A stretch of DNA of 64,000 nucleotides from contig NZ_JABEKT010000001.1 in the NCBI RefSeq assembly GCF_013283195.1, positions 966,795-1,030,794 of the forward strand, read 5' to 3'. The position numbers and the translations under genes are program-made. How positions within the stretch are numbered: position 1 is the stretch's first letter; the number at the start of each line of letters is the position of its first letter. Shown here piece after piece: positions 1 to 64,000 of the stretch. The notes under the pieces were generated by a model that saw nothing but the letters and a program-made list of their open reading frames with translations, did no database searches and had not been told where the DNA came from. Source of the stretch: Ensifer adhaerens (GTDB taxonomy: Bacteria; Pseudomonadota; Alphaproteobacteria; Rhizobiales; Rhizobiaceae).

Positions 1-2
1 CC

Positions 3-1187
3 GGGCTCGCGGTCGGGGCGATCATCTTCGATCTGATTTTCACCACGTTCAATTTCCTGCGCGCTGCCACAACGGGTCTCGTCGCACAGGCCTATGGTCG
101 GGGTGACCGGCGCGAACAGCAGGCCGTGTTCTGGCGCTCGCTGGTCATTGCGCTTACCGCCGGTGTTGCGGTCGTCGCCCTGTCACCGCTGTTGCTTGCC
201 GGTGGTCTCTGGCTCATGGACCCGCCTGCAGAAGTGGCGGCTGTGACGCGCACCTATTTCCTTTGTCGCATGCTCTCGGCTCCGGCGGCACTCGCCAACT
301 ATGCCATCCTCGGCTTTGTGCTCGGCCGCGGCCAAGGCACGACCGGGCTGTTGCTGCAGGCCCTGATCAACGGGGTCAACATCGTGCTGTCGATCCTGCT
401 CGGGCTGGTTTTGGGCTGGGGGGTCCTGGGTGTCGCGATCGCAACCGTCACCGGCGAGGTCATCGGCGCCATGGCCGGCTTTGCCATCGTCTATAGCCGT
501 TTTGACAGAAAGGACGCGCCGAGCTGGGCGATGATCTTCGACCGCGAGCGGCTCCGGCCGCTGTTCGGGCTTAACCGCGACATCATGATCCGCTCCTTCG
601 TTCTCGTCGCGGCCTTCGCGCTCATGACACGCATAGGCACTGCTTTCGGCCCGGTGACGTTGGCTGCGAATGCGGTGTTGATGACCGTTTTTCTTGTCGC
701 CGGCTACTATCTCGATGGCCTTGCCAACGCTGCCGAGCAACTGATCGGCCGTTCGATCGGCGCCCATTACCGTCCTGCCTTCGATCGGGCGCTGAAGCTG
801 ACGATGACCTGGTCGCTCGGCCTTGCCGTCGTGACAACCGTGGCGCTTCTGCTTTTCGGCCACGGGCTTGTCGACCTCCTGACGACGGCGCCGGATGTCC
901 GCGCGGTCGCTTACGCGTATCTGCCCTGGGCCGCCCTGACGGCGATGACCGGCGCGCTTGCCTTCCTGATGGATGGGGTCTTCATCGGCGCCACCTGGTC
1001 GCGCGACATGCGCAACATGATGTTGGCGGCGCTTACCGGGTATGTCGCGGCCCTGGCGATCCTTGTGCCCGCCTTCGGCAATCACGGCCTATGGGCGGGG
1101 CTCAACCTGTTCCTGTTGATGCGCGGCCTGTTCCTGCTCGCCAGAATTCCGGCAAAAGCCGGTCAGACCTTTCGCTCGGCCCAGTAG
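3..1187 (+). CDS. MATE family efflux transporter, 5' end missing
   Basis: This is the C-terminal ~394 residues of a MATE/DinF-type transporter, a 12-helix inner-membrane protein family that exports drugs or metabolites in exchange for Na+ or H+. The open frame runs back to the first bases of the window, and upstream of the first internal ATG (126) it already encodes family-like sequence (FNFLRAATTGLVAQAYGRGD), so the true start lies outside. Many hydrophobic helices follow, and the second half repeats the fold of the first. Its last 25 bases overlap the convergent pyrD gene. The substrate cannot be told from sequence. Confidence 0.85.
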   Translation, partial: GLAVGAIIFDLIFTTFNFLRAATTGLVAQAYGRGDRREQQAVFWRSLVIALTAGVAVVALSPLLLAGGLWLMDPPAEVAAVTRTYFLCRMLSAPAALANYAILGFVLGRGQGTTGLLLQALINGVNIVLSILLGLVLGWGVLGVAIATVTGEVIGAMAGFAIVYSRFDRKDAPSWAMIFDRERLRPLFGLNRDIMIRSFVLVAAFALMTRIGTAFGPVTLAANAVLMTVFLVAGYYLDGLANAAEQLIGRSIGAHYRPAFDRALKLTMTWSLGLAVVTTVALLLFGHGLVDLLTTAPDVRAVAYAYLPWAALTAMTGALAFLMDGVFIGATWSRDMRNMMLAALTGYVAALAILVPAFGNHGLWAGLNLFLLMRGLFLLARIPAKAGQTFRSAQ

Positions 1188-2251
1188 TCGAGGCGGCTGT
1201 CGCGCAGATCGCGGATCGATGTCAGCCCCTCGCGATCGCAGAGATCGGAAAGCCCGCGCACGATCCTTCCTGGAAGCGCCGGTCCTTCGTAGACCATGCA
1301 GGAATAGAGCTGCACCAGATCGGCGCCGGCGCGGATCTTCTCCGCAGCGGTTTCGGCCGAGCTGACGCCGCCGACGCCGATGATCGGCAGGACAGGGCCG
1401 ACGCGTTTGCGCATGCGGGCAAGAACAGCCGTCGATTTTTCAAACAGCGGCTTGCCGGAAAGGCCACCAGCTTCCTTCGCCTGGGCTTGGTCCTTGAGGC
1501 CATCGCGCGCGAGCGTCGTGTTGGAAACGATCAACCCGTCGAGCTTGTGCGCCAGTACCTCGGCGGCGATGTCGTCCATGCCTTCTTCGGTCAGATCGGG
1601 TGCGATCTTGAGGAAGACCGGCACGTGCCTGTTGCTGCGCGCGGCTTCCTCGTCGCGTGCGGCAAGCACGGCCGAGAGAAGTGCCGAGAGACTTTCGCGC
1701 GCCTGCAGGTCGCGAAGGCCCGGCGTGTTCGGCGAGGAGATGTTGGCGGTGAAATACTTGGCGACCGAATAGAAGGTGTGAATGCCGCTGACATAGTCGC
1801 CGATACGGTCGGCGCTGTCCTTGTTGGCGCCGATATTGACGCCGATTAGCGCGCTGCGCGAGCATGCCTTGAGGCGCGCCAAGGCGGCGCCATGGCCCTC
1901 GTTGTTGAAACCGAGGCGATTGATCACCGCTTCGTCTTCAACCAGGCGGAAGATGCGCGGCTTGTCGTTGCCCGATTGCGGGCGCGGCGTCACCGTGCCG
2001 ATTTCGGTGAAGCCGAAGCCGATCTTCAACAGTGCTTCCGGCACTTCGGCGTTCTTGTCGTAGCCGGCGGCCATGCCGAGCGGATTGGGGAAGACGAGGC
2101 CGGCAACGGTCTGGGCGAGCCGCTTGTCCTGCCCGGTCGGACAGCTCGGCACGAGGCCGGTCTTCAGCGCCTTGATCGACAGGCCGTGAGCGGCTTCCGG
2201 ATCGAAGAGAAAGAGGCCGCGGCGGGCGAGATTGGCAAAGGGATTGTTCAT
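1163..2251 (-). CDS. pyrD: Dihydroorotate dehydrogenase (quinone), class 2
   Basis: PyrD oxidises dihydroorotate to orotate in pyrimidine synthesis and passes electrons to membrane quinone through FMN. The 362-residue length, with an N-terminal extension ahead of the barrel, fits class 2 enzymes. Family motifs appear in order: NPLGMAAGYDKNAE, IGTVTPRPQSGNDKPR, NRLGFNNEG, IGVNIGANKDS, NISSPNTPGLRDLQ (with the catalytic Ser of class 2), PVFLKIAPDL, SNTTLAR and the FMN phosphate site PIIGVGGVSSAETA. The start codon overlaps the stop of the upstream DUF952 gene (ATGA), so the two are probably translated together. The 3' end overlaps the convergent MATE gene. Confidence 0.97.
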   Translation of the reverse strand: MNNPFANLARRGLFLFDPEAAHGLSIKALKTGLVPSCPTGQDKRLAQTVAGLVFPNPLGMAAGYDKNAEVPEALLKIGFGFTEIGTVTPRPQSGNDKPRIFRLVEDEAVINRLGFNNEGHGAALARLKACSRSALIGVNIGANKDSADRIGDYVSGIHTFYSVAKYFTANISSPNTPGLRDLQARESLSALLSAVLAARDEEAARSNRHVPVFLKIAPDLTEEGMDDIAAEVLAHKLDGLIVSNTTLARDGLKDQAQAKEAGGLSGKPLFEKSTAVLARMRKRVGPVLPIIGVGGVSSAETAAEKIRAGADLVQLYSCMVYEGPALPGRIVRGLSDLCDREGLTSIRDLRDSRLDYWAERKV

Positions 2252-2595
2252 GCTTCGAGTTCCGGGAAGACGTGACGGCCGTCTGCGCCGAGCGGCAGCG
2301 GCTTTTCCCAGAGCACGGCCGACAGGAACAGCGGGGCATAGAGATGCGGGAAAAGGGCACCGCCGCGCGAGGGCTCAAAGACAAGCTCTTCGCCGAGCGC
2401 ATCGCCATCGATCGCGACCAGCAGCAGGCCTTCCTGCCCTTCGAAGTGGCGGGCGGCGGTTTCGATTGCCTGCTCACCGGTCGAAAAGTGGATGAAGCCG
2501 TCTGTAAGGTCGATGGGTGCGCCATCGAAACGGCCGGTGCGCCTGGCTTCCTGCCATAGTGCGGCCGGAACGATCTTGTATATGATTGAGCTCAT
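2248..2595 (-). CDS. DUF952 family protein
   Basis: A 115-residue soluble protein of the DUF952 family, recognised from the opening IYKIVPAALWQEA, the GFIHFSTGEQ segment and the late LYAPLFLSAVLW segment. The frame is open further upstream, but the ATG at 2595 begins at the family's usual N-terminus. The function is unknown. It is the first gene of a two-gene unit with pyrD, joined by an ATGA overlap; the link to pyrimidine synthesis is positional only. Confidence 0.85.
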   Translation of the reverse strand: MSSIIYKIVPAALWQEARRTGRFDGAPIDLTDGFIHFSTGEQAIETAARHFEGQEGLLLVAIDGDALGEELVFEPSRGGALFPHLYAPLFLSAVLWEKPLPLGADGRHVFPELEA

Positions 2596-2717
2596 GATGC
2601 CCGCTTGTCCGTCGTGATATCCTGTCGTGGCCTTGCCGCAAATATCGGCGATTGTCCATTGCTGAAGGTCGTTCACCGGCGGATTTCCGCCCTGATGTCC
2701 GCAACGGAGAGGAAGCA

Positions 2718-3137
2718 ATGAACAAAGCAATCGCAGTTCTGCTGGTCGCCGCTAGCTTTGGCGTAGCCGCAGGCGCGCGCGCCCAAGAGCCGGCACCCGG
2801 TCGCTACGCCATGCAGAAGTCTGACACCGGCATCGCCCGGCTCGACACCCAGACCGGCGAAGTCTCGCTTTGCCAGGAGAAGGACGGTCAGCTCGTCTGC
2901 CGCATGGCCGCTGACGAGCGCACGGCCTTCGAGCTGGAGCTGGATCTGCTGACCAAGCGGGTCGATACGCTCGAAAGGGTTGTCGAATCCGGTGGAGGCG
3001 TTGCAAAACAGGACCTTCCGACCGATGAAGAGATTGACCGGACAATGGGCATCATGGAAAGAATGATGCGCAAGTTCATGGATATCGTGAAGGATCTTGA
3101 AGGCAGCAGCGACCCCGCGTCGCCGCAGAAGACCTGA
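2718..3137 (+). CDS. Exported hypothetical protein
   Basis: A 139-residue protein with a clear signal peptide (MNKAIAVLLVAASFGVAAGA, cleavage near ARA-QE). The mature part is about 118 residues and charged. It has a short Cys pair (SLCQEKDGQLVCR), followed by a helical stretch with heptad-like leucines (LELDLLTKRVDTLERVV) that may form a coiled coil. The start is chosen at 2718 because GAGAGGA lies just upstream. It is probably periplasmic. No function is recognised. It sits between the divergent DUF952-pyrD unit and the response regulator downstream. Confidence 0.7.
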   Translation: MNKAIAVLLVAASFGVAAGARAQEPAPGRYAMQKSDTGIARLDTQTGEVSLCQEKDGQLVCRMAADERTAFELELDLLTKRVDTLERVVESGGGVAKQDLPTDEEIDRTMGIMERMMRKFMDIVKDLEGSSDPASPQKT

Positions 3138-3212
3138 CGGGTCGGACGGACCGTGCGGCGACAACCGGCGTGGGGACGCGGGTTGTAGCCGAAGCTCTTG
3201 GGAGGGAGCGAC

Positions 3213-3863
3213 ATGACGCCGGACATGACCATCATCATCGCAGACGATCACCCGCTGTTTCGTGGCGCGATGCGGCAGGCATTGAGCGGCATGGCCGGTG
3301 CGCCTGCCATCGTCGAAGCCGGCGACTTTGCCGCCGCCCGCAAAGCTGCCGCCGATTGTCCCGATGCCGACCTGATGCTGCTCGACCTGACCATGCCCGG
3401 CGTCAGTGGCCTGTCGGGCCTGATTGCGCTGCGCGCCGAATTTCCAAGCCTGCCTGTCATGGTGGTGTCTGCCCATGACGATCCCGCGACGATCCACCGG
3501 GCTCTCGATCTAGGTGCATCCGGCTTCCTGTCGAAATCGGCGGGCATCGAGGAAATCCGCGGTGGTATCGAGAAAGTCATGGCCGGCGAAGTCTTCGTGC
3601 CGGCCGGCTACACGCAGGGGCAGGAATACGAGCCCGAGGTGGCTGATCTCCTGCAGCGGCTGCAGACATTGACGCCGCAGCAATCGCGTGTGCTCAGCAT
3701 GCTCGGCGAGGGCCTGCTCAACAAGCAGATCGCCTATGAACTCGGGGTTTCCGAGGCGACCATCAAGGCGCATGTCTCGGCCATCCTGTTGAAGCTCAAC
3801 GTCGACAGCCGCACGCAGGCGGTCATCCAGCTTTCGAAGATAGGAACGGTCGCGGCGGCCTGA
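3213..3863 (+). CDS. LuxR/NarL-type response regulator
   Basis: A 216-residue two-component regulator. The receiver domain (about residues 6-120) has the acidic pair at 11-12, the phosphorylation Asp at 58 (MLLDLTMPG) and the conserved Lys in GFLSKS. The C-terminal LuxR helix-turn-helix follows (LTPQQSRVLSMLGEGLLNKQ, then VSEATIKAHVSAIL). An upstream TTG at 3198 is in frame, but GGAGGGA directly precedes the ATG at 3213, so that start is preferred. The receiver resembles the AgmR/ErdR group known from Pseudomonas alcohol-oxidation control. It is convergent, with a 17-bp gap, with the large hybrid kinase and is probably its partner; that pairing is inference. Confidence 0.92.
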   Translation: MTPDMTIIIADDHPLFRGAMRQALSGMAGAPAIVEAGDFAAARKAAADCPDADLMLLDLTMPGVSGLSGLIALRAEFPSLPVMVVSAHDDPATIHRALDLGASGFLSKSAGIEEIRGGIEKVMAGEVFVPAGYTQGQEYEPEVADLLQRLQTLTPQQSRVLSMLGEGLLNKQIAYELGVSEATIKAHVSAILLKLNVDSRTQAVIQLSKIGTVAAA

Positions 3864-3880
3864 AGTCACCGGATCAGCGC

Positions 3881-6800
3881 TTACTCCGCCGCCGCTTTCG
3901 CCGCCGTTGAAAGCTGGGTCAGCCACGCGCGCATTGCGGCGGGGCGAACCGGCTTGTTCTGCAGGCCGACGCCGTCGCGTTCCGCAGCACCTCGGACTTC
4001 CGGCGATCGGTCGGCAGTGACCAGCAGGGCCGGGATGTTTTCGCCAAACAGCGCCCGGATGCGCGCGATCGCCTCGATGCCGGTGCCGTCGTCGAGGTGG
4101 TAGTCGGCAATGATGGCATGCGGACGCTCCTGCGCGGACGCCGACATTTGCGTGCAGGCGTCCAGCGATTCCGCCGTCGTGACGATACATCCCCAACCCG
4201 ACAGCAGCACCCGCATGCCTTCGATGATGCGCGGCTCGTTATCGATGCAGAGCACGCGCAACCCGTTGAGCGCCTCGCTTGCCTTCGTCGTCGGGGCAGG
4301 CCCGACGGTGACCTGTTCTCCAGCGGTCGGATCGAGCGGCACGGTGACCTTGAAGCCGGTGCCCTTTCCGGGTTTCGACTGCAGGCTGACGGGGTGGTTG
4401 AGCACGCGCGAAATACGGTCGACGATGGAAAGCCCGAGGCCGAGGCCAGATGCGGTGCGCGCGCCCTCGTCGAGCCGTGCGAACTCCTTGAAGACCGTGC
4501 GGAACTTCGATGCGGGAATGCCGATGCCGGAATCGAGCACCTCGATCGTCACCATCTTGCCGCGCCGGCGCACGCCGACGAGCACCTTGCCGCGAAGCGT
4601 ATATTTGACCGCGTTCGAGACCAGGTTCTGGACGACGCGCCTGAGCAGGTTCGGATCGGTGCGCACCACTAGCGATGTCGGCATCACCACCAGTTCGAGG
4701 TCCTTTGCCCGCGCCATCGGTGCAAAATCCGTTTCGACGCGGCGCAGGAGATCGTTGAGCGGTACGGACTGCAGCCGCGCCTTCATCGCGCCGGTATCAA
4801 GGCGGGAGATATCGAGTACGGCGCCGAGAATGGCTTCCACCGACTCGAGCGACGAATCGATGTTTTCCACCAGCGTGCTGTTGTCGGATTCTCCCAGTCG
4901 CTCGACCAGCGAGGATGAGTAGAGCCGGGCGGCATTGAGCGGCTGCAGGATGTCGTGGCCGGCGGCGGCAAAGAACCGCGTCTTGCCGATATTGGCCTCT
5001 TCGGCCGCAGCGCGCGCTTCGGCCAGCTCGTGGTTGACCCGGGTAAGTTCACCGGTACGCTCGGCGACACGCAGCTCCAGCGTCTCGTTGGCCTGTTTCA
5101 GCGCCATGTCGGCGGCGACCCGCTGGGTGATGTCGGTATAGGTCGTGACGATGCCCTTGTCGGGCATGGCATTGGTGCGCACTTCGATGATCTGCTGGCC
5201 GTTGCCGAGCTCAAGCAGGAACGGCTTGTCGAGCGTCAGGAAGTTGGCGATCAGCCGCTTCTCGTCCTCCTTGCGGATGTCACCGCGCTTGGTGAGGATG
5301 GCGACGATGTCGGCGAGCGGAAAGCCCACCTGGCCCGCCGCCTCCGGCAGGTCAAGCAGCTGGCGGAAGCGCCTGTTCCAGATGATCAGGTTGTTGGCGT
5401 TGTCGAAGACGGCAATGCCCTGGTCCATCTGCGAAAGCGCGGTCTGAAGCATGTCCTGATTGTACTGCAGCGCTTCGCTTGCCTGGTCGAGCAGCCAGGC
5501 CGTGTCCGACGAGGTGTCGTCGACCCGTTGCAGCACCAGCGAAAAGACGAGGCGGGCCGAAGACGAGCCGATGGCGCTGCCAAGCAGTTGTTCGGAAAAA
5601 TGCACCAGTGCCATGTCGGCCGGCGCATTGTCGTCGAGCCAGCGCCCGGACTGGCGCTCATAGGTGTGGAACGAGCGCTGCATGCGCTCGTCGCCCATGT
5701 AGCGCGCGATCGTCGCCTTGAGATCGCGAACGGTGACCTTGGTCTTGCGGCCGCGAAACGCTCTTTCGCTGCGCGAGCGCCTGGTGATGAAGACCCCGGC
5801 CTGGTACCGTTCGAGCGGCTTGGGCGCGCGCGTCAGGGAGGCGAGCACATACATGGTCAGGTTGACGAGCAGGCTGAGGGTCGTGGCGTTGACCAGCGGG
5901 TCGGCGTCGGCTCCGGAAAAGACGTCGGTGAAGGGCAGCAGGAAGCTCAGCACCGTAGTTGCGACATGCGAATTGTCAGGCCCGCCGAGGCTTGGCAGGA
6001 ACAGGAGATAGGCCCAGACGAAGAAACCCGAGACCATGCCGCAGATCGCGCCACGGGCATTGGCCTGGCGCCAGACCAGGCCACCGAGCAGGGACGGGGC
6101 CATCTGTGAGATCGCGACGAAGGACAGAAGGCCGAGCGAGGCGAGGCCGGCGCTGATGTCGGCGGAGCGGTAATAGGCATAGCCGAGCAAAAGCACGACG
6201 AAGATCGCCGTGCGCCGGATGTTGAGGAGGGTACCGGCAAGATTTTCCTGCAGCCCGCCGCGCTGGCCGAGGTTTCGACGCAGGAACACCGGCATGACGA
6301 TATCGTTGGAGATCATGATCGACAGCGCCACCGACGCGACGATGACCATCGCCGTCGCGGCGGAAAAACCGCCGATGAAGGTGATCAGCGTCAACAGCGG
6401 CAGGCCGTTGGCGAGCGGCAGCGTCAGCAGATAGAGGTCGGCGTCGCCGGAGCCGGAGAAGGTCAGGATGCCGGCGATGGCGATCGGCAGGACGAAGAGG
6501 TTGATGGCGACGAGATAGAGCGGAAAGAGAATGCCGGCGGTACGCAGTTCGCCTTCCGTGCGGTTCTCGACGACGGTGACGTGAAACTGCCGCGGCAGCA
6601 TGATGATCGCGAAGGCCGAGGTGACGATCAAGAGGATCCAGCGCGCGATCGGGGTTTCGTAGTGGAGCGCCTGCTCGACCGCCGGGCTTTGCTGGGCGAG
6701 TGCCCACAGGTGCGACGGCCCGTCGAAGATCACGAAGACGATGTAGAGACCGGCAGTGATCAGCGCCACCAGCTTGACCACCGATTCCATCGCGATCGCC

Positions 6801-7384
6801 AGGATCAGGCCGTCCTGGTGTTCGGTGGCATCCGTGTGGCGGGTGCCGAAGACGATGGCGAAGCAGGCGAGAAACAGGGTGACGAGAAGCGGCAGGTCGA
6901 TGAAGCTTTGCCCGGCGCCGATGCCATAGTCACTGGTGTTGATCATGGCCGCGACCGAGCTTGAGATCGCCTTCAGCTGCAGCGCGATATAGGGCACGGC
7001 GCCGACCAGCGAGATCAGCGCGACGATCGCCGCCACCGCCGGGTTCTTGCCGTAGCGGGCGGCAATGAAGTCGGCGACGGATGTCAGCTTCTCGGTCTTG
7101 GCCAGCCGTATGATCTTGCGGATCAGCGGCATGCCGAGCGTGAACATCAGGATCGGGCCGATGTAAATGCCGGTGAATTCGAGGCCGCGCTCGGCCGCAA
7201 GCCCGATGCCGCCGAAATAGGTCCAGGACGTGCAATAGATCGCAAGGCTCAGCGCATAGACCAGCGGCCTGCCTTTGACCGCAGTGCTTTTTCTCCTGGC
7301 CCGCCTGTCGCCGTAGCTTGCGACTGCGAAAAGCAGCAGCAGATAGGCGAAAGCCGAGGCGAAGATGACCGAACCCGAGAGCAT
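3881..7384 (-). CDS. Hybrid sensor histidine kinase with N-terminal solute-symporter (SSS) domain
   Basis: A 1167-residue membrane sensor that combines a transporter-like domain with a hybrid kinase. Residues ~1-510 form a sodium:solute symporter (PutP-like) domain with about 13 helices. A PAS domain follows near 650-760 (MDQGIAVFDNANNLIIWNRR). The HisKA domain carries His810 in GHDILQPLNAARL, a motif of the NahK/ErcS' kinase group. The HATPase domain has its N-box near 918 (RRVVQNLVSNAVKYT) and GLGLGLSIV. A C-terminal receiver has Asp1094 in IIADYHLDDGTG. The architecture resembles Pseudomonas PA3271 and, more distantly, CbrA. The ligand is unknown; transport-coupled sensing of a small nutrient is the family expectation. 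It is convergent with a LuxR response regulator. Confidence 0.93.
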   Translation of the reverse strand: MLSGSVIFASAFAYLLLLFAVASYGDRRARRKSTAVKGRPLVYALSLAIYCTSWTYFGGIGLAAERGLEFTGIYIGPILMFTLGMPLIRKIIRLAKTEKLTSVADFIAARYGKNPAVAAIVALISLVGAVPYIALQLKAISSSVAAMINTSDYGIGAGQSFIDLPLLVTLFLACFAIVFGTRHTDATEHQDGLILAIAMESVVKLVALITAGLYIVFVIFDGPSHLWALAQQSPAVEQALHYETPIARWILLIVTSAFAIIMLPRQFHVTVVENRTEGELRTAGILFPLYLVAINLFVLPIAIAGILTFSGSGDADLYLLTLPLANGLPLLTLITFIGGFSAATAMVIVASVALSIMISNDIVMPVFLRRNLGQRGGLQENLAGTLLNIRRTAIFVVLLLGYAYYRSADISAGLASLGLLSFVAISQMAPSLLGGLVWRQANARGAICGMVSGFFVWAYLLFLPSLGGPDNSHVATTVLSFLLPFTDVFSGADADPLVNATTLSLLVNLTMYVLASLTRAPKPLERYQAGVFITRRSRSERAFRGRKTKVTVRDLKATIARYMGDERMQRSFHTYERQSGRWLDDNAPADMALVHFSEQLLGSAIGSSSARLVFSLVLQRVDDTSSDTAWLLDQASEALQYNQDMLQTALSQMDQGIAVFDNANNLIIWNRRFRQLLDLPEAAGQVGFPLADIVAILTKRGDIRKEDEKRLIANFLTLDKPFLLELGNGQQIIEVRTNAMPDKGIVTTYTDITQRVAADMALKQANETLELRVAERTGELTRVNHELAEARAAAEEANIGKTRFFAAAGHDILQPLNAARLYSSSLVERLGESDNSTLVENIDSSLESVEAILGAVLDISRLDTGAMKARLQSVPLNDLLRRVETDFAPMARAKDLELVVMPTSLVVRTDPNLLRRVVQNLVSNAVKYTLRGKVLVGVRRRGKMVTIEVLDSGIGIPASKFRTVFKEFARLDEGARTASGLGLGLSIVDRISRVLNHPVSLQSKPGKGTGFKVTVPLDPTAGEQVTVGPAPTTKASEALNGLRVLCIDNEPRIIEGMRVLLSGWGCIVTTAESLDACTQMSASAQERPHAIIADYHLDDGTGIEAIARIRALFGENIPALLVTADRSPEVRGAAERDGVGLQNKPVRPAAMRAWLTQLSTAAKAAAE

Positions 7385-7658
7385 GCCTCATTCCTCCGGG
7401 CGTCAGCATAGGCCAAGTCCGGGAGGTTGAGAATTGCCTCCCGCATCAGTCTTAAGTCCAAGGCGAGACTGGAAAAAACGTGGCCGGCCTCAAGTCTTGG
7501 ACCGCGTGCGGCCCGCGACCGCAGAACTCGCTTGCACGCGATTTGATCAAAGGCAAAGAAAGGTTTCTTCGCTGGCCGCTTTGGTTTAGATTTCGTGAAC
7601 GGTTGCAGCGCGGGACAGCGCCGGCGGTCGCCTTCAACGGGGATATACGGAGAGACGT

Positions 7659-8087
7659 ATGCTGAATGAGTTCAAAGAGTTTATTGCCCGCGGGAACGTC
7701 ATGGATCTCGCGGTCGGTGTGATCATCGGCGCTGCCTTCAGCAAGATCGTCACGTCCATTGTGGAAGACCTCGTGATGCCGGTCGTCGGTGCTCTGACGG
7801 GCGGCGGTTTTGATTTCTCCAATTACTTCCTGCCGCTCTCGGCCAATGTGACGGCGACGTCTCTGGCTGCTGCCCGTGCTCAGGGTGCCGTCTTCGCCTA
7901 TGGCAATTTCATCACCGTCCTCATCAACTTCCTGATCCTTGCCTGGATCATCTTCCTGATGATCAAGGCGGTGAACCGCGTGCGCGCATCCGTCGAAAAG
8001 AAGAAAGAATCCGAACCGGCTGCTCCGCCGCCGGAAGATGTCCGTCTGCTTTCGGAAATTCGCGACCTGTTGAAGCAGCGCGCCTGA
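7659..8087 (+). CDS. mscL: Large-conductance mechanosensitive channel MscL
   Basis: MscL is a homopentameric inner-membrane channel that opens under membrane tension and releases solutes during osmotic downshock. The 142-residue protein has the N-terminal amphipathic helix and first pore helix ([20 protein letters not shown], then [18 protein letters not shown]), a periplasmic loop, a second helix ([20 protein letters not shown]) and a charged C-terminal helix ending in [17 protein letters not shown] lies 5 bases before the ATG. It is transcribed alone, divergent from the hybrid kinase; the 274-bp upstream gap shows no gene. A GC-rich hairpin follows the stop. Confidence 0.97.
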
Positions 8088-8095
8088 GTTTTGTC

Positions 8096-8128
8096 TTCGC
8101 GGGCTCCGCCTGGAGCCGGACCCGCGAA
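8096..8128 (+). terminator. GC-rich hairpin after mscL
   Basis: An 8-bp inverted repeat (TTCGCGGG / CCCGCGAA) with a smaller CTCC/GGAG pairing inside lies 8 bases after the mscL stop. No T-run follows, so it may slow or end transcription only weakly, or it may protect the 3' end. Confidence 0.45.
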
Positions 8129-8334
8129 ACATCACAGAAATCAATAAACCGGTCAGATAAAGTCGTGTGATCGCAGCTGCGAAAGCAGCTAGAAGCGATG
8201 GGCAATTGCGGAGCAGGCTTAAGGAAAGGCATGTACGGCCTTCCGACCGCCTCGCTCTAACATATGAGAATCGTTCACGTTTATGATCTTGAGGACGATC
8301 CGTCCCAAGATCGTCGTGATCCAGGAGCCCGTCG

Positions 8335-9501
8335 ATGACCATCATGACCACCATCAGCCCCCGTGCACTCGCAGCGCCGGAAAGCGGCATCGTCGAGGTT
8401 GTGAATTATGCCCGTGGGCGCGACGGTTTGATCCCGCTCTGGGTGGGTGAAGGCGATCTTTCGACGCCAGCCTTCATTTCCGAGGCGGCCAGCGAAGCGC
8501 TGCTCGCGGGTGAGACCTTCTACACCTGGCAGCGCGGCATCCCACCATTGCGCGAGGCGCTGTCGCGCTACTATCAGCGCCGGTTCCAGAAGGGTCTGTC
8601 TCCGGACCATTTCTACGTTACCGGCTCGGGCATGCAGGCGATCAAGCTTGCGATCGAGGCCATTACCTCGCCGGGCGATGAAATGGTGCTTCTGACCCCC
8701 GCCTGGCCGAACTTTGCCGCCGCTGCCGAACTATCAGGCGCCAAGCCGGTCCCGGTGCAACTCCGTTTCGAAAACGGCATGTGGCAACTCGACCTCGAGC
8801 GGCTCGAAGCGGCGATAGGCCCGAAGACCAAGGCCCTGTTCATCAACACGCCGTCGAACCCGACCGGCTGGACCGCGAGCCATGACGACCTCCGCGCGAT
8901 TCTTGGCCTTGCACGCAAACACGGCCTGTGGATCGTCGCCGACGAGATCTATGCGCTTTATCATTACGCCGGCGGCCGGGCACCTTCCTTCCTCGACGTG
9001 ATGGACGATGACGAGCGCATCATCTTCGTCAACTCCTTCTCCAAGAACTGGTCGATGACCGGCTGGCGTGTCGGCTGGATCGTGGCGCCGCCGGCAATCG
9101 GCCAGGTGCTTGAAAACCTCGTGCAATACGCGACCTCGGGCGTTGCGCAGTTCATGCAGCGCGGCGCCGTCGTGGCTCTGGACGAGGGCGATGCCTTCGT
9201 CGACGCCAACATTGCCAAGGCGGCACAGAGCCGTGACCTGCTTTGCGACGCGCTGATTGCCACCAATCGGGTCGAGACTCTGAAGCCCGACGGCGCGATC
9301 TACACGTTCCTCAAGATCGACGGCGTCACGGATTCGCGCGCAGCCGCCATCGACATCGTCGACAAGACGGGCGTCGGGCTTGCGCCGGGAACAGCCTTCG
9401 GCGATGGCGGTTCGCTGTTCATGCGCGCCTGCTTCCTGCGCGATCCGGCGCAGGTCGCCGAAGCGGCAAGCCGCCTGCAGAATTACATTCTCGGCCGCTG
9501 A
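8335..9501 (+). CDS. PLP-dependent class I/II aminotransferase
   Basis: A 388-residue fold-type I aminotransferase. Visible features are the substrate-side stretch GEGDLSTPAFI, the cofactor region YVTGSGMQAIKL, NTPSNPTGW, VADEIYALYHY, and the Schiff-base Lys in NSFSKNWSMTGWRVGW. The C-terminal Arg that binds the substrate carboxylate is in MRACFLRD. AGGAG lies 8 bases before the ATG. It is a single gene upstream of galE. The amino donor cannot be assigned; aspartate, aromatic or other substrates are possible in this subgroup. The 247-bp gap before it holds only the mscL hairpin. Confidence 0.9.
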   Translation: MTIMTTISPRALAAPESGIVEVVNYARGRDGLIPLWVGEGDLSTPAFISEAASEALLAGETFYTWQRGIPPLREALSRYYQRRFQKGLSPDHFYVTGSGMQAIKLAIEAITSPGDEMVLLTPAWPNFAAAAELSGAKPVPVQLRFENGMWQLDLERLEAAIGPKTKALFINTPSNPTGWTASHDDLRAILGLARKHGLWIVADEIYALYHYAGGRAPSFLDVMDDDERIIFVNSFSKNWSMTGWRVGWIVAPPAIGQVLENLVQYATSGVAQFMQRGAVVALDEGDAFVDANIAKAAQSRDLLCDALIATNRVETLKPDGAIYTFLKIDGVTDSRAAAIDIVDKTGVGLAPGTAFGDGGSLFMRACFLRDPAQVAEAASRLQNYILGR

Positions 9502-9520
9502 GCCTCCGTCCTGGCCTCGG

Positions 9521-9544
9521 CCCGTGGGCGTTTCGGCCCGCGGG
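9521..9544. terminator. Possible terminator hairpin after the aminotransferase gene
   Basis: Nine-base arms CCCGTGGGC and GCCCGCGGG (one G-T wobble) around a 6-base loop lie 19 bases past the aminotransferase stop. There is no T-run, so the terminator role is uncertain. Confidence 0.4.
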
Positions 9545-9681
9545 TTCCCGGTGTGACCCTTTCTTAACTCTACACCAAGGAATTGTAGCCACGCGACCGT
9601 GCGGGCGTGCCGCCTTTACCTATTCCGAAAGCATCGATGGGCTTTGCTGTCTGCGATGGTCTAGGGAATGGGACGCAGCGA

Positions 9682-10704
9682 ATGGCCGTGTTGGTAACGG
9701 GCGGTGCCGGCTATATCGGCAGTCACATGACGTGGGCGTTGCTCGACGCGCATGAGGATGTGGTCGTGCTCGATCGGCTGTCGACCGGTTTTCGCTGGGC
9801 CGTACCACCCGAGGCACGCTTCTATCGCGGCGACGTCGGCGACAAGGCCTTGCTGGCGCGGATCTTTGAGGAACACGCGATTGACGCGATCGTGCATTTT
9901 GCAGGCTCTGCGATCGTGCCGGAATCCGTTGCCCATCCATTGGCCTACTACCAAAACAACACTGCCAATACCTGCACGTTGATCGAGGCCGGCGTAAAGG
10001 CGGGTATCGGTCATTTCGTCTTTTCGTCGACGGCCGCCGTTTACGGTAGCCAGGACGGTGAAGACCCGGTGCGCGAGACGGCGACACCCCACCCGGAAAG
10101 CCCATACGGACTGTCGAAGCTGATGGCCGAACTGATGCTGCGGGATGCGGCGGCTGCGCATGCATTCCGCTATGTGGTGCTGCGCTATTTCAATGTTGCC
10201 GGCGCCGACCCCAAGGGCCGAACCGGCCAGTCGACCACGGGAGCGACGCATCTGATCAAGGTCGCCTGCGAGGCTGCGCTCGGCAAAAGGTCGAAGATCG
10301 ACATCTACGGAACCGACTATCCAACAGCGGATGGCACCGGTGTGCGCGATTACATCCACGTCACGGATCTGGTCGAAGCTCATATGCGTGCGCTTGCCTA
10401 TCTCAGGGCTGGCGGGGAGCCACTGGTCAGCAATTGCGGCTATGGCGAGGGTTTTTCCGTGTTGCAGGTCATCGACACCATCAGGCGCCTCTCCGGTCGT
10501 GACATCACAGTCGAGCATGGGCCGCGGCGGCCGGGCGATATCGCTCGCATCGTCGCCGATCCGTCGCTGGCGCGGCTGAAGCTGGATTGGCTGCCAAGGC
10601 ATGCAAGCCTTGAAGAGATCGTCCAGAGTGCATTCGCCTGGGAAGAACATCTTGCCCGCAAGAACAGCTACGATCTGGCGCGTCCTCTGATCCGACTGGT
10701 GTGA
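9682..10704 (+). CDS. galE: UDP-glucose 4-epimerase (GalE family)
   Basis: GalE interconverts UDP-glucose and UDP-galactose with bound NAD, supplying galactose units for exopolysaccharide and LPS. The 340-residue protein begins with the Rossmann motif LVTGGAGYIGSH, then has the catalytic Ser region FSSTAAVYG, the Tyr-x3-Lys pair in SPYGLSKLMAE, and RYFNVAGADP. The open frame continues upstream, but the family N-terminus starts at the ATG at 9682. No strong ribosome site is visible there. Rhizobia often carry several paralogues (for example exoB), and which one this is cannot be decided. It converges on the chorismate mutase gene with a 9-bp gap. Confidence 0.9.
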   Translation: MAVLVTGGAGYIGSHMTWALLDAHEDVVVLDRLSTGFRWAVPPEARFYRGDVGDKALLARIFEEHAIDAIVHFAGSAIVPESVAHPLAYYQNNTANTCTLIEAGVKAGIGHFVFSSTAAVYGSQDGEDPVRETATPHPESPYGLSKLMAELMLRDAAAAHAFRYVVLRYFNVAGADPKGRTGQSTTGATHLIKVACEAALGKRSKIDIYGTDYPTADGTGVRDYIHVTDLVEAHMRALAYLRAGGEPLVSNCGYGEGFSVLQVIDTIRRLSGRDITVEHGPRRPGDIARIVADPSLARLKLDWLPRHASLEEIVQSAFAWEEHLARKNSYDLARPLIRLV

Positions 10705-10713
10705 GTTGCTCGA

Positions 10714-11034
10714 TCAGGGCGCTTGATCGTCGCCGTCCGTCTCGCCCAGTATCTTCTGCTCGTGCGCGATGGCGTGGTTGATCAGCCGTGCCCAGATATC
10801 CTCGTAGAAAGCTGGATCAAGACCCTGGCTTTCTGCATTCTTGCGGGCATTTTCCCGCACTTCCATCACCCGTGCCGGAATATCGGCCTTCAGCTTCAGT
10901 GGTCGTTTGATCTCGGCGGCGCGGTCGATATAGCCCCAGCGCTCGGCGAAAAGCGCCATCAGCGCCTGATCGAGCCGATCGATCTCGGCGCGCACATCGG
11001 CCATATCAGTGCATTCGGCTGGGGTCTTTTGCAT
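10714..11034 (-). CDS. Chorismate mutase, AroQ class
   Basis: This small all-helical enzyme converts chorismate to prephenate, the entry to phenylalanine and tyrosine synthesis. The 106-residue protein has the AroQ pattern: an N-terminal helix with RAEIDRLDQALMALFAERW (conserved Arg and Asp), the second active-site region AAEIKRPLKLKADIPARVME, and the C-terminal helix YEDIWARLINHAIAHEQ. It is a single-domain protein rather than a fusion with prephenate dehydratase. The ATG at 11034 is used; an internal ATG at 11004 is possible. It is convergent with galE. Confidence 0.88.
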   Translation of the reverse strand: MQKTPAECTDMADVRAEIDRLDQALMALFAERWGYIDRAAEIKRPLKLKADIPARVMEVRENARKNAESQGLDPAFYEDIWARLINHAIAHEQKILGETDGDDQAP

Positions 11035-11177
11035 CTGTCTCGTCCGGTTGCGGCACGGATGCCGTGCGCCCGCATGGGCACGCGGCGCTCTTGCGGCGCA
11101 CTGCTAACAAACGGCGGGTGATCTGAGAAGAGGCAACAGGGTCGCACGGTCCAGGCGCCACCAGGATGGTGGTCACC

Positions 11178-11246
11178 TCAGCAGGCGATCGCTTGGCGGG
11201 GGAGGAGGGTGCGGTCCTGTCTCCGTCCGCGGCGATCGCCTGCTGA
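11178..11246. repeat. Perfect 15-bp inverted repeat with 39-bp loop
   Basis: The arms TCAGCAGGCGATCGC (11178-11192) and GCGATCGCCTGCTGA (11232-11246) are exact reverse complements. The purine-rich then pyrimidine-rich loop can also pair internally. It lies between the last gene of the cyd operon and the start of chorismate mutase, so it may end cyd transcription, act on the chorismate mutase leader, or be a mobile palindromic repeat. There is no T-run. Confidence 0.7.
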
Positions 11247-11313
11247 CGTGTTGAGGAAAGCTAACCCGCCAAGCTTGAGCGAGGCTTTTTGCCCTGTCAC
11301 CGAACGATTACAA

Positions 11314-11430
11314 TCAGGTGCCGATCATCAGCTTGATCACGAGCCCGATGACGGTGACGGTAGCGACGCCCGCACACCACAGCCCGACGAACCAAAGAAG
11401 CTTTCGGCCGGTTCCCGTTTCGCTCTTCAA
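11314..11430 (-). CDS. DUF2474 small membrane protein of the bd-oxidase operon
   Basis: A 38-residue protein with a short basic N-terminus (KSETGTGRK) and one membrane helix (LLWFVGLWCAGVATVTVIGL) ending in VIKLMIGT. The LLWFxGLWxAG pattern and the position directly after cydB match DUF2474, a family usually found behind cyanide-insensitive bd oxidase genes. It starts with TTG at 11430, which overlaps the cydB stop (TTGA), implying coupled translation. By analogy with CydX, a single-helix subunit that stabilises the E. coli oxidase, it may be a third subunit. That role is inference. A frame this short with a TTG start is easily missed. Confidence 0.75.
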   Translation of the reverse strand: MKSETGTGRKLLWFVGLWCAGVATVTVIGLVIKLMIGT

Positions 11431-12431
11431 TGGTAACCCTCCTCCGGGTCGATCTTGCCGCGGAAGACCCAATAGGCATAGCCGGTATAGGCAAGGATGA
11501 TCGGCACCAGCACCAGGGCGCCGGCAAGCAGGAAGGACAGGCTCGCGTCGGGTGCCGCCGCATCCCAGATCGTCAGCGATGGCGGTACGATGTAGGGAAA
11601 GAAGCTGATGCCGATGCCGGCATAGCCAAGCACGAACAGCCCGAGCGCGGCAAGGAACGGCCTGCTGTCATGGCGGGTCCTGATGCCTGAAATCAAGAGG
11701 TATAGGCAGCCAAGCACCAGGAGCGGCACGATGATGCTGAAGATGGCCGTCGGCCAGCCGAACCAGCGCTGCAGATAGAGCGGCTCGAGGAACGGTGTCC
11801 ACAGGCTGACGATGCCCATGGCGGCGACCGTGCCGAATGAACATTTGAGGGCCAGGCTGCGGGCGCGATCCGCAAGGTCCCCATGGGTCTTCATGACAAG
11901 CCAGGTGGCGCCGAGCAACGCATAGCCGACGACGACGGCAATACCTGTCATGATCGAGAACGGCGTCAACCAGTCCCACCAGCCGCCAGTATAAGCACGG
12001 TTCTCGACGGGGATCCCCTGAACCAATGCCCCGAGCGTGATGCCTTGCGCGAAGGCGGCGAGCATCGAGCCCCCGGCAAAGGCCCAGTTCCAGAGATATT
12101 CGGCGCGCCGCGTGCGCCAGCGATACTCGAAGGCGACCCCGCGGAAGATGAGGCCGATGACCATGGCGATGATGGGCGCGTAGAGAGCCGGCAGGATGGT
12201 GGCGTAGGCGAGCGGAAACACCGCCATCAGGCCGCCGCCGCCGAGTACAAGCCAGGTCTCGTTGCCGTCCCAGACCGGTGCGACCGAGTTCATCATCACG
12301 TCGCGATCGTGCTTCTGCGGAAAGAATGGGAAGAGGATGCCGACACCGAGGTCGAACCCGTCGAGGATGACATAGGCGAGCACCGCAAAGGCGATGATGC
12401 CGGCCCAGATCAGCGGCAGATCAATGTCCAT
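11427..12431 (-). CDS. cydB: Cytochrome bd-type quinol oxidase subunit II
   Basis: CydB/CioB is the second large subunit of the bd-type oxidase, an inner-membrane enzyme that reduces O2 with quinol electrons. The 334-residue protein opens with MDIDLPLIWAGIIAFAVLAY, then VILDGFDLGVG and the family segment VAPVWDGNETWLVLGGGG, followed by eight or so helices. An upstream in-frame ATG exists at 12509, but the family N-terminus and a GGAG site favour 12431. The gene overlaps the cydA end by 11 bp and is followed by an overlapping DUF2474 gene, giving an A-B-small-subunit operon. Confidence 0.96.
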   Translation of the reverse strand: MDIDLPLIWAGIIAFAVLAYVILDGFDLGVGILFPFFPQKHDRDVMMNSVAPVWDGNETWLVLGGGGLMAVFPLAYATILPALYAPIIAMVIGLIFRGVAFEYRWRTRRAEYLWNWAFAGGSMLAAFAQGITLGALVQGIPVENRAYTGGWWDWLTPFSIMTGIAVVVGYALLGATWLVMKTHGDLADRARSLALKCSFGTVAAMGIVSLWTPFLEPLYLQRWFGWPTAIFSIIVPLLVLGCLYLLISGIRTRHDSRPFLAALGLFVLGYAGIGISFFPYIVPPSLTIWDAAAPDASLSFLLAGALVLVPIILAYTGYAYWVFRGKIDPEEGYH

Positions 12432-13824
12432 GATGGCCTCCATGGGGGTTGGCGATGGCGGCACCGGCCGTGCGGATCGGGCCCTCGTCGAGATCGGGTG
12501 TCGGGTCACGCGGCAGTCGCGCCATCAGCCGCAGGATGTAGAAGGTGCCGGCGCCGAAAACGAAGAAGTAGACGATGATGAAGGCAAGCAGCGAAGCGCC
12601 GACGGCGGGTGCTGCAATCGGTGCGACCGAATCCTTCGTCAAAAGGTGTCCGTAGACCGTATAGGGCTGGCGGCCGACTTCGGTGGTGACCCAGCCGGCA
12701 AGCACGGCGACAAAGCCGGCCGGTCCCATCACGACGGCTGCGCGATGCAGCCAGGCATTGCTGTCAAGCGTGCCGCGATACCGACACCACAGGCTCCAGA
12801 GCCCGATCCCGAGCATGGCGAAGCCGAGGCCGACCATGATGCGGAAGGACCAGAAGACGATACCGACAGGCGGATGCAGCTCCTCGGCAATGGTGTCGAG
12901 GCCGGCAAGCGGCGCATTGAGATCGTGCTTCAGGATCAGGCTGGACAGCTTCGGCACCTCGATGGCGTAGTCGACGCGCTTCTCGGCAGAGTTGGGAATG
13001 CCGAAGAGAATGAGCGGAGCCCCTTCCGGGTGGCTTTGGTAGTGGCCTTCCATCGCCATCACCTTGGCCGGCTGATGCTCCAGCGTGTTTAGGCCGTGCA
13101 TGTCGCCGGCAAAGATCTGGATCGGCGCGACGATCGCCGCCATCCACATCGCCATCGAGAACATTTTTCGCGCGCGGCGCGGCGCGGTCTTGCGGATCAG
13201 GTGCCAGGCGCCGCAGGCGCCGACGACGAAGGCTGTCGTCAGGTAGGCGGCAAGCACCATGTGCACCAGGCGATAGGGGAAGGATGGGTTGAAGACGATT
13301 GCCCACCAGTCGACCGGTACGAACTGTCCGACGTCGTTGATTTCAAAGCCTCTCGGCGTCTGCATCCACGAATTTGCCGAAAGGATCCAGGTGGCCGAGA
13401 TCAGCGTGCCGATCGCGACCATCACGGTTGCCAGAAAATGCAGCTTCGGGCCGACGCGGTTGAGGCCGAAGAGCATGACGCCGAGGAAGCCCGCCTCGAG
13501 GAAGAAGGCGGTCAGCACCTCATAGCCCATCAGTGGCCCGATGATCGGTCCGGCCTTGTCGGAAAAGACGCTCCAGTTGGTGCCGAACTGATAGGACATG
13601 ACGATGCCGGAGACGACGCCCATGCCGAAGGCGACGGCAAAGATCGTCTTCCAGAAATTGAAGAGTTCGAGATAGACCTCGTCTTTCTTCCACAGCCACA
13701 ACGCTTCAAGCACCGCAAGGTAGCTCGCAAGCCCGATCGAAAAGGCGGGGAAGATGATGTGGAACGAGACGGTGAAGGCGAACTGGATGCGGGCAAGTAT
13801 CGTCGCATCGAAACTTTCAAACAC
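12421..13824 (-). CDS. cydA: Cytochrome bd-type quinol oxidase subunit I (CIO-like)
   Basis: CydA/CioA carries the three haems and the quinol site. The 467-residue protein starts MFESFDATILARIQFAFTVS, followed by the helix with the N-terminal haem-ligand His (FHIIFPAFSIGL). It contains the conserved YQFGTNWSVF, LTAFFLEAGFLGVMLFG and TTEVGRQPYTVYG segments. The quinol-binding loop is short compared with E. coli CydA (522 residues), as in the cyanide-insensitive (CioAB) branch. It is the first gene of the cydA-cydB-DUF2474 operon. Two perfect palindromes lie ~90-125 bases upstream of the start and are candidates for control by oxygen, NO or redox regulators. Confidence 0.96.
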   Translation of the reverse strand: MFESFDATILARIQFAFTVSFHIIFPAFSIGLASYLAVLEALWLWKKDEVYLELFNFWKTIFAVAFGMGVVSGIVMSYQFGTNWSVFSDKAGPIIGPLMGYEVLTAFFLEAGFLGVMLFGLNRVGPKLHFLATVMVAIGTLISATWILSANSWMQTPRGFEINDVGQFVPVDWWAIVFNPSFPYRLVHMVLAAYLTTAFVVGACGAWHLIRKTAPRRARKMFSMAMWMAAIVAPIQIFAGDMHGLNTLEHQPAKVMAMEGHYQSHPEGAPLILFGIPNSAEKRVDYAIEVPKLSSLILKHDLNAPLAGLDTIAEELHPPVGIVFWSFRIMVGLGFAMLGIGLWSLWCRYRGTLDSNAWLHRAAVVMGPAGFVAVLAGWVTTEVGRQPYTVYGHLLTKDSVAPIAAPAVGASLLAFIIVYFFVFGAGTFYILRLMARLPRDPTPDLDEGPIRTAGAAIANPHGGHHGH

Positions 13825-14152
13825 GGCACAATCCTTTCAGACATGCAGCGTCGTGCGCGTGTTCTGGCGCGCAAAGACCGCTGCAACTCTCTGTCTGCTG
13901 CACACTTTCAGCCTCGGATCATTGTGATCCCAGGCATTGCACAATGCCTTTCACGGCGGGGCCAATCCTGTGGTTGCATCCGCGTTTCAGCATGCGCTTG
14001 AATCTGCGCCAAAATTGCCAAAGGTCAATGTTAGACCGGCCGCCACGTTGTCACACTGCGGCAATGTCTCGCTTGCGGCAAAAGGGAGCGGGCGCGCCGG
14101 TGATGGACGGCGCGAAGAAATTCGACATGCATTGCGGTCGAAGGGCCGGCGT
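13825..14152. other. Intergenic region upstream of cydA
   Basis: This 328-base gap lies between the 3' end of the M20 hydrolase gene and the start of cydA, both on the minus strand. No credible gene is seen. It holds the tandem palindromes listed separately, and so probably the cyd promoter. A canonical FNR/Anr box (TTGAT-N4-ATCAA) was not found. Confidence 0.6.
13916..13949. promoter_or_regulatory. Two adjacent perfect palindromes upstream of cydA
   Basis: GGATCA-TTG-TGATCC (13916-13930) is followed one base later by AGGCATTG-CA-CAATGCCT (13932-13949). Both are exact dyads, and the second contains ATTGCACAAT. The position before the cyd operon suggests operators, for example for a MarR-, GntR- or TetR-type repressor. 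The binding protein is unknown. Confidence 0.5.
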
Positions 14153-15322
14153 TCACCGGGTCGGCAGATAGGCCTCCGCGAGCTCGGTCCAGAAGGCGGC
14201 GCCGATCGGCAGAAGATCGTCGTTGAAATTATAGGCAGGATGGTGGAGCGGCTTTTCCTCGCCCGACACTTTCGAGCCAAGGAAGAAATAGGTCCCTGGC
14301 CGCTCCTGCAGCATATAGGCGAAATCCTCGCTGCCCATGAAGGGGCGCTCGAGATCGATCACCTTGTCGGCGCCAGCGAAACGAACGGCAAGATCGCGGA
14401 CGAAATCCGTCTCTGCCTTGTGGTTGATCGTCGCGTCGTAGCTGCGCAGGTAGTCGACCGTTGCGCGCATGCCGAAGCTCGTGGCTTGTGCCTCTGCGAT
14501 CATGCGGATGCGGCGCTCCAGTTCGTCGCGAACGCCGGGATCGAAGGAACGGATGCCGACGACGATTTCGGCGCGCTCCGGGATGATGTTGCTGGCCGAA
14601 CCCGCATGGAAGGCGCCGACGGTGACGACCGACGGATCCATCGGGTGGATGTTGCGCGAGACGATCGATTGCAGCGCCATGATGATCGAGGCGCCGCAGA
14701 CGATCGGATCCGCCGTCTCCTGCGGTTCGGCGCCATGGCCGCCGCGGCCGTGCACGGTGATGCGCGCTTCGTCGACCGCCGCCATGATCGGCCCTTCGCG
14801 CAGGGCAAATTGTCCAAAGGGCAGGCCCGGTTCGTTGTGGAGGGCGAAGACGGCATCGCAGGGGAATTTCTCAAACAGCCCTTCGTCCATCATGATCTTG
14901 GCGCCGCCGAAATTTTCCTCGGCCGGCTGGAAGATCAGGTGAATGGTGCCATCGAAATTGCGCCGTTCGGCAAGCGCGCGCGCCGCTCCGAGCAGCATCG
15001 TCGTGTGGCCGTCATGCCCGCAGGCATGCATCAGCCCTGGTGTCTTGCTGGCGTAGCCGAGGCCGGTTTCCTCCAGGATCGGCAGCGCGTCGATATCGGC
15101 GCGGATGCCGATCGAGCGCGATCCGCTGCCGTTGCGCAGGGTCCCGACGACGCCGGTTTTTGAAAGCCCAGTCGTCACCTCGTAGCCGAGTTCGGCAAGG
15201 TGCCGCCCGATGAAGGCCGAGGTCCGCGTCTCTTCCAGCCCCAGTTCCGGATGGGCATGCAGGTCGTGGCGGATGGCGACAAGCTCCGGCATGGCGTTGT
15301 CGATCGACGAGGAAAGCTTCAT
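14153..15322 (-). CDS. M20 family amidohydrolase (aminoacylase/hippurate hydrolase type)
   Basis: A 389-residue metal-dependent hydrolase that cleaves N-acyl or amide bonds of amino-acid derivatives. Motifs are RHDLHAHPELGLEE, the metal-binding MHACGHDGHTTMLLG, the catalytic FQPAEENFGGAKIM, the dimerisation-lid segment HGRGGHGAEP, and MGSEDFAYMLQ. The ATG at 15322 follows the permease stop by one base; an in-frame GTG at 15334 would overlap the permease. It is the last gene of an amino-acid ABC importer operon, so it probably deacylates or deamidates the imported compound. The exact substrate is unknown. Confidence 0.9.
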   Translation of the reverse strand: MKLSSSIDNAMPELVAIRHDLHAHPELGLEETRTSAFIGRHLAELGYEVTTGLSKTGVVGTLRNGSGSRSIGIRADIDALPILEETGLGYASKTPGLMHACGHDGHTTMLLGAARALAERRNFDGTIHLIFQPAEENFGGAKIMMDEGLFEKFPCDAVFALHNEPGLPFGQFALREGPIMAAVDEARITVHGRGGHGAEPQETADPIVCGASIIMALQSIVSRNIHPMDPSVVTVGAFHAGSASNIIPERAEIVVGIRSFDPGVRDELERRIRMIAEAQATSFGMRATVDYLRSYDATINHKAETDFVRDLAVRFAGADKVIDLERPFMGSEDFAYMLQERPGTYFFLGSKVSGEEKPLHHPAYNFNDDLLPIGAAFWTELAEAYLPTR

Positions 15323-15323
15323 G

Positions 15324-16148
15324 TCAGGCACCACGGGTTGGTATGCGGTTTTCGAATGTGCGGAAGGCCACCACCAGAATGCCGGTGAGGCACATGTAGA
15401 TGAGTGCGAGCAACAGCAGCGGCTCGTAGGTCAGGAACGTCTCCTGCCGCACCTTGGAGATGACGGCGTAGACGTCGACGACGGTGATCGTTGCCACCAG
15501 CGGCGTCGATTTCAGCTGCAGCACCGTTTCGCCGTTGAGTGTCGGCAATGCGCGGTGGATGGCGCGCGGCAGCCAGATGCGGCGAAACATCGTCCAACGG
15601 CTCATGCCATAGGCTTTCGCCGCCTCCAGCTCGCCGGCGGGAACGCCGGCGAAGGCGCCGCGCATCACTTCGCCTTCGTAAGCGGCGAAGGATATCGTCA
15701 GCGCCGCGACGCCATAGGGCCACGCCTCGCGCAGATAGGGCCAGAGGAAGGATTGGCGGATGGCGGGAAACTGCGGGAACAGCGAGCCTAGCCCGTAATA
15801 GAGCAGCCAGAGCTGCAAGAGCAGCGGCGTGCCGCGAATCACGGTGCAGAACACCTTTGCCGGCAGCTTGAAGAACCAGGGGCCGGTCACCTGCGCGAGC
15901 CCGATCGGCACGGCGAGCAGGAAGCCGAGGATCGCGGTGCTGAACAGCATCACCAGGCTGACGAGAATGCCCCAGCCGAGCCGTGGCAGGTAGCGGGGCA
16001 GCCAGTCCCAGCGCATGAAGACGGCGACGCAGACGACGAAGGCGGCGAAGACCAGCATCATCACGATGCGATGTGGCTGGAAGAAGCTGCGCGCGGTCGG
16101 CAGGTCTTCGGGGGTAAAGGCGACGGCGTGGGTGGTTTGATCCGTCAT
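15324..16148 (-). CDS. Amino-acid ABC transporter permease (HisM/ArtM type)
   Basis: A 274-residue inner-membrane subunit of a polar amino-acid importer. After an N-terminal cytoplasmic stretch and extra helix, it has the conserved VIRGTPLLLQLWLLYYGLG segment and the cytoplasmic coupling loop EAAKAYGMSRWTMFRRIWLP. An additional upstream frame exists, but the ATG at 16148 overlaps the stop of the first permease (ATGA), which fixes the start. It forms a heterodimer with the other permease gene in this operon. Confidence 0.93.
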   Translation of the reverse strand: MTDQTTHAVAFTPEDLPTARSFFQPHRIVMMLVFAAFVVCVAVFMRWDWLPRYLPRLGWGILVSLVMLFSTAILGFLLAVPIGLAQVTGPWFFKLPAKVFCTVIRGTPLLLQLWLLYYGLGSLFPQFPAIRQSFLWPYLREAWPYGVAALTISFAAYEGEVMRGAFAGVPAGELEAAKAYGMSRWTMFRRIWLPRAIHRALPTLNGETVLQLKSTPLVATITVVDVYAVISKVRQETFLTYEPLLLLALIYMCLTGILVVAFRTFENRIPTRGA

Positions 16149-16870
16149 CGCTGCTCCGCGAAACCGCGCCTCGCATGCCGTTCCAGCATGCCGATGAAGA
16201 TGTTGGAAACGAGCGTCAGCGCCAGATAGAGCGCGCCTGCGGCGAGGAAGAACAGGAGATAGGCCTTGGTCGTGCCCGCGGCCTGGCGTGTGACCAGCGT
16301 CAGCTCGCTGAAGCCGACGACCGCCAGAAGCGCCGTGTCCTTGGTGGCGATCAGCCAGAGATTGGAGAGGCCGGGGATGGCGTAGGGTAGCATCGCCGGC
16401 AGGGTGATGCGCCGCAGCACCTTCAGTGGTGACATGCCATAGGCGCGCGCGGCCTCTATCTGACCGGCCGGAACAGCCTTGATCGCACCGCGAAGCACCT
16501 CGGTGGAATAGGCGCCCTGCACCACGCCGATGACGAAGATGCCGGCCATCAGGCCGCTGATGTCGACGGGGCCGATCGAGAACAGTGCGAGCAACTGGTT
16601 CAGGAGATCGGTGCCGGCGTAATAGAGCAGGAGGATGAGCACCAGCTCTGGCACAGCCCTGACGACCGTGGTGTAGCATTCGAGCAGATCACGCAGGATC
16701 GGCCCGCCATAGAGCTTGCCGAAGGCGCCGCCGACGCCGAGCGTCAGGCCGAGCGCAAAACCGCCAATGGCGATCTGGATCGAGTTGACGAAACCCTGCA
16801 GCAGCACTCCGCCCCAACCGGGCGCGGAGAGCGCAAGCAGGCTCCAATTGACGATAGAATCCGATGCCAT
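16145..16870 (-). CDS. Amino-acid ABC transporter permease (HisQ/ArtQ type)
   Basis: A 241-residue permease of the His/Glu/Gln/Arg/opine family. It has the LLQGFVNSIQIAIGGFALGL first helix, the VVRAVPELVLILLLYYAG segment and the coupling loop EAARAYGMSPLKVLRRITLP. The frame is open upstream to 16909, but CGGAGGT precedes the ATG at 16870. It overlaps the downstream permease by four bases and lies 60 bases after the binding-protein gene. Confidence 0.93.
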   Translation of the reverse strand: MASDSIVNWSLLALSAPGWGGVLLQGFVNSIQIAIGGFALGLTLGVGGAFGKLYGGPILRDLLECYTTVVRAVPELVLILLLYYAGTDLLNQLLALFSIGPVDISGLMAGIFVIGVVQGAYSTEVLRGAIKAVPAGQIEAARAYGMSPLKVLRRITLPAMLPYAIPGLSNLWLIATKDTALLAVVGFSELTLVTRQAAGTTKAYLLFFLAAGALYLALTLVSNIFIGMLERHARRGFAEQR

Positions 16871-16930
16871 GCGTCTTCGACCTCCGAAGGCATCGGCCGG
16901 CAGCCTCAATGACTGCCGGCCGGCTGTGCC

Positions 16931-17713
16931 TTATTCGCCGTAGATGTCGAAGTCGAAGTACTTCTTCGAGAACGTGTCGTAGGTGCCGTTGTCGCGGATC
17001 GCCTTGATCGCGGCATTGAGCTTGTCCTTGAGCTCGGTCTCGCCCTTGCGCAGGCCGACGCCGACGCCCGGGCCGATCACGGCCACGTCTTCGGCGACGT
17101 CACCCTTGTAGTCGCAGCACTCCTTGCCCTGGTCGGTGGCAAGGAAAGCCTTGAGCGCGATCGCGTCCGCCTGGACAGCGTCCACGCGTCCGGCGGCCAG
17201 ATCGTTGTTGGCCTCGTCCTGCGTCTGGTATTCCTTGACCTCGATGCCGGCCGCGGCGAAATGCTTGGCGGCATAGGCCTGGTGCACGGTCGAGACCTGG
17301 ACGCCGATCGTCTTGCCGGCAAGGCCTTCCGGTGTCGGTTTGAAATCCACGCCCTTGGTGCCGATGACGCCGGTCGGCGTGTTGTAGTACTTGTCGGAGA
17401 AGTCGATCGTCTTCAGCCGCTCGTCGGTGATCGACATCGAGCTCATGATCATGTCGATCTTCTTCGATGTCAGCGCCGGAATGATGCCGTCCCAGGCGAC
17501 CGGCGTCAGCACGCATTCGAGCTTTGCTTCCGCACAGACAGCGTTCATGAGTTCGACTTCCCAGCCTTCCCATTTGCCGCTGGCATCTGGCGCGGTGAAG
17601 GGCGGGTAAGGTTCGGCGGCGACGCCGACCTTCAGGGCTTCCGCCGAAGCGGCGATGCCGCCGCTGACGGCAATGGCGGCTGCGACCGCCAGGACTTTCA
17701 ATGTCTTCTTCAT
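16931..17713 (-). CDS. Periplasmic amino-acid-binding protein (family 3)
   Basis: A 260-residue solute-binding protein with a signal peptide of about 24 residues (MKKTLKVLAVAAAIAVSGGI). The mature protein has family-3 motifs: AAEPYPPFTAPDASGKWEGW, DMIMSSMSITDERLKTIDFS, and the second-lobe segment GLAGKTIGVQVSTVH. The Lys/Arg/Orn- and octopine/nopaline-binding proteins belong to this group, which fits the arginine-degradation genes divergent from the operon. The ligand is not proven by sequence. It is the second gene after the ATPase. Confidence 0.93.
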   Translation of the reverse strand: MKKTLKVLAVAAAIAVSGGIAASAEALKVGVAAEPYPPFTAPDASGKWEGWEVELMNAVCAEAKLECVLTPVAWDGIIPALTSKKIDMIMSSMSITDERLKTIDFSDKYYNTPTGVIGTKGVDFKPTPEGLAGKTIGVQVSTVHQAYAAKHFAAAGIEVKEYQTQDEANNDLAAGRVDAVQADAIALKAFLATDQGKECCDYKGDVAEDVAVIGPGVGVGLRKGETELKDKLNAAIKAIRDNGTYDTFSKKYFDFDIYGE

Positions 17714-17750
17714 GCTGTTCCCCTTTTTTGGTTGTTGAGCATTGCTGAAT

Positions 17751-18524
17751 TCAGTGAATGGAGCTGATGAACTTCTTGAGCCTTTCGGATCTGGGCGCGC
17801 CGAAGATGGCCTCCGGTGGGCCTTGCTCCTCGATGACGCCGTTGTGCAGAAAGACGATGTGATTGGCGACGTCGCGCGCGAACTTCATCTCGTGGGTGAC
17901 GAGGATCATCGTGCGCTTTTCGCGGGCGAGATCGCCGATGACCGAAAGCACTTCGCCGACCAGCTCCGGATCGAGCGCCGAGGTCGGCTCGTCGAAGAGC
18001 ATGACCAGCGGTTGGATGGCAAGTGCGCGGGCAATGGCGGCGCGCTGCTGCTGGCCGCCGGAGAGGAAGGCCGGATAGGCATCGCGCTTCTCATAGAGCC
18101 CGACACGCTTGAGCAGGGTTTCGGCCGTCGCGATCGCCTCGGCCTTCGGTTTGCCGAGCACGTGGATCGGCGCCTCGATCACGTTTTCAAGGATGGTCAT
18201 GTGCTGCCAGAGATTGAAGCTCTGGAACACCATGCCGAGCTGGCTGCGCAGGCGCTGGACCTGTTTGCGATCTTCCGGCACAAGTCCGCCGCGCCCGTCC
18301 GGCTTCATCCGGATCTTTTCGCCGTGCACGCTGACGGTGCCGGCAGAGGGCAGTTCCAGCATGTTGATACAGCGCAGGAAGGTCGATTTGCCGGAGCCGC
18401 TGCCGCCAATGATGGCGATGACGTCGCCCTGTTTCGCCGTGAGCGAAACTCCCTTCAGCACTTCCAATGGCCCGAAACGCTTGTGCAGGTCAGTGACCGC
18501 GATTGCCTGGGCCGCATCCGTCAT
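17751..18524 (-). CDS. Amino-acid ABC transporter ATP-binding protein
   Basis: A 257-residue ATPase of the GlnQ/HisP family. Walker A is GGSGSGKST, the Q-loop region is GMVFQSFNLWQHMT, the signature is LSGGQQQRAAIARALA, Walker B is VMLFDEPTSALDPE and the switch His is in LVTHEM. The frame is open to 18824, but homology begins at the ATG at 18524 (MTDAAQAIAVTDLHKRFG), preceded by GGGAG. It leads a five-gene operon: ATPase, binding protein, two permeases, M20 hydrolase. Confidence 0.95.
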   Translation of the reverse strand: MTDAAQAIAVTDLHKRFGPLEVLKGVSLTAKQGDVIAIIGGSGSGKSTFLRCINMLELPSAGTVSVHGEKIRMKPDGRGGLVPEDRKQVQRLRSQLGMVFQSFNLWQHMTILENVIEAPIHVLGKPKAEAIATAETLLKRVGLYEKRDAYPAFLSGGQQQRAAIARALAIQPLVMLFDEPTSALDPELVGEVLSVIGDLAREKRTMILVTHEMKFARDVANHIVFLHNGVIEEQGPPEAIFGAPRSERLKKFISSIH

Positions 18525-18643
18525 CGGCGCGCCGCTCCCATGGCTCTGCGAGCATTTTTTGAAGGCATGAAACAGTTCCCCTGTCGTCTTTCCGCGCAGC
18601 ATCTTTGGCTTGTCACGGTGTTTGTTGGCAGGCATGGTTGCAC

Positions 18644-18671
18644 TTGTGTCGCTATTGTTCAAGCGTATAAT
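18644..18671 (+). promoter_or_regulatory. Candidate sigma-70 promoter for the TetR-aruH-aruI genes
   Basis: TTGTGT (18644-18649) and a perfect TATAAT (18666-18671) are separated by 16 bases in the 286-base divergent region, about 140 bases upstream of the TetR-type gene. The -35 box is weak. The self-regulating TetR protein may bind nearby. Confidence 0.4.
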
Positions 18672-18810
18672 AATGCGTATCGTCGTTTTTTTTATCGCCC
18701 GCCGCCTACCCGAATTTCCCTGAAGGAGCCTCCATGCGCCCGTTTCGCTCGAAGGATTTGACGAACCCGTTCGCCGGCCCCCGGGCCCGAATTGCAGCGC
18801 GGATGGCGGC

Positions 18811-19434
18811 ATGAATCGCCGCACGTTTCACCGGGCCCCCGAGGGAGAACGCCGCCAGGAACTGATCGAAGCGACGCTCGACTGCATCGCCGAGTTTGGC
18901 CTGAAGGGCGCGACGGTCCGCCAGATTGCCATTCGTGCCGGGGTGACGGCTGGGCTGGTCCGGCACTATTTCGAATCGAAAGACCAGATGGTCGCCGAGG
19001 CCTACCGCGCGGTGATCGCTTCCTTGACCGACAAGGCGGCTCATGTCGAAGGCGATCCGGAAACACGGTTGAGGGACTTCATTGCCATCAACCTGACCGA
19101 GCCGGTTGCCGACAGCCGCAGCATATCGCTCTGGGCGGCTTTCATCAGCCAGGTGCGCGTCGACCCGATCCTCGCCGAAATCCACCGCGACGGCTATGTG
19201 ACCTTCCGCAACACGCTGCAGGATCTGCTGGCCGACTTCCTCACCTTGAAGAACAAGCCGGCCGACGCAGAAACCTGCCGCGCCTACGCGATCGCGATCA
19301 ACGGTCTTGTCGATGGCCTGTGGATCGAAGGATGCCTGGCGGGAGACCTGTTCCGCGAGGGCGAACTGGTCGCCATCGCCATGGCCTCGGTCGAGGCGCT
19401 GCTCGGCGCGTCGATCGGCAGTGACAAACAATGA
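18811..19434 (+). CDS. TetR family regulator (BetI-like)
   Basis: A 207-residue repressor-type regulator. The N-terminal helix-turn-helix is ATVRQIAIRAGVTAGLVRHY followed by FESKDQMVAEAYR, close to the BetI pattern. The C-terminal ligand domain matches the BetI/TetR_C_6 kind, with LWAAFISQVRVDP and AYAIAINGLVDGLW. Its stop lies just before the AruH-like gene, and it is divergent from the amino-acid importer, so it probably controls both units in response to the substrate or a breakdown product. Confidence 0.9.
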   Translation: MNRRTFHRAPEGERRQELIEATLDCIAEFGLKGATVRQIAIRAGVTAGLVRHYFESKDQMVAEAYRAVIASLTDKAAHVEGDPETRLRDFIAINLTEPVADSRSISLWAAFISQVRVDPILAEIHRDGYVTFRNTLQDLLADFLTLKNKPADAETCRAYAIAINGLVDGLWIEGCLAGDLFREGELVAIAMASVEALLGASIGSDKQ

Positions 19435-19451
19435 AAACGGGAGAGAACACC

Positions 19452-20642
19452 ATGCGCTACGCCTCGATCACCGATCGGCTCGCAGACCTCGGTTCGGGAA
19501 AATGGTCGCTGCACATCCGTGCGCGCCAGTTGAAGGCGGGTGGTGCCGATATCATCGAGCTGACGATCGGCGAGCCGGACGTACCGCCGGACCGTGCGCT
19601 CATTGACGAATGCCAGCGCGCCATGAATGCCGGTCGTTATCGCTACTCCAACGGCCGCGGCGAGCACGCGGTCGTGGCCGCGCTCGTCGAGAAGTATCGC
19701 CGTCGTCGCGCCGATGTGACGATGGAAAACGTCCTCTGCTTCCCGGGCACGCAGACCGCACTTTTCAGCGTCATGCTGGGCTTGGTCGAGGCTGGCGATG
19801 CCGTCCTCGTCGGCGATCCGCTCTACGCCACTTACGAGGGCGTCATCCAGTCGACGGGTGCGCATCAGGTGCTGGTGCCGCTGAAGCCGGAATTCGGTTT
19901 CCACATGCAGGCCGCCGATATCGAAAAGGCAATCACGCCGGAATGCCAGGTGCTGCTGCTCAACACGCCGCACAATCCAACGGGCGCCGTGCTGACCGCT
20001 GCCGAAATCGCCGAGATCGGCGAGGTCGCGCGCCGCCACGACCTCTGGATCGTCTGCGATGAGGTTTATGAGGAGCTGGTGTTCGACGCCGTGTTCGCCT
20101 CTCCGTTCGACAATCCGGATCTGGCCGAGCGCACCATCGTCGTCTCATCGATCTCCAAGTCGCATGCAGCTCCAGGTTTTCGCAGCGGCTGGGCCGTCGG
20201 ACCGGCGGAATTTACCAGCCGGCTGCTGCCGGTGTCGGAAACTATGCTTTTTGGCGTGCAGCCGTTCATTGCCGATATGACGGCCTATGCGCTGACACAT
20301 GACATCGATACGGCGCGGCGGATGCGCGAGAGCTACAAGTCGCGCTCGCGCCGCGTCGTCGATGGCCTTGCCAGTGCACCAGGCATTCTGGTCCTGCCTC
20401 CGGAGGCCGGCATGTTCACGCTGATCGATGTCTCTGCAACGGGCATGTCGGGCGAGGCCTTCGCCTGGGCGCTGCTGGAGGAAGAGGGGGTCGCGGTGAT
20501 GCCCGGATCCTCCTTCGGCGATGAGGCGCAGAACTACCTACGGATGAGCCTGACCGTGCCCGACAAGGACATCGACGAGGCCTGCCGCCGCATCACCGCG
20601 CTTGCCGAGCGCGCCACACTGCGAAAGGAGCGCCGCGCATGA
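19452..20642 (+). CDS. aruH: AruH-like arginine:pyruvate aminotransferase
   Basis: A 396-residue PLP enzyme closely patterned on Pseudomonas AruH, which transfers the amino group of L-arginine to pyruvate and gives 2-ketoarginine. Shared features include the MRY start, LTIGEPDVPPDRALI, the LLNTPHNPTGA loop, CDEVYEELVFD and the distinctive SISKSHAAPGFRSGW around the cofactor Lys. An upstream ATG at 19431 overlaps the TetR stop, but GGGAG before 19452 and homology favour the latter. It overlaps the decarboxylase gene by four bases. Substrate identity rests on similarity plus the adjacent AruI-like gene; another basic or branched amino acid remains possible. Confidence 0.75.
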   Translation: MRYASITDRLADLGSGKWSLHIRARQLKAGGADIIELTIGEPDVPPDRALIDECQRAMNAGRYRYSNGRGEHAVVAALVEKYRRRRADVTMENVLCFPGTQTALFSVMLGLVEAGDAVLVGDPLYATYEGVIQSTGAHQVLVPLKPEFGFHMQAADIEKAITPECQVLLLNTPHNPTGAVLTAAEIAEIGEVARRHDLWIVCDEVYEELVFDAVFASPFDNPDLAERTIVVSSISKSHAAPGFRSGWAVGPAEFTSRLLPVSETMLFGVQPFIADMTAYALTHDIDTARRMRESYKSRSRRVVDGLASAPGILVLPPEAGMFTLIDVSATGMSGEAFAWALLEEEGVAVMPGSSFGDEAQNYLRMSLTVPDKDIDEACRRITALAERATLRKERRA

Positions 20643-22243
20643 CCACGAAAACGGTAGGCGAAGCCCTGGTCGATCTGCTCGAGGCCAATGGCGTCGAGGT
20701 GGTCTTCGGCATTCCAGGCGTCCATACGGTCGAGCTCTATCGCGGCCTGGCCGCGTCGAAGATCCGTCACGTTACGCCCCGACACGAGCAGGGCGCCGGC
20801 TTCATGGCCGACGGCTATGCCCGCGTCAGCGGCAAGCCGGGTGTTGCCCTTGTCATCACCGGGCCGGGTTTGACCAACACCATCACCGCCATGGCGCAGG
20901 CGCGGCAGGATTCGATCCCGATGCTGGTGATCTCTGGCGTCAACCGTCGCGATTCGCTCGGCCATGGCCGTGGGCTGTTGCACGAGCTTCCCGACCAGCA
21001 CGGCATGATCAAGACGCTGGCGCTCTATTCGCACACCTTGCTCAATCCAGACGATCTGCCTTTCGTTGTCGACCGGGCTTTCTCGGTGCTTCTGTCCGGT
21101 CGGCCAGGGCCGGTGCATATCGAGATCCCGACGGATGTCATGACGGCGCGTATCGAGCCGAAGACCATCCGCTCGGCCGCAGCCACGCGCCCGCGCTCCG
21201 ACAGCGAGACGCTGCAGCAAGCCGCCATCCTCTGCGCCGACGCGAGCCGTCCCGTCATCATTTGCGGCGGCGGTGCCCTCACTGCCGAGGCGGAGGTGAG
21301 GTCGCTTGCCGAACAGATCGGCGCGCCCGTCGTTACCACGGTCAATGCGCGCGGCATGCTCGCCGGCAGTCCGTTGCGGGTTCCCGCAAGCCCCAGCCTC
21401 AAGGCGGTGCGATCGCTGCTGAAGGAAGCCGATCTCGTTCTGGCACTCGGCACCGAGATGGGGCAGACCGACTACGACATGTACGCCGATGGCGGCTTTC
21501 CGGTGCTGCGCAACCTGATCCGCACCGACATCGACGCGGCACAGCTCGCCCGCGGCCCGCATGCCGCACTTTCGATCCTCTCCGGCGCCAAGACGGCAAC
21601 GGCGGGCATTCTCGCCTTCCTGCCGGGGCATGCGCCGAAGGATGGGGCAGCCCGCGCCGAGGTCGCGCGAAAGGCGGCGCTGAAGGAACTGACGGCCAAG
21701 ATGCGGGCCGAGATCGCCGTGGTCGATGCGGTCTACAAGGCGCTGCCCGATTGCACCATCGTCGGCGATTCCACCCAGGCGGTCTACGCCGGCAACCTTT
21801 ATTGCGATGCGCCGCGTCAGCGCAGCTGGTTCAATTCGGCGACCGGTTACGGCGCGCTCGGCTACGCCCCGCCGGCTGCCGTCGGCGCTGCCGTGGCCGA
21901 TCCGTCGCGACCCGTTGTCTGCCTTGTCGGCGACGGCGGTTTCCAGTTCTCGCTTGCCGAAATCGGCTCTGCCGTCGACGTTCAGGCGCGGGTGGTCTTC
22001 CTCGTCTGGAACAATGACGGCTACCAGGAGATCGAGTCCTACATGATCGAGACCGGGGTGACTCCCGAGGGCGTCAGGCCGTCCGCGCCGGACTTCATTC
22101 TCGCCGCCAAGGCTTATGGCATCGAGGCGGAAAGGCTGGGCTCGGTCACCGACCTTTCGCGGGCGCTGGCCGATGCCGGTGCGCGCAACGGGCCGTCTCT
22201 GATCGAGATCCATCAGGTCACCACGACCGGCGCAACCGCGTAA
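20639..22243 (+). CDS. aruI: Thiamine-diphosphate decarboxylase, AruI-like (2-ketoarginine decarboxylase)
   Basis: A 534-residue acetolactate-synthase-type enzyme. AruI decarboxylates 5-guanidino-2-oxopentanoate to 4-guanidinobutyraldehyde, the second step of the arginine transaminase pathway. The N-terminal pyrimidine-binding domain has FGIPGVHTVELYR and the catalytic Glu in RHEQGAGFMADGYAR. A central domain follows (~190-330). The C-terminal cofactor domain has the metal motif GDGGFQFS...NNDGYQE. Its ATG overlaps the aruH stop (ATGA), so the pair is translationally coupled. The later pathway steps (aldehyde dehydrogenase, guanidinobutyrase) are not in the window. Confidence 0.75.
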   Translation: MTTKTVGEALVDLLEANGVEVVFGIPGVHTVELYRGLAASKIRHVTPRHEQGAGFMADGYARVSGKPGVALVITGPGLTNTITAMAQARQDSIPMLVISGVNRRDSLGHGRGLLHELPDQHGMIKTLALYSHTLLNPDDLPFVVDRAFSVLLSGRPGPVHIEIPTDVMTARIEPKTIRSAAATRPRSDSETLQQAAILCADASRPVIICGGGALTAEAEVRSLAEQIGAPVVTTVNARGMLAGSPLRVPASPSLKAVRSLLKEADLVLALGTEMGQTDYDMYADGGFPVLRNLIRTDIDAAQLARGPHAALSILSGAKTATAGILAFLPGHAPKDGAARAEVARKAALKELTAKMRAEIAVVDAVYKALPDCTIVGDSTQAVYAGNLYCDAPRQRSWFNSATGYGALGYAPPAAVGAAVADPSRPVVCLVGDGGFQFSLAEIGSAVDVQARVVFLVWNNDGYQEIESYMIETGVTPEGVRPSAPDFILAAKAYGIEAERLGSVTDLSRALADAGARNGPSLIEIHQVTTTGATA

Positions 22244-22271
22244 ACTGACGACCCAGACACCTTTTGCGCGG

Positions 22272-22292
22272 CGCGAAATTTGACATTTCGCG
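22272..22292. terminator. Hairpin after aruI
   Basis: Perfect 8-base arms CGCGAAAT / ATTTCGCG around a 5-base loop lie 28 bases past the aruI stop. No T-run follows, so it is only a possible terminator or 3'-end stabiliser. Confidence 0.45.
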
Positions 22293-22414
22293 TCCGCAAT
22301 GGTGTTAAGAGCGCCTCGTGCTCGATTCCGGCCATGTTCTTCGGCTAGATTTGCTGCATTCCGGCTGAATTGAACTTTCAGGCGCCAAGCGCCGAGGAAG
22401 GGGCGGCGTCCCGA

Positions 22415-22828
22415 ATGGACCCAGTGTGTGGTGGCAACAGAGGCAAGTTTGCCGGCCGGCTAATCGCCGTCCTGTGGCTGTTCTGTGCTTCTCTGGCCAT
22501 GCAGCTGATCGTCGTGGGGCAGGGGGTTTCCTCGCGTCTTTCGGCCGAACAGCAGGCGGGCAATCTCGCCTCCACCGATACCGTTCCTTCAGACCACCCC
22601 GCCGCGCGCCAGATTTCGCGCGCGACCCCGGTGTCGGACCTGCGCTTTACCGCCGAACGCAAGGATGCCAAATCCGCGACCGGCGACGGCGCCTCACCGA
22701 TGCTGTTTGCGTCGGTCATCCTTCTACCGTTCGAGCCGCTGGGCGAAGATCTCGCCTTTGGCCGCGTTGCCTTCACCGACGGCTTGTCGAACCGCGGTCC
22801 GCAAATCCGCGCGCCTCCGCGCGCCTGA
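22415..22828 (+). CDS. Hypothetical membrane-anchored or exported protein
   Basis: A 137-residue protein with one strong hydrophobic segment near the N-terminus (LIAVLWLFCASLAMQLIVVG) after a basic stretch, then a low-complexity hydrophilic region and a second weaker hydrophobic stretch (MLFASVILLPF), ending in RGPQIRAPPRA. The ending and layout recall DUF2946-like proteins, but I cannot confirm this. The ATG at 22415 with AGGAAGGG upstream is preferred to a TTG at 22370. It lies between aruI and secDF and may share the secDF promoter. Confidence 0.5.
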   Translation: MDPVCGGNRGKFAGRLIAVLWLFCASLAMQLIVVGQGVSSRLSAEQQAGNLASTDTVPSDHPAARQISRATPVSDLRFTAERKDAKSATGDGASPMLFASVILLPFEPLGEDLAFGRVAFTDGLSNRGPQIRAPPRA

Positions 22829-22939
22829 TCGACACCGATATTCGGGCACGACGATCCCTGCGATCCTGCTCGTGCCCCCAATGAAACAAAGTCCTGACGA
22901 TGCGCTCGACGCCCGCACAGGCTCTCTTGGAACCACAAC

Positions 22940-25480
22940 ATGCGTACATCCAAATGGGCGATTTTCGCCTATGTCGCTGTCATCCTTTTCGGATGCATAG
23001 CGGCGCTACCAAACGTTCTCTCGCCGGCACAACGCGAGCAATTCGGCGCCTGGCTGCCGGTCAAGCCTGTCACCCTCGGTCTCGACCTGCGCGGCGGTTC
23101 CCATCTCGTCCTTGAGGTCGATGGCAACGGGCTGCGGCAGGCCAGATTGAACTCGCTCCTGGACGACGTCCGCCGGGTACTTCGCACCGAGCGCGTATCG
23201 GCCTCCTCGGCGCGCATCAGCGGCAATACGATCACCGTGACGCTTGCGGATCCGGCTGATCGGGAAAAAGTCCAGCCGAAACTGCAGGAGCTGGCAACGC
23301 CGGTTAGCGCGATCGGCTTCGGCGGTTCCGCTCCGGAGATCGAGGTGGCGACAAGCGGTGATGTCATCACCGTCGCGCTGACGGAGGCAGGCATTTCCGA
23401 CCGCATGACCAAGGCGGTCGAGCAGAGCCTCGAGATCATCCGCCGGCGCGTCGATACCGTCGGTGTCGCCGAACCGCTGATCCAGCGCATCGGCGCAAAC
23501 CGCATCCTTGTCCAGCTCCCGGGTCTCCAGGACCCGACAGGCCTGCGCCAGCTCCTTGGCTCGACCGCCCAGATGAGCTTCCACATGGTCGATCAGACCA
23601 CGGACCTGACCCAGCCTCCGCCGCGCGGCGTTGATATCCTGCCGGGCGCCAACGACAACAACCGATATGCGGTGGAGAGCCGTGTCGCGCTTTCTGGCGA
23701 GCGACTTTCGGACGCCAAGGTTGGCTTCGACCAGCGGACGAACCAGCCGATTGTCGATTTTACCTTCGATTCACTCGGCGCCCGCCAGTTTGCTGAAATC
23801 ACCCGCGACAATGTCGGCCGGCCCTTCGCCATCGTGCTCGACGGCAAGGTGTTGACGGCTCCCGTCATCAACGAGCCGATCATCGGCGGCCGCGGCCAGA
23901 TCAGCGGCAACTTCACGGCGGAATCGGCAACGGTTCTTTCGGCGCTCTTGCGCTCGGGCGCTCTGCCGGCCCCGCTGACGGTGATCGAAGAACGCTCGGT
24001 CGGCCCGAACCTCGGCAGCGATTCCATCCGCATGGGCATCTTCACCGGCCTTGCCGGTTTTGGCCTGGTCGTCACCCTCATGGTCGTGCTCTACGGCGCA
24101 TGGGGCATGATCGCCAATGTCGGTCTGGTGCTGCACACCATCCTGACGATCGGTGTGCTGGGCATGATCGGCTCGACGCTGACGCTTCCCGGTATCGCCG
24201 GTATCATCCTCGGCATCGGCATGGCGGTTGACGCCAACATTCTGATCAATGCCCGTATCCGTGAAGAAACCGAAGGCGGTGCCGGCGCCATGAAGGCGCT
24301 CGATATCGGCTTCAACAAAGCTTACGCGACGATTATCGACTCCAACGTCACCACGCTCTCCGGCACCTTGCTGCTGTTTGCCTTCGGTTCCGGACCGGTC
24401 AAGGGCTTCGCCGTCACGATGATGCTCGGCATCGTCATCTCGATGTTCACGTCGGTGACCGTCGTGCGCCTGATGATGCGCGAAGTCGTCGTGCGCCGGA
24501 AGATGAAGAAGCTCGAGATTCCCTCGCTCTTCGGCAAGGTTCCGAAGCTGCCGAGCTTCTCCTTCATGAAGGGGCGCTTTGTCGCCATCGGCATGTCGGC
24601 GTTCCTGTCGATAAGCTCGGTCGTGCTGTTCTTCACGCCGGGCCTCAACTACGGCATCGACTTCGTCGGCGGTATCCAGGTGGAGGCGACGTCGAAGCAG
24701 ACGCTCGACCTGCCGGCGCTGCGCCACAGCCTTGAATCGCTCAATATCGGCGAAGTGGCGCTGCAGGAGTTCGGCCAGGACAAGTCGGTCCTGATCCGCG
24801 TCCAGCGTCAGCCGGGCGGCGAGCAGGAACAGACGGTAGCCCTCAACAAGATCAAGGACGCGGCGGTACAGACCATCTCCGACGTGACCTTCGAGCGGAC
24901 GGAAGTCGTCGGCCCGACGATCAGCACGGAACTGGCAAAATCGGGCTTCCTGGCCGTCGGTCTCGCGATGGTGGCGATCCTGCTCTACATCTGGTTCCGC
25001 TTCGAATGGCACTTCGCCGTCGGCGCGATCGCGGTCCTGCTGCTCGACATCACCAAGACGATCGGCTTCTTCGCGCTGACCGGTATCGACTTCAACCTGA
25101 CGGCCATCGCGGCGCTGCTGACGATGATCGGTTACTCCGTCAACGACAAGGTCGTGGTCTATGACCGCATGCGCGAGAACCTGCGCAAGTACAAGTCGAT
25201 GCCGTTCTCCGATCTCATCGACATGAGCATCAACCAGGTGATCGCGCGATGCATCTTCACTTCGATGGCCACCGCGCTGTCGCTGGTGCCGATGGCGATC
25301 TGGGGCGGCGACGCGGTCAAGAGCTTCGCCTGGCCGATGATCTTCGGCGTTATCGTCGCGACGACGTCTTCGATCTATATCGGCGGGCCGATTCTGTTGT
25401 TCCTCAATCGCTGGTGGAAGGATCGCGAAGCGACCCGCACCGGCACGGGAAGCACGCAGCCGGGTGCTCCGGCAGCCTGA
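22940..25480 (+). CDS. secDF: Fused protein-export membrane protein SecDF
   Basis: SecD and SecF assist the SecYEG translocon from the periplasmic side, using the proton gradient to pull preproteins outward. Here both are one 846-residue chain, a fusion usual in Rhizobiaceae. The SecD half has LGLDLRGGSHLVLEVD, a large periplasmic domain with RRRVDTVGVAEPLIQ, and membrane helices around GIILGIGMAVDANILI with IREE. The SecF half starts near residue 540, with GLNYGIDFVGGIQVE, then YSVNDKVVVYDRMREN. The start is the ATG at 22940. A strong terminator follows the stop. Confidence 0.96.
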   Translation: MRTSKWAIFAYVAVILFGCIAALPNVLSPAQREQFGAWLPVKPVTLGLDLRGGSHLVLEVDGNGLRQARLNSLLDDVRRVLRTERVSASSARISGNTITVTLADPADREKVQPKLQELATPVSAIGFGGSAPEIEVATSGDVITVALTEAGISDRMTKAVEQSLEIIRRRVDTVGVAEPLIQRIGANRILVQLPGLQDPTGLRQLLGSTAQMSFHMVDQTTDLTQPPPRGVDILPGANDNNRYAVESRVALSGERLSDAKVGFDQRTNQPIVDFTFDSLGARQFAEITRDNVGRPFAIVLDGKVLTAPVINEPIIGGRGQISGNFTAESATVLSALLRSGALPAPLTVIEERSVGPNLGSDSIRMGIFTGLAGFGLVVTLMVVLYGAWGMIANVGLVLHTILTIGVLGMIGSTLTLPGIAGIILGIGMAVDANILINARIREETEGGAGAMKALDIGFNKAYATIIDSNVTTLSGTLLLFAFGSGPVKGFAVTMMLGIVISMFTSVTVVRLMMREVVVRRKMKKLEIPSLFGKVPKLPSFSFMKGRFVAIGMSAFLSISSVVLFFTPGLNYGIDFVGGIQVEATSKQTLDLPALRHSLESLNIGEVALQEFGQDKSVLIRVQRQPGGEQEQTVALNKIKDAAVQTISDVTFERTEVVGPTISTELAKSGFLAVGLAMVAILLYIWFRFEWHFAVGAIAVLLLDITKTIGFFALTGIDFNLTAIAALLTMIGYSVNDKVVVYDRMRENLRKYKSMPFSDLIDMSINQVIARCIFTSMATALSLVPMAIWGGDAVKSFAWPMIFGVIVATTSSIYIGGPILLFLNRWWKDREATRTGTGSTQPGAPAA

Positions 25481-25508
25481 ACTCAGGTCCAAGGATACAA
25501 AACGTGAA

Positions 25509-25537
25509 GGGGCGGCCTCATGGGCCGCCCCTTTTTT
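25509..25537 (+). terminator. Rho-independent terminator of secDF
   Basis: Arms GGGGCGGCC (25509-25517) and GGCCGCCCC (25523-25531) form a perfect 9-bp stem with a 5-base loop, followed directly by six T residues. It lies 28 bases after the secDF stop. Confidence 0.92.
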
Positions 25538-25698
25538 GTCCGAAAGTGCTGTCTTTATCACCCTCGCCCTTGCAGGTTGATTCGACGCTTCCTAGATAGT
25601 GAGGGCCTCCGGTTTCGGATCGGGAGAACGGATATTGCATCCTGACCCCCTAAAATTTGATGGGTTGAGAAATATTTTTCGCAACATCATCTTTTTAA

Positions 25699-25796
25699 TT
25701 GACGGAATTGGTAGATTATTCTAGTTTGCAGCTCTGTGAAGCGGATGAGTCCGCCTCACGGTTGTTCATGAACCGCTCCGGCATTGCGATGCCGGA
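25699..25796 (+). promoter_or_regulatory. Promoter followed by three-hairpin leader
   Basis: TTGACG (25699-25704), a 17-base spacer and TAGTTT (25722-25727) form a plausible sigma-70 promoter overlapping a TAGA-TTAT-TCTA dyad. The predicted transcript would begin near 25734 and fold into three hairpins in a row: GCGGA/TCCGC (25741-25754), CGGTT/AACCG (25759-25775) and TCCGGCAT/ATGCCGGA with a TGCG loop (25777-25796). A small frame with a good ribosome site follows. The rest of 25538-25698 shows nothing clear. Confidence 0.45.
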
Positions 25797-25817
25797 CACA
25801 AGCCAAAGGAGTGTGAC

Positions 25818-25913
25818 ATGTCCGAAACCGTCTCGACCGCCGCCTTCTTCGGCACGCGTTCCCATTGTCGTGCAACAGTGAAGAAACGTCTCATTCGCCT
25901 CTGCCGAATGTGA
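25818..25913 (+). CDS. Candidate 31-residue peptide or leader ORF
   Basis: A 31-codon frame starting MSETVSTAAFFGTRSHC and ending in the basic stretch VKKRLIRLCRM. AAAGGAG lies 7 bases before the ATG, a better ribosome site than many genes here have. It follows a promoter-like sequence and three hairpins and precedes a 70-residue gene by 77 bases. It could be a real small protein with two Cys residues, a regulatory leader peptide, or chance. I do not recognise a family. Confidence 0.35.
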   Translation: MSETVSTAAFFGTRSHCRATVKKRLIRLCRM

Positions 25914-25990
25914 TCCTCGAACTCTCGAAATTCATCCTTTGCCGAAATTGAAATGTCCGCGCCTTCGGGTGTGGAAGGAGCGTTATTTGC

Positions 25991-26203
25991 ATGAGCAAGC
26001 AGGTTATCGAATATGGCGGCGAAGCCGTCGGGGTCGTCGTCCCGGACGAAGGCCGTTTCAAGTTTCTCGCAGTCAAGTACCATGTCTGGGATCTGGACGC
26101 ACAGCGGTTCCGCTCGGCTGACGAAGCCCGCGCGGCCATCCGCCATCTGCTCGCCCGCCAGACCATGCCAACCGAGCGTCATGGTGATGCGGCCGCGGCG
26201 TAG
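25991..26203 (+). CDS. Small hypothetical protein
   Basis: A 70-residue soluble protein: a short beta-rich start (KQVIEYGGEAVGVVVPDEG), then RFKFLAVKYHVWDLDAQRF and a helix rich in Ala and Arg (SADEARAAIRHLLARQ). GGAAGGAG lies about 13 bases before the ATG. No family is recognised and the function is unknown. It is followed, after 173 bases with a CACAATTGTG palindrome (26271-26280), by an Rrf2 regulator. Confidence 0.6.
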   Translation: MSKQVIEYGGEAVGVVVPDEGRFKFLAVKYHVWDLDAQRFRSADEARAAIRHLLARQTMPTERHGDAAAA

Positions 26204-26376
26204 TACAGACGGCGGCCGTATCCCGCATGTCGGGCAGGTTTAAAGACCAGGTTTTGCGTTGATTCCGCGCCACAATTGTGTGTTGGCCGCACGTTTCTTG
26301 TGCTATGCCAAACACACGATTGCGTTTGCGCGGATGATTCCCGTTTTTGAGGGAGCCGCAGGGGAAGCTTGCCGGA

Positions 26377-26832
26377 ATGCTGACGAAGAAGGGAAAGTAC
26401 GGATTGAAGGCTCTTGTCGACCTGGCGCGACTGGAGCCCGGAGAGACGGCTTTCATCACCGAGATCGCCCAGCGCAACAACATCCCGAAGAAGTTTCTGG
26501 ACACCATCCTGCTGGAACTGCGCAACGCCGGCATGCTTCGCTCGAAGAAGGGCCCAGGTGGCGGCTATTCGCTGTCGCGCCCGGCGGCAGAAATCCGCAT
26601 CGGCCATGTCATCCGTACGCTTGACGGCCCGCTCGCGCCGATCCGCTGTGCCAGCCGCACGGCCTACGAGGTCTGCGAGGATTGCAACGATCCGGAGACC
26701 TGTCAGGTCCGCGTCTCGATGACCACCGTGCGCGACGCGGTTGCCTCTATTCTCGATTCCATGACGCTTGAAGAGTTTGCGGCCGACAAGTCGATGCCGC
26801 TCGAAGCGCCGGAAGAAAAGCGCGTCGGCTGA
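26377..26832 (+). CDS. Rrf2 family transcriptional regulator
   Basis: A 151-residue regulator of the family that includes IscR, RirA, NsrR and CymR. The winged helix covers residues 1-80: LTKKGKYGLKALVDLARL, AQRNNIPKKFLDTILLELRN and the wing KKGPGGGYSL. Cysteines occur at CASRTAYEVCEDCNDPETC; their spacing differs from the CX5-7CX5 of IscR, so a cluster is possible but not certain. The start at 26377 is chosen by homology and GGGGAAG upstream. The perfect palindrome CACAATTGTG about 100 bases upstream could be its own operator. The regulated genes are unknown. Confidence 0.88.
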   Translation: MLTKKGKYGLKALVDLARLEPGETAFITEIAQRNNIPKKFLDTILLELRNAGMLRSKKGPGGGYSLSRPAAEIRIGHVIRTLDGPLAPIRCASRTAYEVCEDCNDPETCQVRVSMTTVRDAVASILDSMTLEEFAADKSMPLEAPEEKRVG

Positions 26833-26977
26833 CGAAAACGTCTTCTTTGCGGGATTTCCTGCGCAAACTCGACGGCTTCGGCTTGGTTTGCCAAGAAAAA
26901 GCGCCTATCTGCCTGCAATGGATCTGAGAAACGCCGCTACTAGCCGGCGCAAACGTCTTTGCGGGAATGGAAACACA

Positions 26978-27988
26978 ATGGGTTTGAGACACGCATCAGC
27001 GGATGAGCGGCGCGGTTTGGCTGCATTGGAGTCGGTCGGCAGGACTTTGACGACGGCGATGGCCGGTATCAAGGCGCTCTCCGATCACCTCGGCGCCGAT
27101 ACGGCGTTTGCCCAAAGCATGGTCGAGGCGATCGAACTCATCGGCGAAAGCCAGGGCCGCGTTGTCGTTTCCGGTATCGGCAAAAGCGGGCATATCGGCC
27201 GCAAGATGGCGGCGACCATGGCGTCGACAGGCACATCGGCCTACTTCGTCCACCCGACCGAAGCGAGCCATGGCGATCTCGGCATGGTGACGTCGCAGGA
27301 CGTGCTGATCCTGTTGTCCTGGTCGGGCGAGACGGCGGAACTCGCCAACATGCTCACCTATGCCAAGCGCTTCAAGGTGCCGATCGTTTCGATCTCGTCC
27401 AACCGTGATAGCGTGCTGGCGCGCAACTCCGAAGTGCCGATCGTTCTGCCGAAGGTTCAGGAAGCCTGTCCGCATGGGTTGGCGCCGACGACGTCGGCGA
27501 TGCTGCAGCTTGCGGTCGGCGACGCGCTTGCCATTGCTCTGCTCGAGCGCCGCGGCTTCTCGGCCGAAGACTTCAAGACGTTCCATCCGGGCGGCAAGCT
27601 CGGCGCACAGCTGCGCCTCGTGCGCGAGCTGGCGCATGTGGGCGAACAGGTGCCGCTCTTGAGCGTCGGTCACCCGATGAGCGAAGCGGTCATCGAAATG
27701 TCTTCCAAGGGCTTTGGCGTTGTCGGCATTGTCGACGAGGACGGCAAGCTTGCCGGCGTCATCACCGACGGCGACTTGCGTCGCCACATGTCGGGCGATC
27801 TGCTGGCGCAGACCGTCGAGGCGGTGATGTCGCGCAACCCTCGCGTCATCAGGGGCGATGTTCTGGCAAGCGGTGCGATGGAGTTCATGCAGGATCACAA
27901 GGTGACCGTGCTGTTCCTCGTCGACGAAGAGGGCCTTCCGGTCGGCATCCTGCACATTCACGACCTGCTCCGCGCCGGCGTCGTCTGA
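26978..27988 (+). CDS. kpsF: Arabinose-5-phosphate isomerase (KpsF/KdsD)
   Basis: It converts ribulose-5-phosphate to arabinose-5-phosphate, the first committed step to Kdo and related acids used in LPS core and K-antigens. The 336-residue protein has an N-terminal SIS sugar-isomerase domain (VVVSGIGKSGHIGRKMAATM, LSWSGETAEL, ISSNRDSVLAR, LAPTTSAMLQLAVGDALAIA, FHPGGKLGAQL) and two CBS domains (from about 200; VGHPMSEAVIEMS and VEAVMSRNPRVI). The ATG at 26978 is the homology start. It converges on rkpJ with a 33-base gap, so precursor supply lies beside the capsule genes. Confidence 0.93.
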   Translation: MGLRHASADERRGLAALESVGRTLTTAMAGIKALSDHLGADTAFAQSMVEAIELIGESQGRVVVSGIGKSGHIGRKMAATMASTGTSAYFVHPTEASHGDLGMVTSQDVLILLSWSGETAELANMLTYAKRFKVPIVSISSNRDSVLARNSEVPIVLPKVQEACPHGLAPTTSAMLQLAVGDALAIALLERRGFSAEDFKTFHPGGKLGAQLRLVRELAHVGEQVPLLSVGHPMSEAVIEMSSKGFGVVGIVDEDGKLAGVITDGDLRRHMSGDLLAQTVEAVMSRNPRVIRGDVLASGAMEFMQDHKVTVLFLVDEEGLPVGILHIHDLLRAGVV

Positions 27989-28021
27989 CCCCTGTCAACG
28001 TTTTGATCCCTGACGGCCGGC

Positions 28022-29350
28022 CTAGGCGGATAGCGAGGCTGGCCGTTGTTTTTTCAGCGGCTTGCGCCGTGGCGGGGGATCGACGAAGGCGCCCGGCTGA
28101 TTGACCGTGTTCTCGTGCAGGCGCTCGGCGATCGCCTGCGCACCGGCATCGGTTCCTGCTTTCGAATAGAGATTGCCGCGAACCTGGATCGAGGCGGCAA
28201 GCAGCCGGAACATGGCGGTGCTTACCTCTGCGTCAGGCGCAGCAGGCGCTTGCCAGAAGTCGTCCAGCGGCTGCTGGTCCGTCAAGCCGGCAATGTCGAA
28301 CACCGCGGTACCCAGCACCTTGACCGGTCGCCCCTGTTTCAACGCATGCAGACCCGCGGTCGAGTTGACCGTGACCATGCCCGCGCTAGCCTCCGCCAGC
28401 ACATCCAGATTGCCGCCATCGAGATAGAATACGCGCCCGGCAAGGCCAAGCTTGGCCGCCCCATCATCGATGAACTTGCGCCAGGCAATCAGGTCGTTGT
28501 CGAGCGGATGGACCTTGAAGACCAGGCTGGCTTTCTCAGCCGCGTGATCTGCAAACGAGCGCAGAATCTCGCCGATTGCATCTTTCTGACTGTGGAACGG
28601 CGAGTGGGCGCGCAACTGGAAATCGGTTTCGAGCTGCAGCGGATAGACGAAGTAAGGCACGCGTCGCGAAAGCAGTGAACGCACGGTCTCCTCGGCCTCG
28701 GCTGTGCGCCGCTTTCCGGTCAGAAGGCGGCGGATCCAGCCGGCATACTCGGCCAGCGGATGAAAGATCGCATGACGCCGGTAATGCGGAAACAGGAACC
28801 ACAGGAAGACATTGGGGAGATTGTAGAGGAGGTCGTAGCTGGCGTCGGCCAGAAAGGTCTGGCTGTAATGCTTGCGCCAATCCGGCTCCGGCAAATCCTT
28901 TGCGGCATCTACGATCAGGCCAGCGTCGGCCGGAAAGTGGGAGTTCGATGACATGCCGTCGCGCTCCAGTGTCAGCCAGTCCGGCCTGAGATACCCCATC
29001 TCGACGATCGATATCGCAACCCCCATACGCCGCGCGACCGCCGTGGCTGCCTGATGATAGGGCCGCTCCTCACCAAGCAGGATCATGTCGGTGACTTGGT
29101 GGGCGCCGATGAAGCGGTCGAGATAGGCAGGCCAGTCTTCCGGTTTTCCGCGGTAGTTGAACGCCCCTCTGCGCCGCCAGATAATCTGGTCGCCGACATT
29201 GAGGTTGATCCGCACGCACGTGTGGCCGTAACGCTCGAGCCGATCGGCAATCTTGCGGAAGATCGGCGATGACGGGCCTTGAAGGAACAGGAACACCCGC
29301 CGGCTTGGCCGCTGGGTTGAACCGCGAGTGTCGGGCGCAGCGTTTTCCAT
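28022..29350 (-). CDS. rkpJ: Capsular polysaccharide protein RkpJ (KpsS-like)
   Basis: A 442-residue cytoplasmic protein of the capsule-synthesis family that includes KpsS and KpsC, enzymes that put beta-Kdo linker residues on a lipid in group 2 capsules. Recognisable parts are VFLFLQGPSSPIFRKIADRL, HTCVRINLNVGDQIIW, VVNSTAGLHAL-type sequence (here MVTVNSTAGLHALKQGRPVK) and KVHPLDND. RkpJ is required for K-antigen production in Sinorhizobium. It is the last gene of the rkpA-G-H-I-J row, 13 bases after rkpI. Assigning a Kdo-transferase role is family inference. Confidence 0.9.
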   Translation of the reverse strand: MENAAPDTRGSTQRPSRRVFLFLQGPSSPIFRKIADRLERYGHTCVRINLNVGDQIIWRRRGAFNYRGKPEDWPAYLDRFIGAHQVTDMILLGEERPYHQAATAVARRMGVAISIVEMGYLRPDWLTLERDGMSSNSHFPADAGLIVDAAKDLPEPDWRKHYSQTFLADASYDLLYNLPNVFLWFLFPHYRRHAIFHPLAEYAGWIRRLLTGKRRTAEAEETVRSLLSRRVPYFVYPLQLETDFQLRAHSPFHSQKDAIGEILRSFADHAAEKASLVFKVHPLDNDLIAWRKFIDDGAAKLGLAGRVFYLDGGNLDVLAEASAGMVTVNSTAGLHALKQGRPVKVLGTAVFDIAGLTDQQPLDDFWQAPAAPDAEVSTAMFRLLAASIQVRGNLYSKAGTDAGAQAIAERLHENTVNQPGAFVDPPPRRKPLKKQRPASLSA

Positions 29351-29363
29351 GGTCCCGCCGCCG

Positions 29364-30998
29364 CTAACGCAGCGTGTCCTTCTTGAGGTTGGCGTGGTTG
29401 AGCAACGCCTCGATCAGATCCCAGGCGGCCACATCCTGTGGTTCGGCCGGTCGATGATGCGCCGATTTTGCTTTGGCGAGCGGCACGATGAAATAGTCTG
29501 TGCGCGGATCGGGGAAGGGGTCGGCGAAAGACTTCAAGAGCGGCGCATGATCGCCATAGAAGACGAACCAGACGGGACGGTCGAGCTTGTCGAGACGATC
29601 TGTCAACTGCTTCAATGCCGCGTCGGATTGCTCCAGGATCGCCAGGTAGATTTCCACCGGATTGGTGAGGTCGCCAACGCGGCCCGGCTCCCACGGGCCG
29701 TGGTTTGCCATCGAGGCGACGAAAACGAAACCGCTCGTGTCTTCCGGCAACTTCTCACAGGCATCGATGACCTTGGTCGCGAGCTTCTCGTCGGAGACAT
29801 AGGGTCCATCACGGGCGGGCACATGGTCGAACCCGTCGAGCATCGTCAACTCGGCAAAGCCGAGTTGCGGCATCGCCTTGTGGCGCAGGAAGAAGGTGCG
29901 GTCGTAAGGATGTATGAAATGGGTGTGCCAGCCGGCACGCTTCATTTTTCCCGGCCACACGACGTCGGAATAGTGCGATGCCCGCAGGTAGGGGTAGCTC
30001 GCATCCACGTGGATGTCGTCGGGCACGAGGCCGCTGATGACGGCAAATTCGGTGCGCAGTGTATAGCCGCCCTCAAAGACGCTGCTGAGGCGGCCCCATT
30101 GGGCGGCCTGTCGCCGCAATCGGTCAAGCGTCGGCATCTTCAGGGTATCGACACCGAAGTGTCGCATGTCGATGAAGGACTCCGATTGCCAGACGACGAT
30201 CAGCGGCGAGCCATCGTCACCGATCAGGTCCTGGACGGCGGCCCGCACGATTTCCGAGAGTTCGGCGACGATCTTCTCGCGCTTGACGCCGAGCCAGATG
30301 ATGAAGCGGAAGATGACCGATCCGAAGGTGCCGAAGCGCACCGTGTTCATCTTGACGTCGAGCACCTTGACGAGCCGTTGCACGAGCGCCGCCGTCGGTC
30401 GGTTCACCGGGCCGTAGAACAGGAGAAGCCACGGTCCGGCAGCGACCGCCACCATGACCATTATCCAGAACGCCTTGCCGCGGTCGGGCAGAACCGTCGG
30501 TTCGAAATACAGGTAAAGCCCGGAAACGCCGAAGACATAGAGGAATGCGACCGTCCAGAAGACGATGTTCAGCGAGCTGGCATAGAAGATCGTCTTGTAT
30601 TTGAAGACATCGACGACAAGCGCGATGTCGGAGAAGATCAGCGGCTCTCGGATGAACTTGAACTTGGCCCGCGAAATCCCGGTGAAGATGATGAAGAAGC
30701 TCATCGTGCCTGCGGCGGCATAGAGCGGCCGCCAGGACCCTGCAAAGAAGCCGGCAAACACCAGTGCGATGACGGGCAAGCGGGCGAGGACGTCGATGAC
30801 GTCCTGTTTGCGCCCGAAGGGGGAAGGGTTCGCCCGGCGCTCGCGCTTCGGCAGTGCGAAGCGATCGGTGAAGAAGATCACCGCGCAGGACAAGATGAAA
30901 CAACAGATCGTCAGCGTTATCGGATAGTCGTGCAATTGAACGGGGAGTAACGCCAAGCGGAAACCTTCATGCTTTCTTGCACGCCGACACCGCCTCAT
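29364..30998 (-). CDS. rkpI: RkpI, membrane sulfatase/LTA-synthase-like protein
   Basis: A 544-residue protein with about five N-terminal membrane helices (residues ~25-200) and a C-terminal alkaline-phosphatase-superfamily domain. The metal-binding start is VVWQSESFIDM, the likely nucleophile Thr lies in GGYTLRTEFAVISG (compare the T-x-x-x-E-F pattern of LtaS), HGPW follows, and GDHAPLL closes the metal site. Relatives transfer phosphoglycerol or phosphoethanolamine to lipids or sugars outside the membrane. A TTG at 30956 with GAAGG upstream may be the true start, since no ribosome site precedes 30998. It lies 55 bases after rkpH. Confidence 0.9.
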   Translation of the reverse strand: MRRCRRARKHEGFRLALLPVQLHDYPITLTICCFILSCAVIFFTDRFALPKRERRANPSPFGRKQDVIDVLARLPVIALVFAGFFAGSWRPLYAAAGTMSFFIIFTGISRAKFKFIREPLIFSDIALVVDVFKYKTIFYASSLNIVFWTVAFLYVFGVSGLYLYFEPTVLPDRGKAFWIMVMVAVAAGPWLLLFYGPVNRPTAALVQRLVKVLDVKMNTVRFGTFGSVIFRFIIWLGVKREKIVAELSEIVRAAVQDLIGDDGSPLIVVWQSESFIDMRHFGVDTLKMPTLDRLRRQAAQWGRLSSVFEGGYTLRTEFAVISGLVPDDIHVDASYPYLRASHYSDVVWPGKMKRAGWHTHFIHPYDRTFFLRHKAMPQLGFAELTMLDGFDHVPARDGPYVSDEKLATKVIDACEKLPEDTSGFVFVASMANHGPWEPGRVGDLTNPVEIYLAILEQSDAALKQLTDRLDKLDRPVWFVFYGDHAPLLKSFADPFPDPRTDYFIVPLAKAKSAHHRPAEPQDVAAWDLIEALLNHANLKKDTLR

Positions 30999-31053
30999 GC
31001 AGCACGGGAACGGTCTGAGACTTAGAACCTATCGTCGGCACGCACAAGCGCCG

Positions 31054-31893
31054 TCACCGACCGCGCTTTGATACTCCACCGCTACGGCGGGCGATCGCTC
31101 GGTCGAACCACCAGTTGAGAACCGGTCTGACCGCCGGGCCGAACCGGCCAAGGAGAAAAAGTGTGAGGCCAAAATAGATCTCGAACCGCCCGCGCTCGAT
31201 GCCGTCGACGATCTTGCCGGCAACCGCTTCTGCCGGCCACGGGCTGACCGTACCCATGACCGCGGTCGCCTCGGCGGGGCGAAAGGCAAGTTCGCGCTGA
31301 AACTGCGGCGTCTCAGTGTCGGGTGGAAAGCAGACGGAGACGTTTACGCCGTGCCCGCGTGCCTCCGAACGAAGCGCCTGCGCAAATCCGTGAACGGCGA
31401 ACTTCGACGCACAGTAGGCGGAATAGCCGTAAATGCCGAGAAGGCCGGCGCCGGAAGAGATCATCATGATTTTTCCACGCCCGCGTTGCGTCATTCCGGC
31501 GTAGACCGCGCGCACCGCATGGACGGTGCCGGAAAAATTCGTGTCCATTTGCCGCTGGAACGCGGTGCTGCCAAGCTCTTCGAACCGGCCGGGCTCGACG
31601 ACGCCGGCTGAGGTCACCAGGATGTCGCAGGGTCCGAACGCGGCTTCGCAGCGATGGATGGCAGCGGTGATTTCGTCCTCCCTCGCAACGTCGGCCGTCT
31701 CGATTCGGATGTCCCCGACTGTCGATGCCTTCGCGGCGAGTTCATCCTGTGCCTGTTTCAGGATCTCGGCGGAGCGTGCGATCAGCGAGAGGCGCGTGCC
31801 GCGACTGGCATAGATCGATGCGATAGCCAGCCCTATGCCGCTCGAGCCGCCGGTGATGATCACATGGGTCATGTCGGGTTCCGCCTGCGGCAT
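31054..31893 (-). CDS. rkpH: RkpH, short-chain dehydrogenase like 3-ketosphinganine reductase
   Basis: A 279-residue SDR. The NAD(P) motif is ITGGSSGIGLAIA, an NxG-type segment lies in LVTSAGVVEP, and the catalytic Ser and Tyr-x3-Lys are in MMISSGAGLLGIYGYSAYC and YCASKFAVHGFAQALRSE. The latter run closely follows the pattern of eukaryotic 3-ketodihydrosphingosine reductase. A C-terminal hydrophobic segment (IYFGLTLFLLGRFGPAV) suggests membrane association, also as in that family. In the cluster it follows the alpha-oxoamine synthase gene rkpG by 28 bases, so it probably reduces the ketone that RkpG makes. That reaction is inference. Confidence 0.9.
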   Translation of the reverse strand: MPQAEPDMTHVIITGGSSGIGLAIASIYASRGTRLSLIARSAEILKQAQDELAAKASTVGDIRIETADVAREDEITAAIHRCEAAFGPCDILVTSAGVVEPGRFEELGSTAFQRQMDTNFSGTVHAVRAVYAGMTQRGRGKIMMISSGAGLLGIYGYSAYCASKFAVHGFAQALRSEARGHGVNVSVCFPPDTETPQFQRELAFRPAEATAVMGTVSPWPAEAVAGKIVDGIERGRFEIYFGLTLFLLGRFGPAVRPVLNWWFDRAIARRSGGVSKRGR

Positions 31894-31921
31894 CCGGCCC
31901 TTGGGGGGCGCTTGCGCTTCG

Positions 31922-33337
31922 TCAACGCGCCGAGAGCGCCTTCATCATCTGATCGATATCGATTCCGCCGAGACCGAAGTTGCGTTCGGTCAGATCCTTC
32001 AGGCGCTCGGCCGTCAGCGTCACCGTCTTGCGGATCTGCTCTTCCGTATGGTCGCTGGTGATGAAGAAGCGCAGCCGCGCCAGCCCTTCGGGAACCGCCG
32101 GGTGGATGATCGGCAGCGCATTGACGCCGGCCGCCAGCAGATCGTTGGAGAGTTGGACGGCGCGCAGAGAATCGCCGACCAGAACCGGCACCACGGAAAA
32201 GCCGCTGCTGAGACCGGTGTCCAGACCTGCCTCCTTGGCAAGCTTCAGGAAGAGCGCACCATTGCGCCTGAGGGCGGCTGTGCGCGACGGCTCGCGCGCA
32301 AGCACGTCGAGGCTTGCGGCGGCCGATGCGGCCAGAACCGGAGCAAGGCCGACGCTGTAGACGAAGCCTCCAGCCGACGCCTTGAGCACGGCGACGAGCG
32401 CTTCGCTGCCCGCGATGTAACCGCCGCAGCTTGACGTCGTCTTCGACAGCGTACCCATCCAGATGTCGATCTCATTCGGATCGACGCCGAAGTGTTCCGC
32501 AAGGCCGCGGCCATGTTTGCCGACGACCCCCAGGGAATGGGCCTCGTCGACCATCAGCCAGAAGCCGTACTCGGCCTTGAGTTTCAGGAGGGCCGGCAGA
32601 TCGGCAACGTCGCCGTCCATCGAGTAGATACCCTCGACGATGACAAGGATACGGCGATAATCGCCCGAGACCGTGCGCAGCACATGCTCAAGGTCGCTGG
32701 CGTCGTTGTGCTTGAACAGGCGGCGCGTGGCCCCGGAAAGCTTGATGCCGGCCAACGCGCTGTTGTGGATGAACTCGTCGTGGACGACGAGGTCCTTCGG
32801 TCCCATCAGGCAGCTGATGGCCGCGACATTGGTCAGATAGCCGCTGACGAAGCAGACGGCGGCATCGACGCCATAGAAGCGCGCGATCTTTTCTTCCAGC
32901 TCGACATGAACAGGCCGCTCGCCGGCGACAAGCCGGCTGGCCGAGGCGGAGATGCCGAAGGTCTCGACGGTTTCCTTTGCCCTTGCCAGCACCTCCGGGT
33001 GCCGGTTGAGGCCAAGATAGTCATAGGACGCAAAGTTGATCAGCTTGCGGCCGTCGATAACGGTCGTGGCGCCGGCCGCGGTCTGATGCGCCCGGTAGAA
33101 CGGGTTGGCGATCCCAAGCTGTTCGCTGGCAAACTTCTGGGTCTGAACCTGTTTGTATTCCGGCAGATCCTCGAAACGGGCCTGCTGCCGGCGGGCCGGC
33201 GGCGGCATCTCTCGCTCCGACCGCGCCATGCGGTTGCGCTCGGAGGATTGATGCGTGTTTCTCATCCGGTCCAGCAGGTTCTCCTTGAGGCTGCTGGTCA
33301 TCTTGGATGAGCCGGGACCGTTTCCGTTCGTGCTCAT
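31922..33337 (-). CDS. rkpG: RkpG, alpha-oxoamine synthase family acyltransferase
   Basis: A 471-residue PLP enzyme of the family of 8-amino-7-oxononanoate synthase, glycine C-acetyltransferase and serine palmitoyltransferase, which join an acyl thioester to an amino acid with loss of CO2. After a ~75-residue basic N-terminal extension come NFASYDYLGLNRHPEV, FVSGYLTNVAAI, the cofactor-stacking and Asp motifs (VHDEFIHNSALAG, MVDEAHSLGVVG), and the Schiff-base Lys299 in GTLSKTTSSCGGYIAG. Its ATG overlaps the rkpA stop (ATGA). No free acyl carrier gene is present, so the acyl donor is probably the carrier domain of RkpA. Confidence 0.93.
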   Translation of the reverse strand: MSTNGNGPGSSKMTSSLKENLLDRMRNTHQSSERNRMARSEREMPPPARRQQARFEDLPEYKQVQTQKFASEQLGIANPFYRAHQTAAGATTVIDGRKLINFASYDYLGLNRHPEVLARAKETVETFGISASASRLVAGERPVHVELEEKIARFYGVDAAVCFVSGYLTNVAAISCLMGPKDLVVHDEFIHNSALAGIKLSGATRRLFKHNDASDLEHVLRTVSGDYRRILVIVEGIYSMDGDVADLPALLKLKAEYGFWLMVDEAHSLGVVGKHGRGLAEHFGVDPNEIDIWMGTLSKTTSSCGGYIAGSEALVAVLKASAGGFVYSVGLAPVLAASAAASLDVLAREPSRTAALRRNGALFLKLAKEAGLDTGLSSGFSVVPVLVGDSLRAVQLSNDLLAAGVNALPIIHPAVPEGLARLRFFITSDHTEEQIRKTVTLTAERLKDLTERNFGLGGIDIDQMMKALSAR

Positions 33338-36300
33338 TGGCTCTGTGCTTTTTCCTTTGCCGTGCCGACATGCCGTTGCGCCAACTCGGTGACCAACTTG
33401 TCATCCGCACCGTCGCTGTCGTCGCCCTGGTCGCGCTTGCTGACCTTCTCATAGAGCTTACGGGCGACGTCGCCAACCGTCGTGTTGTCTGCGACGCCAC
33501 TCAGAGGCATGTCGAAGCCGGTGTTCTGCTGGAAGCTCATGCCGAGTTCGACGGCCATCAGGCTGTCGAGGCCGATTTCCTTCAAGACCTTGCTGCGCGT
33601 GACCGTATCCTTCGAGACCCGCAGGATCGCGGCAATTTCGCCTGCGACCAGATCGAAGAGAATATCCTCGGCTTCCTGAGCAGACTTGCCCTCGATCATC
33701 GCGACGAGGTCCATCTTGGTGCCTTCGCCGCCGGACGAATGCTGATCGGCACTGCGCAGGATAACCTCGAAGAGCGCGTTGCGGGCGACCGGCAGGTTGC
33801 GGGCGGCCGACCAGTCGAGCTCTGAAATCATAACGACGGCGGCGTCGACCGTGCCGGGGTCGCCGGCAAGGTGGCTTTCCACCATGTCGAGCGCCGTCTG
33901 CGCCTTCAGCGCCGTCTTGCCGATGCGCTTGGCCAAGAGGTCGTTGACGTCGGTGTTCTGTACCAGATAGCCCTTGTCGGCGATCGCGCCGAACCCGACC
34001 GCAAGACCGGCAAGCCCTTCGGCGCGCCGGGCACGGGCAAGACCTTCAAGGTAGCCGTTGGCAGCAACGTAGTTCGCCTGGCCGGGATTGCCGACCAGCG
34101 TCGTTGCCGACGAGAACAGGATGAAGTTATCGAGCGCGTCGCCACGGGTCAGTTGATCGAGAACAGCGGCACCCTTTGCCTTGGTGTCGATGACCGGCCG
34201 GTTGCGCTCGCGATTGAGATTGCTGATGAGCGCGTCGTCCAGCACCATCGCTGCGTGAACGATGGAGCGCAGCGGCGCAATGTTTCGCAATTCTGCAAGC
34301 AGGCCGTTGGCTGCCGTTGCATCCGTGATGTCGCAGGCATGAACCGTCGCCGAGATGCCGGCCTTGGCCCAAAGCTCGATCATCGCCGTCGTTTCCGCGT
34401 CCGCAAGGCCGCGCCGCGAGCAAAGGGCGATATTCTTCGCACCCTTGTCGGCAAGCCAGTTGGCAGCGGCCAGGCCGAAGCCGCCGATGCCGCCGACGAC
34501 GAGGTGCATGCCTTCAGGGTCGATCGTGACGCCACCGCGTGGCTGGGTTGCGACCTGGTGTTTCCCGGCCACTGGCGGCAGCACGACGATCTTGCCGATA
34601 TGGCCTGCGTTCTGCATCAGGCGGAACGCATTGCCGATCTCGTCGAAATCGAAGGCGCGGTACGGCAGCGGTGTCAGCTTGCCGTCTTCAAACAACGCGC
34701 CGATCTCGGTGAAGATGCGCTTGGTGAGCGCCGGCGCGTTGACCAGCAATTGGTCGGCGTCGATGCCGAAGTAGCTGACATTGCGACGGAACGGCCGAAG
34801 GCCGATCTTGCTGTCTGCGTAGTAGTCGCGCTTGCCGAGTTCGAGGAAACGGCCGAACGGTTTGACGAGCGCCAGGCTCTGCTCCATCGCTTCGGCGAAG
34901 AGCGAGTTCAGGACGAGGTCGACGCCTTCGCCGTTTGTCACGGCGCGCACGTCGTTGACGAAACCGAGCGAGCGCGAATCGAACACATGGTCGGCGCCGA
35001 GCATCGAAAGGAAGCGGCGTTTCTCGCGCGTGCCGGCCGTGGCGATGACTTTCGCGCCCTTCAGCTTGGCAACCTGCAGTGCTGCAAGGCCGACGCCGCC
35101 GGCGGCACCGTGGATAAGGATGGTTTCGCCGGCCTGGATGCGGCCGAGTTCCACCATGGCATAGTAGGCGGTGAGGAACGCGACCGGCACGGTGGCAGCC
35201 GCGACCGGGCTGACCGATTGCGGCAACCGGGCGACACCGGCGCGCGAAACGACCGCGTGGGTGGAGAAGGCCGCCGAGGCGATCGCCATGACGGCGTCGC
35301 CGACCGAAAGATCGTCCACGCCCTTACCGACGGCAACGACGTGACCGGACAGTTCCATGCCGATCGTCGCACCGGCAAAGCCGTCTTCAAGCGCTTCTTC
35401 GGGCAGAAGACCCATGGCCCACATCACGTCGCGGAAGTTGAGGCCGGTGGCAGCCACCTTGACGACAACGTCGCCTGGGCCCGCGGTCGGCACACTGCTT
35501 TCTTCCCAAACGATGCTGCCGACCTGAGAGGCGACCCGTTGACGGATTGTGGCTGCGTCGAAGGACGCCGTCGAGCCATGGGCGCTGTCGGTCGGACCGG
35601 AAACTGCGCGGATTTCCGAGAGCGATCCGTTCGGCCCTTCCAGCAGCCATTCACGATTGGTGCCGGAAACGGCAAGCAATGGAAGCGCCGCAGCAGTCTT
35701 CTGCTCGTCAGACGTCGCGCTGTCTGCGGCAAGATCCAGAGCGTGGACGTCGAGGAACTCGTACTCGTTCTGCAAAACGCGGGCGAAAGCCCAAAGGCCG
35801 GCATTGGTGCCGGAGCTTACCGCCGTCGTGCCCGACACACGGGCGGCAACCGGCGCCCCGTCAGGTGCGACAAGAACGAGCCTGGGGCGTGCGTCGCCGT
35901 TTGGATCGGTGTCGCCGACGTGCTGGCGCAGCACTTCTGCCAAGGCGCTGAGCGCCAGAACCTGAGCCTGCAAAGAGGCGGAGTCGTCAGTCCGGCTTTT
36001 CGGCGCAGGCGACGATAGGAAGACGGCCCGAACGGGTCGATCGCCGAAGGTCTCGAGCGCATCGCGAAGCAACGCCGTATCCGTAGACGTGTCACCCGTC
36101 AGATTGACCGGGACGGCGCCTGCGGACGGCTGCGTTTTCTGGCGCAGGCCGACCTGCAGCAGCAGGTAGGTCCCAACTGCTGCGACGGCAGCATCGGTAC
36201 CGGTCTCGGCAGGCACCGGCGTTTCCACGCCGCGTGCTTCGAGAACGATGATGTTGCCACTGGCGCATTCGCGATCCGTAACGTCGATCTCGCGAAGGTC

Positions 36301-39300
36301 GAGATCAGCCAGACATTTCTGCCAATGCGGAACGGCTGCGAGATTGCCGATCGGGAACTCCGCGGCCTGGCTGCGGGCAAACCAGCCGTCCGACAGTCCG
36401 AGCGCAAAATCGTTGAAGAGCGATGGCGCGCCGACTGCGGCGACAAGGCCACCGGTGCGGCGGAGCGTCGAGCGAAGCGCCGCGCGAACGTCGATATCGT
36501 CTTCAATCAGACCGTAGAGGCGGTCGGATGCGCTGATGGCGAGATCGAACGGCGCCTGGGTCGCAAGCTCACCCTTCTTGAGAATGCGGACATGGGCATC
36601 GTTTTCAAATGCGAGTTCCAGGCCACGTTGCGCGTTGTCACGCGGTTCGACCACGCTGAGGCTCGCGCCGTGTTTGGCGGCAAGCGCCGACAGGCGACGG
36701 GTGAAGCCGGCGGAAACGCTGCCGAGTTCGACAATGCGCAGGCGCATTCCGGCTGGCTGAGTGCGCAGCGCCGCTTCCACGGTGTCGAGAACGAGCGCCA
36801 TGCGCTGGCGGCTTGCCTCGGAGTGCACGGCCTGATGGTCTAGCGTCGCATCGCTGATGAAGCCGGAATTGGCGACGGTTTCGGTATCGCCGCCGGCTGG
36901 AGCCGCCAGCAGGACATCAAGACGCGCCAGAGCTTCGGCGTAGGCGTTGTTGATCAGAACCGCCTCGACGGCGCGATCCGGGCGCTCGCCATAGAGTTCG
37001 CGCAGGATTTCGGAAACGCTCGGGAGGCTGAATTCCTGCGCGACGGTCCAGACGCCGTCCTTGTGTTCGCAGAGACCGGCATCCTCAAGTACGTAGAGGC
37101 AACTCGCCAGGAAACACTGGAAGGCGAATTCGCCGGGCAGACTGTCGCTGCGCACGACCGATCGTCCCCTGCCGAGCTTCAGCGCAATTTCCTGGCAGGC
37201 GCGATAGATGGCTGCGTTGAACAGCAACGTCGTGTTGTCGATACCGGTATCGGCCGCGGTCGCGACGCTGAGGGTCACCGGCGCGTGGGCGCCAGCATCA
37301 ACCGTCGGCAGGAGCGCTTCGGAAAGCACAGTCTCGTAGTGGAACGACAGGGCGTCTAGCGTCTTGTGCTTGCGCAGATAGGTACGCCGGAAGCGGCAAT
37401 CCTCGAAATAGGCAACTGGTCCGCCGGACTTGTCGAAGAAGTGGAACTTGGCCTTGATCGAATTGGCGCTGACACGCTCGATCTCGATCGTGGCGCGCGC
37501 AATCGGCTTGCCGGCATTGACGACGCGCACGGAACCGAACCGCACCGGAATATAGGGTGCACCGCTCTTGTCGCCGGTAAAGCGGTCAAAAAGCGCAACA
37601 AGCCCGTGGAACGTGGCGTCCACCGAGATTGGGTTGAGGGCATAGGTGATCAGTGGATGACCGGACTTGTCCGGGCTCTTCAGCTCGACGTCGACGAACC
37701 GATCGTCATAGGCGACGGCCTTGGCGAGCAACTGGAAACGCGGACCGTAGTCGAGGCCGAACTGCCGTGCGGTATCATATGCCTTGGCCGGAGCGACGGT
37801 TGCCGTCTTCTGCATGCCGGCAAAGGACGGCAGCGGGCGTTCTTCACTCGGCAACGGCTTGCGGGACCGGGCAACCGCGTGAACGGCCCAGTCGTCTTCC
37901 GACAGCCGTTCGCGCGAGCGGATTTCGATGTCGCCGGTTTCCGGCGACAGGACGGTCGACAGCTCCATGATGCGGCTGTCGCTGAGCTCCAGCGGCCGGA
38001 CGATCTCCAGATTGGTGATCTCGACCTCGTCGGTACCATAAAACTGCTGTGCGGCTGCGACGGCGATTTCGATGAAACCGCTGCCCGGCAGGATCGCCTT
38101 GCCGTCGACGACATGCTCGGCCAGATCCGGAAACAGCGGCGCATCGATGTGGTTCTTCCAGCTGCCGCTGTTCGGATCGCTGCGCCAGCCGGTCAGGCGG
38201 TAGGGTTTTGCGGTGCGGCCGAAGAGGTCCGTGGCGTCGGTGGTGGCAGCCGGTCGCAGTTCGACCGGCTCGAACGGCAGGCTCGGCAGCGAGATCGCCG
38301 CATTGCGTTTGCCGAAGACGCGTGTCGTATCGACGATGGCGCCGTGGGCGACGGCTCGCGCCATGGCGGCCGAAATCGGATCCTGACCGGTCTCTCCGAC
38401 GTCTCTGAGCAGTGTCGGCACGACCATGCCCGGAGAGGCCGCTTGCTTGATTGTTTCCTTGACGTAGGAAGAGAGGATCGGGCGCGGAGAAATCTCGACA
38501 AAGAGCCGGCAACCGAGCTCGATCGCCGCCTCTGCCGCTGCCTGGAAACGAACCGGCTCGCGGACATTCTTCCACCAGTAGTCCGGATCGAGGTGCGTCC
38601 CGTCAAGGGCTGCACCCGTAACCGTCGACAAGTAGGTGACTTCCGCCCGGCGGGGCGCGATGTCGGGAATGTCCGACAGGAACGCGTCCTTTGCCCGGTC
38701 GATGATCGGGTGGTGGAAGGGGTAGTTGATGTCGAGAATCTGGACCGGGATCTTGGCCTTGCGCGCCGCGTCGCGGAAAGCGGAAATCTGATGCGCCGGG
38801 CCCGAGATCGTCACTGAATTATGGGCGTTGACGGCAGCGACGCAAAGCTCGTCGAGGCCGCGGGCCTCGGCAAAGGCGCGTGCGGCATCTTCACCCAGCA
38901 TGACGGCGGCCATGGTGCCATGGCCGGCGAGCAGATCCTGGTGCAGCGACCGCTTGGCGACGATCGAGACGGCATCGACCATCGACAGCGCGCCTGCCGC
39001 ATAGGCAGCGGCGATTTCGCCGACCGAATGACCGAAGACGGCGACCGGCTTGATGCCCATGGCGACAAGCGAATCGGAAAGGGCGGCCTGAACCGCAAAG
39101 AGCAGCGGTTGGGCGATCTTCGTATCGGACAGCTTCTTGTCCAGGTTGGGATCCGTCAGAAGCTCGGTCAGCGAGATGTCGGAATGGAACTTGAAGAGCG
39201 CACTGACCGAGGTGAAACACTGGCGGAAGTGAAGGTTTTCACGGAACGCTTCGACGCCCATGCCGGCCCATTGCGAGCCGTTGCCCGAAAAGACGAAGGC

Positions 39301-40878
39301 GACCTTGGCATCTCTGGTGACAGCTTCGCCCACTTCGCCGATATCGGAGCCCGGTTTTTCCACATGGCTGGCGATCGCGCGTACGATATCTTCGGGATGG
39401 TCGCTGCGGGCTGCGAACCGATAGCGCATATGCGTGCGGTTGGCGCCGGAAGCCGCGACCATCGAGCGGATCTCACCCTTGGACGCGTTGGCAAAGCGCG
39501 TCTTGTAGTCCTTCAGCAGGGCTTCAAGGCTCGATGCGGTGTGGGCGCTTGCGAGGAAGACATGCCCTGACGACGGCGGATTGTTGATCTTGTCTTCGGA
39601 AATCGGCTCCGGGTCGCTGATGACCACGTGGGCGTTGGCGCCGCCGAAACCGAACGAGTTGATGCCGGCAAGCCGGGCACGCTTGCCACGCAGCAATTCG
39701 ATCGGGCTCGCCGTTACGCGCACGTTCAGGCCGTCGAAATCGATATGTTCGTTCGGCGTGTCGAAGTGCAGCGATGCGGGCAGGTAGTTGTTCTCGAGCG
39801 CCAGGATCGCCTTCATCATGCCGAAGAGGCCGGAAGCCGGCTCGGTGTGGCCGATGTTCGATTTGATCGATCCGATCGGGACTGGTGCCCGACGGTTGGC
39901 GCCGATGACCGTGCCGATCGACCAGACTTCTGCGGGATCGCCGACCTTGGTGCCGGTGCCGTGACCCTCGACGAAGGCGACCTGGTTGGCATCAATGCCG
40001 TTGCCTTCGTAGATCGCCCTGAGCAGGTTTGCCTGGGCTTCGCGCGAAGGCAGGGAGATGCCGTTGGTCCGGCCGGCCGAATTGACGCCCGACGCAACGA
40101 TCCGGGCGTAGCTCCGGTCTTTTTCCTTGCGGGCGCGGTCGGAGCGGCGCAACACGAACACGACGCCGCCCTCGGCGCGCACGTAGCCTGCGCCATCGTT
40201 GTCATAGGCGCGGCAGAGCCCTTCGGGCGAAAGCATGCGCGCCTGCGCAAAACCGACGAAGGGCAGGGGGTGGGCGAGAATATTGACGCCGCCGACGATC
40301 GCCGTATCGATTTCGCCGGCGTTGAGTGCCCGCATCGCCTGATCGAGCGCGACGAGCGAGGAGGAACAGGCCGTATCGACGGTCATGCTCGGGCCGCTTA
40401 AGCCGAAAATGTGCGAAATGCGATTGGAGACGATCGACAGAGTGTTGCCGGTCATGAAGTACGGCCCGGCGGCAGCCGGATCCTCGACCGTCAGGTTGGC
40501 ATGGTCGAGGCTCGATGCGCCGATATAAACGCCGACATTCTCGCCATGCAGCGAGGTCGTCGAGATGTTGGCGTCTTCGAGCGCGCGCCAGGCAAGCTGC
40601 AGAAGCACGCGCTGCTGCGGATCCATATACATGGCTTCGCGCTGCGACATGCCGAAGACGGCCGGGTCGAAATCATAGAGTTGATCGAGTACGCCGGCAG
40701 CAAAGGAATAGGTCTTGCCCTGCGTGCCCATGACCGGGTGCCAGAAACGCGCAACGTCCCAGCGATCGGAGGGGATGCTGGTAACAGTGCACTTGCCCTG
40801 ACGAAGAAGTTTGAACAACGCCAAAGGCGATTCTGCTCCAGGGGCGAGGCATGCACGCCCAATAATCTCAACAGCCAT
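33334..40878 (-). CDS. rkpA: RkpA, multidomain polyketide/fatty-acid synthase
   Basis: A 2514-residue type I synthase, known in Sinorhizobium as RkpA and needed for K-antigen. Domains in order: ketosynthase (~1-430, Cys171 in DTACSSSLVALDQ, then the HGTGTKVGDP and SNIGHTEPASG His motifs), acyltransferase (~525-850, Ser618 in GHSVGE), dehydratase (~890-1180, His922 in HVVDGKAILPGSG), a long middle region with a methyltransferase-like but degenerate fold (~1360-1560, VELGSVSAGF), enoylreductase (~1800-2090, HGAAGGVGLAALQVAKLKG), ketoreductase (~2120-2320, GGIGGFGLAAANWL) and one carrier domain (Ser2439 in EIGLDSLMAVELG). All reducing domains look intact, so a saturated chain is expected. No thioesterase is seen; the C-terminus continues directly into rkpG by an ATGA overlap. 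Confidence 0.95.
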   Translation of the reverse strand: MAVEIIGRACLAPGAESPLALFKLLRQGKCTVTSIPSDRWDVARFWHPVMGTQGKTYSFAAGVLDQLYDFDPAVFGMSQREAMYMDPQQRVLLQLAWRALEDANISTTSLHGENVGVYIGASSLDHANLTVEDPAAAGPYFMTGNTLSIVSNRISHIFGLSGPSMTVDTACSSSLVALDQAMRALNAGEIDTAIVGGVNILAHPLPFVGFAQARMLSPEGLCRAYDNDGAGYVRAEGGVVFVLRRSDRARKEKDRSYARIVASGVNSAGRTNGISLPSREAQANLLRAIYEGNGIDANQVAFVEGHGTGTKVGDPAEVWSIGTVIGANRRAPVPIGSIKSNIGHTEPASGLFGMMKAILALENNYLPASLHFDTPNEHIDFDGLNVRVTASPIELLRGKRARLAGINSFGFGGANAHVVISDPEPISEDKINNPPSSGHVFLASAHTASSLEALLKDYKTRFANASKGEIRSMVAASGANRTHMRYRFAARSDHPEDIVRAIASHVEKPGSDIGEVGEAVTRDAKVAFVFSGNGSQWAGMGVEAFRENLHFRQCFTSVSALFKFHSDISLTELLTDPNLDKKLSDTKIAQPLLFAVQAALSDSLVAMGIKPVAVFGHSVGEIAAAYAAGALSMVDAVSIVAKRSLHQDLLAGHGTMAAVMLGEDAARAFAEARGLDELCVAAVNAHNSVTISGPAHQISAFRDAARKAKIPVQILDINYPFHHPIIDRAKDAFLSDIPDIAPRRAEVTYLSTVTGAALDGTHLDPDYWWKNVREPVRFQAAAEAAIELGCRLFVEISPRPILSSYVKETIKQAASPGMVVPTLLRDVGETGQDPISAAMARAVAHGAIVDTTRVFGKRNAAISLPSLPFEPVELRPAATTDATDLFGRTAKPYRLTGWRSDPNSGSWKNHIDAPLFPDLAEHVVDGKAILPGSGFIEIAVAAAQQFYGTDEVEITNLEIVRPLELSDSRIMELSTVLSPETGDIEIRSRERLSEDDWAVHAVARSRKPLPSEERPLPSFAGMQKTATVAPAKAYDTARQFGLDYGPRFQLLAKAVAYDDRFVDVELKSPDKSGHPLITYALNPISVDATFHGLVALFDRFTGDKSGAPYIPVRFGSVRVVNAGKPIARATIEIERVSANSIKAKFHFFDKSGGPVAYFEDCRFRRTYLRKHKTLDALSFHYETVLSEALLPTVDAGAHAPVTLSVATAADTGIDNTTLLFNAAIYRACQEIALKLGRGRSVVRSDSLPGEFAFQCFLASCLYVLEDAGLCEHKDGVWTVAQEFSLPSVSEILRELYGERPDRAVEAVLINNAYAEALARLDVLLAAPAGGDTETVANSGFISDATLDHQAVHSEASRQRMALVLDTVEAALRTQPAGMRLRIVELGSVSAGFTRRLSALAAKHGASLSVVEPRDNAQRGLELAFENDAHVRILKKGELATQAPFDLAISASDRLYGLIEDDIDVRAALRSTLRRTGGLVAAVGAPSLFNDFALGLSDGWFARSQAAEFPIGNLAAVPHWQKCLADLDLREIDVTDRECASGNIIVLEARGVETPVPAETGTDAAVAAVGTYLLLQVGLRQKTQPSAGAVPVNLTGDTSTDTALLRDALETFGDRPVRAVFLSSPAPKSRTDDSASLQAQVLALSALAEVLRQHVGDTDPNGDARPRLVLVAPDGAPVAARVSGTTAVSSGTNAGLWAFARVLQNEYEFLDVHALDLAADSATSDEQKTAAALPLLAVSGTNREWLLEGPNGSLSEIRAVSGPTDSAHGSTASFDAATIRQRVASQVGSIVWEESSVPTAGPGDVVVKVAATGLNFRDVMWAMGLLPEEALEDGFAGATIGMELSGHVVAVGKGVDDLSVGDAVMAIASAAFSTHAVVSRAGVARLPQSVSPVAAATVPVAFLTAYYAMVELGRIQAGETILIHGAAGGVGLAALQVAKLKGAKVIATAGTREKRRFLSMLGADHVFDSRSLGFVNDVRAVTNGEGVDLVLNSLFAEAMEQSLALVKPFGRFLELGKRDYYADSKIGLRPFRRNVSYFGIDADQLLVNAPALTKRIFTEIGALFEDGKLTPLPYRAFDFDEIGNAFRLMQNAGHIGKIVVLPPVAGKHQVATQPRGGVTIDPEGMHLVVGGIGGFGLAAANWLADKGAKNIALCSRRGLADAETTAMIELWAKAGISATVHACDITDATAANGLLAELRNIAPLRSIVHAAMVLDDALISNLNRERNRPVIDTKAKGAAVLDQLTRGDALDNFILFSSATTLVGNPGQANYVAANGYLEGLARARRAEGLAGLAVGFGAIADKGYLVQNTDVNDLLAKRIGKTALKAQTALDMVESHLAGDPGTVDAAVVMISELDWSAARNLPVARNALFEVILRSADQHSSGGEGTKMDLVAMIEGKSAQEAEDILFDLVAGEIAAILRVSKDTVTRSKVLKEIGLDSLMAVELGMSFQQNTGFDMPLSGVADNTTVGDVARKLYEKVSKRDQGDDSDGADDKLVTELAQRHVGTAKEKAQSQ

Positions 40879-41283
40879 GTATGATCGAACGCTCTAAACT
40901 GACGTTAAAGTTGCATCTGCGATTGCGGCTCCAAACGGAAAACGCAACCGCCAATCGTCCCGCCCCAGGGTTATCCCCATGTATATTCGTTCCGCCTCAT
41001 TAGTCAGCTTTTAACTTAAAGTGCCTAGCTTTCAAGTCCAAAGGCCTAACATATACATGCCAAGAACCTTCATCCAAGACAAATCGGGCGGCAAACCCGG
41101 CAAGGTGTAGGAGGTATGACCGGAAAGGCGCAGGGCCAATTATTTTGCTCGTCATCGTCTGCAAGTGACTTGTTGTGAGACGGCTATTGTGCTTTTCAGA
41201 GACCGGCGGATTCCCGACCGGGAGATCATGCGGCGCAGAACTATGAACAGAATCATACCTGTGCCGAATTCGGAGTATCTTAG
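40879..41283. other. Divergent intergenic region between rkpA and the export lipoprotein gene
   Basis: This 405-base gap must hold promoters for the leftward rkp row and the rightward export gene. It is A/T-richer than its surroundings. A 9-bp dyad (CATGTATAT at 40978-40986, ATATACATG at 41051-41059) is present but could be chance. A 20-codon frame at 41116 begins one base after AGGAGG, too close for normal initiation. No clear promoter was identified. Confidence 0.5.
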
Positions 41284-42471
41284 TTGAAACGTGTAGCTGC
41301 CCTTCTGCTTTCTACCGCACTTGCGGGATGTCAGGCTGTTCCGGGCGAAGGGCCACTGGCCGGAGCCATTGTTGCGGATGCTGGTCAATCCGGCGCCGAA
41401 ATCGGTCGAAAGAATGCCACTGTCTTTGATATCGTCGATGTAACCGGTCAGTCGGCGCGCCTTGTTTCCGACTATGTGTCGTCGACGCTCAACCGCCGGT
41501 TCGGCGTTGGCGGCGGCGTCGGCCGCGTCGTCATCGGTGTCGGTGACGCCCTGAAAGTGTCGATCTTCGAGGCCGGCAGCGACGGTCTCTTCTCGACGCA
41601 GGATTCCAAGCAGACAAGCATCGATCTGGTCGTTCAGCCTGACGGCAAGGCAGCCATTCCCTATGTCGGGCCGGTCCAGTTTGCCGGCTTGACCCTGGAG
41701 CAGGCGCGCCAGGCAATCCTGGAAGCGCTGAAGCAGAAGGCGGTGGAGCCTGACGTCATCGTCACGAGCATGAGCACCGCGTCGCGCAACGTCACCGTTT
41801 CGGGTGCCGTCGGCAAGTCCTCGGTCGTGCCGCTCAGCCTCGTCGACGAAACGATCAACGAGGTCATCGCCAAGGCAGGCGGCCCGGTCGCTCAGCCCTA
41901 CGAGACCTATGTGACGCTGGTGCGCGGCAAGAAGACCGGTACGGTCCTGCTGAAGTCGATCATCGAGAACCCGTCGGAAAACATCCATGTGAAGCCGGGC
42001 GACCAGATCTTCGTCGCGCGCGATCCGCGCCGCTTCACGATCCTCGGCGCCGTCAAGGCGAACCAGCGTGTCGAATTCGGCGCCAACGATCTCAATCTGC
42101 TGGAAGCGATGGGGCTTGCCGGCGGTGGTTCCGACTACGCGCTCGACATGAAGGGCTACTTCATCTTCCGTTACGAAGAGCCGGATGTGGTCATGAGCCT
42201 TCTCGGCCAGCAGCGCTTCAACGAGATGTTGCGCAAGGGCATGAAGACCGACAGCCAGGGACGTTACCCGATCGTCTACCGCTTCGACATGAGCAAGCCG
42301 GACAGCCTGATCGTCGGCCAGACATTCCCGATCAAGAATCGCGACGTGATCTACGCATCGCGCCATCCGTCGGTCGATTTCTCGAAGTTCCTGAACTTTG
42401 TTGCTCAGCCGGTCGGCATTGCCAATTCCGGCTTCTCGATCGCAGACAACATCAACAGCATCAACAACTGA
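41284..42471 (+). CDS. Polysaccharide export outer-membrane lipoprotein (Wza/KpsD-like)
   Basis: A 395-residue lipoprotein that would form the outer-membrane channel for capsule or exopolysaccharide export. The lipobox LAGC puts the lipidated Cys at residue 16. The polysaccharide-export domain is near 85-180 (IGVGDALKVSIFEAG, then LVVQPDGKAAIPYVGPVQFA, GLTLEQARQAILEAL), followed by beta-grasp SLBB-type repeats (ITVSG-like VTVSGAVGKSS and FTILGAVKANQRVEF). It starts with TTG at 41284; GGAG lies about 13 bases upstream. It is divergent from rkpA, so K-antigen export is the likely use. A candidate name such as rkpU was considered but not adopted, since RkpU is reported in the rkpA transcription direction. 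Confidence 0.88.
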   Translation: MKRVAALLLSTALAGCQAVPGEGPLAGAIVADAGQSGAEIGRKNATVFDIVDVTGQSARLVSDYVSSTLNRRFGVGGGVGRVVIGVGDALKVSIFEAGSDGLFSTQDSKQTSIDLVVQPDGKAAIPYVGPVQFAGLTLEQARQAILEALKQKAVEPDVIVTSMSTASRNVTVSGAVGKSSVVPLSLVDETINEVIAKAGGPVAQPYETYVTLVRGKKTGTVLLKSIIENPSENIHVKPGDQIFVARDPRRFTILGAVKANQRVEFGANDLNLLEAMGLAGGGSDYALDMKGYFIFRYEEPDVVMSLLGQQRFNEMLRKGMKTDSQGRYPIVYRFDMSKPDSLIVGQTFPIKNRDVIYASRHPSVDFSKFLNFVAQPVGIANSGFSIADNINSINN

Positions 42472-42495
42472 TCCATTCGAAATACAGTATAAGAG

Positions 42496-42525
42496 GGGCG
42501 TCGACCGCGGTCGGCGCCCTTTTTC
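42496..42525 (+). terminator. Rho-independent terminator of the export lipoprotein gene
   Basis: An 11-bp stem GGGCGTCGACC / GGTCGGCGCCC (one G-T pair) with a 2-base spacer is followed by five to six T residues and CTTTT. It lies 24 bases after the stop. Confidence 0.9.
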
Positions 42526-42652
42526 TTTTGCGTTCGAGGAACGGGCCGCGAAGCGTTCGAAGCGGGTTGCCGTCACTCAAATTCTGTGATTGATCTTGGA
42601 CTTAAATCGATTTTGGTGATCGATAGGGATTGGTCCGGTCGAAGGAAAAGCG

Positions 42653-43252
42653 ATGGCTGGTGAAGCGTTGATCGTCGTCGACGTGCAAAACGATTTCTGC
42701 CCGGGTGGAGCGCTCGCCGTCGCCGGCGGCGGTGAGATCGTGCCTGTGGTCAATGATCTGATCCGGACATTCGAACATGTGGTGCTGACGCAGGACTGGC
42801 ATCCCGACGGACATTCGAGCTTCGCCTCCGTCCACTCGGGAAAGGCGCCGTTCGAAACGATAACGATGCCCTATGGTGAGCAGACGCTTTGGCCTGATCA
42901 TTGTGTTCAGGGCAGCGCAGGTGCTGATTTTCACCCGGCGCTGGAATGGACGCGTGCCGAACTGGTGATCCGCAAGGGCTTTCGCACCGGCATCGACAGC
43001 TACTCCGCCTTCTTCGAGAACGATCGCCTGACGCCGACCGGCTTGACCGGCTACCTCCGGGACCGCGGTATCGACAGCGTCACCCTGTGCGGTCTGGCGA
43101 CCGATTTTTGTGTGGCCTTTTCAGCGCTCGACGCGGTTGCGAGAGGGTTTTCGACCTCGGTCGTGCTCGATGCCAGCAGGGGCATCGATCTGAACGGCTC
43201 GCTCGCCGCCATGATCACGCGCATGCGGCAAGCCGGCGTGCGGATGCTTTAG
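42653..43252 (+). CDS. pncA: Nicotinamidase/pyrazinamidase
   Basis: PncA hydrolyses nicotinamide to nicotinate in NAD salvage. The 199-residue cysteine-hydrolase-fold protein has the catalytic Asp10 in IVVDVQNDFCPGG, metal-binding TQDWHPDGHSSFAS, the active-site Lys in VIRKGFR and the nucleophile Cys153 in GLATDFCVAFSALDA. GAAGG lies upstream of the ATG. It is followed after 130 bases by pncB, the next pathway step. The gap contains a long perfect inverted repeat and a palindromic repeat, so the two genes may not be one simple transcript. Confidence 0.96.
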   Translation: MAGEALIVVDVQNDFCPGGALAVAGGGEIVPVVNDLIRTFEHVVLTQDWHPDGHSSFASVHSGKAPFETITMPYGEQTLWPDHCVQGSAGADFHPALEWTRAELVIRKGFRTGIDSYSAFFENDRLTPTGLTGYLRDRGIDSVTLCGLATDFCVAFSALDAVARGFSTSVVLDASRGIDLNGSLAAMITRMRQAGVRML

Positions 43253-43267
43253 CCCTGCGGGCCCTCT

Positions 43268-43307
43268 GCATATTTCCTTAATTCGCATTCGGATTAAGGA
43301 AATATGC
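43268..43307. repeat. Perfect 15-bp A/T-rich inverted repeat between pncA and pncB
   Basis: GCATATTTCCTTAAT (43268-43282) and ATTAAGGAAATATGC (43293-43307) are exact reverse complements with a 10-base loop. There is no T-run after it. It could be an operator for NAD-salvage control, a transcription-ending or processing hairpin after pncA, or a small repeat. It directly abuts the palindromic repeat that follows. Confidence 0.75.
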
Positions 43308-43312
43308 TGAAG

Positions 43313-43365
43313 TTCAACGTGTGGCAGCGACCTTTGCGCGTCTCGTAAGACGCGTGGCACTGCAG
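43313..43365. repeat. Short palindromic interspersed repeat, copy 1
   Basis: A 53-base element with shared core CAGCGACCTTTG, an inner hairpin CGCGTCT/AGACGCG and ends that pair (GGCAG...CTGC). It aligns across its length with 54475-54526. Such elements are familiar between genes in Sinorhizobium. It ends about 18 bases before pncB. Confidence 0.7.
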
Positions 43366-43382
43366 GAGGAGCAATTCCTGAG

Positions 43383-44687
43383 ATGACCAAGACCGATATC
43401 GCCAGGCGCGTCTACAACCACGCCTGGAAGCTCGACCCGATTGTGCGTAGCCTGCTCGACACGGATTTCTACAAGCTGTTGATGCTGCAGATGATCTGGC
43501 AGCTCTATCCGGATGTGGACGCGACCTTCTCGCTGATCAACCGCACCAAGACCGTGCGGCTCGCCGACGAAATCGACGAGCACGAGCTGCGCGAGCAGCT
43601 CGACCATGCCCGCGACCTGCGGTTCTCCAAGAAGGAAATGATCTGGCTTGCCGGTAATTCGTTTTACGGCCGAAAGCAGATCTTCTCGCCCGAGTTTCTG
43701 GCCTGGCTGGCAAAGTTCCGCCTGCCGGACTACGAGCTGTCGCGACGCGACGGCCAGTTCGAGCTGACCTTCCGCGGGCGCTGGGCCGAAACCACCATGT
43801 GGGAAATCCCGGCGCTTGCGATCATCAACGAGCTGCGCTCGCGCTCGGCGATGAAGGGCCTTGGCCCCTTCACGCTCGACGTGCTCTATGCCCGCGCCAA
43901 GGCGAAGATGTGGTCGAAGGTCGAGCGCCTCAGGCAATATCCCAGCCTCAGGATCTCGGACTTCGGCACCCGAAGGCGCCACAGCTTCCTGTGGCAGCGC
44001 TGGTGCGTCGAGGCTCTGAAGGAAGGCATCGGCGCATCCTTCTCAGGCTCCAGCAACGTGCTTCTGGCAATGGACACGGATCTGGAAGCGCTTGGCACCA
44101 ACGCGCACGAGCTGCCGATGGTGGCAGCGGCGCTCGCCCGCAATGACACAGAGCTCGCCCAGGCGCCCTACAAGGTGCTCCAGGACTGGAACCAGCTCTA
44201 CGGCGGCAATCTGTTGATCGTTCTTCCCGATGCCTTCGGCACGGCAGCGTTCCTGCGCGATGCGCCAGCCTGGGTGGCGGACTGGACCGGTTTTCGCCCG
44301 GACAGCGCCCCGCCGATCGAAGGCGGCGAGAAGATCATCGCCTGGTGGAAGAAGATGGGGCGAGACCCGCGCGAAAAGCTGCTGATCTTTTCCGACGGCC
44401 TCGATGTCGAGACGATCATCGAAACCTACCGGCATTTCGAAGGGCGCGTGCGCATGAGCTTCGGTTGGGGAACGAACCTCACCAATGACTTTGCCGATTG
44501 CGCGCCGACAGAGATCAGGGGCCTCAACCCGATATCGATCGTCTGCAAGGTCAGTGATGCCGACGGCCGGCCGGCGGTCAAGCTGTCGGACAACCCCCGT
44601 AAGGCGACCGGTGACGCGGCAGAGGTTCAGCGCTACCTTAAATTCTTCGGAAGCGAGGATTTCGTCGAGCAGGCCGTCAAGGTCTGA
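43383..44687 (+). CDS. pncB: Nicotinate phosphoribosyltransferase
   Basis: PncB joins nicotinate to PRPP, making nicotinate mononucleotide in the NAD salvage path. The 434-residue length is typical. Motifs are [17 protein letters not shown] near the N-terminus, [16 protein letters not shown], the substrate-binding [25 protein letters not shown], and the C-terminal [10 protein letters not shown] and [17 protein letters not shown] lies about 9 bases before the ATG. It works directly after PncA. Confidence 0.97.
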
Positions 44688-44723
44688 TGGCGGCGAGAAG
44701 GCTGCGCAACGCGAAGACCGGAC

Positions 44724-44749
44724 AAAAAGAAACCGGCGAGAGCCGGTTT
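44724..44749 (-). terminator. Terminator for leftward transcription (and possibly pncB)
   Basis: Perfect arms AAACCGGC / GCCGGTTT with a GAGA loop (44730-44749). Read on the minus strand the stem is followed by TTTCTTTTTG, a good T-run, so it probably ends the transcript of the 24-residue peptide gene at 44907-44981. On the plus strand it may also act weakly after pncB. A second hairpin TTGCGAT/ATCGCAA is at 44768-44789. Confidence 0.75.
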
Positions 44750-44906
44750 CAAAAGGGGATTTAAGCGTTGCGATTGTCCATCATCGCAATATCAAATCTA
44801 GGGGGCGAATCTTAAGGTTGCGTTAAGGCGCATTCTTCGCCGTCTGCAACTACAAATTAAATCTTCCGCTTGAATGCTTTGATAGCCGGATAGCCTCGGC
44901 GAGCGG

Positions 44907-44981
44907 TTAAAACACGAACATGTAAAGCAGGATGATGGCGATTAAGGGTACGCCCATGAGCCAGAGTACGATGCCTTTCAT
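44907..44981 (-). CDS. 24-residue single-helix membrane peptide
   Basis: A complete small gene encoding MKGIVLWLMGVPLI followed by AIILLYMFVF. Almost the whole peptide is one hydrophobic helix with a Gly-Val-Pro kink. GGAGG lies 8 bases before the ATG, and a hairpin with a T-run lies downstream on the same strand, so it looks like an independent transcription unit. I recall very similar tiny peptides (MKGI-LWLLG-P start) as common in Rhizobiales. The role is unknown. It is too short for most gene finders. Confidence 0.75.
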   Translation of the reverse strand: MKGIVLWLMGVPLIAIILLYMFVF

Positions 44982-45185
44982 TTCAAAACCTCCACGTCAT
45001 TGCCGTTGAAGAGGTAACGCCGGCTGTCGCAAAACGTTCCGTGTGTGCGATCGAGGCCTGGTCGTGTCGTCGCTGTTCAGCGCACGCTCGTGATGGGGTA
45101 ATGTCTTGAGTACGATGCATATTCCAGCTTGGACCGCCGCCGATTTTTAAGGGGATCTGTCCGTCGCCGGTGACATCAGGGCAAC

Positions 45186-45211
45186 AAAAAAGGCCGGGCG
45201 AACCCGACCTT
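45186..45211 (-). terminator. Rho-independent terminator of the cold-shock gene
   Basis: On the minus strand AAGGTCGGG-TTCG-CCCGGCCTT (9-bp stem, one wobble, UUCG-type loop) is followed by six T residues. It lies about 55 bases after the cold-shock gene stop. Confidence 0.9.
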
Positions 45212-45265
45212 CCCATTCGCTGTGCCGCCGCCCGCACATCTGCGTTCGGCAGCGACGCGCGAAAA

Positions 45266-45475
45266 TTACTTGGCCTGCAGGTTGTCTGCAGAAGACTTGC
45301 CGGTCTTGCGGTCGCGCGTCAGCTCGTAGCTGATCTGCTGACCTTCGTTGAGGCCGGAAAGGCCTGCGCGCTGAACGGCCGAGATGTGAACGAACACGTC
45401 CGGGCTGCCGTCGTCAGGCTGAATGAAGCCGAAACCCTTGGTGCTGTTGAACCACTTTACTGTGCCTGTAGCCAT
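45266..45475 (-). CDS. Cold-shock domain protein (CspA family)
   Basis: A 69-residue single OB-fold protein that binds RNA and single-stranded DNA and melts structure. Both nucleic-acid motifs are present: KGFGFIQPD (RNP1) and VFVHISAV (RNP2), after the typical [14 protein letters not shown] start. GGGAA precedes the ATG. The 282 bases upstream up to tRNA-Thr have no gene and probably hold a long leader, as is usual for csp genes. Which of the several rhizobial paralogues this is cannot be told. Confidence 0.95.
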
Positions 45476-45757
45476 GACGATTCCCTTTCAATCGTTCGTA
45501 ATAGACATTCCCGGAAACAAACCTCCGGATCAGGATAACCGATTTTGAAGAGGGAAGTCCGTCTCTCACGCGCTTAGGGCGCCGACACAAAGTTCGTCAG
45601 CAATATCGATTTCCGCCAAATAAGAGCTGAATGTGACGATTGCAAGGCTTTGTTTGTCGATGCCTAGGCGGGCTGTGCGGCTATGCACATATGAGCGCCC
45701 AGCGCGGTTTGGCGCCGCCGAATACTGGCAATGTTTCAAGCATGTCTAAGAGGGAAA

Positions 45758-45832
45758 TGGTGCTGCTAGAGAGATTTGAACTCTCGGCCTCTCCCTTACC
45801 AAGGGAGTGCTCTACCCCTGAGCTATAGCAGC
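45758..45832 (-). tRNA. tRNA-Thr (GGT)
   Basis: A 75-base cloverleaf on the minus strand. The acceptor arms GCTGCTA and TAGCAGC pair perfectly, the D arm is in AGCTCAGGGGTAGAGC, the anticodon arm is CTCCC-TTGGTAA-GGGAG with anticodon GGT (threonine), the T arm is GAGAGTTCAAATCTCTC, and the 3' CCA is encoded. Confidence 0.97.
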
Positions 45833-45990
45833 ATCTCGCGGCCGGTTCGTTGACAAGCCGCATCAAGCGAGGCGGCTATTGCCATAGCTGGACGGGGAGC
45901 GCAAGCAGCATTTTGAAGTTTTCGCTGTTGTCCTGTGAGAAAATCCGTTTCGGCTTCCGAACCCCCTGCTTTTGCGCTAATGCATCCACC

Positions 45991-46230
45991 ATGCAAACAG
46001 ACGACAAGAAAAGCGCTGAGGGCGAAGCTTCGTTGACCGAGCCGGAGAGCGCGCCGGCAAAGCGCCGGCAAAAGGATACGACCGAGCAGGACCTGAGGAA
46101 GGCGCGCCTCGCCAAGACGCTGCGCGACAATCTCCAGCGCCGCAAGCAGCAGATGCGCGCGCGCCGGTCCGGGGCCCCCGACGAGGCGATCGGCCTGCCT
46201 GCCGCAAAAACGGACGAATCGGAAGATTAG
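45991..46230 (+). CDS. Small basic hypothetical protein
   Basis: A 79-residue hydrophilic protein rich in Lys, Arg and Glu, with a central basic helix (DLRKARLAKTLRDNLQRRKQ, then QMRARR). The N-terminal third is acidic and likely disordered. It may bind nucleic acid, but no family is recognised. The ATG at 45991 is the natural start. It lies between tRNA-Thr and murA, and homologues upstream of murA are common in this order as far as I recall. Confidence 0.6.
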   Translation: MQTDDKKSAEGEASLTEPESAPAKRRQKDTTEQDLRKARLAKTLRDNLQRRKQQMRARRSGAPDEAIGLPAAKTDESED

Positions 46231-46390
46231 TACGGGCAGGGCGCCGTTCGGCGGTCTTTCGTGGGAGCAGGCGGCCGTGGCTGCCATGCGTTCAAGGCAC
46301 TTCTAATTTCGCGGCGTCTCCCCTAAAGAGGCGCCTTCAGATACACTTCACTTTTTTGGAAAGGCGGGCCAAGCCCGTTCGAGAGGCCTC

Positions 46391-47683
46391 ATGGATCGCA
46401 TCAGGATTGTAGGCGGGAATGAACTTCACGGGGTCATCCCGATTTCCGGCGCGAAGAATGCGGCCCTGCCGCTGATGATCGCATCGCTGTTGACCGACGA
46501 TACGCTGACGCTGGAAAACGTTCCGCATCTGGCCGACGTCGAGCAGCTGATCCGCATCCTCGGAAACCATGGCGTCGATATCTCGGTCAACGGCCGGCGC
46601 GAGCGCCAGGGCGAAAGCTACGCCCGCACGATCCATTTCACCTGCCGCAACATCGTCGACACCACGGCGCCTTACGAGCTCGTGTCGAAGATGCGCGCGA
46701 GCTTCTGGGTCATCGGTCCGCTTCTGGCGCGTGAAGGCAAGGCCCGTGTTTCGCTGCCGGGCGGCTGCGCCATCGGCACGCGTCCGGTCGACCTGTTCAT
46801 TGAGGGCCTGCAGGCGCTCAGCGCCAACATTGAGATCGACAGCGGCTACGTCAACGCGACGGCCCCGGCCGGCGGCCTGATCGGCGCGCGTTATACCTTC
46901 CCGAAAGTTTCCGTCGGCGCCACTCACGTGCTGATGATGGCAGCGACACTTGCCAACGGTACCACCGTGCTTGGCAACGCCGCGCGCGAGCCTGAGGTTG
47001 TCGACCTTGCCAACTGCCTGAACGCCATGGGCGCAAAGATCACCGGCCAGGGCACCGCGACGATCACCATTGAGGGCGTGCGCTCGCTGTCGGGCGCCCG
47101 TCACCGCGTCCTGCCTGACCGCATCGAGACTGGCACCTACGCCATGGCCGTTGCCATGACCGGCGGCGACGTCATCCTCGAAGACACCGACATGGCGCTG
47201 CTCGACACCGCGCTGGAAGCGATCCGCCGCGCCGGCGCCGAGATCACCGAGACCAACAGCGGCATCCGCGTCGTGCGCAACGGTGCGGGCATCAAGCCGG
47301 TCGATATCGTCACCGATCCCTTCCCGGGCTTCCCGACCGACCTGCAGGCGCAGTTCATGGGCCTGATGACCATGGCGAAGGGCACGTCGCATATCACTGA
47401 GACGATCTTCGAAAACCGCTTTATGCACGTGCAGGAGCTTGCCCGCCTTGGCGCCAAGATCTCGCTGTCGGGCCAGACCGCCAAGATCGAGGGCGTCAGC
47501 CGGCTGAAGGGCGCGCCCGTGATGGCAACCGACCTTCGTGCCTCCGTCTCGCTTGTCATCGCCGGCCTTGCGGCGGAAGGCGAAACCATGGTGTCGCGCG
47601 TCTACCATCTCGACCGCGGCTTCGAGCGGTTGGAAGAAAAGCTCACCCGTTGCGGCGCCCATGTCGAGCGCGTCAGCGACTGA
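46391..47683 (+). CDS. murA: UDP-N-acetylglucosamine 1-carboxyvinyltransferase
   Basis: MurA transfers enolpyruvate from PEP to UDP-GlcNAc, the first committed step of peptidoglycan synthesis and the fosfomycin target. The 430-residue protein starts [20 protein letters not shown] followed by [14 protein letters not shown]. The catalytic Cys126 is in [15 protein letters not shown], so fosfomycin sensitivity is expected. Other motifs are [30 protein letters not shown] and [10 protein letters not shown]. It precedes the DUF2948-hisD block by about 100 bases, with a strong hairpin between them. Confidence 0.98.
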
Positions 47684-47690
47684 TTTTACC

Positions 47691-47727
47691 CGTCGCGCCT
47701 GATGCCGTTGCGGTTTCAGGCGCGACG
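47691..47727. terminator. Hairpin after murA
   Basis: Perfect 12-base arms CGTCGCGCCTGA / TCAGGCGCGACG with a 13-base loop begin 8 bases past the murA stop. No T-run follows. It probably separates murA from the hisD operon or stabilises the 3' end. Confidence 0.6.
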
Positions 47728-47789
47728 TCCTATGTCCATTTCAATTGTGGCACGCAAAATGTGCGACGAAAGCGAAAGGAATGGATGGC

Positions 47790-48230
47790 ATGGATGGTCT
47801 GAAGCTGCTGGCGCTCGATGAAGAGGATCTGGCCGTCGTCTCCGCCCACGTCCAGGATGCCGTGTTCAAGGTTTCCGGGCTGGAATACGATGCGCGCCGC
47901 AAGCAGTTTTCGCTCAGCGTCAACCGGTTCGTCTGGGAGATGGCCGATGGCAAGCGCCGTTCCTTCGAGCGTCGACGGGCCGTGCTCCTGTTCAAGCGGG
48001 TGGGTGCGGTGCGTTCGCTCGGTTTTGATCGTGGCAATGGCGAGGCCGTGCTCGACCTGCTGGCGGTAACATTCAAGGTCGCCGGCGAGGGGCCGGAAGG
48101 CACAGTCGAACTCGTTCTTGCCGGCGACGCGTCCATTGCCCTTGATGTGGAATGCATCGAGGTGCAGCTTGCAGATACCGGCGGGGCATGGGAAACCGCT
48201 TTCAAGCCCCGGCATCCCGAAGGCGTTTGA
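47790..48230 (+). CDS. DUF2948 family protein
   Basis: A 146-residue protein of the DUF2948 family, found upstream of hisD in many Alphaproteobacteria. Recognised parts are LLALDEEDLAVVSAHVQDAV, RKQFSLSVNRFVWEM, RRRAVLLFKRVGAVRSLG and the C-terminal IALDVECIEVQLAD. AAAGGA lies 9 bases before the ATG at 47790; ATG 47781 would leave no room for it. The function is unknown. It overlaps nothing and precedes hisD by 37 bases. Confidence 0.85.
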   Translation: MDGLKLLALDEEDLAVVSAHVQDAVFKVSGLEYDARRKQFSLSVNRFVWEMADGKRRSFERRRAVLLFKRVGAVRSLGFDRGNGEAVLDLLAVTFKVAGEGPEGTVELVLAGDASIALDVECIEVQLADTGGAWETAFKPRHPEGV

Positions 48231-48267
48231 GCTCCGCGACACAGGCATACGACAAGGACATTTTGCG

Positions 48268-49572
48268 TTGGCAATCAGGCTGAACTATCTCGACGGTAAC
48301 TTCGAACAGCAGTTCGCGGCGTTTCTGACCACCAAGCGTGAAGTTTCCGAGGACGTCAATGCGGCGGTGAAGGCGATCATCGACGATGTGCGTCTGCGCG
48401 GCGATGAGGCGGTGGCGGAATATTCCGCCCGCTTCGACGGTATCGACTTCGCGACGACGCCGATGCGCGTCAGTGCCGAGGAAATCGATGCGGCGATCCA
48501 GGTGGTCGAGCCGGAAGTGCTGGGCGCGCTCAAGGTTGCGGCCGTTCGCATCGAGTCGCATCATGCCCGCCAGCGGCCGAAGGACGATATCTACGAGGAT
48601 ACGATGGGCGTCGGCCTCGGCTCACGCTGGACGGCGGTCGATGCCGTCGGGCTCTACGTGCCCGGTGGCACGGCGAGCTATCCAAGCTCGGTGTTGATGA
48701 ACGCGCTGCCGGCCAAGGTCGCCGGTGTCGAGCGCATCGTCATGGTTGTGCCGGCCAATGGCGGCAAGATCAACCCGGCTGTGCTGGCGGCAGCGCGTCT
48801 TGCCGGCGTCGAGGAAATCTACCGCATCGGCGGCGCGCAGGCCGTGGCAGCCCTTGCCTATGGCACCGCCACCATCGCGCCGGTCGCAAAGGTCGTCGGC
48901 CCGGGCAATGCCTATGTGGCTGCCGCCAAGCGCCAGGTCTTCGGCACCGTCGGTATCGACATGATCGCCGGCCCTTCGGAAGTGCTCGTCATCGCCGACC
49001 GCGACAACGATCCGGACTGGATCGCCGCCGATCTTCTGGCGCAGGCCGAGCACGATGTCGGCGCCCAGTCGATCCTGATCACCGACGACGCCGCCTTCGG
49101 CGAGGCCGTCGAGGCGGCGGTCGAACGGCAGCTGAAGACGCTGCCGCGTGCCGAGACGGCTTCTGCGAGCTGGCGCGATTTCGGAGCGATCATCCTGGTG
49201 CCGGATCTGGAAAAGGCGATACCGCTTGCAAACCGCATTGCCGCCGAACATCTGGAGCTGGCGCTTGCCGATCCCGAGCCGATGGTCGCGAAGATCCGCA
49301 ATGCCGGCGCCATCTTTGTCGGACGCCACACGCCTGAAGTTATCGGCGATTATGTCGGCGGTTCGAACCACGTGCTGCCGACCGCCCGCTCGGCGCGGTT
49401 CTCCTCCGGCCTCGGTGTTCTCGATTACATGAAGCGCACGTCGATCCTGCGGCTCGATGCGGAGCAGCTGCGCATCCTCGGGCCGGCGGCGATCGCTTTG
49501 GCGCGCTCCGAAGGGCTTGAGGCCCATGCGCGCTCGGTCGCGATCCGCCTCAATCTCGGGGATGCGGGATGA
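48268..49572 (+). CDS. hisD: Histidinol dehydrogenase
   Basis: HisD oxidises L-histidinol to histidine in two NAD-dependent steps at a zinc site. Starting at the TTG at 48268, with AAGGA upstream, the protein is 434 residues, the usual length in rhizobia. Motifs include [76 protein letters not shown] and GGSNHVLPT. Its stop overlaps the start of the UPF0262 gene. Other his genes are not nearby, as is normal in this group. Confidence 0.97.
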
Positions 49573-50045
49573 AGGCAGACCGCAATCAGCGCCTCTGCGA
49601 TGTCGTACTGGACGAGACGATCGGCCGTTCGACGCCCGACGTGGAGCATGAGCGCGCGGTTGCGATCTTCGATCTTCTCGAAGAAAACCTGTTCGAGCCG
49701 GTCGGCCATCCGGGCGGCCCCTACAAACTCAACCTCTCCTTGATGGACGCAAAACTGGTCTTTGCGATCTCGACCGAGAAGGGATCCGACGTCGCCACCC
49801 ATATTCTCTCGCTGACACCGTTTCGCCGGATCGTGAAAGACTATTTCCTGATCTGCGAAAGCTACTACGAGGCGATCCGTTCGGCGACGCCGAGCCAGAT
49901 CGAAGCGATCGACATGGGGCGTCGCGGCATCCACAACGAGGGTTCGCAGACGCTGATGGATCGCCTGTCAGGCAAGATCCGGCTCGATTTCGACACCGCC
50001 CGCCGTCTGTTCACGCTCGTCTGCGTGCTGTACTGGCGCGGATGA
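49569..50045 (+). CDS. UPF0262 family protein
   Basis: A 158-residue protein of the UPF0262 family, restricted mainly to Alphaproteobacteria. Recognisable segments are [58 protein letters not shown] and [11 protein letters not shown]. The function is unknown. It is coupled on both sides by ATGA overlaps (hisD before, phosphatase after), so it is made together with both. Confidence 0.9.
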
Positions 50046-50527
50046 CGGCGGAGACCGGAATGACGGGAACCGCGACGCGCCAACTGACAACGCCACGCTC
50101 CGTTCTCTTCATGTGCGGTATGAACGCGATCCGCTCGCCGATGGCAGAGGCGCTCGCCAAGGCGGCCTTGCCGGCGGGGACCTATGTGGCGTCGGCCGGC
50201 GTGCGCCACGGCGAGCGCGATCCCTTCGTCGACGTGGTGCTGGACGAGGTCGGGCTGTCCATCGGGCGGCATCAGCCGCGCACGCTGGACGAGCTCGAGG
50301 ACGATTATTTCGACCTCATCGTCACACTGGCGCCGGAGGCTCATCACCTGGCGCTGGACCTGACGCGCTCCATGGCCGTCGATGTGGTCTATTGGCCGAC
50401 GCCGGACCCGACGGTTGCCACCGGCACGCGCGAGCAGATCGTCGATGCCTATCGCGCCGTTCGCGATCATCTGGCCACGCTGATTAATCGCCGTCTGGTA
50501 GTGGCGCCCGCGGACGAAAAGGCCTAA
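50042..50527 (+). CDS. Low-molecular-weight protein-tyrosine-phosphatase-like protein
   Basis: A 161-residue protein with the LMW phosphatase/arsenate-reductase fold. The P-loop [14 protein letters not shown] keeps the C-x5-R-S pattern, and the general-acid Asp is probably in [11 protein letters not shown]. It lacks the Cys pair expected of thioredoxin-coupled ArsC, so phosphatase activity is more likely. It is the last of the hisD, UPF0262, phosphatase overlap chain and lies upstream of infA. The target is unknown. Confidence 0.85.
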
Positions 50528-50667
50528 TACCAACCTCGGCCGACGCTTTTGGTGCACGGACGCGCCGACAATCCCGACCGGACGGCTTGGCACCGGTTGC
50601 GGTTTTCTCCTTGGCAAAGAGCTAAATCGCTCCGGCGCAATCGTTCAATATCAGCGCAGGTTGGTAT
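50527..50667. repeat. 141-bp element with 10-bp terminal inverted repeats
   Basis: ATACCAACCT (50527-50536) and AGGTTGGTAT (50658-50667) are exact reverse complements and bound a 141-base stretch filling the phosphatase-infA gap. The flanking bases (CTA / CAG) do not form a clear target duplication. The ends look like those of an interspersed repeat or MITE-like element in rhizobial genomes. The infA promoter must lie within or after it. Confidence 0.55.
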
Positions 50668-50794
50668 CAGGCAGTACAAAAGCGGAAAAGCCGGCGCAAA
50701 GCGGTTCACAAATCCTCGTCGATTGTGTAGTTTCCGGCGAATTTTTCGGGATGCGTGTCGTATCGCCGAACAAACACAGAAAGAACAGTCCTAC

Positions 50795-51013
50795 ATGGCG
50801 AAAGAAGAAGTCCTCGAATTCCCGGGCGTGGTCACGGAATTGCTTCCCAATGCGACCTTCCGCGTGAAGCTCGAAAATGAACATGAGATTATTGCCCACA
50901 CCGCAGGCCGCATGCGCAAGAACCGTATCCGCGTTCTGGCCGGCGACAAGGTGCTCGTCGAAATGACGCCCTATGACCTGACCAAGGGTCGCATCACCTA
51001 CCGCTTCAAGTAA
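50795..51013 (+). CDS. infA: Translation initiation factor IF-1
   Basis: IF-1 binds the ribosomal A site during initiation together with IF-2 and IF-3. The 72-residue OB-fold protein begins [20 protein letters not shown] and contains [20 protein letters not shown], the [19 protein letters not shown] segment and the ending GRITYRFK. The frame is open far upstream through the 141-bp element, but the family start is clear at 50795. It precedes maf by 49 bases. Confidence 0.97.
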
Positions 51014-51062
51014 ACCGCCGACAGGTGGCTTCATCATATCTCTGGGGTGACGGCGCGTTCCG

Positions 51063-51683
51063 ATGACAACGGCTCAAAAACTGATATTGGCGTCCGGTTC
51101 GCCGCGTCGCGTCGAGCTTTTGGCCCAGGCAGGCATCGAGCCTGCGCGCCTGATGCCGATGGATCTCGACGAGACGCCGAAGCGTTCCGAGCATCCGCGC
51201 TCGCTGGCGCGTCGTCTTTCGGCCGAGAAGGCGAAGGCGGCGCTGGCCGCGATCAAGGGTGAGGCCGGTTGGGATGGCAGCTATATCCTGGCGGCCGACA
51301 CGGTCGTCTGCGTCGGCAGGCGCATCCTGCCGAAGCCCGAGCTCGTCAGCGAAGCGTCGAGCGCCCTGCATTTGCTGTCTGGCCGCAGCCACCGGGTCTA
51401 TACGGGCGTCTGCCTGATCACGCCCGACAAAACGCTGCGCCAGAAGGTGGTCGACACCAAGGTCCGCTTCAAGCGTCTTTCCGGTTTCGACATCGAGAGC
51501 TATCTTGCCTCCGGCCAATGGCGTGGCAAGGCAGGCGCCTATGGCATCCAAGGGATCGCCGGCAGCTTCGTCGTCAAGCTCGTCGGCTCCTACAGCAACG
51601 TCGTCGGCCTGCCGCTCTATGAGACCGTCGGCCTTTTGGTCGGTGAAGGCTACGACGTTCACAATCGTTGGCTGGAAGGCTGA
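51063..51683 (+). CDS. maf: Maf-like nucleoside triphosphate pyrophosphatase
   Basis: A 206-residue Maf/HAM1-fold enzyme that hydrolyses non-standard or modified nucleotides and is linked to septum formation. Motifs are [18 protein letters not shown] near the N-terminus, [17 protein letters not shown] (catalytic Asp), [13 protein letters not shown], and [15 protein letters not shown] followed by [11 protein letters not shown]. It lies between infA and yacG, with 5 bases to the latter, an order conserved in Rhizobiales. Confidence 0.95.
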
Positions 51684-51688
51684 AGGCA

Positions 51689-51898
51689 GTGACGGACGAA
51701 GACAAGAAGACGGGCTCGAACGTCGCACCCTTGCGCGCACCGCGTCCTTGCCCCGAATGCGCTCGCCCCTCGCACCGCGAGCACTATCCCTTCTGCTCGG
51801 ATCGCTGCCGCAATGTCGACCTCAACCGCTGGCTCTCGGGCTCCTACGCCATTCCTGTGGCAGACGACGAGTCGAAAGCCGACGACGACGATCGCTGA
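51689..51898 (+). CDS. yacG: YacG zinc protein, DNA gyrase inhibitor type
   Basis: A 69-residue zinc-ribbon protein. YacG in E. coli binds GyrB and inhibits gyrase. The four zinc ligands are in PCPECARPS and FCSDRCRNVDLNRWL, followed by SGSYAIPV and an acidic tail. A GTG start at 51689 with AAGG upstream gives the usual length; a TTG at 51668 would overlap maf. It ends the infA-maf-yacG group. Confidence 0.92.
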   Translation: MTDEDKKTGSNVAPLRAPRPCPECARPSHREHYPFCSDRCRNVDLNRWLSGSYAIPVADDESKADDDDR

Positions 51899-51980
51899 CC
51901 GCGATCTGCCTGAATATCCTCAGTTTTTCGGCTTTTTCCACACTCTTTGAAATAACTGCCAAAAAACTTTCATTTGGTGC

Positions 51981-52008
51981 TGGACACCGCCGAACATCAT
52001 GTTATAAC
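51981..52008 (+). promoter_or_regulatory. Sigma-70-type promoter for tRNA-Phe
   Basis: TGGACA (51981-51986), a 16-base spacer and TATAAC (52003-52008) place a transcript start near 52015, about 65 bases before the mature tRNA. Confidence 0.6.
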
Positions 52009-52020
52009 CCCGCTCGCTTC

Positions 52021-52076
52021 CGGGGCACAAACAACGCCCCGAGGGTTCCGAAAGGAACCGCTGCCCGCAACGGCAG
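52021..52076 (+). ncRNA. Structured leader of tRNA-Phe with three hairpins
   Basis: Three perfect hairpins follow each other: CGGGGC/GCCCCG (52021-52041), GGTTCC-GAAA-GGAACC (52044-52059, a GNRA tetraloop) and CTGCC/GGCAG (52061-52076). They end three bases before the tRNA. This is probably the 5' leader removed by RNase P; a separate small RNA is possible. Confidence 0.5.
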
Positions 52077-52079
52077 GAT

Positions 52080-52155
52080 GCCCGGATAGCTCAGTTGGTA
52101 GAGCAGCGGATTGAAAATCCGCGTGTCGGTGGTTCAAATCCGCCTCCGGGCACCA
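52080..52155 (+). tRNA. tRNA-Phe (GAA)
   Basis: A 76-base cloverleaf: acceptor arms GCCCGGA / TCCGGGC, D arm AGCTCAGTTGGTAGAGC, anticodon arm GCGGA-TTGAAAA-TCCGC with anticodon GAA (phenylalanine), T arm GGTGGTTCAAATCCGCC, and encoded CCA. TTTTT follows at once. Confidence 0.97.
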
Positions 52156-52473
52156 TTTTTCCCAATGGTCCCATCGCATTCGAAATTTCTGGTTCCGCGG
52201 AGCCTGCTGCCTGCGTCAAGGCCGTCTGCCTTCGCAAACCATGGCGCTCACTCTGCCTTTGCCGGTCGCCGATCGCTCGGGCTAGATCCAGGGCGAAACA
52301 CCTATCTTTAACCAATTGTTAACTATGTCGGCGCAACCTCAGTCGTTGATAGCAGATTGTGCACGGATCCCGTGGGACCGTACCAGCAGGGCGTTTCGAG
52401 CTCGGGATCAACCGGGCATGCCGCGCCCCAAAAGCAGACGCATTCGTTCATTCCTGAGGGAGTAGAGGCAAGG
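52156..52473. other. Intergenic region after tRNA-Phe
   Basis: These 318 bases contain no credible gene apart from an upstream extension of the small peptide frame. TTAAC-CAATT-GTTAA near 52307-52321 is a small dyad and could belong to the promoter of the peptide gene. Nothing else stands out. Confidence 0.4.
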
Positions 52474-52569
52474 ATGTACGAAATGGCAGATCACATGATG
52501 AAAATGCTGATGAGCATCATGGCAGCGCTGTCGCTCGGTTCGCTGCTGTTTCTGATGGCTGTTCTGTAA
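52474..52569 (+). CDS. 31-residue hydrophobic membrane peptide
   Basis: A small gene encoding MYEMADHMMKMLMSIMAALS followed by LGSLLFLMAVL. A Met-rich amphipathic start leads into one membrane helix. GGCAAGG lies directly upstream of the ATG; the nearby ATG at 52486 is an alternative. The frame is open to 52357, but that part is unlike protein. No family is recognised. A row of four perfect hairpins follows downstream. Confidence 0.5.
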   Translation: MYEMADHMMKMLMSIMAALSLGSLLFLMAVL

Positions 52570-52613
52570 AGCGCGTCGCGATCATAAGGGCCCGCGCTTC
52601 AAGCTTTCGTTCC

Positions 52614-52735
52614 TTCGCGATACCGCTATCGCGAACACGCTGAACATTTTTGCACGAGACGACGTGCGGCTGCGAGAAGGCAGGTTCTGCCTTCATGTCT
52701 GCGTCTCATGCAGCGCTGCGTCTCTTCAAGAGACG
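52614..52735. repeat. Four tandem perfect hairpins
   Basis: TTCGCGATA/TATCGCGAA (52614-52635), GCACG/CGTGC (52652-52667), GAAGGCAG/CTGCCTTC (52676-52694) and CGTCTCTT/AAGAGACG (52719-52735) lie within 122 bases between a plus-strand peptide gene and a minus-strand DUF930 gene. They could end both transcripts or form a small structured RNA. None has a strong T-run. Confidence 0.6.
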
Positions 52736-52820
52736 TTAGGCTGCGATAGCAGGTTGAATGGTTGAATATTCGGCCTCTTAGCCGGACAGGATCCATCGGC
52801 CGTATCTGCCGCCCGCCTGG

Positions 52821-53207
52821 TCATGGGTAGAGATAAAACTCGTCCCAGCTGTCGCGCGGCACGAGTTCGCCGATCTTGTATTCGAAGGACAGGATATCCA
52901 GGTGCTCGGCGTCGGTCAGGCACTTGAACTTCAGCTTGTACCATTCGCCCTTGCTGCGGAACACCGCGCCCGGCGCCTTCATCTTGTCTTCTTTCATGAC
53001 CGGTTCGGCGAAGGTGTAGGCGATCACCTTGTCCGGCTTGAAGGTCGACTTGTCGGCGTTGATGCGCTCCATCGCCTCGGTGTCGCAGCGCTGCTCCAGC
53101 CGGGTCTGCGGGTCGAGCTTTTCGAACTGGCGCACCAGGGACTGATCCATCGCCAGCGCCGGGGAAAATGTGGCGGCGAAGATGAGCGGGTACGCGACTG
53201 TCTTCAT
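52821..53207 (-). CDS. DUF930 exported protein
   Basis: A 128-residue protein with a signal peptide (MKTVAYPLIFAATFSPALA) and the DUF930 pattern typical of rhizobia: LDPQTRLEQRCDTEAMERIN, FKPDKVIAYTFAEPVMK, APGAVFRSKGEWYKLKFKC, and DILSFEYKIGELVPR. Two Cys residues may form a disulphide in the periplasm. The function is unknown. It is transcribed alone or after the YbaK gene (121-base gap). Confidence 0.85.
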   Translation of the reverse strand: MKTVAYPLIFAATFSPALAMDQSLVRQFEKLDPQTRLEQRCDTEAMERINADKSTFKPDKVIAYTFAEPVMKEDKMKAPGAVFRSKGEWYKLKFKCLTDAEHLDILSFEYKIGELVPRDSWDEFYLYP

Positions 53208-53328
53208 GCTGGACGGTTTCCTGATTGTGCAAGGGGCGGCCGCGGCAAATCACCGCCGTGGCGCAACGTCGGTTTCAGGTAAGCTTTGTGGCCATACCAA
53301 GGCACGGACCACGTTTCCGAAAGGTGGA

Positions 53329-53790
53329 TCACGTTTCGGAAACATCGATCCATTCGGCGCCGGTCAATTCGACGATGCGCTGCGGATTGATATGAACGGC
53401 CGCATTGGTTGCGCCGGCGGCGGGAACGACGATGTCGTAGGCCTTGAGCGACAGGTCGCAATAGATGCTGTGGGGCTTGGCAAGGCCGAACGGGCAGACG
53501 CCGCCGACCGGATGCCCGGTTTCCGCCTCGACCTCGTCGAAGCCGAGCATGCGGGCCTTGGTGCCGAAGCGGGCCTTGTATTTCTTGTTGTCGAGCCGCG
53601 CATCGCCGCGGGTCACGATCAGGATCACGTCGTCGCCGACGCGAAGTGCGAGCGTCTTGGCGATCTGGGCGGGTTCGACGCCGTGTCCTTCGGCGGCCAG
53701 CGCCACGGTGGCCGTGCTCTGTTCGAGTTCGATGACGTCGATATCCGGCGCGCGCTCGGAGAAGAACTGTTTGACGGAGGTAAGGCTCAT
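53329..53790 (-). CDS. YbaK/EbsC family protein (aminoacyl-tRNA deacylase type)
   Basis: A 153-residue protein of the YbaK/ProX family, whose members hydrolyse mischarged tRNAs such as Cys-tRNA-Pro. It has STATVALAAEGHGVEPAQIA, TLALRVGDDVILIVTRGDA, the conserved Lys in DNKKYKARFG, and the loop TGHPVGGVCPFGLA, which is diagnostic of the family. No synthetase domain is attached, so it acts in trans. It is preceded by a small unknown gene on the same strand. Confidence 0.92.
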   Translation of the reverse strand: MSLTSVKQFFSERAPDIDVIELEQSTATVALAAEGHGVEPAQIAKTLALRVGDDVILIVTRGDARLDNKKYKARFGTKARMLGFDEVEAETGHPVGGVCPFGLAKPHSIYCDLSLKAYDIVVPAAGATNAAVHINPQRIVELTGAEWIDVSET

Positions 53791-53884
53791 GATGGGACTT
53801 CAGGCTCTGGCAATGGTTTGGGGATGGCAAAAGAGCGGACGAACGCCTTCAGGCCGCGGCAGCGCTGCCGACGGCGAGGCTGTC

Positions 53885-54073
53885 TCAATCGTCGTTGGAG
53901 GCGTCAAGGTTTTCGGGGCGCGTGCCTTCCTGCTGTGTCGGCAGGTAGCCATGGGTGGTGAACCAGTTTTCGAGGATCGCCGCGATTGCCTGCTCGCGCG
54001 TCAGTTTGCCGGGATGATCGGCCATGAACGCCTTCAGCGCCGTCTCGATGTTGTCGGTGTGGAGCTCGCTCAT
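53885..54073 (-). CDS. Small hypothetical protein
   Basis: A 62-residue soluble protein: a helical N-terminal half (NIETALKAFMADHPGKLTRE, then QAIAAILENWFTTHGYL) and an acidic disordered tail. The helices resemble a small DNA- or protein-binding fold, but no family is assigned. GGAAG lies upstream of the ATG. It lies between the GlsB-like and YbaK genes, all on the minus strand, and may be cotranscribed with them. Confidence 0.65.
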   Translation of the reverse strand: MSELHTDNIETALKAFMADHPGKLTREQAIAAILENWFTTHGYLPTQQEGTRPENLDASNDD

Positions 54074-54150
54074 GATGTCTTCCTTCCGTTGGTCTCGGCA
54101 CGGCCCGCCGGGTGGCGAGCCGTCCGACTTGGATGCGTGGCGCTATGTCG

Positions 54151-54405
54151 TCACGCCTGTTTGACGATGCGGATCAGCACCAGGAGGATGACCGCGCCGA
54201 TCGTCGCGTGCAGGATCGCGGAAAGCACGCCCGTTCCAAGGCTGATGCCGATGGCGGGAAAGAGGAAACCGGCGATGAAGGCGCCGATGATGCCTACGAC
54301 CATGTTGCCGATCAGGCCGAAGCCGAATCCCTTGACGATCAGGCCGGCAAGCCAGCCGGCGATCGCACCGACAATCAGGAATACGAGAATGCTTTCGATA
54401 CCCAT
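54151..54405 (-). CDS. GlsB/YeaQ/YmgE family stress membrane protein
   Basis: An 84-residue protein with three membrane helices and the Gly-rich family pattern: VGAIAGWLAGLIVKGFGFGL, IGNMVVGIIGAFIAGFLFP and the C-terminal helix AVILLVLIRIV. Members are induced by stress such as osmotic shock or acid; the biochemical role is unclear. GGGAA precedes the ATG. It lies 381 bases from rhaI, a gap holding a palindromic repeat and a terminator. Confidence 0.93.
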   Translation of the reverse strand: MGIESILVFLIVGAIAGWLAGLIVKGFGFGLIGNMVVGIIGAFIAGFLFPAIGISLGTGVLSAILHATIGAVILLVLIRIVKQA

Positions 54406-54474
54406 GAATGGTTCCCTTTGCGTTGGATCTACTGCATGTTTCGTCTAGCCGGTTTGCGGATAAAACACGCAGCA

Positions 54475-54526
54475 TTCAAAGTGCTACAGCGACCTTTGTG
54501 CGGCCGCAGGACGCGCGGTGCTGTAG
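54475..54526. repeat. Short palindromic interspersed repeat, copy 2
   Basis: A 52-base element whose ends pair (CTACAGC / GCTGTAG) and which shares TTCAA-GTG, CAGCGACCTTTG and GACGCG with copy 1 at 43313-43365. The inner hairpin arms differ between copies but both stay complementary, which points to selection on structure or a palindromic origin. Confidence 0.7.
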
Positions 54527-54726
54527 AGGGAAAGATAGACCAGGATTTCAAATCAGATAGGGGGCAATTTCATCGCGCGGCGATTTTTTGGATGAATACG
54601 GAGATTTGTTCCAGGCAATCCAATGCCACGCGTCGAAAAGGGCCCTCAAAGGATGCTGTTACACACGCCGCATGAACCTCGCCTGAGGTCGATGCCGATC
54701 CATGGAAGCACGCGGAGGTAACGAAA

Positions 54727-54765
54727 ACATGCAGAGCAGCGGTCGTTGCTCTGCATGTTGTTTTT
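54727..54765 (-). terminator. Strong bidirectional terminator after rhaI
   Basis: Perfect 12-base arms ACATGCAGAGCA / TGCTCTGCATGT with an 8-base loop (54727-54758). Minus-strand reading gives TTTTCGTT after the stem and plus-strand reading gives TGTTTTT, so it may work both ways. It lies 28 bases past the rhaI stop. Confidence 0.85.
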
Positions 54766-54786
54766 GAGATGCGGCCGAGAAGCGTA

Positions 54787-56079
54787 TCAGACGATGCCGC
54801 CGCCACCGCCGGCGACGGCCGGTCGCTCACCGGCCACCCTGGCGCGGTAGCCGCTCGCCCGATAGGTCGCAACCGGTGCGATCGCCCCACCGCCTTCGAG
54901 GCGTGCCATCGCGAGGATTGGTTCGACGTCGGTGCGAAACGCTGCCTTCAGCGTTTCCGTTGCCATCAGCGCGTCGTTGTCCTGCTGGAAACCGTCGAGT
55001 GCCGCGCGGTCGACGAGGAGCGCCTGCGTATAGGCGCGGCAGACCTCCATCGCGCTGGTCATCAGGCTTTCGATCGGATCGGTGACATTGTGGCTCTGGT
55101 CGAGCATATGGGCGGGCTCAAACCCTTCCGCGCCACGCGCCTCCGCATCGACGAGTTCGTTGAAGACGAGAAACAGGCGATAGGGGTCGATTGAGCCGGT
55201 ATCGAGGTCGTCGTCGCCATATTTCGAATCGTTGAAGTGGAAGCCGCCGAGTTTCTTGAACTGGATCAGCCGGGCGACGATCATCTCGATATTGACGTTG
55301 GGCGCGTGGTGGCCGAGGTCGACAAGACAGAATGCCTTGGGGCCGAGTTCCTGGGCGATCAGATAGTTGGTGCCCCAGTCCTGGACGACGGTCGAATAGA
55401 AGGCCGGCTCGAACATCTTGTGTTCGGTAAAGACGCGCCAGTCGTCCGGCAGTGCGGCATAGACCGATTTCATCGCATCGAGGTAACGCTCGAACGACTT
55501 GGTGAAGTTGCTCTGGCCGGGAAAGTTGGAGCCGTCGCCGACCCAGACGGTCAGCGCCTTCGAGCCGAGCTGCCGGCCGATGTCGATGCATTCGAGATTG
55601 TGCTCGACTGCCTGGGCGCGCGTGGCCGCGTCGCTGTGCGACAGCGAACCGTACTTGTAGGAATGCGCCTGTCCGGGTGCGTCCGAAAAGGTATTGGAGT
55701 TCATCGCGTCGAAGCCGAGGCCGAGGGCGGCGCCATTCTGCTTCAGTTCGGAGATGTCGCTGACCTTGTCCCAAGGGATGTGCAGCGAGACGTTGGGCGT
55801 TGCCCGGGTCAACTGCTGGATGACGGCGCAATCTTCGAGCTTGTCGAAAATGTTGCGCGGCTCGCCCTTGCCGGGAAAGCGGGCGAAACGCGTGCCGCCG
55901 GTGCCCACGCCCCAGGAAGGCACGGCGACGCCATAGGCTGCGACCTTGCGCTTGATGGCGTCTATGTCGACGCCGCGGCGGGCCAGTCTTTCGCCAAGGC
56001 TGGCATAATCCTCGCGAAGAGCCGCCTCGCGCCGTTGGTTTTCCGCTTCGACGACGGTCTTGCCGATCATGGTATTCAT
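54787..56079 (-). CDS. rhaI: L-rhamnose isomerase (RhaI)
   Basis: RhaI converts L-rhamnose to L-rhamnulose. The 430-residue protein belongs to the TIM-barrel isomerase type of Pseudomonas stutzeri and rhizobia, not the E. coli RhaA type. Visible segments are VAVPSWGVGTGGTRFARFPG, HIPWDKVSDI, GFDAMNSNTFSD, WVGDGSNFPGQ, the metal-binding EHKMFEPAFYST, VDLGHHAPN and GGFHFNDSKYGDDDLDTG. The ATG at 56079 with GGAG upstream is preferred to a TTG three bases earlier. It is the second gene of the rhaD-rhaI unit. Confidence 0.94.
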   Translation of the reverse strand: MNTMIGKTVVEAENQRREAALREDYASLGERLARRGVDIDAIKRKVAAYGVAVPSWGVGTGGTRFARFPGKGEPRNIFDKLEDCAVIQQLTRATPNVSLHIPWDKVSDISELKQNGAALGLGFDAMNSNTFSDAPGQAHSYKYGSLSHSDAATRAQAVEHNLECIDIGRQLGSKALTVWVGDGSNFPGQSNFTKSFERYLDAMKSVYAALPDDWRVFTEHKMFEPAFYSTVVQDWGTNYLIAQELGPKAFCLVDLGHHAPNVNIEMIVARLIQFKKLGGFHFNDSKYGDDDLDTGSIDPYRLFLVFNELVDAEARGAEGFEPAHMLDQSHNVTDPIESLMTSAMEVCRAYTQALLVDRAALDGFQQDNDALMATETLKAAFRTDVEPILAMARLEGGGAIAPVATYRASGYRARVAGERPAVAGGGGGIV

Positions 56080-56092
56080 CAAAATCTCCGGC

Positions 56093-58192
<2,100 letters not shown>

Positions 58193-58280
58193 CTCGAATT
58201 CCTCCCGGTCCGTTGCCTCGCAGCTTGGCGGCCGCGTGGAGATGTGGTTGGCATCAGATCACATGGGTCGAAAGTCGTTG

Positions 58281-58351
58281 TCAATCAAAAACGATCAAAT
58301 TCGCGCATATCGCACTGCACAATGAAAAAATATGATTGATTGTGATTGACA
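58281..58351. promoter_or_regulatory. Rhamnose control region with candidate RhaR operators
   Basis: In the 202-base gap between rhaD and rhaR, TCAATCAAAAACGATCAAA (58281-58299) and TGATTGATTGTGATTGACA (58333-58351) carry the same TTGATT-like units in opposite orientation. DeoR-type regulators often bind such repeats. A TTGACA box at 58346-58351 may be the -35 of rhaR. Confidence 0.5.
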
Positions 58352-58394
58352 ATGTTTGGTCGTGATGGAAGCATGCACATTATCGGAGGAGCGG

Positions 58395-59207
58395 ATGCAC
58401 GAGAAAGAAAGACATCGGATCATTCTGTCGGCGGTTCAGGAAAAGCCCGTCGTCACGGTGCCGGAACTGGTCGACTTGACCGACAGTTCCGAGGCGACGA
58501 TCCGGCGCGATATCGCAGCACTCCATGTCCAGAAGCGACTGCGACGCGTGCGCGGCGGGGCCGAGGCGATCAATCCGCCGCAATTCGTCGGGCTGGCTGG
58601 CCGCCCCTTCAAGGTCAATGAGAGCCTGCATGCGCGGGAGAAGCAGGCGATCGCCAAGGAGGCGGTTGCGCTCTGTGAAGACGGCGAGCCGATCATCATC
58701 AATGGCGGTACGACCACCTTCCAGATGGTGCACTTTCTGACCAATCGCCGGATGCAGGTCTTCACCAACTCGTTCCCGATCGCCGAGCATCTGCTCAAGC
58801 ATTCGAAGAACACGGTGATGCTGTCGGGCGGCACGATCTACCGCGAGCAGAACATCATCTTGAGCCCCTTCGACAATGACGTGACGCGCAATTTCTATGC
58901 GCGCCGCATGTTCATGGGCGCCCAGGGGCTCGGTCCGCTCGGCCTGATGGAGGCGGATCCGCTGCTGATCCAGGCCGAACAGAAATTGATCGATCAGGCC
59001 GACGAACTCGTCGTGCTGGTCGACTCCTCGAAATTCCACAAGCGCTCCAGCCTCATCCTGTGCGGGTTGAAACGGATCGCCACTGTGATCACGGATTCGG
59101 GCATCGAGGACAGGCATGCCGCGATGCTCGAAAATGCCGGCGTGCGCCTGGTGGTCGCCAGTGCCAGGGCCGGTACGGATGCGGAGACTGCGTCCTCGAC
59201 CGCTTGA
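58395..59207 (+). CDS. rhaR: DeoR family regulator of rhamnose genes
   Basis: A 270-residue regulator with an N-terminal DeoR winged helix (RHRIILSAVQEKPVVTVPEL, SSEATIRRDIAAL, RRVRGGAEAI) and a C-terminal sugar-phosphate sensor domain (INGGTTTFQMVHFL, FTNSFPIAEHLL, MLSGGTIYREQN, ADELVVLVDSSKF). GGAGGAGCGG precedes the ATG at 58395. In R. leguminosarum the matching gene rhaR represses the rha operons; the inducer is probably rhamnose or a phosphorylated intermediate. It is divergent from rhaD. Confidence 0.92.
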   Translation: MHEKERHRIILSAVQEKPVVTVPELVDLTDSSEATIRRDIAALHVQKRLRRVRGGAEAINPPQFVGLAGRPFKVNESLHAREKQAIAKEAVALCEDGEPIIINGGTTTFQMVHFLTNRRMQVFTNSFPIAEHLLKHSKNTVMLSGGTIYREQNIILSPFDNDVTRNFYARRMFMGAQGLGPLGLMEADPLLIQAEQKLIDQADELVVLVDSSKFHKRSSLILCGLKRIATVITDSGIEDRHAAMLENAGVRLVVASARAGTDAETASSTA

Positions 59208-59332
59208 GACGGCCGAGGGGAGGGGAAGATCGGTATCGGTTGCAAAAGGCCGGGCCGGTTTCGAATTGGAGAAGGTCAGTACCGGACGATGCGGTCATCC
59301 CGATCGCGTTCCGGTCCATGGGAGGAGTGGAA

Positions 59333-60322
59333 ATGAAGATCCTGAAATCATTGATGGTCACGGCCGCCGTTTCGCTGGCGTTGATGGCCAATGCCGCGCA
59401 TGCGGAAAACAAGAAGATCGCGCTCGTCGTCAAGGCGCTCGGCATCGGCTTCTTCGAGGCCGCCAACAAGGGCGCGCAGGAAGCCGCCAAGGAACTGGGC
59501 AATGTCGAGGTGATTTACACCGGCCCGACGACGACGACCGCTGAAGGCCAGATCGAAGTGATCAACTCGCTGATCGCCCAGAAGGTCGATGCCATCGCCG
59601 TTTCCGCCAACGACACCGACGCGCTGGTTCCGGCGCTGAAGAAGGCGATGGATCGCGGCATCAAGGTCATCTCCTGGGATTCGGGCGTCGCCAAGGACGG
59701 CCGCCTGATGCACCTCAACCCGTCTTCGAGCCCGCTGATCGGCAACATGATAATCAAGCTCGCCGCCGACAATCTGCCGGAAGGTGGCGATGTCGCCGTG
59801 CTCTCGGCAACTGCGACCTCGACCAACCAGAACGTCTGGATCGAGGAAATGAAGAAGGTTCAGGGCAACTACAAGGGCATCAATGTCGTTGCGACCGTCT
59901 ACGGTGATGATCTGGCCGACAAGTCCTATCGCGAAACGCAAGGGCTCATTCAGTCCTATCCGAACCTGAAGGCGATTATCGCGCCGACCTCGGTCGGTAT
60001 CGTCGCCGCGGCGCAAGCTGTCACCGACGCTGGCAAGGTTGGCCAGATCAACGTCACCGGCCTTGGCCTTCCCTCGGAAATGGCCGGCCACGTGAAGTCG
60101 GGCGCATCCAAGTCCTTCGCGATCTGGAACCCGATCGATCTCGGCTACTCTGCAACGATGATCGCCAACGATCTCATCAACGGTGCGGAAGCCAAGCCGG
60201 GTGCGGAACTGAAAATGGGCCGAATGGGCGCCGTCAAGCTCGACGACAACAATGAAGGCGCTATGGCCGACCCGTTCGTCTACGACGCCTCGAACGTCGA
60301 AGAGTTCGCCAAGATCTTCTGA
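59333..60322 (+). CDS. rhaS: Rhamnose ABC transporter substrate-binding protein
   Basis: A 329-residue periplasmic binding protein of the ribose-type family 2. The signal peptide is MKILKSLMVTAAVSLALMAN, with cleavage near AHA-EN. The mature part has IALVVKALGIGFFEAANKGA, NSLIAQKVDAIAVSANDTDA, VISWDSGVAKDGRLMHLNPS and IIAPTSVGIVAAAQAV. GGGAGGAGTGG precedes the ATG at 59333. The name follows the R. leguminosarum locus; it is unrelated to the E. coli activator RhaS. A palindromic repeat separates it from the ATPase gene. Confidence 0.93.
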   Translation: MKILKSLMVTAAVSLALMANAAHAENKKIALVVKALGIGFFEAANKGAQEAAKELGNVEVIYTGPTTTTAEGQIEVINSLIAQKVDAIAVSANDTDALVPALKKAMDRGIKVISWDSGVAKDGRLMHLNPSSSPLIGNMIIKLAADNLPEGGDVAVLSATATSTNQNVWIEEMKKVQGNYKGINVVATVYGDDLADKSYRETQGLIQSYPNLKAIIAPTSVGIVAAAQAVTDAGKVGQINVTGLGLPSEMAGHVKSGASKSFAIWNPIDLGYSATMIANDLINGAEAKPGAELKMGRMGAVKLDDNNEGAMADPFVYDASNVEEFAKIF

Positions 60323-60348
60323 TCGGCGAGGGGCGTTTGATCGCATCC

Positions 60349-60496
60349 GCCCCTCATCCGCCTGCCGGCACCTTCTCCCCGCTTACGGGGAGAAGGGACA
60401 AGCGGCATACTCGCCCGTCCCCCTGCCACCAGTGAGTGGCTGGTTCCCAACGGACCCCCTCTCCCCGCGAGCGGGGAGAGGGTTGGGGTGAGGGGC
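60349..60496. repeat. Mosaic palindromic repeat between rhaS and rhaT
   Basis: The 148-base element has outer inverted ends (GCCCCTCATCC / GGGTGAGGGGC, one mismatch) and two inner perfect hairpins: CCTTCTCCCCG/CGGGGAGAAGG (60371-60396) and CCCTCTCCCCGC/GCGGGGAGAGGG (60457-60482). Palindromes of this CTCCCC kind are common in rhizobial and other proteobacterial genomes. Inside an operon it may stabilise the rhaS message or limit transcription into rhaT. Confidence 0.75.
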
Positions 60497-60579
60497 CATT
60501 TTCAGACTGCGGTGCGCTCGGTGTGAGGCACACAAATCAGGCGGAACTGAACTTGCTGCAGGATACGACCACATCGCGG

Positions 60580-62076
60580 ATGAAACCCGCCATCGCGCTC
60601 GAGGGGATTTCCAAGTCTTTTCCCGGCGTCAAGGCATTGTCCGATGTTTCGCTGTCGCTTTACCCGGGCTCGGTCACGGCGCTCGTCGGCGAGAACGGCG
60701 CGGGCAAGTCTACCCTCGTCAAGATCCTGACAGGGATCTACCAGCCTGATGGCGGCAGCATCCGTGTCGCCGATACGGAAACGACGTTCCCGACAGCGCT
60801 TTCGGCCGCACGCGCCGGTGTCACCGCCATTCACCAGGAAACGGTGCTGTTCGACGAGTTGTCTGTTGCCGAAAACATCTTCCTCGGCCACGCCCCGCGC
60901 AACCGTTTCGGCCTGATCGACTGGAAGAAGCTGAATGCGGATGCGCGCGCGCTGCTGCATCGCGCCGGTGCCGATTTCGATCCGACCATCCGCCTGCGCG
61001 ATCTCGGCATCGCCAAGAAACATCTGGTGGCCATCGCCCGGGCGCTCTCGGTCGACGCCCGCGTCGTGATCATGGACGAGCCGACGGCGGCGCTGTCGCA
61101 CAAGGAAATTCACGAGCTCTATGCGCTGGTCGAACGGCTGAAGGCGGACGGCAAGGCGATCCTGTTCATCAGCCACAAGTTCGACGAGATCTTCCGCATC
61201 GCCGATCGCTACACCGTGTTTCGCGACGGAACGATGGTGGGCGAGGGGCTGATCGCCGACGTCGCCCAGGACGACCTCGTGCGCATGATGGTCGGCCGCG
61301 CCGTCGGCTCGGTCTATCCGAAGGAGGATGTCGCTATCGGCGAACCGGTGCTGACGGTCTCCGGCTACCGCCACCCGACCGAATTCGAGGACATCAACTT
61401 TGAACTGCGGCGCGGCGAGATCCTCGGTTTCTACGGGCTGGTCGGTGCCGGCCGTTCCGAATTCATGCAGTCGCTGATCGGCATCACCCGCCCGTCGGCG
61501 GGCGCCATCAGGCTCGACGGCGAGATCCTGGTGATCCGAAGCCCGTCGGAGGCGATCAGGAGCGGCATCGTCTATGTGCCCGAAGAACGTGGCCGACAGG
61601 GCGCGATCATCGGCCTTCCTATCTTCCAGAACGTGACGCTGCCGTCCTTGTCTCGCACCTCACGCTCCGGCTTCCTGAAGCTTGCCAACGAGTTCGCGCT
61701 TGCACGGGAATATACCTCGAGGCTCGATCTGCGCGCCGCGTCGCTTGACCAGGATGTCGGCACGCTTTCGGGAGGCAACCAGCAGAAGGTGGTCATCGCC
61801 AAATGGCTGGCAACCAAGCCGAAGGTGATCATCTTGGACGAGCCGACCAAGGGCATCGACATCGGCTCGAAGGCCGCCGTGCACGCCTTCATGAGCGAAC
61901 TTGCGGCCCAAGGCCTCAGCGTCATCATGGTCTCATCGGAAATTCCCGAGATCATGGGCATGTCGGATCGCGTCATCGTCATGCGCGAGGGTCGCATCGC
62001 CGGCCGCTTCGAGCGCAGCGAGCTGTCGGCGGAAAAGCTGGTGCGCGCGGCCGCCGGCATCACGGAGGCCGCATGA
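60580..62076 (+). CDS. rhaT: Rhamnose ABC transporter ATP-binding protein
   Basis: A 498-residue double ATPase of the ribose/monosaccharide importer type. The first cassette has Walker A VGENGAGKSTLVKIL and Walker B VVIMDEPTAALS; its signature position reads LRDLGIAKKHLVAIARAL, a degenerate form usual in this family. The second cassette starts at about 260 with GLVGAGRSEFMQSLIG, signature TLSGGNQQKVVIAKWL and Walker B VIILDEPTKGIDIGS. The ATG at 60580 is chosen by homology; no strong ribosome site precedes it and a TTG at 60553 is possible. It overlaps rhaP by four bases. Confidence 0.92.
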   Translation: MKPAIALEGISKSFPGVKALSDVSLSLYPGSVTALVGENGAGKSTLVKILTGIYQPDGGSIRVADTETTFPTALSAARAGVTAIHQETVLFDELSVAENIFLGHAPRNRFGLIDWKKLNADARALLHRAGADFDPTIRLRDLGIAKKHLVAIARALSVDARVVIMDEPTAALSHKEIHELYALVERLKADGKAILFISHKFDEIFRIADRYTVFRDGTMVGEGLIADVAQDDLVRMMVGRAVGSVYPKEDVAIGEPVLTVSGYRHPTEFEDINFELRRGEILGFYGLVGAGRSEFMQSLIGITRPSAGAIRLDGEILVIRSPSEAIRSGIVYVPEERGRQGAIIGLPIFQNVTLPSLSRTSRSGFLKLANEFALAREYTSRLDLRAASLDQDVGTLSGGNQQKVVIAKWLATKPKVIILDEPTKGIDIGSKAAVHAFMSELAAQGLSVIMVSSEIPEIMGMSDRVIVMREGRIAGRFERSELSAEKLVRAAAGITEAA

Positions 62077-63053
62077 TGTCCAAGCTTCTGAAAAACCGTG
62101 AACTGCTCCTCGTCGGCGCGATCCTGGTGTTGATCGCCCTGATCGCCTGGCGCTTCCCACCTTTCGTCGCGCCCGCCAATCTGGCGCGTGTCTATAACGA
62201 CACCTCGATCCTGATCATCCTGGCGCTCGGCCAGATGGCCGTCATTCTGACGCGCTGCATCGACCTTTCGATGGCGGCAAACCTGGCCCTTTCCGGTATG
62301 GTCGCGGCGATGCTGAACGCGGCCTTTCCCGGCCTGCCGATCCCGGTCATCATCCTGTCGGCGATGGCGCTTGGCGCGGTCCTCGGGATGGTCAACGGCG
62401 CGCTGGTCTGGAAGCTCAACATTCCGCCGATCGTCGTCACGCTCGGCACGCTCACCATCTATCGCGGCCTGATCTTCCTCTTGACCAACGGCAAGTGGAT
62501 CAATGCCCATCAGATGAGCGATGCCTTCAAGAGCTTTCCACGCGCTGATCTTGCCGGCATTCCGGTGCTCTCCTGGCTGTCGGTCGTGATGGTCGCGGCG
62601 ATGTTCCTGGTGATGACCCGCACCCCGCTCGGGCGTGCCTTCTTTGCCGTCGGCGGCAATCCGCATGCCGCGGTCTATACCGGTATCGATGTCGGCCGCA
62701 CCCGCTTCTTCGCATATTGCCTCTCCGGCACGCTGGCCGGCCTTTCCGGCTACCTCTGGGTGTCGCGTTATGCGGTCGCCTATGTCGATATCGCTGCCGG
62801 CTTTGAGCTCGACATCATCGCCGCCTGCGTCATCGGCGGCATCTCGATTGCCGGCGGCATCGGTTCGGTGCCGGGCGCAGTGCTCGGCGCGCTGTTCCTC
62901 GGCGTCATCAAGAACGCCCTGCCGGTGATCAACATCTCGCCCTTCGCCCAGATGGCGATCTCCGGCATGGTCATCATCATTGCCGTTGCCGTCAATGCGC
63001 GGGCCGAACGGCGCAAGGGTCGCGTCATCCTCAAAAAGGCGGAGGCTGTCTGA
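62073..63053 (+). CDS. rhaP: Rhamnose ABC transporter permease
   Basis: A 326-residue inner-membrane permease of the RbsC/XylH family with about 8-10 helices. Typical segments are LGQMAVILTRCIDLSMAANL, VNGALVWKLNIPPIVVTLGT, LTIYRGLIFLLTNGKW, AVGGNPHAAVYTGIDVGRT and GGISIAGGIGSVPGAVLGAL. Its ATG overlaps the rhaT stop, and its stop overlaps the rhaQ start by one base, so the three are coupled. Confidence 0.93.
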   Translation: MMSKLLKNRELLLVGAILVLIALIAWRFPPFVAPANLARVYNDTSILIILALGQMAVILTRCIDLSMAANLALSGMVAAMLNAAFPGLPIPVIILSAMALGAVLGMVNGALVWKLNIPPIVVTLGTLTIYRGLIFLLTNGKWINAHQMSDAFKSFPRADLAGIPVLSWLSVVMVAAMFLVMTRTPLGRAFFAVGGNPHAAVYTGIDVGRTRFFAYCLSGTLAGLSGYLWVSRYAVAYVDIAAGFELDIIAACVIGGISIAGGIGSVPGAVLGALFLGVIKNALPVINISPFAQMAISGMVIIIAVAVNARAERRKGRVILKKAEAV

Positions 63054-64000
63054 TGGCCGAAACGCATCTCTCCCCCCGCAACATTCCCGATCGCCTGGAA
63101 GGGCGCGGTGTGCGCCTGCTGAAGAGTTGGGAAAGCCTGCTGCTCGTCGTCGCGTGTCTCATCTTCCTCGGCAATTCGCTGGCTTCGCCCTATTTCCTCG
63201 ATCCGTGGAACCTGTCCGACGCCACCTTCAACTTTACCGAAAAGGCGATGATCGCCTTCGCCATGGCATTGGTGATCATTTCCGGCGAGATTGACCTTTC
63301 GGTCGCATCGATCATTGCGCTCGCCTCGACGGCGATGGGTTATGCCGTCCAGCTCGGCTTCGACACGCCGGCGTTGGTGATTGTCGGCCTGTCTGTCGGG
63401 CTGATCTGTGGTGTCGTCAACGGGCTGCTGATCACCGGCCTCGGCCTGCCGTCGATCGTCGTCACCATCGGCACCATGAGCCTGTTTCGCGGCCTGTCCT
63501 TCATCATCCTCGGCGACCAGGCGTTCACAGGCTATCCCGACAGCTTTGCCTGGTTCGGGCAGGGTTATGTCTGGTGGGTGTTCTCGTTCGAGTTCACGCT
63601 GTTCGTCGTGCTCGCCGTCATCTACGGCGTGGTGCTGCACAAGACCAATTTCGGCCGCGCCGTGTACGCGATCGGCAACAATCAGACCGCAGCGCTGTTC
63701 TCCGGCATCCGCGTCAACCGGGTGAAGTTCACGCTGTTCCTGCTGACAGGCCTGATGGCCGGGCTCGCCTCGATCTGCCTGACCTCGCGCCTCGGCTCCA
63801 CCCGTCCGTCGATCGCGCTTGGCTGGGAACTGGAGGTCGTGACCATGGTGGTGCTTGGCGGCGTCAGCATTCTCGGCGGTTCCGGCACCATTCCGGGGGT
63901 GGTGCTCGCCGCCCTGATCATGGGCATGGTCACCTTCGGGTTCGGCCTTTTGAACGTGCCGGGCATCGTCATGTCGATCTTCATCGGTTTGCTGTTGATC
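63053..64000 (+). CDS. rhaQ: Rhamnose ABC transporter permease, 3' end missing
   Basis: The first 316 codons of a second RbsC-type permease, still open at the window end. Segments seen are MALVIISGEIDLSVASIIAL, VNGLLITGLGLPSIVVTIGT, MSLFRGLSFIILGD, AVYAIGNNQTAALFSGI and VVLGGVSILGGSGTIPGVVL. The start (TGATG overlap with rhaP) fixes the frame. In the R. leguminosarum order the mutarotase rhaU and kinase rhaK should follow just beyond this window. Confidence 0.9.
   Translation, partial: MAETHLSPRNIPDRLEGRGVRLLKSWESLLLVVACLIFLGNSLASPYFLDPWNLSDATFNFTEKAMIAFAMALVIISGEIDLSVASIIALASTAMGYAVQLGFDTPALVIVGLSVGLICGVVNGLLITGLGLPSIVVTIGTMSLFRGLSFIILGDQAFTGYPDSFAWFGQGYVWWVFSFEFTLFVVLAVIYGVVLHKTNFGRAVYAIGNNQTAALFSGIRVNRVKFTLFLLTGLMAGLASICLTSRLGSTRPSIALGWELEVVTMVVLGGVSILGGSGTIPGVVLAALIMGMVTFGFGLLNVPGIVMSIFIGLLLI

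Follow-up and report, generated by a model that had tools for sequence, protein, structure and literature searches.

Closely related chemistry has been described for Pseudomonas fluorescens MYb115, in which SgaA and SgaB were reported in 2025 to yield C24-C28 sphinganines, together with probable phosphoglycerol-sphinganines (PMC12134224). Serine palmitoyltransferase (SPT) activity has been published for a Pseudomonas-type alpha-oxoamine synthase (AOS) homologue, and Pseudomonas SgaB showed a near-exclusive preference for serine (PMC12134224). For rhizobia, rkp-1 was described as making 'a specific lipid carrier' (PMC4881576), rkpABCDEF was later reinterpreted as a single large rkpA (PMC7902896), and RkpF, an ACP encoded in the rkp operon of S. 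meliloti, was pantetheinylated in E. coli (PMC9386255). KpsS acts on (lyso-)phosphatidylglycerol (PG) at the cytoplasm-membrane interface (PMC7694667). PMC4881576, PMC7902896, PMC9386255, PMC7694667, PMC4275268 and PMC5126122 are cited from excerpts.

The window analysed was a stretch of 64,000 nucleotides from Ensifer adhaerens (contig NZ_JABEKT010000001.1, positions 966,795 to 1,030,794). The rkp genes and their neighbours were located as follows.

KpsF-like sugar-phosphate isomerase, 26768..27988, plus strand: neighbouring gene, Kdo supply (203 bits to the annotated KpsF on a Pseudomonas capsule plasmid)
rkpJ, 28022..29350, minus strand: KpsS-like, proposed to transfer the first beta-Kdo to lipid (Pfam Capsule_synth)
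rkpI, 29364..30998, minus strand: membrane protein resembling LTA synthases, proposed to transfer phosphoglycerol to sphinganine (Pfam Sulfatase, GacH matches)
rkpH, 31054-31893, minus strand: SDR of 279 residues, proposed 3-ketosphinganine reductase (Pfam, profile search of the PDB)
rkpG, 31922-33337, minus strand: PLP-dependent AOS of 471 residues, Lys299 (Pfam Aminotran_1_2, tree, residues)
rkpA, 33334-40878, minus strand: KS-AT-DH-ER-KR-ACP fully reducing type I synthase of 2514 residues (open reading frame, Pfam, active-site motifs)
RkpA carrier (ACP) domain, 33460..33648, minus strand: residues 2411-2473, Ser2439 in GLDSL (Pfam PP-binding, motif)
rkpU, 41284..42471, plus strand: polysaccharide export protein, divergent neighbour (Pfam Poly_export, SLBB)

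The stop of rkpA and the start of rkpG overlapped as ATGA. RkpG was present in 16/16 genomes of the genus, and the order A-G-H-I-J was kept in 15 relatives with a coverage of at least 94% for each gene, a conservation that goes beyond coincidence. In S. meliloti Ak57 the gene after the capsule protein was annotated KpsF/GutQ. The locus adjoins capsule genes and seems to encode every step needed to assemble a sphingolipid-like molecule, which is probably the unnamed lipid that bears the capsule sugar.

RkpA was assigned KS (residues 3-373), AT (528-829), DH (904-1165), ER (1800-2099), KR (2123-2300) and a single PP-binding domain (2411-2473) by Pfam, and the active-site motifs DTACSSS, EGHGTGT, KSNIGH, GHSVGE, HVVDGKAILP, GAAGGVG, GGIGGFG, YVAAN and GLDSL were found. 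The initial annotation had described a fully reducing RkpA with one carrier (Ser2439) and no thioesterase, followed by an AOS gene (rkpG, Lys299) coupled through ATGA and then an SDR gene; domains and motifs agreed with the former, and open reading frames and residues with the latter. A hidden thioesterase in RkpA was rejected: no thioesterase family was matched (Pfam, E 0.001), and the sole match to the scanned GxSxG-type pattern was the AT site. As in the SgaAB type, RkpA is a reducing synthase of a single module in which one carrier and no thioesterase was detected, and it presumably works iteratively. No methyltransferase was matched by Pfam in the DH-ER linker. The stretch VELGSVSAG of RkpA appeared degenerate by eye.

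RkpG lay directly downstream of the synthase, again as in the SgaAB type, and grouped in the tree with other synthase-linked AOS enzymes, in a clade apart from SPT, KBL, ALAS and BioF. Placement with the SgaAB type used Pseudomonas AOS relatives, standing in for the MYb115 sequence, which shared the RkpG clade and were 48-49% identical to RkpG. A synthase of this kind was just upstream of the AOS gene in 78 of the 80 named RkpG relatives, with a 4-base start-stop overlap in 28 of the 80 (ATGA in 22 of those 28). ACP and AOS were naturally fused in four proteins, which had three different architectures; one-chain KS-AT-DH-ER-KR-ACP-AOS proteins were encoded at locus L051 and on a Planktothrix plasmid. 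Solved SPT relatives were among the RkpG matches. All NCBIfam scores of RkpG were under the respective cut-offs, for BioF (366.6 bits, the top-scoring model, against 426.45), KBL (304.3 against 460), ALAS (245.4 against 338.55) and the canonical SPT models NF047599 (280.7/500), NF047600 (303.5/640) and NF047603 (217.9/670). Assignment of RkpG to any of these four types was rejected on these scores, and separate genes for KBL (one) and ALAS (two) are present in the genome. Of the three canonical SPT models, two had no match over cut-off in this genome. BioF as the top model would suit a reading in which the product of RkpA is an ordinary fatty acyl chain and not a substrate of RkpG, with RkpG working on a small acyl-CoA and the adjacency being operon history. 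That reading is very improbable in view of the near-constant upstream synthase, the fusions and the separation of the RkpG branch from BioF and KBL.

Two positions of RkpG bear on the choice of amino acid. Position 106 is Asp, as in 2/2 ALAS and 2/2 BioF sequences, and is Asn in 95/115 relatives and 6/6 canonical SPTs; Asp and Asn are mixed inside the RkpG clade and do not track with the presence of an RkpI-type gene. Position 134 is Ser as in SPT (6/6) and BioF, ALAS having Thr (2/2). Because Asp106 is shared with ALAS and BioF and the SPTs carry Asn, serine as the substrate is uncertain. With alanine or glycine the product would be a 1-deoxy long-chain amino alcohol, lacking the 1-hydroxyl to which a head group could be attached, a reading to which Asp106 lends itself and which would match the use of alanine by fumonisin-type AOS enzymes. 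It is nevertheless quite unlikely, as Ser134 is not the residue of ALAS, the clade includes Pseudomonas relatives whose published counterpart SgaB takes serine almost exclusively (PMC12134224), and RkpI would be left without a natural acceptor. L-serine is the likely amino acid, and a sphingoid product is very probable.

For RkpH, the initial annotation had taken the motif GLLGIYGYSAYCASK as the pattern of 3-ketosphinganine reductase. We take this motif to be mostly the general SDR catalytic pattern, and it was set aside as evidence for that activity; RkpH alone ranked the ketosphinganine reductase TSC10 21st of 344 solved sequences. A profile of six RkpH-type SDRs, chosen for sharing the PPDTxTP motif of RkpH, placed TSC10 first in the PDB by a small margin (3.9e-44, the runner-up having 1.9e-43). 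PPDTxTP occurred in 6/49 higher-scoring and 0/5 lower-scoring SDR frames near AOS loci and was absent from solved TSC10 as aligned; being rare at AOS loci and missing from TSC10, it was rejected as specific to ketosphinganine reductases and served solely to choose the SDRs of the profile. SDR genes are common, including in control regions (4/11 and 2/20), so proximity of an SDR alone says little. The synthase, release and reduction logic of the initial annotation is supported: synthase-to-AOS release is strongly supported by adjacency, ACP-AOS fusions, the clade shared with Pseudomonas AOS enzymes and the published homologue activity, and reduction of the ketone by RkpH is supported more weakly, by the profile, leaving RkpH a putative reductase.

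The nearest solved relatives of RkpI were phosphoglycerol transferases. RkpI alone matched the phosphoglycerol transferase GacH at 5e-6, and a profile of its family matched GacH at 6e-29 and LTA primase at 6e-20. Residues E273, T313 and D483-H484, which we take from LtaS to be the catalytic metal Glu, Thr and Asp-His, were invariant in 10/10 and 21/21 aligned members; by sequence relation and predicted catalytic residues RkpI is of the phosphoglycerol transferase / LTA synthase kind. Four hydrophobic stretches lie between residues 26 and 194. RkpJ scored 344.7 bits with Pfam Capsule_synth and 213.4 with NCBIfam KpsS (cut-off 600). The initial annotation ended one gene too early, as RkpI and the KpsS-like RkpJ appear to be part of the same line as RkpA, RkpG and RkpH.

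It is fairly probable that rkpAGHIJ serves the capsule as a lipid line and builds a phosphoglycerol-sphinganine anchor. RkpA would repeatedly elongate and fully reduce a malonyl-derived chain on its own carrier, and RkpG, in place of a thioesterase, would join the carrier-bound acyl chain to an amino acid, most likely L-serine, to give 3-ketosphinganine, whose ketone RkpH would reduce to sphinganine. RkpI would then transfer phosphoglycerol from PG to the sphinganine 1-hydroxyl, a step we consider reasonably likely. The resulting phosphoglycerol-sphinganine, with a single chain and the head group of lyso-PG, would mimic the lyso-PG on which KpsS starts capsules; RkpJ would attach the initial beta-Kdo to it, and on this anchor the capsule sugar would be built and then exported. 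Its use as capsule acceptor or carrier is slightly favoured. The order of the genes, their domains and conserved residues, the clade, the fusions found in relatives and the conserved neighbourhoods were seen directly; for Sinorhizobium we infer every step, which amino acid is used, what RkpI does and that the lipid serves as anchor. The main difficulty is that the active site of RkpI is probably periplasmic. Enzymes of the LTA-synthase type act outside the inner membrane and KpsS at the cytoplasm-membrane interface, so the lipid would need flipping.

Neighbourhoods were counted around the 80 AOS loci. An RkpI-type gene was near 39/80 and a capsule or RkpI-type gene near 61/80; in the controls, an RkpI-type gene or KpsS/C/D/M/E was found at 0/11 synthase-less AOS loci and in 0/20 other regions. 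KpsS was nearby in only 21/80, and RkpI-type and capsule genes were both absent from 19/80 of the stretches examined, a number of which were cut by contig ends. KpsS/KpsC-family genes were present in 21/25 genomes with the module against 4/35 without it. On a Pseudomonas plasmid the synthase-AOS pair (PKS-AOS) lay beside capsule-synthesis, GNAT, LTA-synthase, SDR and Kdo genes, and in Pseudomonas the module was interleaved with KpsS-, KpsC- and Kdo-type genes. The suggestion in the initial annotation that the lipid is perhaps the K-antigen anchor or primer gains from these counts, which favour a capsule role; for this organism the anchor or primer is still what we infer.

The sphingoid of RkpA-G-H could instead remain free in the membrane, where capsule export would require it, and not be a covalent anchor, with RkpJ starting on lyso-PG and RkpI placing phosphoglycerol on the sugar or another acceptor. 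As enzymes of the RkpI kind act outside the inner membrane, the polysaccharide could be that acceptor. In MYb115 the amounts of free sphinganines and of probable phosphoglycerol-sphinganines are large enough to be detected (PMC12134224), and P. gingivalis sphingolipids have been linked to surface polysaccharide presentation (PMC5126122). We regard a free lipid as unlikely, because distant lineages have RkpI- and KpsS-type genes in among the lipid genes, to which one pathway is a better fit than two.

With the phosphoglycerol-sphinganine anchor, a structure is supplied for the rkp-1 carrier, for which none is given in the excerpt of PMC4881576, and the proposal can therefore be tested with mutants of a model symbiont. 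Three separate literatures are joined, on the rhizobial K-antigen, on the WcbR-type synthase of capsule clusters and on synthase-derived sphingolipids. If true, the lipid anchors of ABC-exported capsules would be of more than one type, and bacterial sphingolipid production would be commoner than one would estimate by counting canonical SPT genes. The excerpted part of PMC12134224 names no enzyme for the probable phosphoglycerol sphingolipids of MYb115, and the RkpI type is a candidate. More tentatively, and with our judgement leaning a little against it, a widespread class of Gram-negative capsules (rhizobial K-antigen, wcb type, Pseudomonas, Bordetella, Halomonas and others) might be built on phosphoglycerol-sphinganine as a mimic of lyso-PG, supplied by a dedicated set of reducing synthase, AOS, reductase and phosphoglycerol transferase, the MYb115 'sphingolipids' being capsule-anchor precursors or spill-over and not stand-alone secondary metabolites. 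Among the matches listed from the open-access literature, outside which most subscription papers lie, no paper connected a capsule anchor of sphingolipid type with rkp or wcb.

In the fumonisin line Fum1 is the reducing synthase and Fum8 the releasing AOS; the pathway is fungal, with a methylated chain and alanine. Fum1-Fum8-Fum13 resembles rkp, by analogy alone, in synthase, AOS release and SDR reduction, FUM13 being named as a reductase homologue in PMC12134224. Canonical proteobacterial SPT with AcpR is alike in that the AOS takes its acyl group from a dedicated carrier protein and not from CoA, but differs in having a separate ACP and acyl-ACP synthetase (PMC9386255), and lies on a different AOS branch from RkpG in the tree. 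E. coli K5 primes its group 2 capsule on (lyso-)PG through KpsS/KpsC (PMC7694667); rkp shares with it a KpsS-like protein (RkpJ), a Kdo-supply gene and an export gene, whereas a dedicated lipid would replace lyso-PG. The Burkholderia wcb capsule cluster (BPSL2787-BPSL2791) has the same module adjoining capsule genes, with AOS, LpxC-like protein, WcbR synthase, sulfatase-like membrane protein and SDR followed by capsule export, but carries the extra LpxC-like gene between synthase and AOS (PMC4275268). Since the Burkholderiaceae modules have this LpxC-like gene and lack KpsS within the stretch examined (8/8 LpxC loci), their anchor chemistry may differ. PfSgaA-SgaB-SgaC of MYb115 is like rkp in its single-module reducing synthase, adjacent AOS and SDR proposed as ketosphinganine reductase, and unlike the capsule-linked rkp was published as a secondary-metabolite cluster that protects worms; the main text has no words beginning rkp, capsul, rhizob or Kdo (PMC12134224). 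The SDRs of the Pseudomonas clusters examined, and of the beta- and gammaproteobacterial modules compared, belong to a different subfamily from RkpH. As Pseudomonas relatives of the SgaA-SgaB type share the RkpG clade, the rkp chemistry is not new in kind; what did not turn up in the literature searched is the proposed link of a synthase-AOS sphingolipid line to the capsule.

The rkp genes of the window are arranged as follows.

rkpJ: 28022-29350, minus strand, KpsS-like
rkpI: 29364-30998, minus strand, fourth member of the module
rkpH: 31054-31893, minus strand, SDR
rkpG: 31922-33337, minus strand, alpha-oxoamine synthase (AOS)
rkpA: 33334-40878, minus strand, single chain of 2514 residues, KS-AT-DH-ER-KR-ACP
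rkpU: 41284-42471, divergent from rkpA

RkpA had been described in the initial annotation as a reducing synthase with one carrier domain and no thioesterase, which was confirmed by its domains and motifs: all active-site motifs scanned for were intact, and no thioesterase domain was found by domain and motif scans of the 2514-residue chain. The AT motif, YPFH, is a malonyl-type one. The rkpA/rkpG junction is indeed an ATGA overlap. RkpG residues His191, Asp264, His267, Lys299 and Arg423 were invariant in 135/135 aligned AOS sequences. RkpG was present in 16/16 genomes of the genus and the order A-G-H-I-J was constant across the 15/15 genus relatives fetched. Identities to the window proteins in these 15 relatives were 91-100% for RkpG, 88-99% for RkpI, 73-93% for RkpH, 77-88% for RkpJ and 67-96% for the RkpA DH-ER linker; conservation is thus higher in the AOS, in RkpI and in most catalytic domains than in the linker. 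The genes rkpA to rkpF were later reinterpreted as a single large rkpA (PMC7902896), and RkpF was radiolabelled as an ACP in E. coli (PMC9386255).

The rkpG of L226 (genome G645, a member of the genus) matched that of the window at 100% over 1-223 and 263-471 with a mismatch between (91% overall), perhaps two compensating frameshifts or sequencing error. A 3.7 Mb replicon titled pSymB of S. meliloti Ak57 (L211, CP090106.1) carries rkp-1 genes near secD, and its name looks to have been swapped with that of the chromosome. A fifth AOS-like match in the E. adhaerens genome (L005, G000:C12:424121-425212) carries an internal TGA and is perhaps a decayed gene.

From a phylum sample of 398 genomes, that of the window included, all 25 listed places elsewhere at E ≤ 8.5e-87 were fetched together with 6 weaker ones. 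An RkpA-like synthase lay beside the AOS in 20/25 strong loci vs 0/6 weaker loci. Named species were also scanned, and of 586 confirmed AOS loci the best 80 were kept; in 78 of these 80 a synthase was upstream of the AOS, the two others being L117 and L130. An LpxC-like gene lay between synthase and AOS in 8 of the 78; at L169 frames were broken and 2.8 kb separated the pair. Synthase and AOS shared a 4-base start-stop overlap in 28/80 (22 ATGA, 4 GTGA, 2 TTGA). Single chains of KS-AT-DH-ER-KR-ACP-AOS were found at L051 and on a Planktothrix agardhii plasmid, of KS-AT-ACP-AOS on a Streptomyces anthocyanicus plasmid and of AMP-ACP-KS-DH-ACP-AOS at L059, and in every one of these natural fusions the AOS sits after a carrier domain, at the expected place of a thioesterase. 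Release of the synthase product by the AOS, as previously proposed, is supported by the upstream synthases, the overlaps, the ACP-AOS fusions and a shared AOS branch.

The Streptomyces fusion (L088:8386-13209) is from an actinomycete, lacks reducing domains and has an MMPL transporter nearby. The L059 chain (L059:2201-8008) is possibly a fatty-acid-primed version.

In a tree of 62 rows picked from the 135 aligned sequences, RkpG and 40 other synthase-linked AOS formed one branch (support 97/88), separate from canonical serine palmitoyltransferase (SPT; 6 rows, 100/100), KBL, ALAS and BioF, with L059 as one synthase-linked row outside. RkpG was 48-49% identical to Pseudomonas relatives vs 28-33% to six canonical SPTs. 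Residue 106 is Asp in RkpG; among 115 sequences labelled as relatives it was Asn in 95, Asp in 15 and Ser in 5. A relative of RkpG at E ≤ 1e-82 was present in 9/249 genomes of g114, a genus taken as Pseudomonas, and in 6/9 the fetched sequence included an RkpI-type gene. The nearest outsiders to the branch were five AOS without a synthase (L053-L056 and L058). An SDR was in the stretch at 4/5 loci of this sister branch, that of L056 carrying an RkpH-type motif; the branch is possibly another sphingoid route in alphaproteobacteria.

Of the best 80 of 586 named-species loci, 39 had an RkpI-type gene nearby, 33 an SDR and 31 both; in 37 the neighbourhood contained a capsule gene (KpsS, C, D, M, T, E or Kdo synthesis). 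Either a capsule or an RkpI-type gene was near 61/80, and near 46/54 of the loci of at least 20,900 bases. Counts were lower in the 20 synthase-bearing phylum-sample loci (RkpI-type 6, capsule gene 8, SDR 6). Eleven AOS loci without a synthase, counted likewise, contained no RkpI-type or capsule gene and an SDR in 4. Twenty arbitrary regions of module-bearing genomes lacked RkpI-type genes as well as KpsS, C, D, M and E; they contained 3 KpsT-like ABC proteins, 2 SDRs and a single synthase-like match. In Halomonas and its kin the order was SDR-RkpI-PKS-AOS, in Burkholderiaceae it was RkpI-PKS-LpxC-AOS, and in Pseudomonas PKS-AOS stood beside KpsC-GNAT-RkpI-SDR-KpsS-KpsC. Since gene order depends on lineage, the parts were likely associated repeatedly rather than merely inherited together.

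The varied neighbours (GNAT, PhyH, LpxC-like) suggest that the lipid may be further tailored in other lineages. An LpxC-like deacetylase lies between synthase and AOS in Burkholderiaceae at L132, L141, L144, L149, L161, L163, L164 and L166; another from this family is L086:12907-13830 (Pfam LpxC, 1.6e-64). One idea for its substrate is an N-acyl group on the base. Phytanoyl-CoA dioxygenase-like and GNAT proteins within a Pseudomonas module (L085:15252-16295 and L085:18411-19013) could hydroxylate and N-acylate the base.

In the PDB, RkpI alone matched a single kind of protein, GacH, which is a phosphoglycerol transferase (two distinct sequences, 5e-6). When ten module members were combined in a profile, there were ten PDB matches: GacH (two sequences, 6e-29), LTA primase (6e-20), LTA synthase (four sequences, 1e-8 to 6e-6), one uncharacterized protein and two sulfatases (0.001 and 0.009); none of the ten was by name a phosphoethanolamine transferase. 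RkpI E273, T313, R315, H363, R372, H433 and D483-H484 were invariant in 10/10 and 21/21 aligned members. A crude hydropathy scan placed four hydrophobic stretches within residues 26-194, followed by a soluble part. RkpH was 23-29% identical to the SDRs in the beta- and gammaproteobacterial modules used for comparison, from which it differs in SDR branch; with a profile built from SDRs of the RkpH kind, TSC10 came first, by a narrow margin.

Synthase-AOS chemistry of this kind has been published since 2025. In P. fluorescens MYb115, SgaA (synthase) and SgaB (AOS) yield C24, C26 and C28 sphinganines, purified SgaB condensed L-serine with acyl-CoA and barely used alanine or glycine, the SDR SgaC is the proposed reductase, and species of +154 Da were judged most likely to be phosphoglycerol sphingolipids (PMC12134224). 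SPTs from three proteobacteria favour acyl-AcpR, a precedent for a carrier-bound substrate (PMC9386255). The gene order A-G-H-I-J is a plausible reaction order, in which the acyl chain on the RkpA carrier would be converted to ketosphinganine by RkpG, sphinganine by RkpH, phosphoglycerol-sphinganine by RkpI and a Kdo-primed lipid by RkpJ. The initial observation was confirmed and its reading as a synthase, release and reduction line supported and extended to RkpI and RkpJ. One of the weakest joints of this model is the amino acid used by RkpG, given Asp106. The membrane side of RkpI action is another: RkpI is expected to work at the outer face of the inner membrane and RkpJ needs the inner face, so the lipid would have to be flipped. 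A third is the variety of neighbours in other lineages.

A plasmid of Pseudomonas sp. TMW 2.1634 carries PKS-AOS and then, on the opposite strand, PhyH, KpsC-like, GNAT, LTA synthase, SDR and KpsS-like genes, followed by a second KpsC-like gene, phosphotransferase, KpsF, KdsB and KdsA; KpsC and KpsS are labels given here to Capsule_synth proteins, two of three having been checked. PhyH, KpsC, GNAT and LTA synthase are the four genes between AOS and SDR both here and at L078. The MYb115 genes have tags RS19805 (PKS), RS19800 (AOS) and RS19775 (SDR) (PMC12134224); if these tags are numbered in fives, AOS and SDR would be separated by four genes there also, matching the plasmid and L078.

KpsS/KpsC-family genes (best E ≤ 1e-38) were present in 21/25 module genomes vs 4/35 without the module (Fisher p 1e-8, uncorrected for kinship), and within g114 in 8/8 vs 0/15 (Fisher p 2e-6, likewise uncorrected); at E ≤ 1e-10 the counts were 22/25 vs 8/35. 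The set was hand-picked: 17/19 phylum-sample module genomes (G322 and G157 omitted), 8/9 from g114 (G437 omitted) and 35 others. Module genomes G012, G169 and G041 gave no match and G324 a weak one only, which counts against the capsule link. The E. adhaerens genome has one further, shorter KpsC-like gene elsewhere.

The rkp-1 region is credited with making and modifying 'a specific lipid carrier', and poly-Kdo secretion by S. meliloti 1021 reportedly depends on it (PMC4881576). No publication that reads the module, RkpI and RkpJ included, as a source of the capsule anchor was found in the open-access literature searched, and a 2025 review of capsule attachment has no word starting rkp, sphing, Sinorhizobium, polyketide, lyso-PG or wcb (PMC12220298). 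KpsS starts on (lyso-)phosphatidylglycerol, to which it adds the first Kdo (PMC7694667). In the wcb capsule cluster of Burkholderia, genes for an AOS, an LpxC-like protein, WcbR, a sulfatase-like membrane protein and an SDR are consecutive; apart from the additional LpxC-like gene this is the same set as in the rkp module (PMC4275268).
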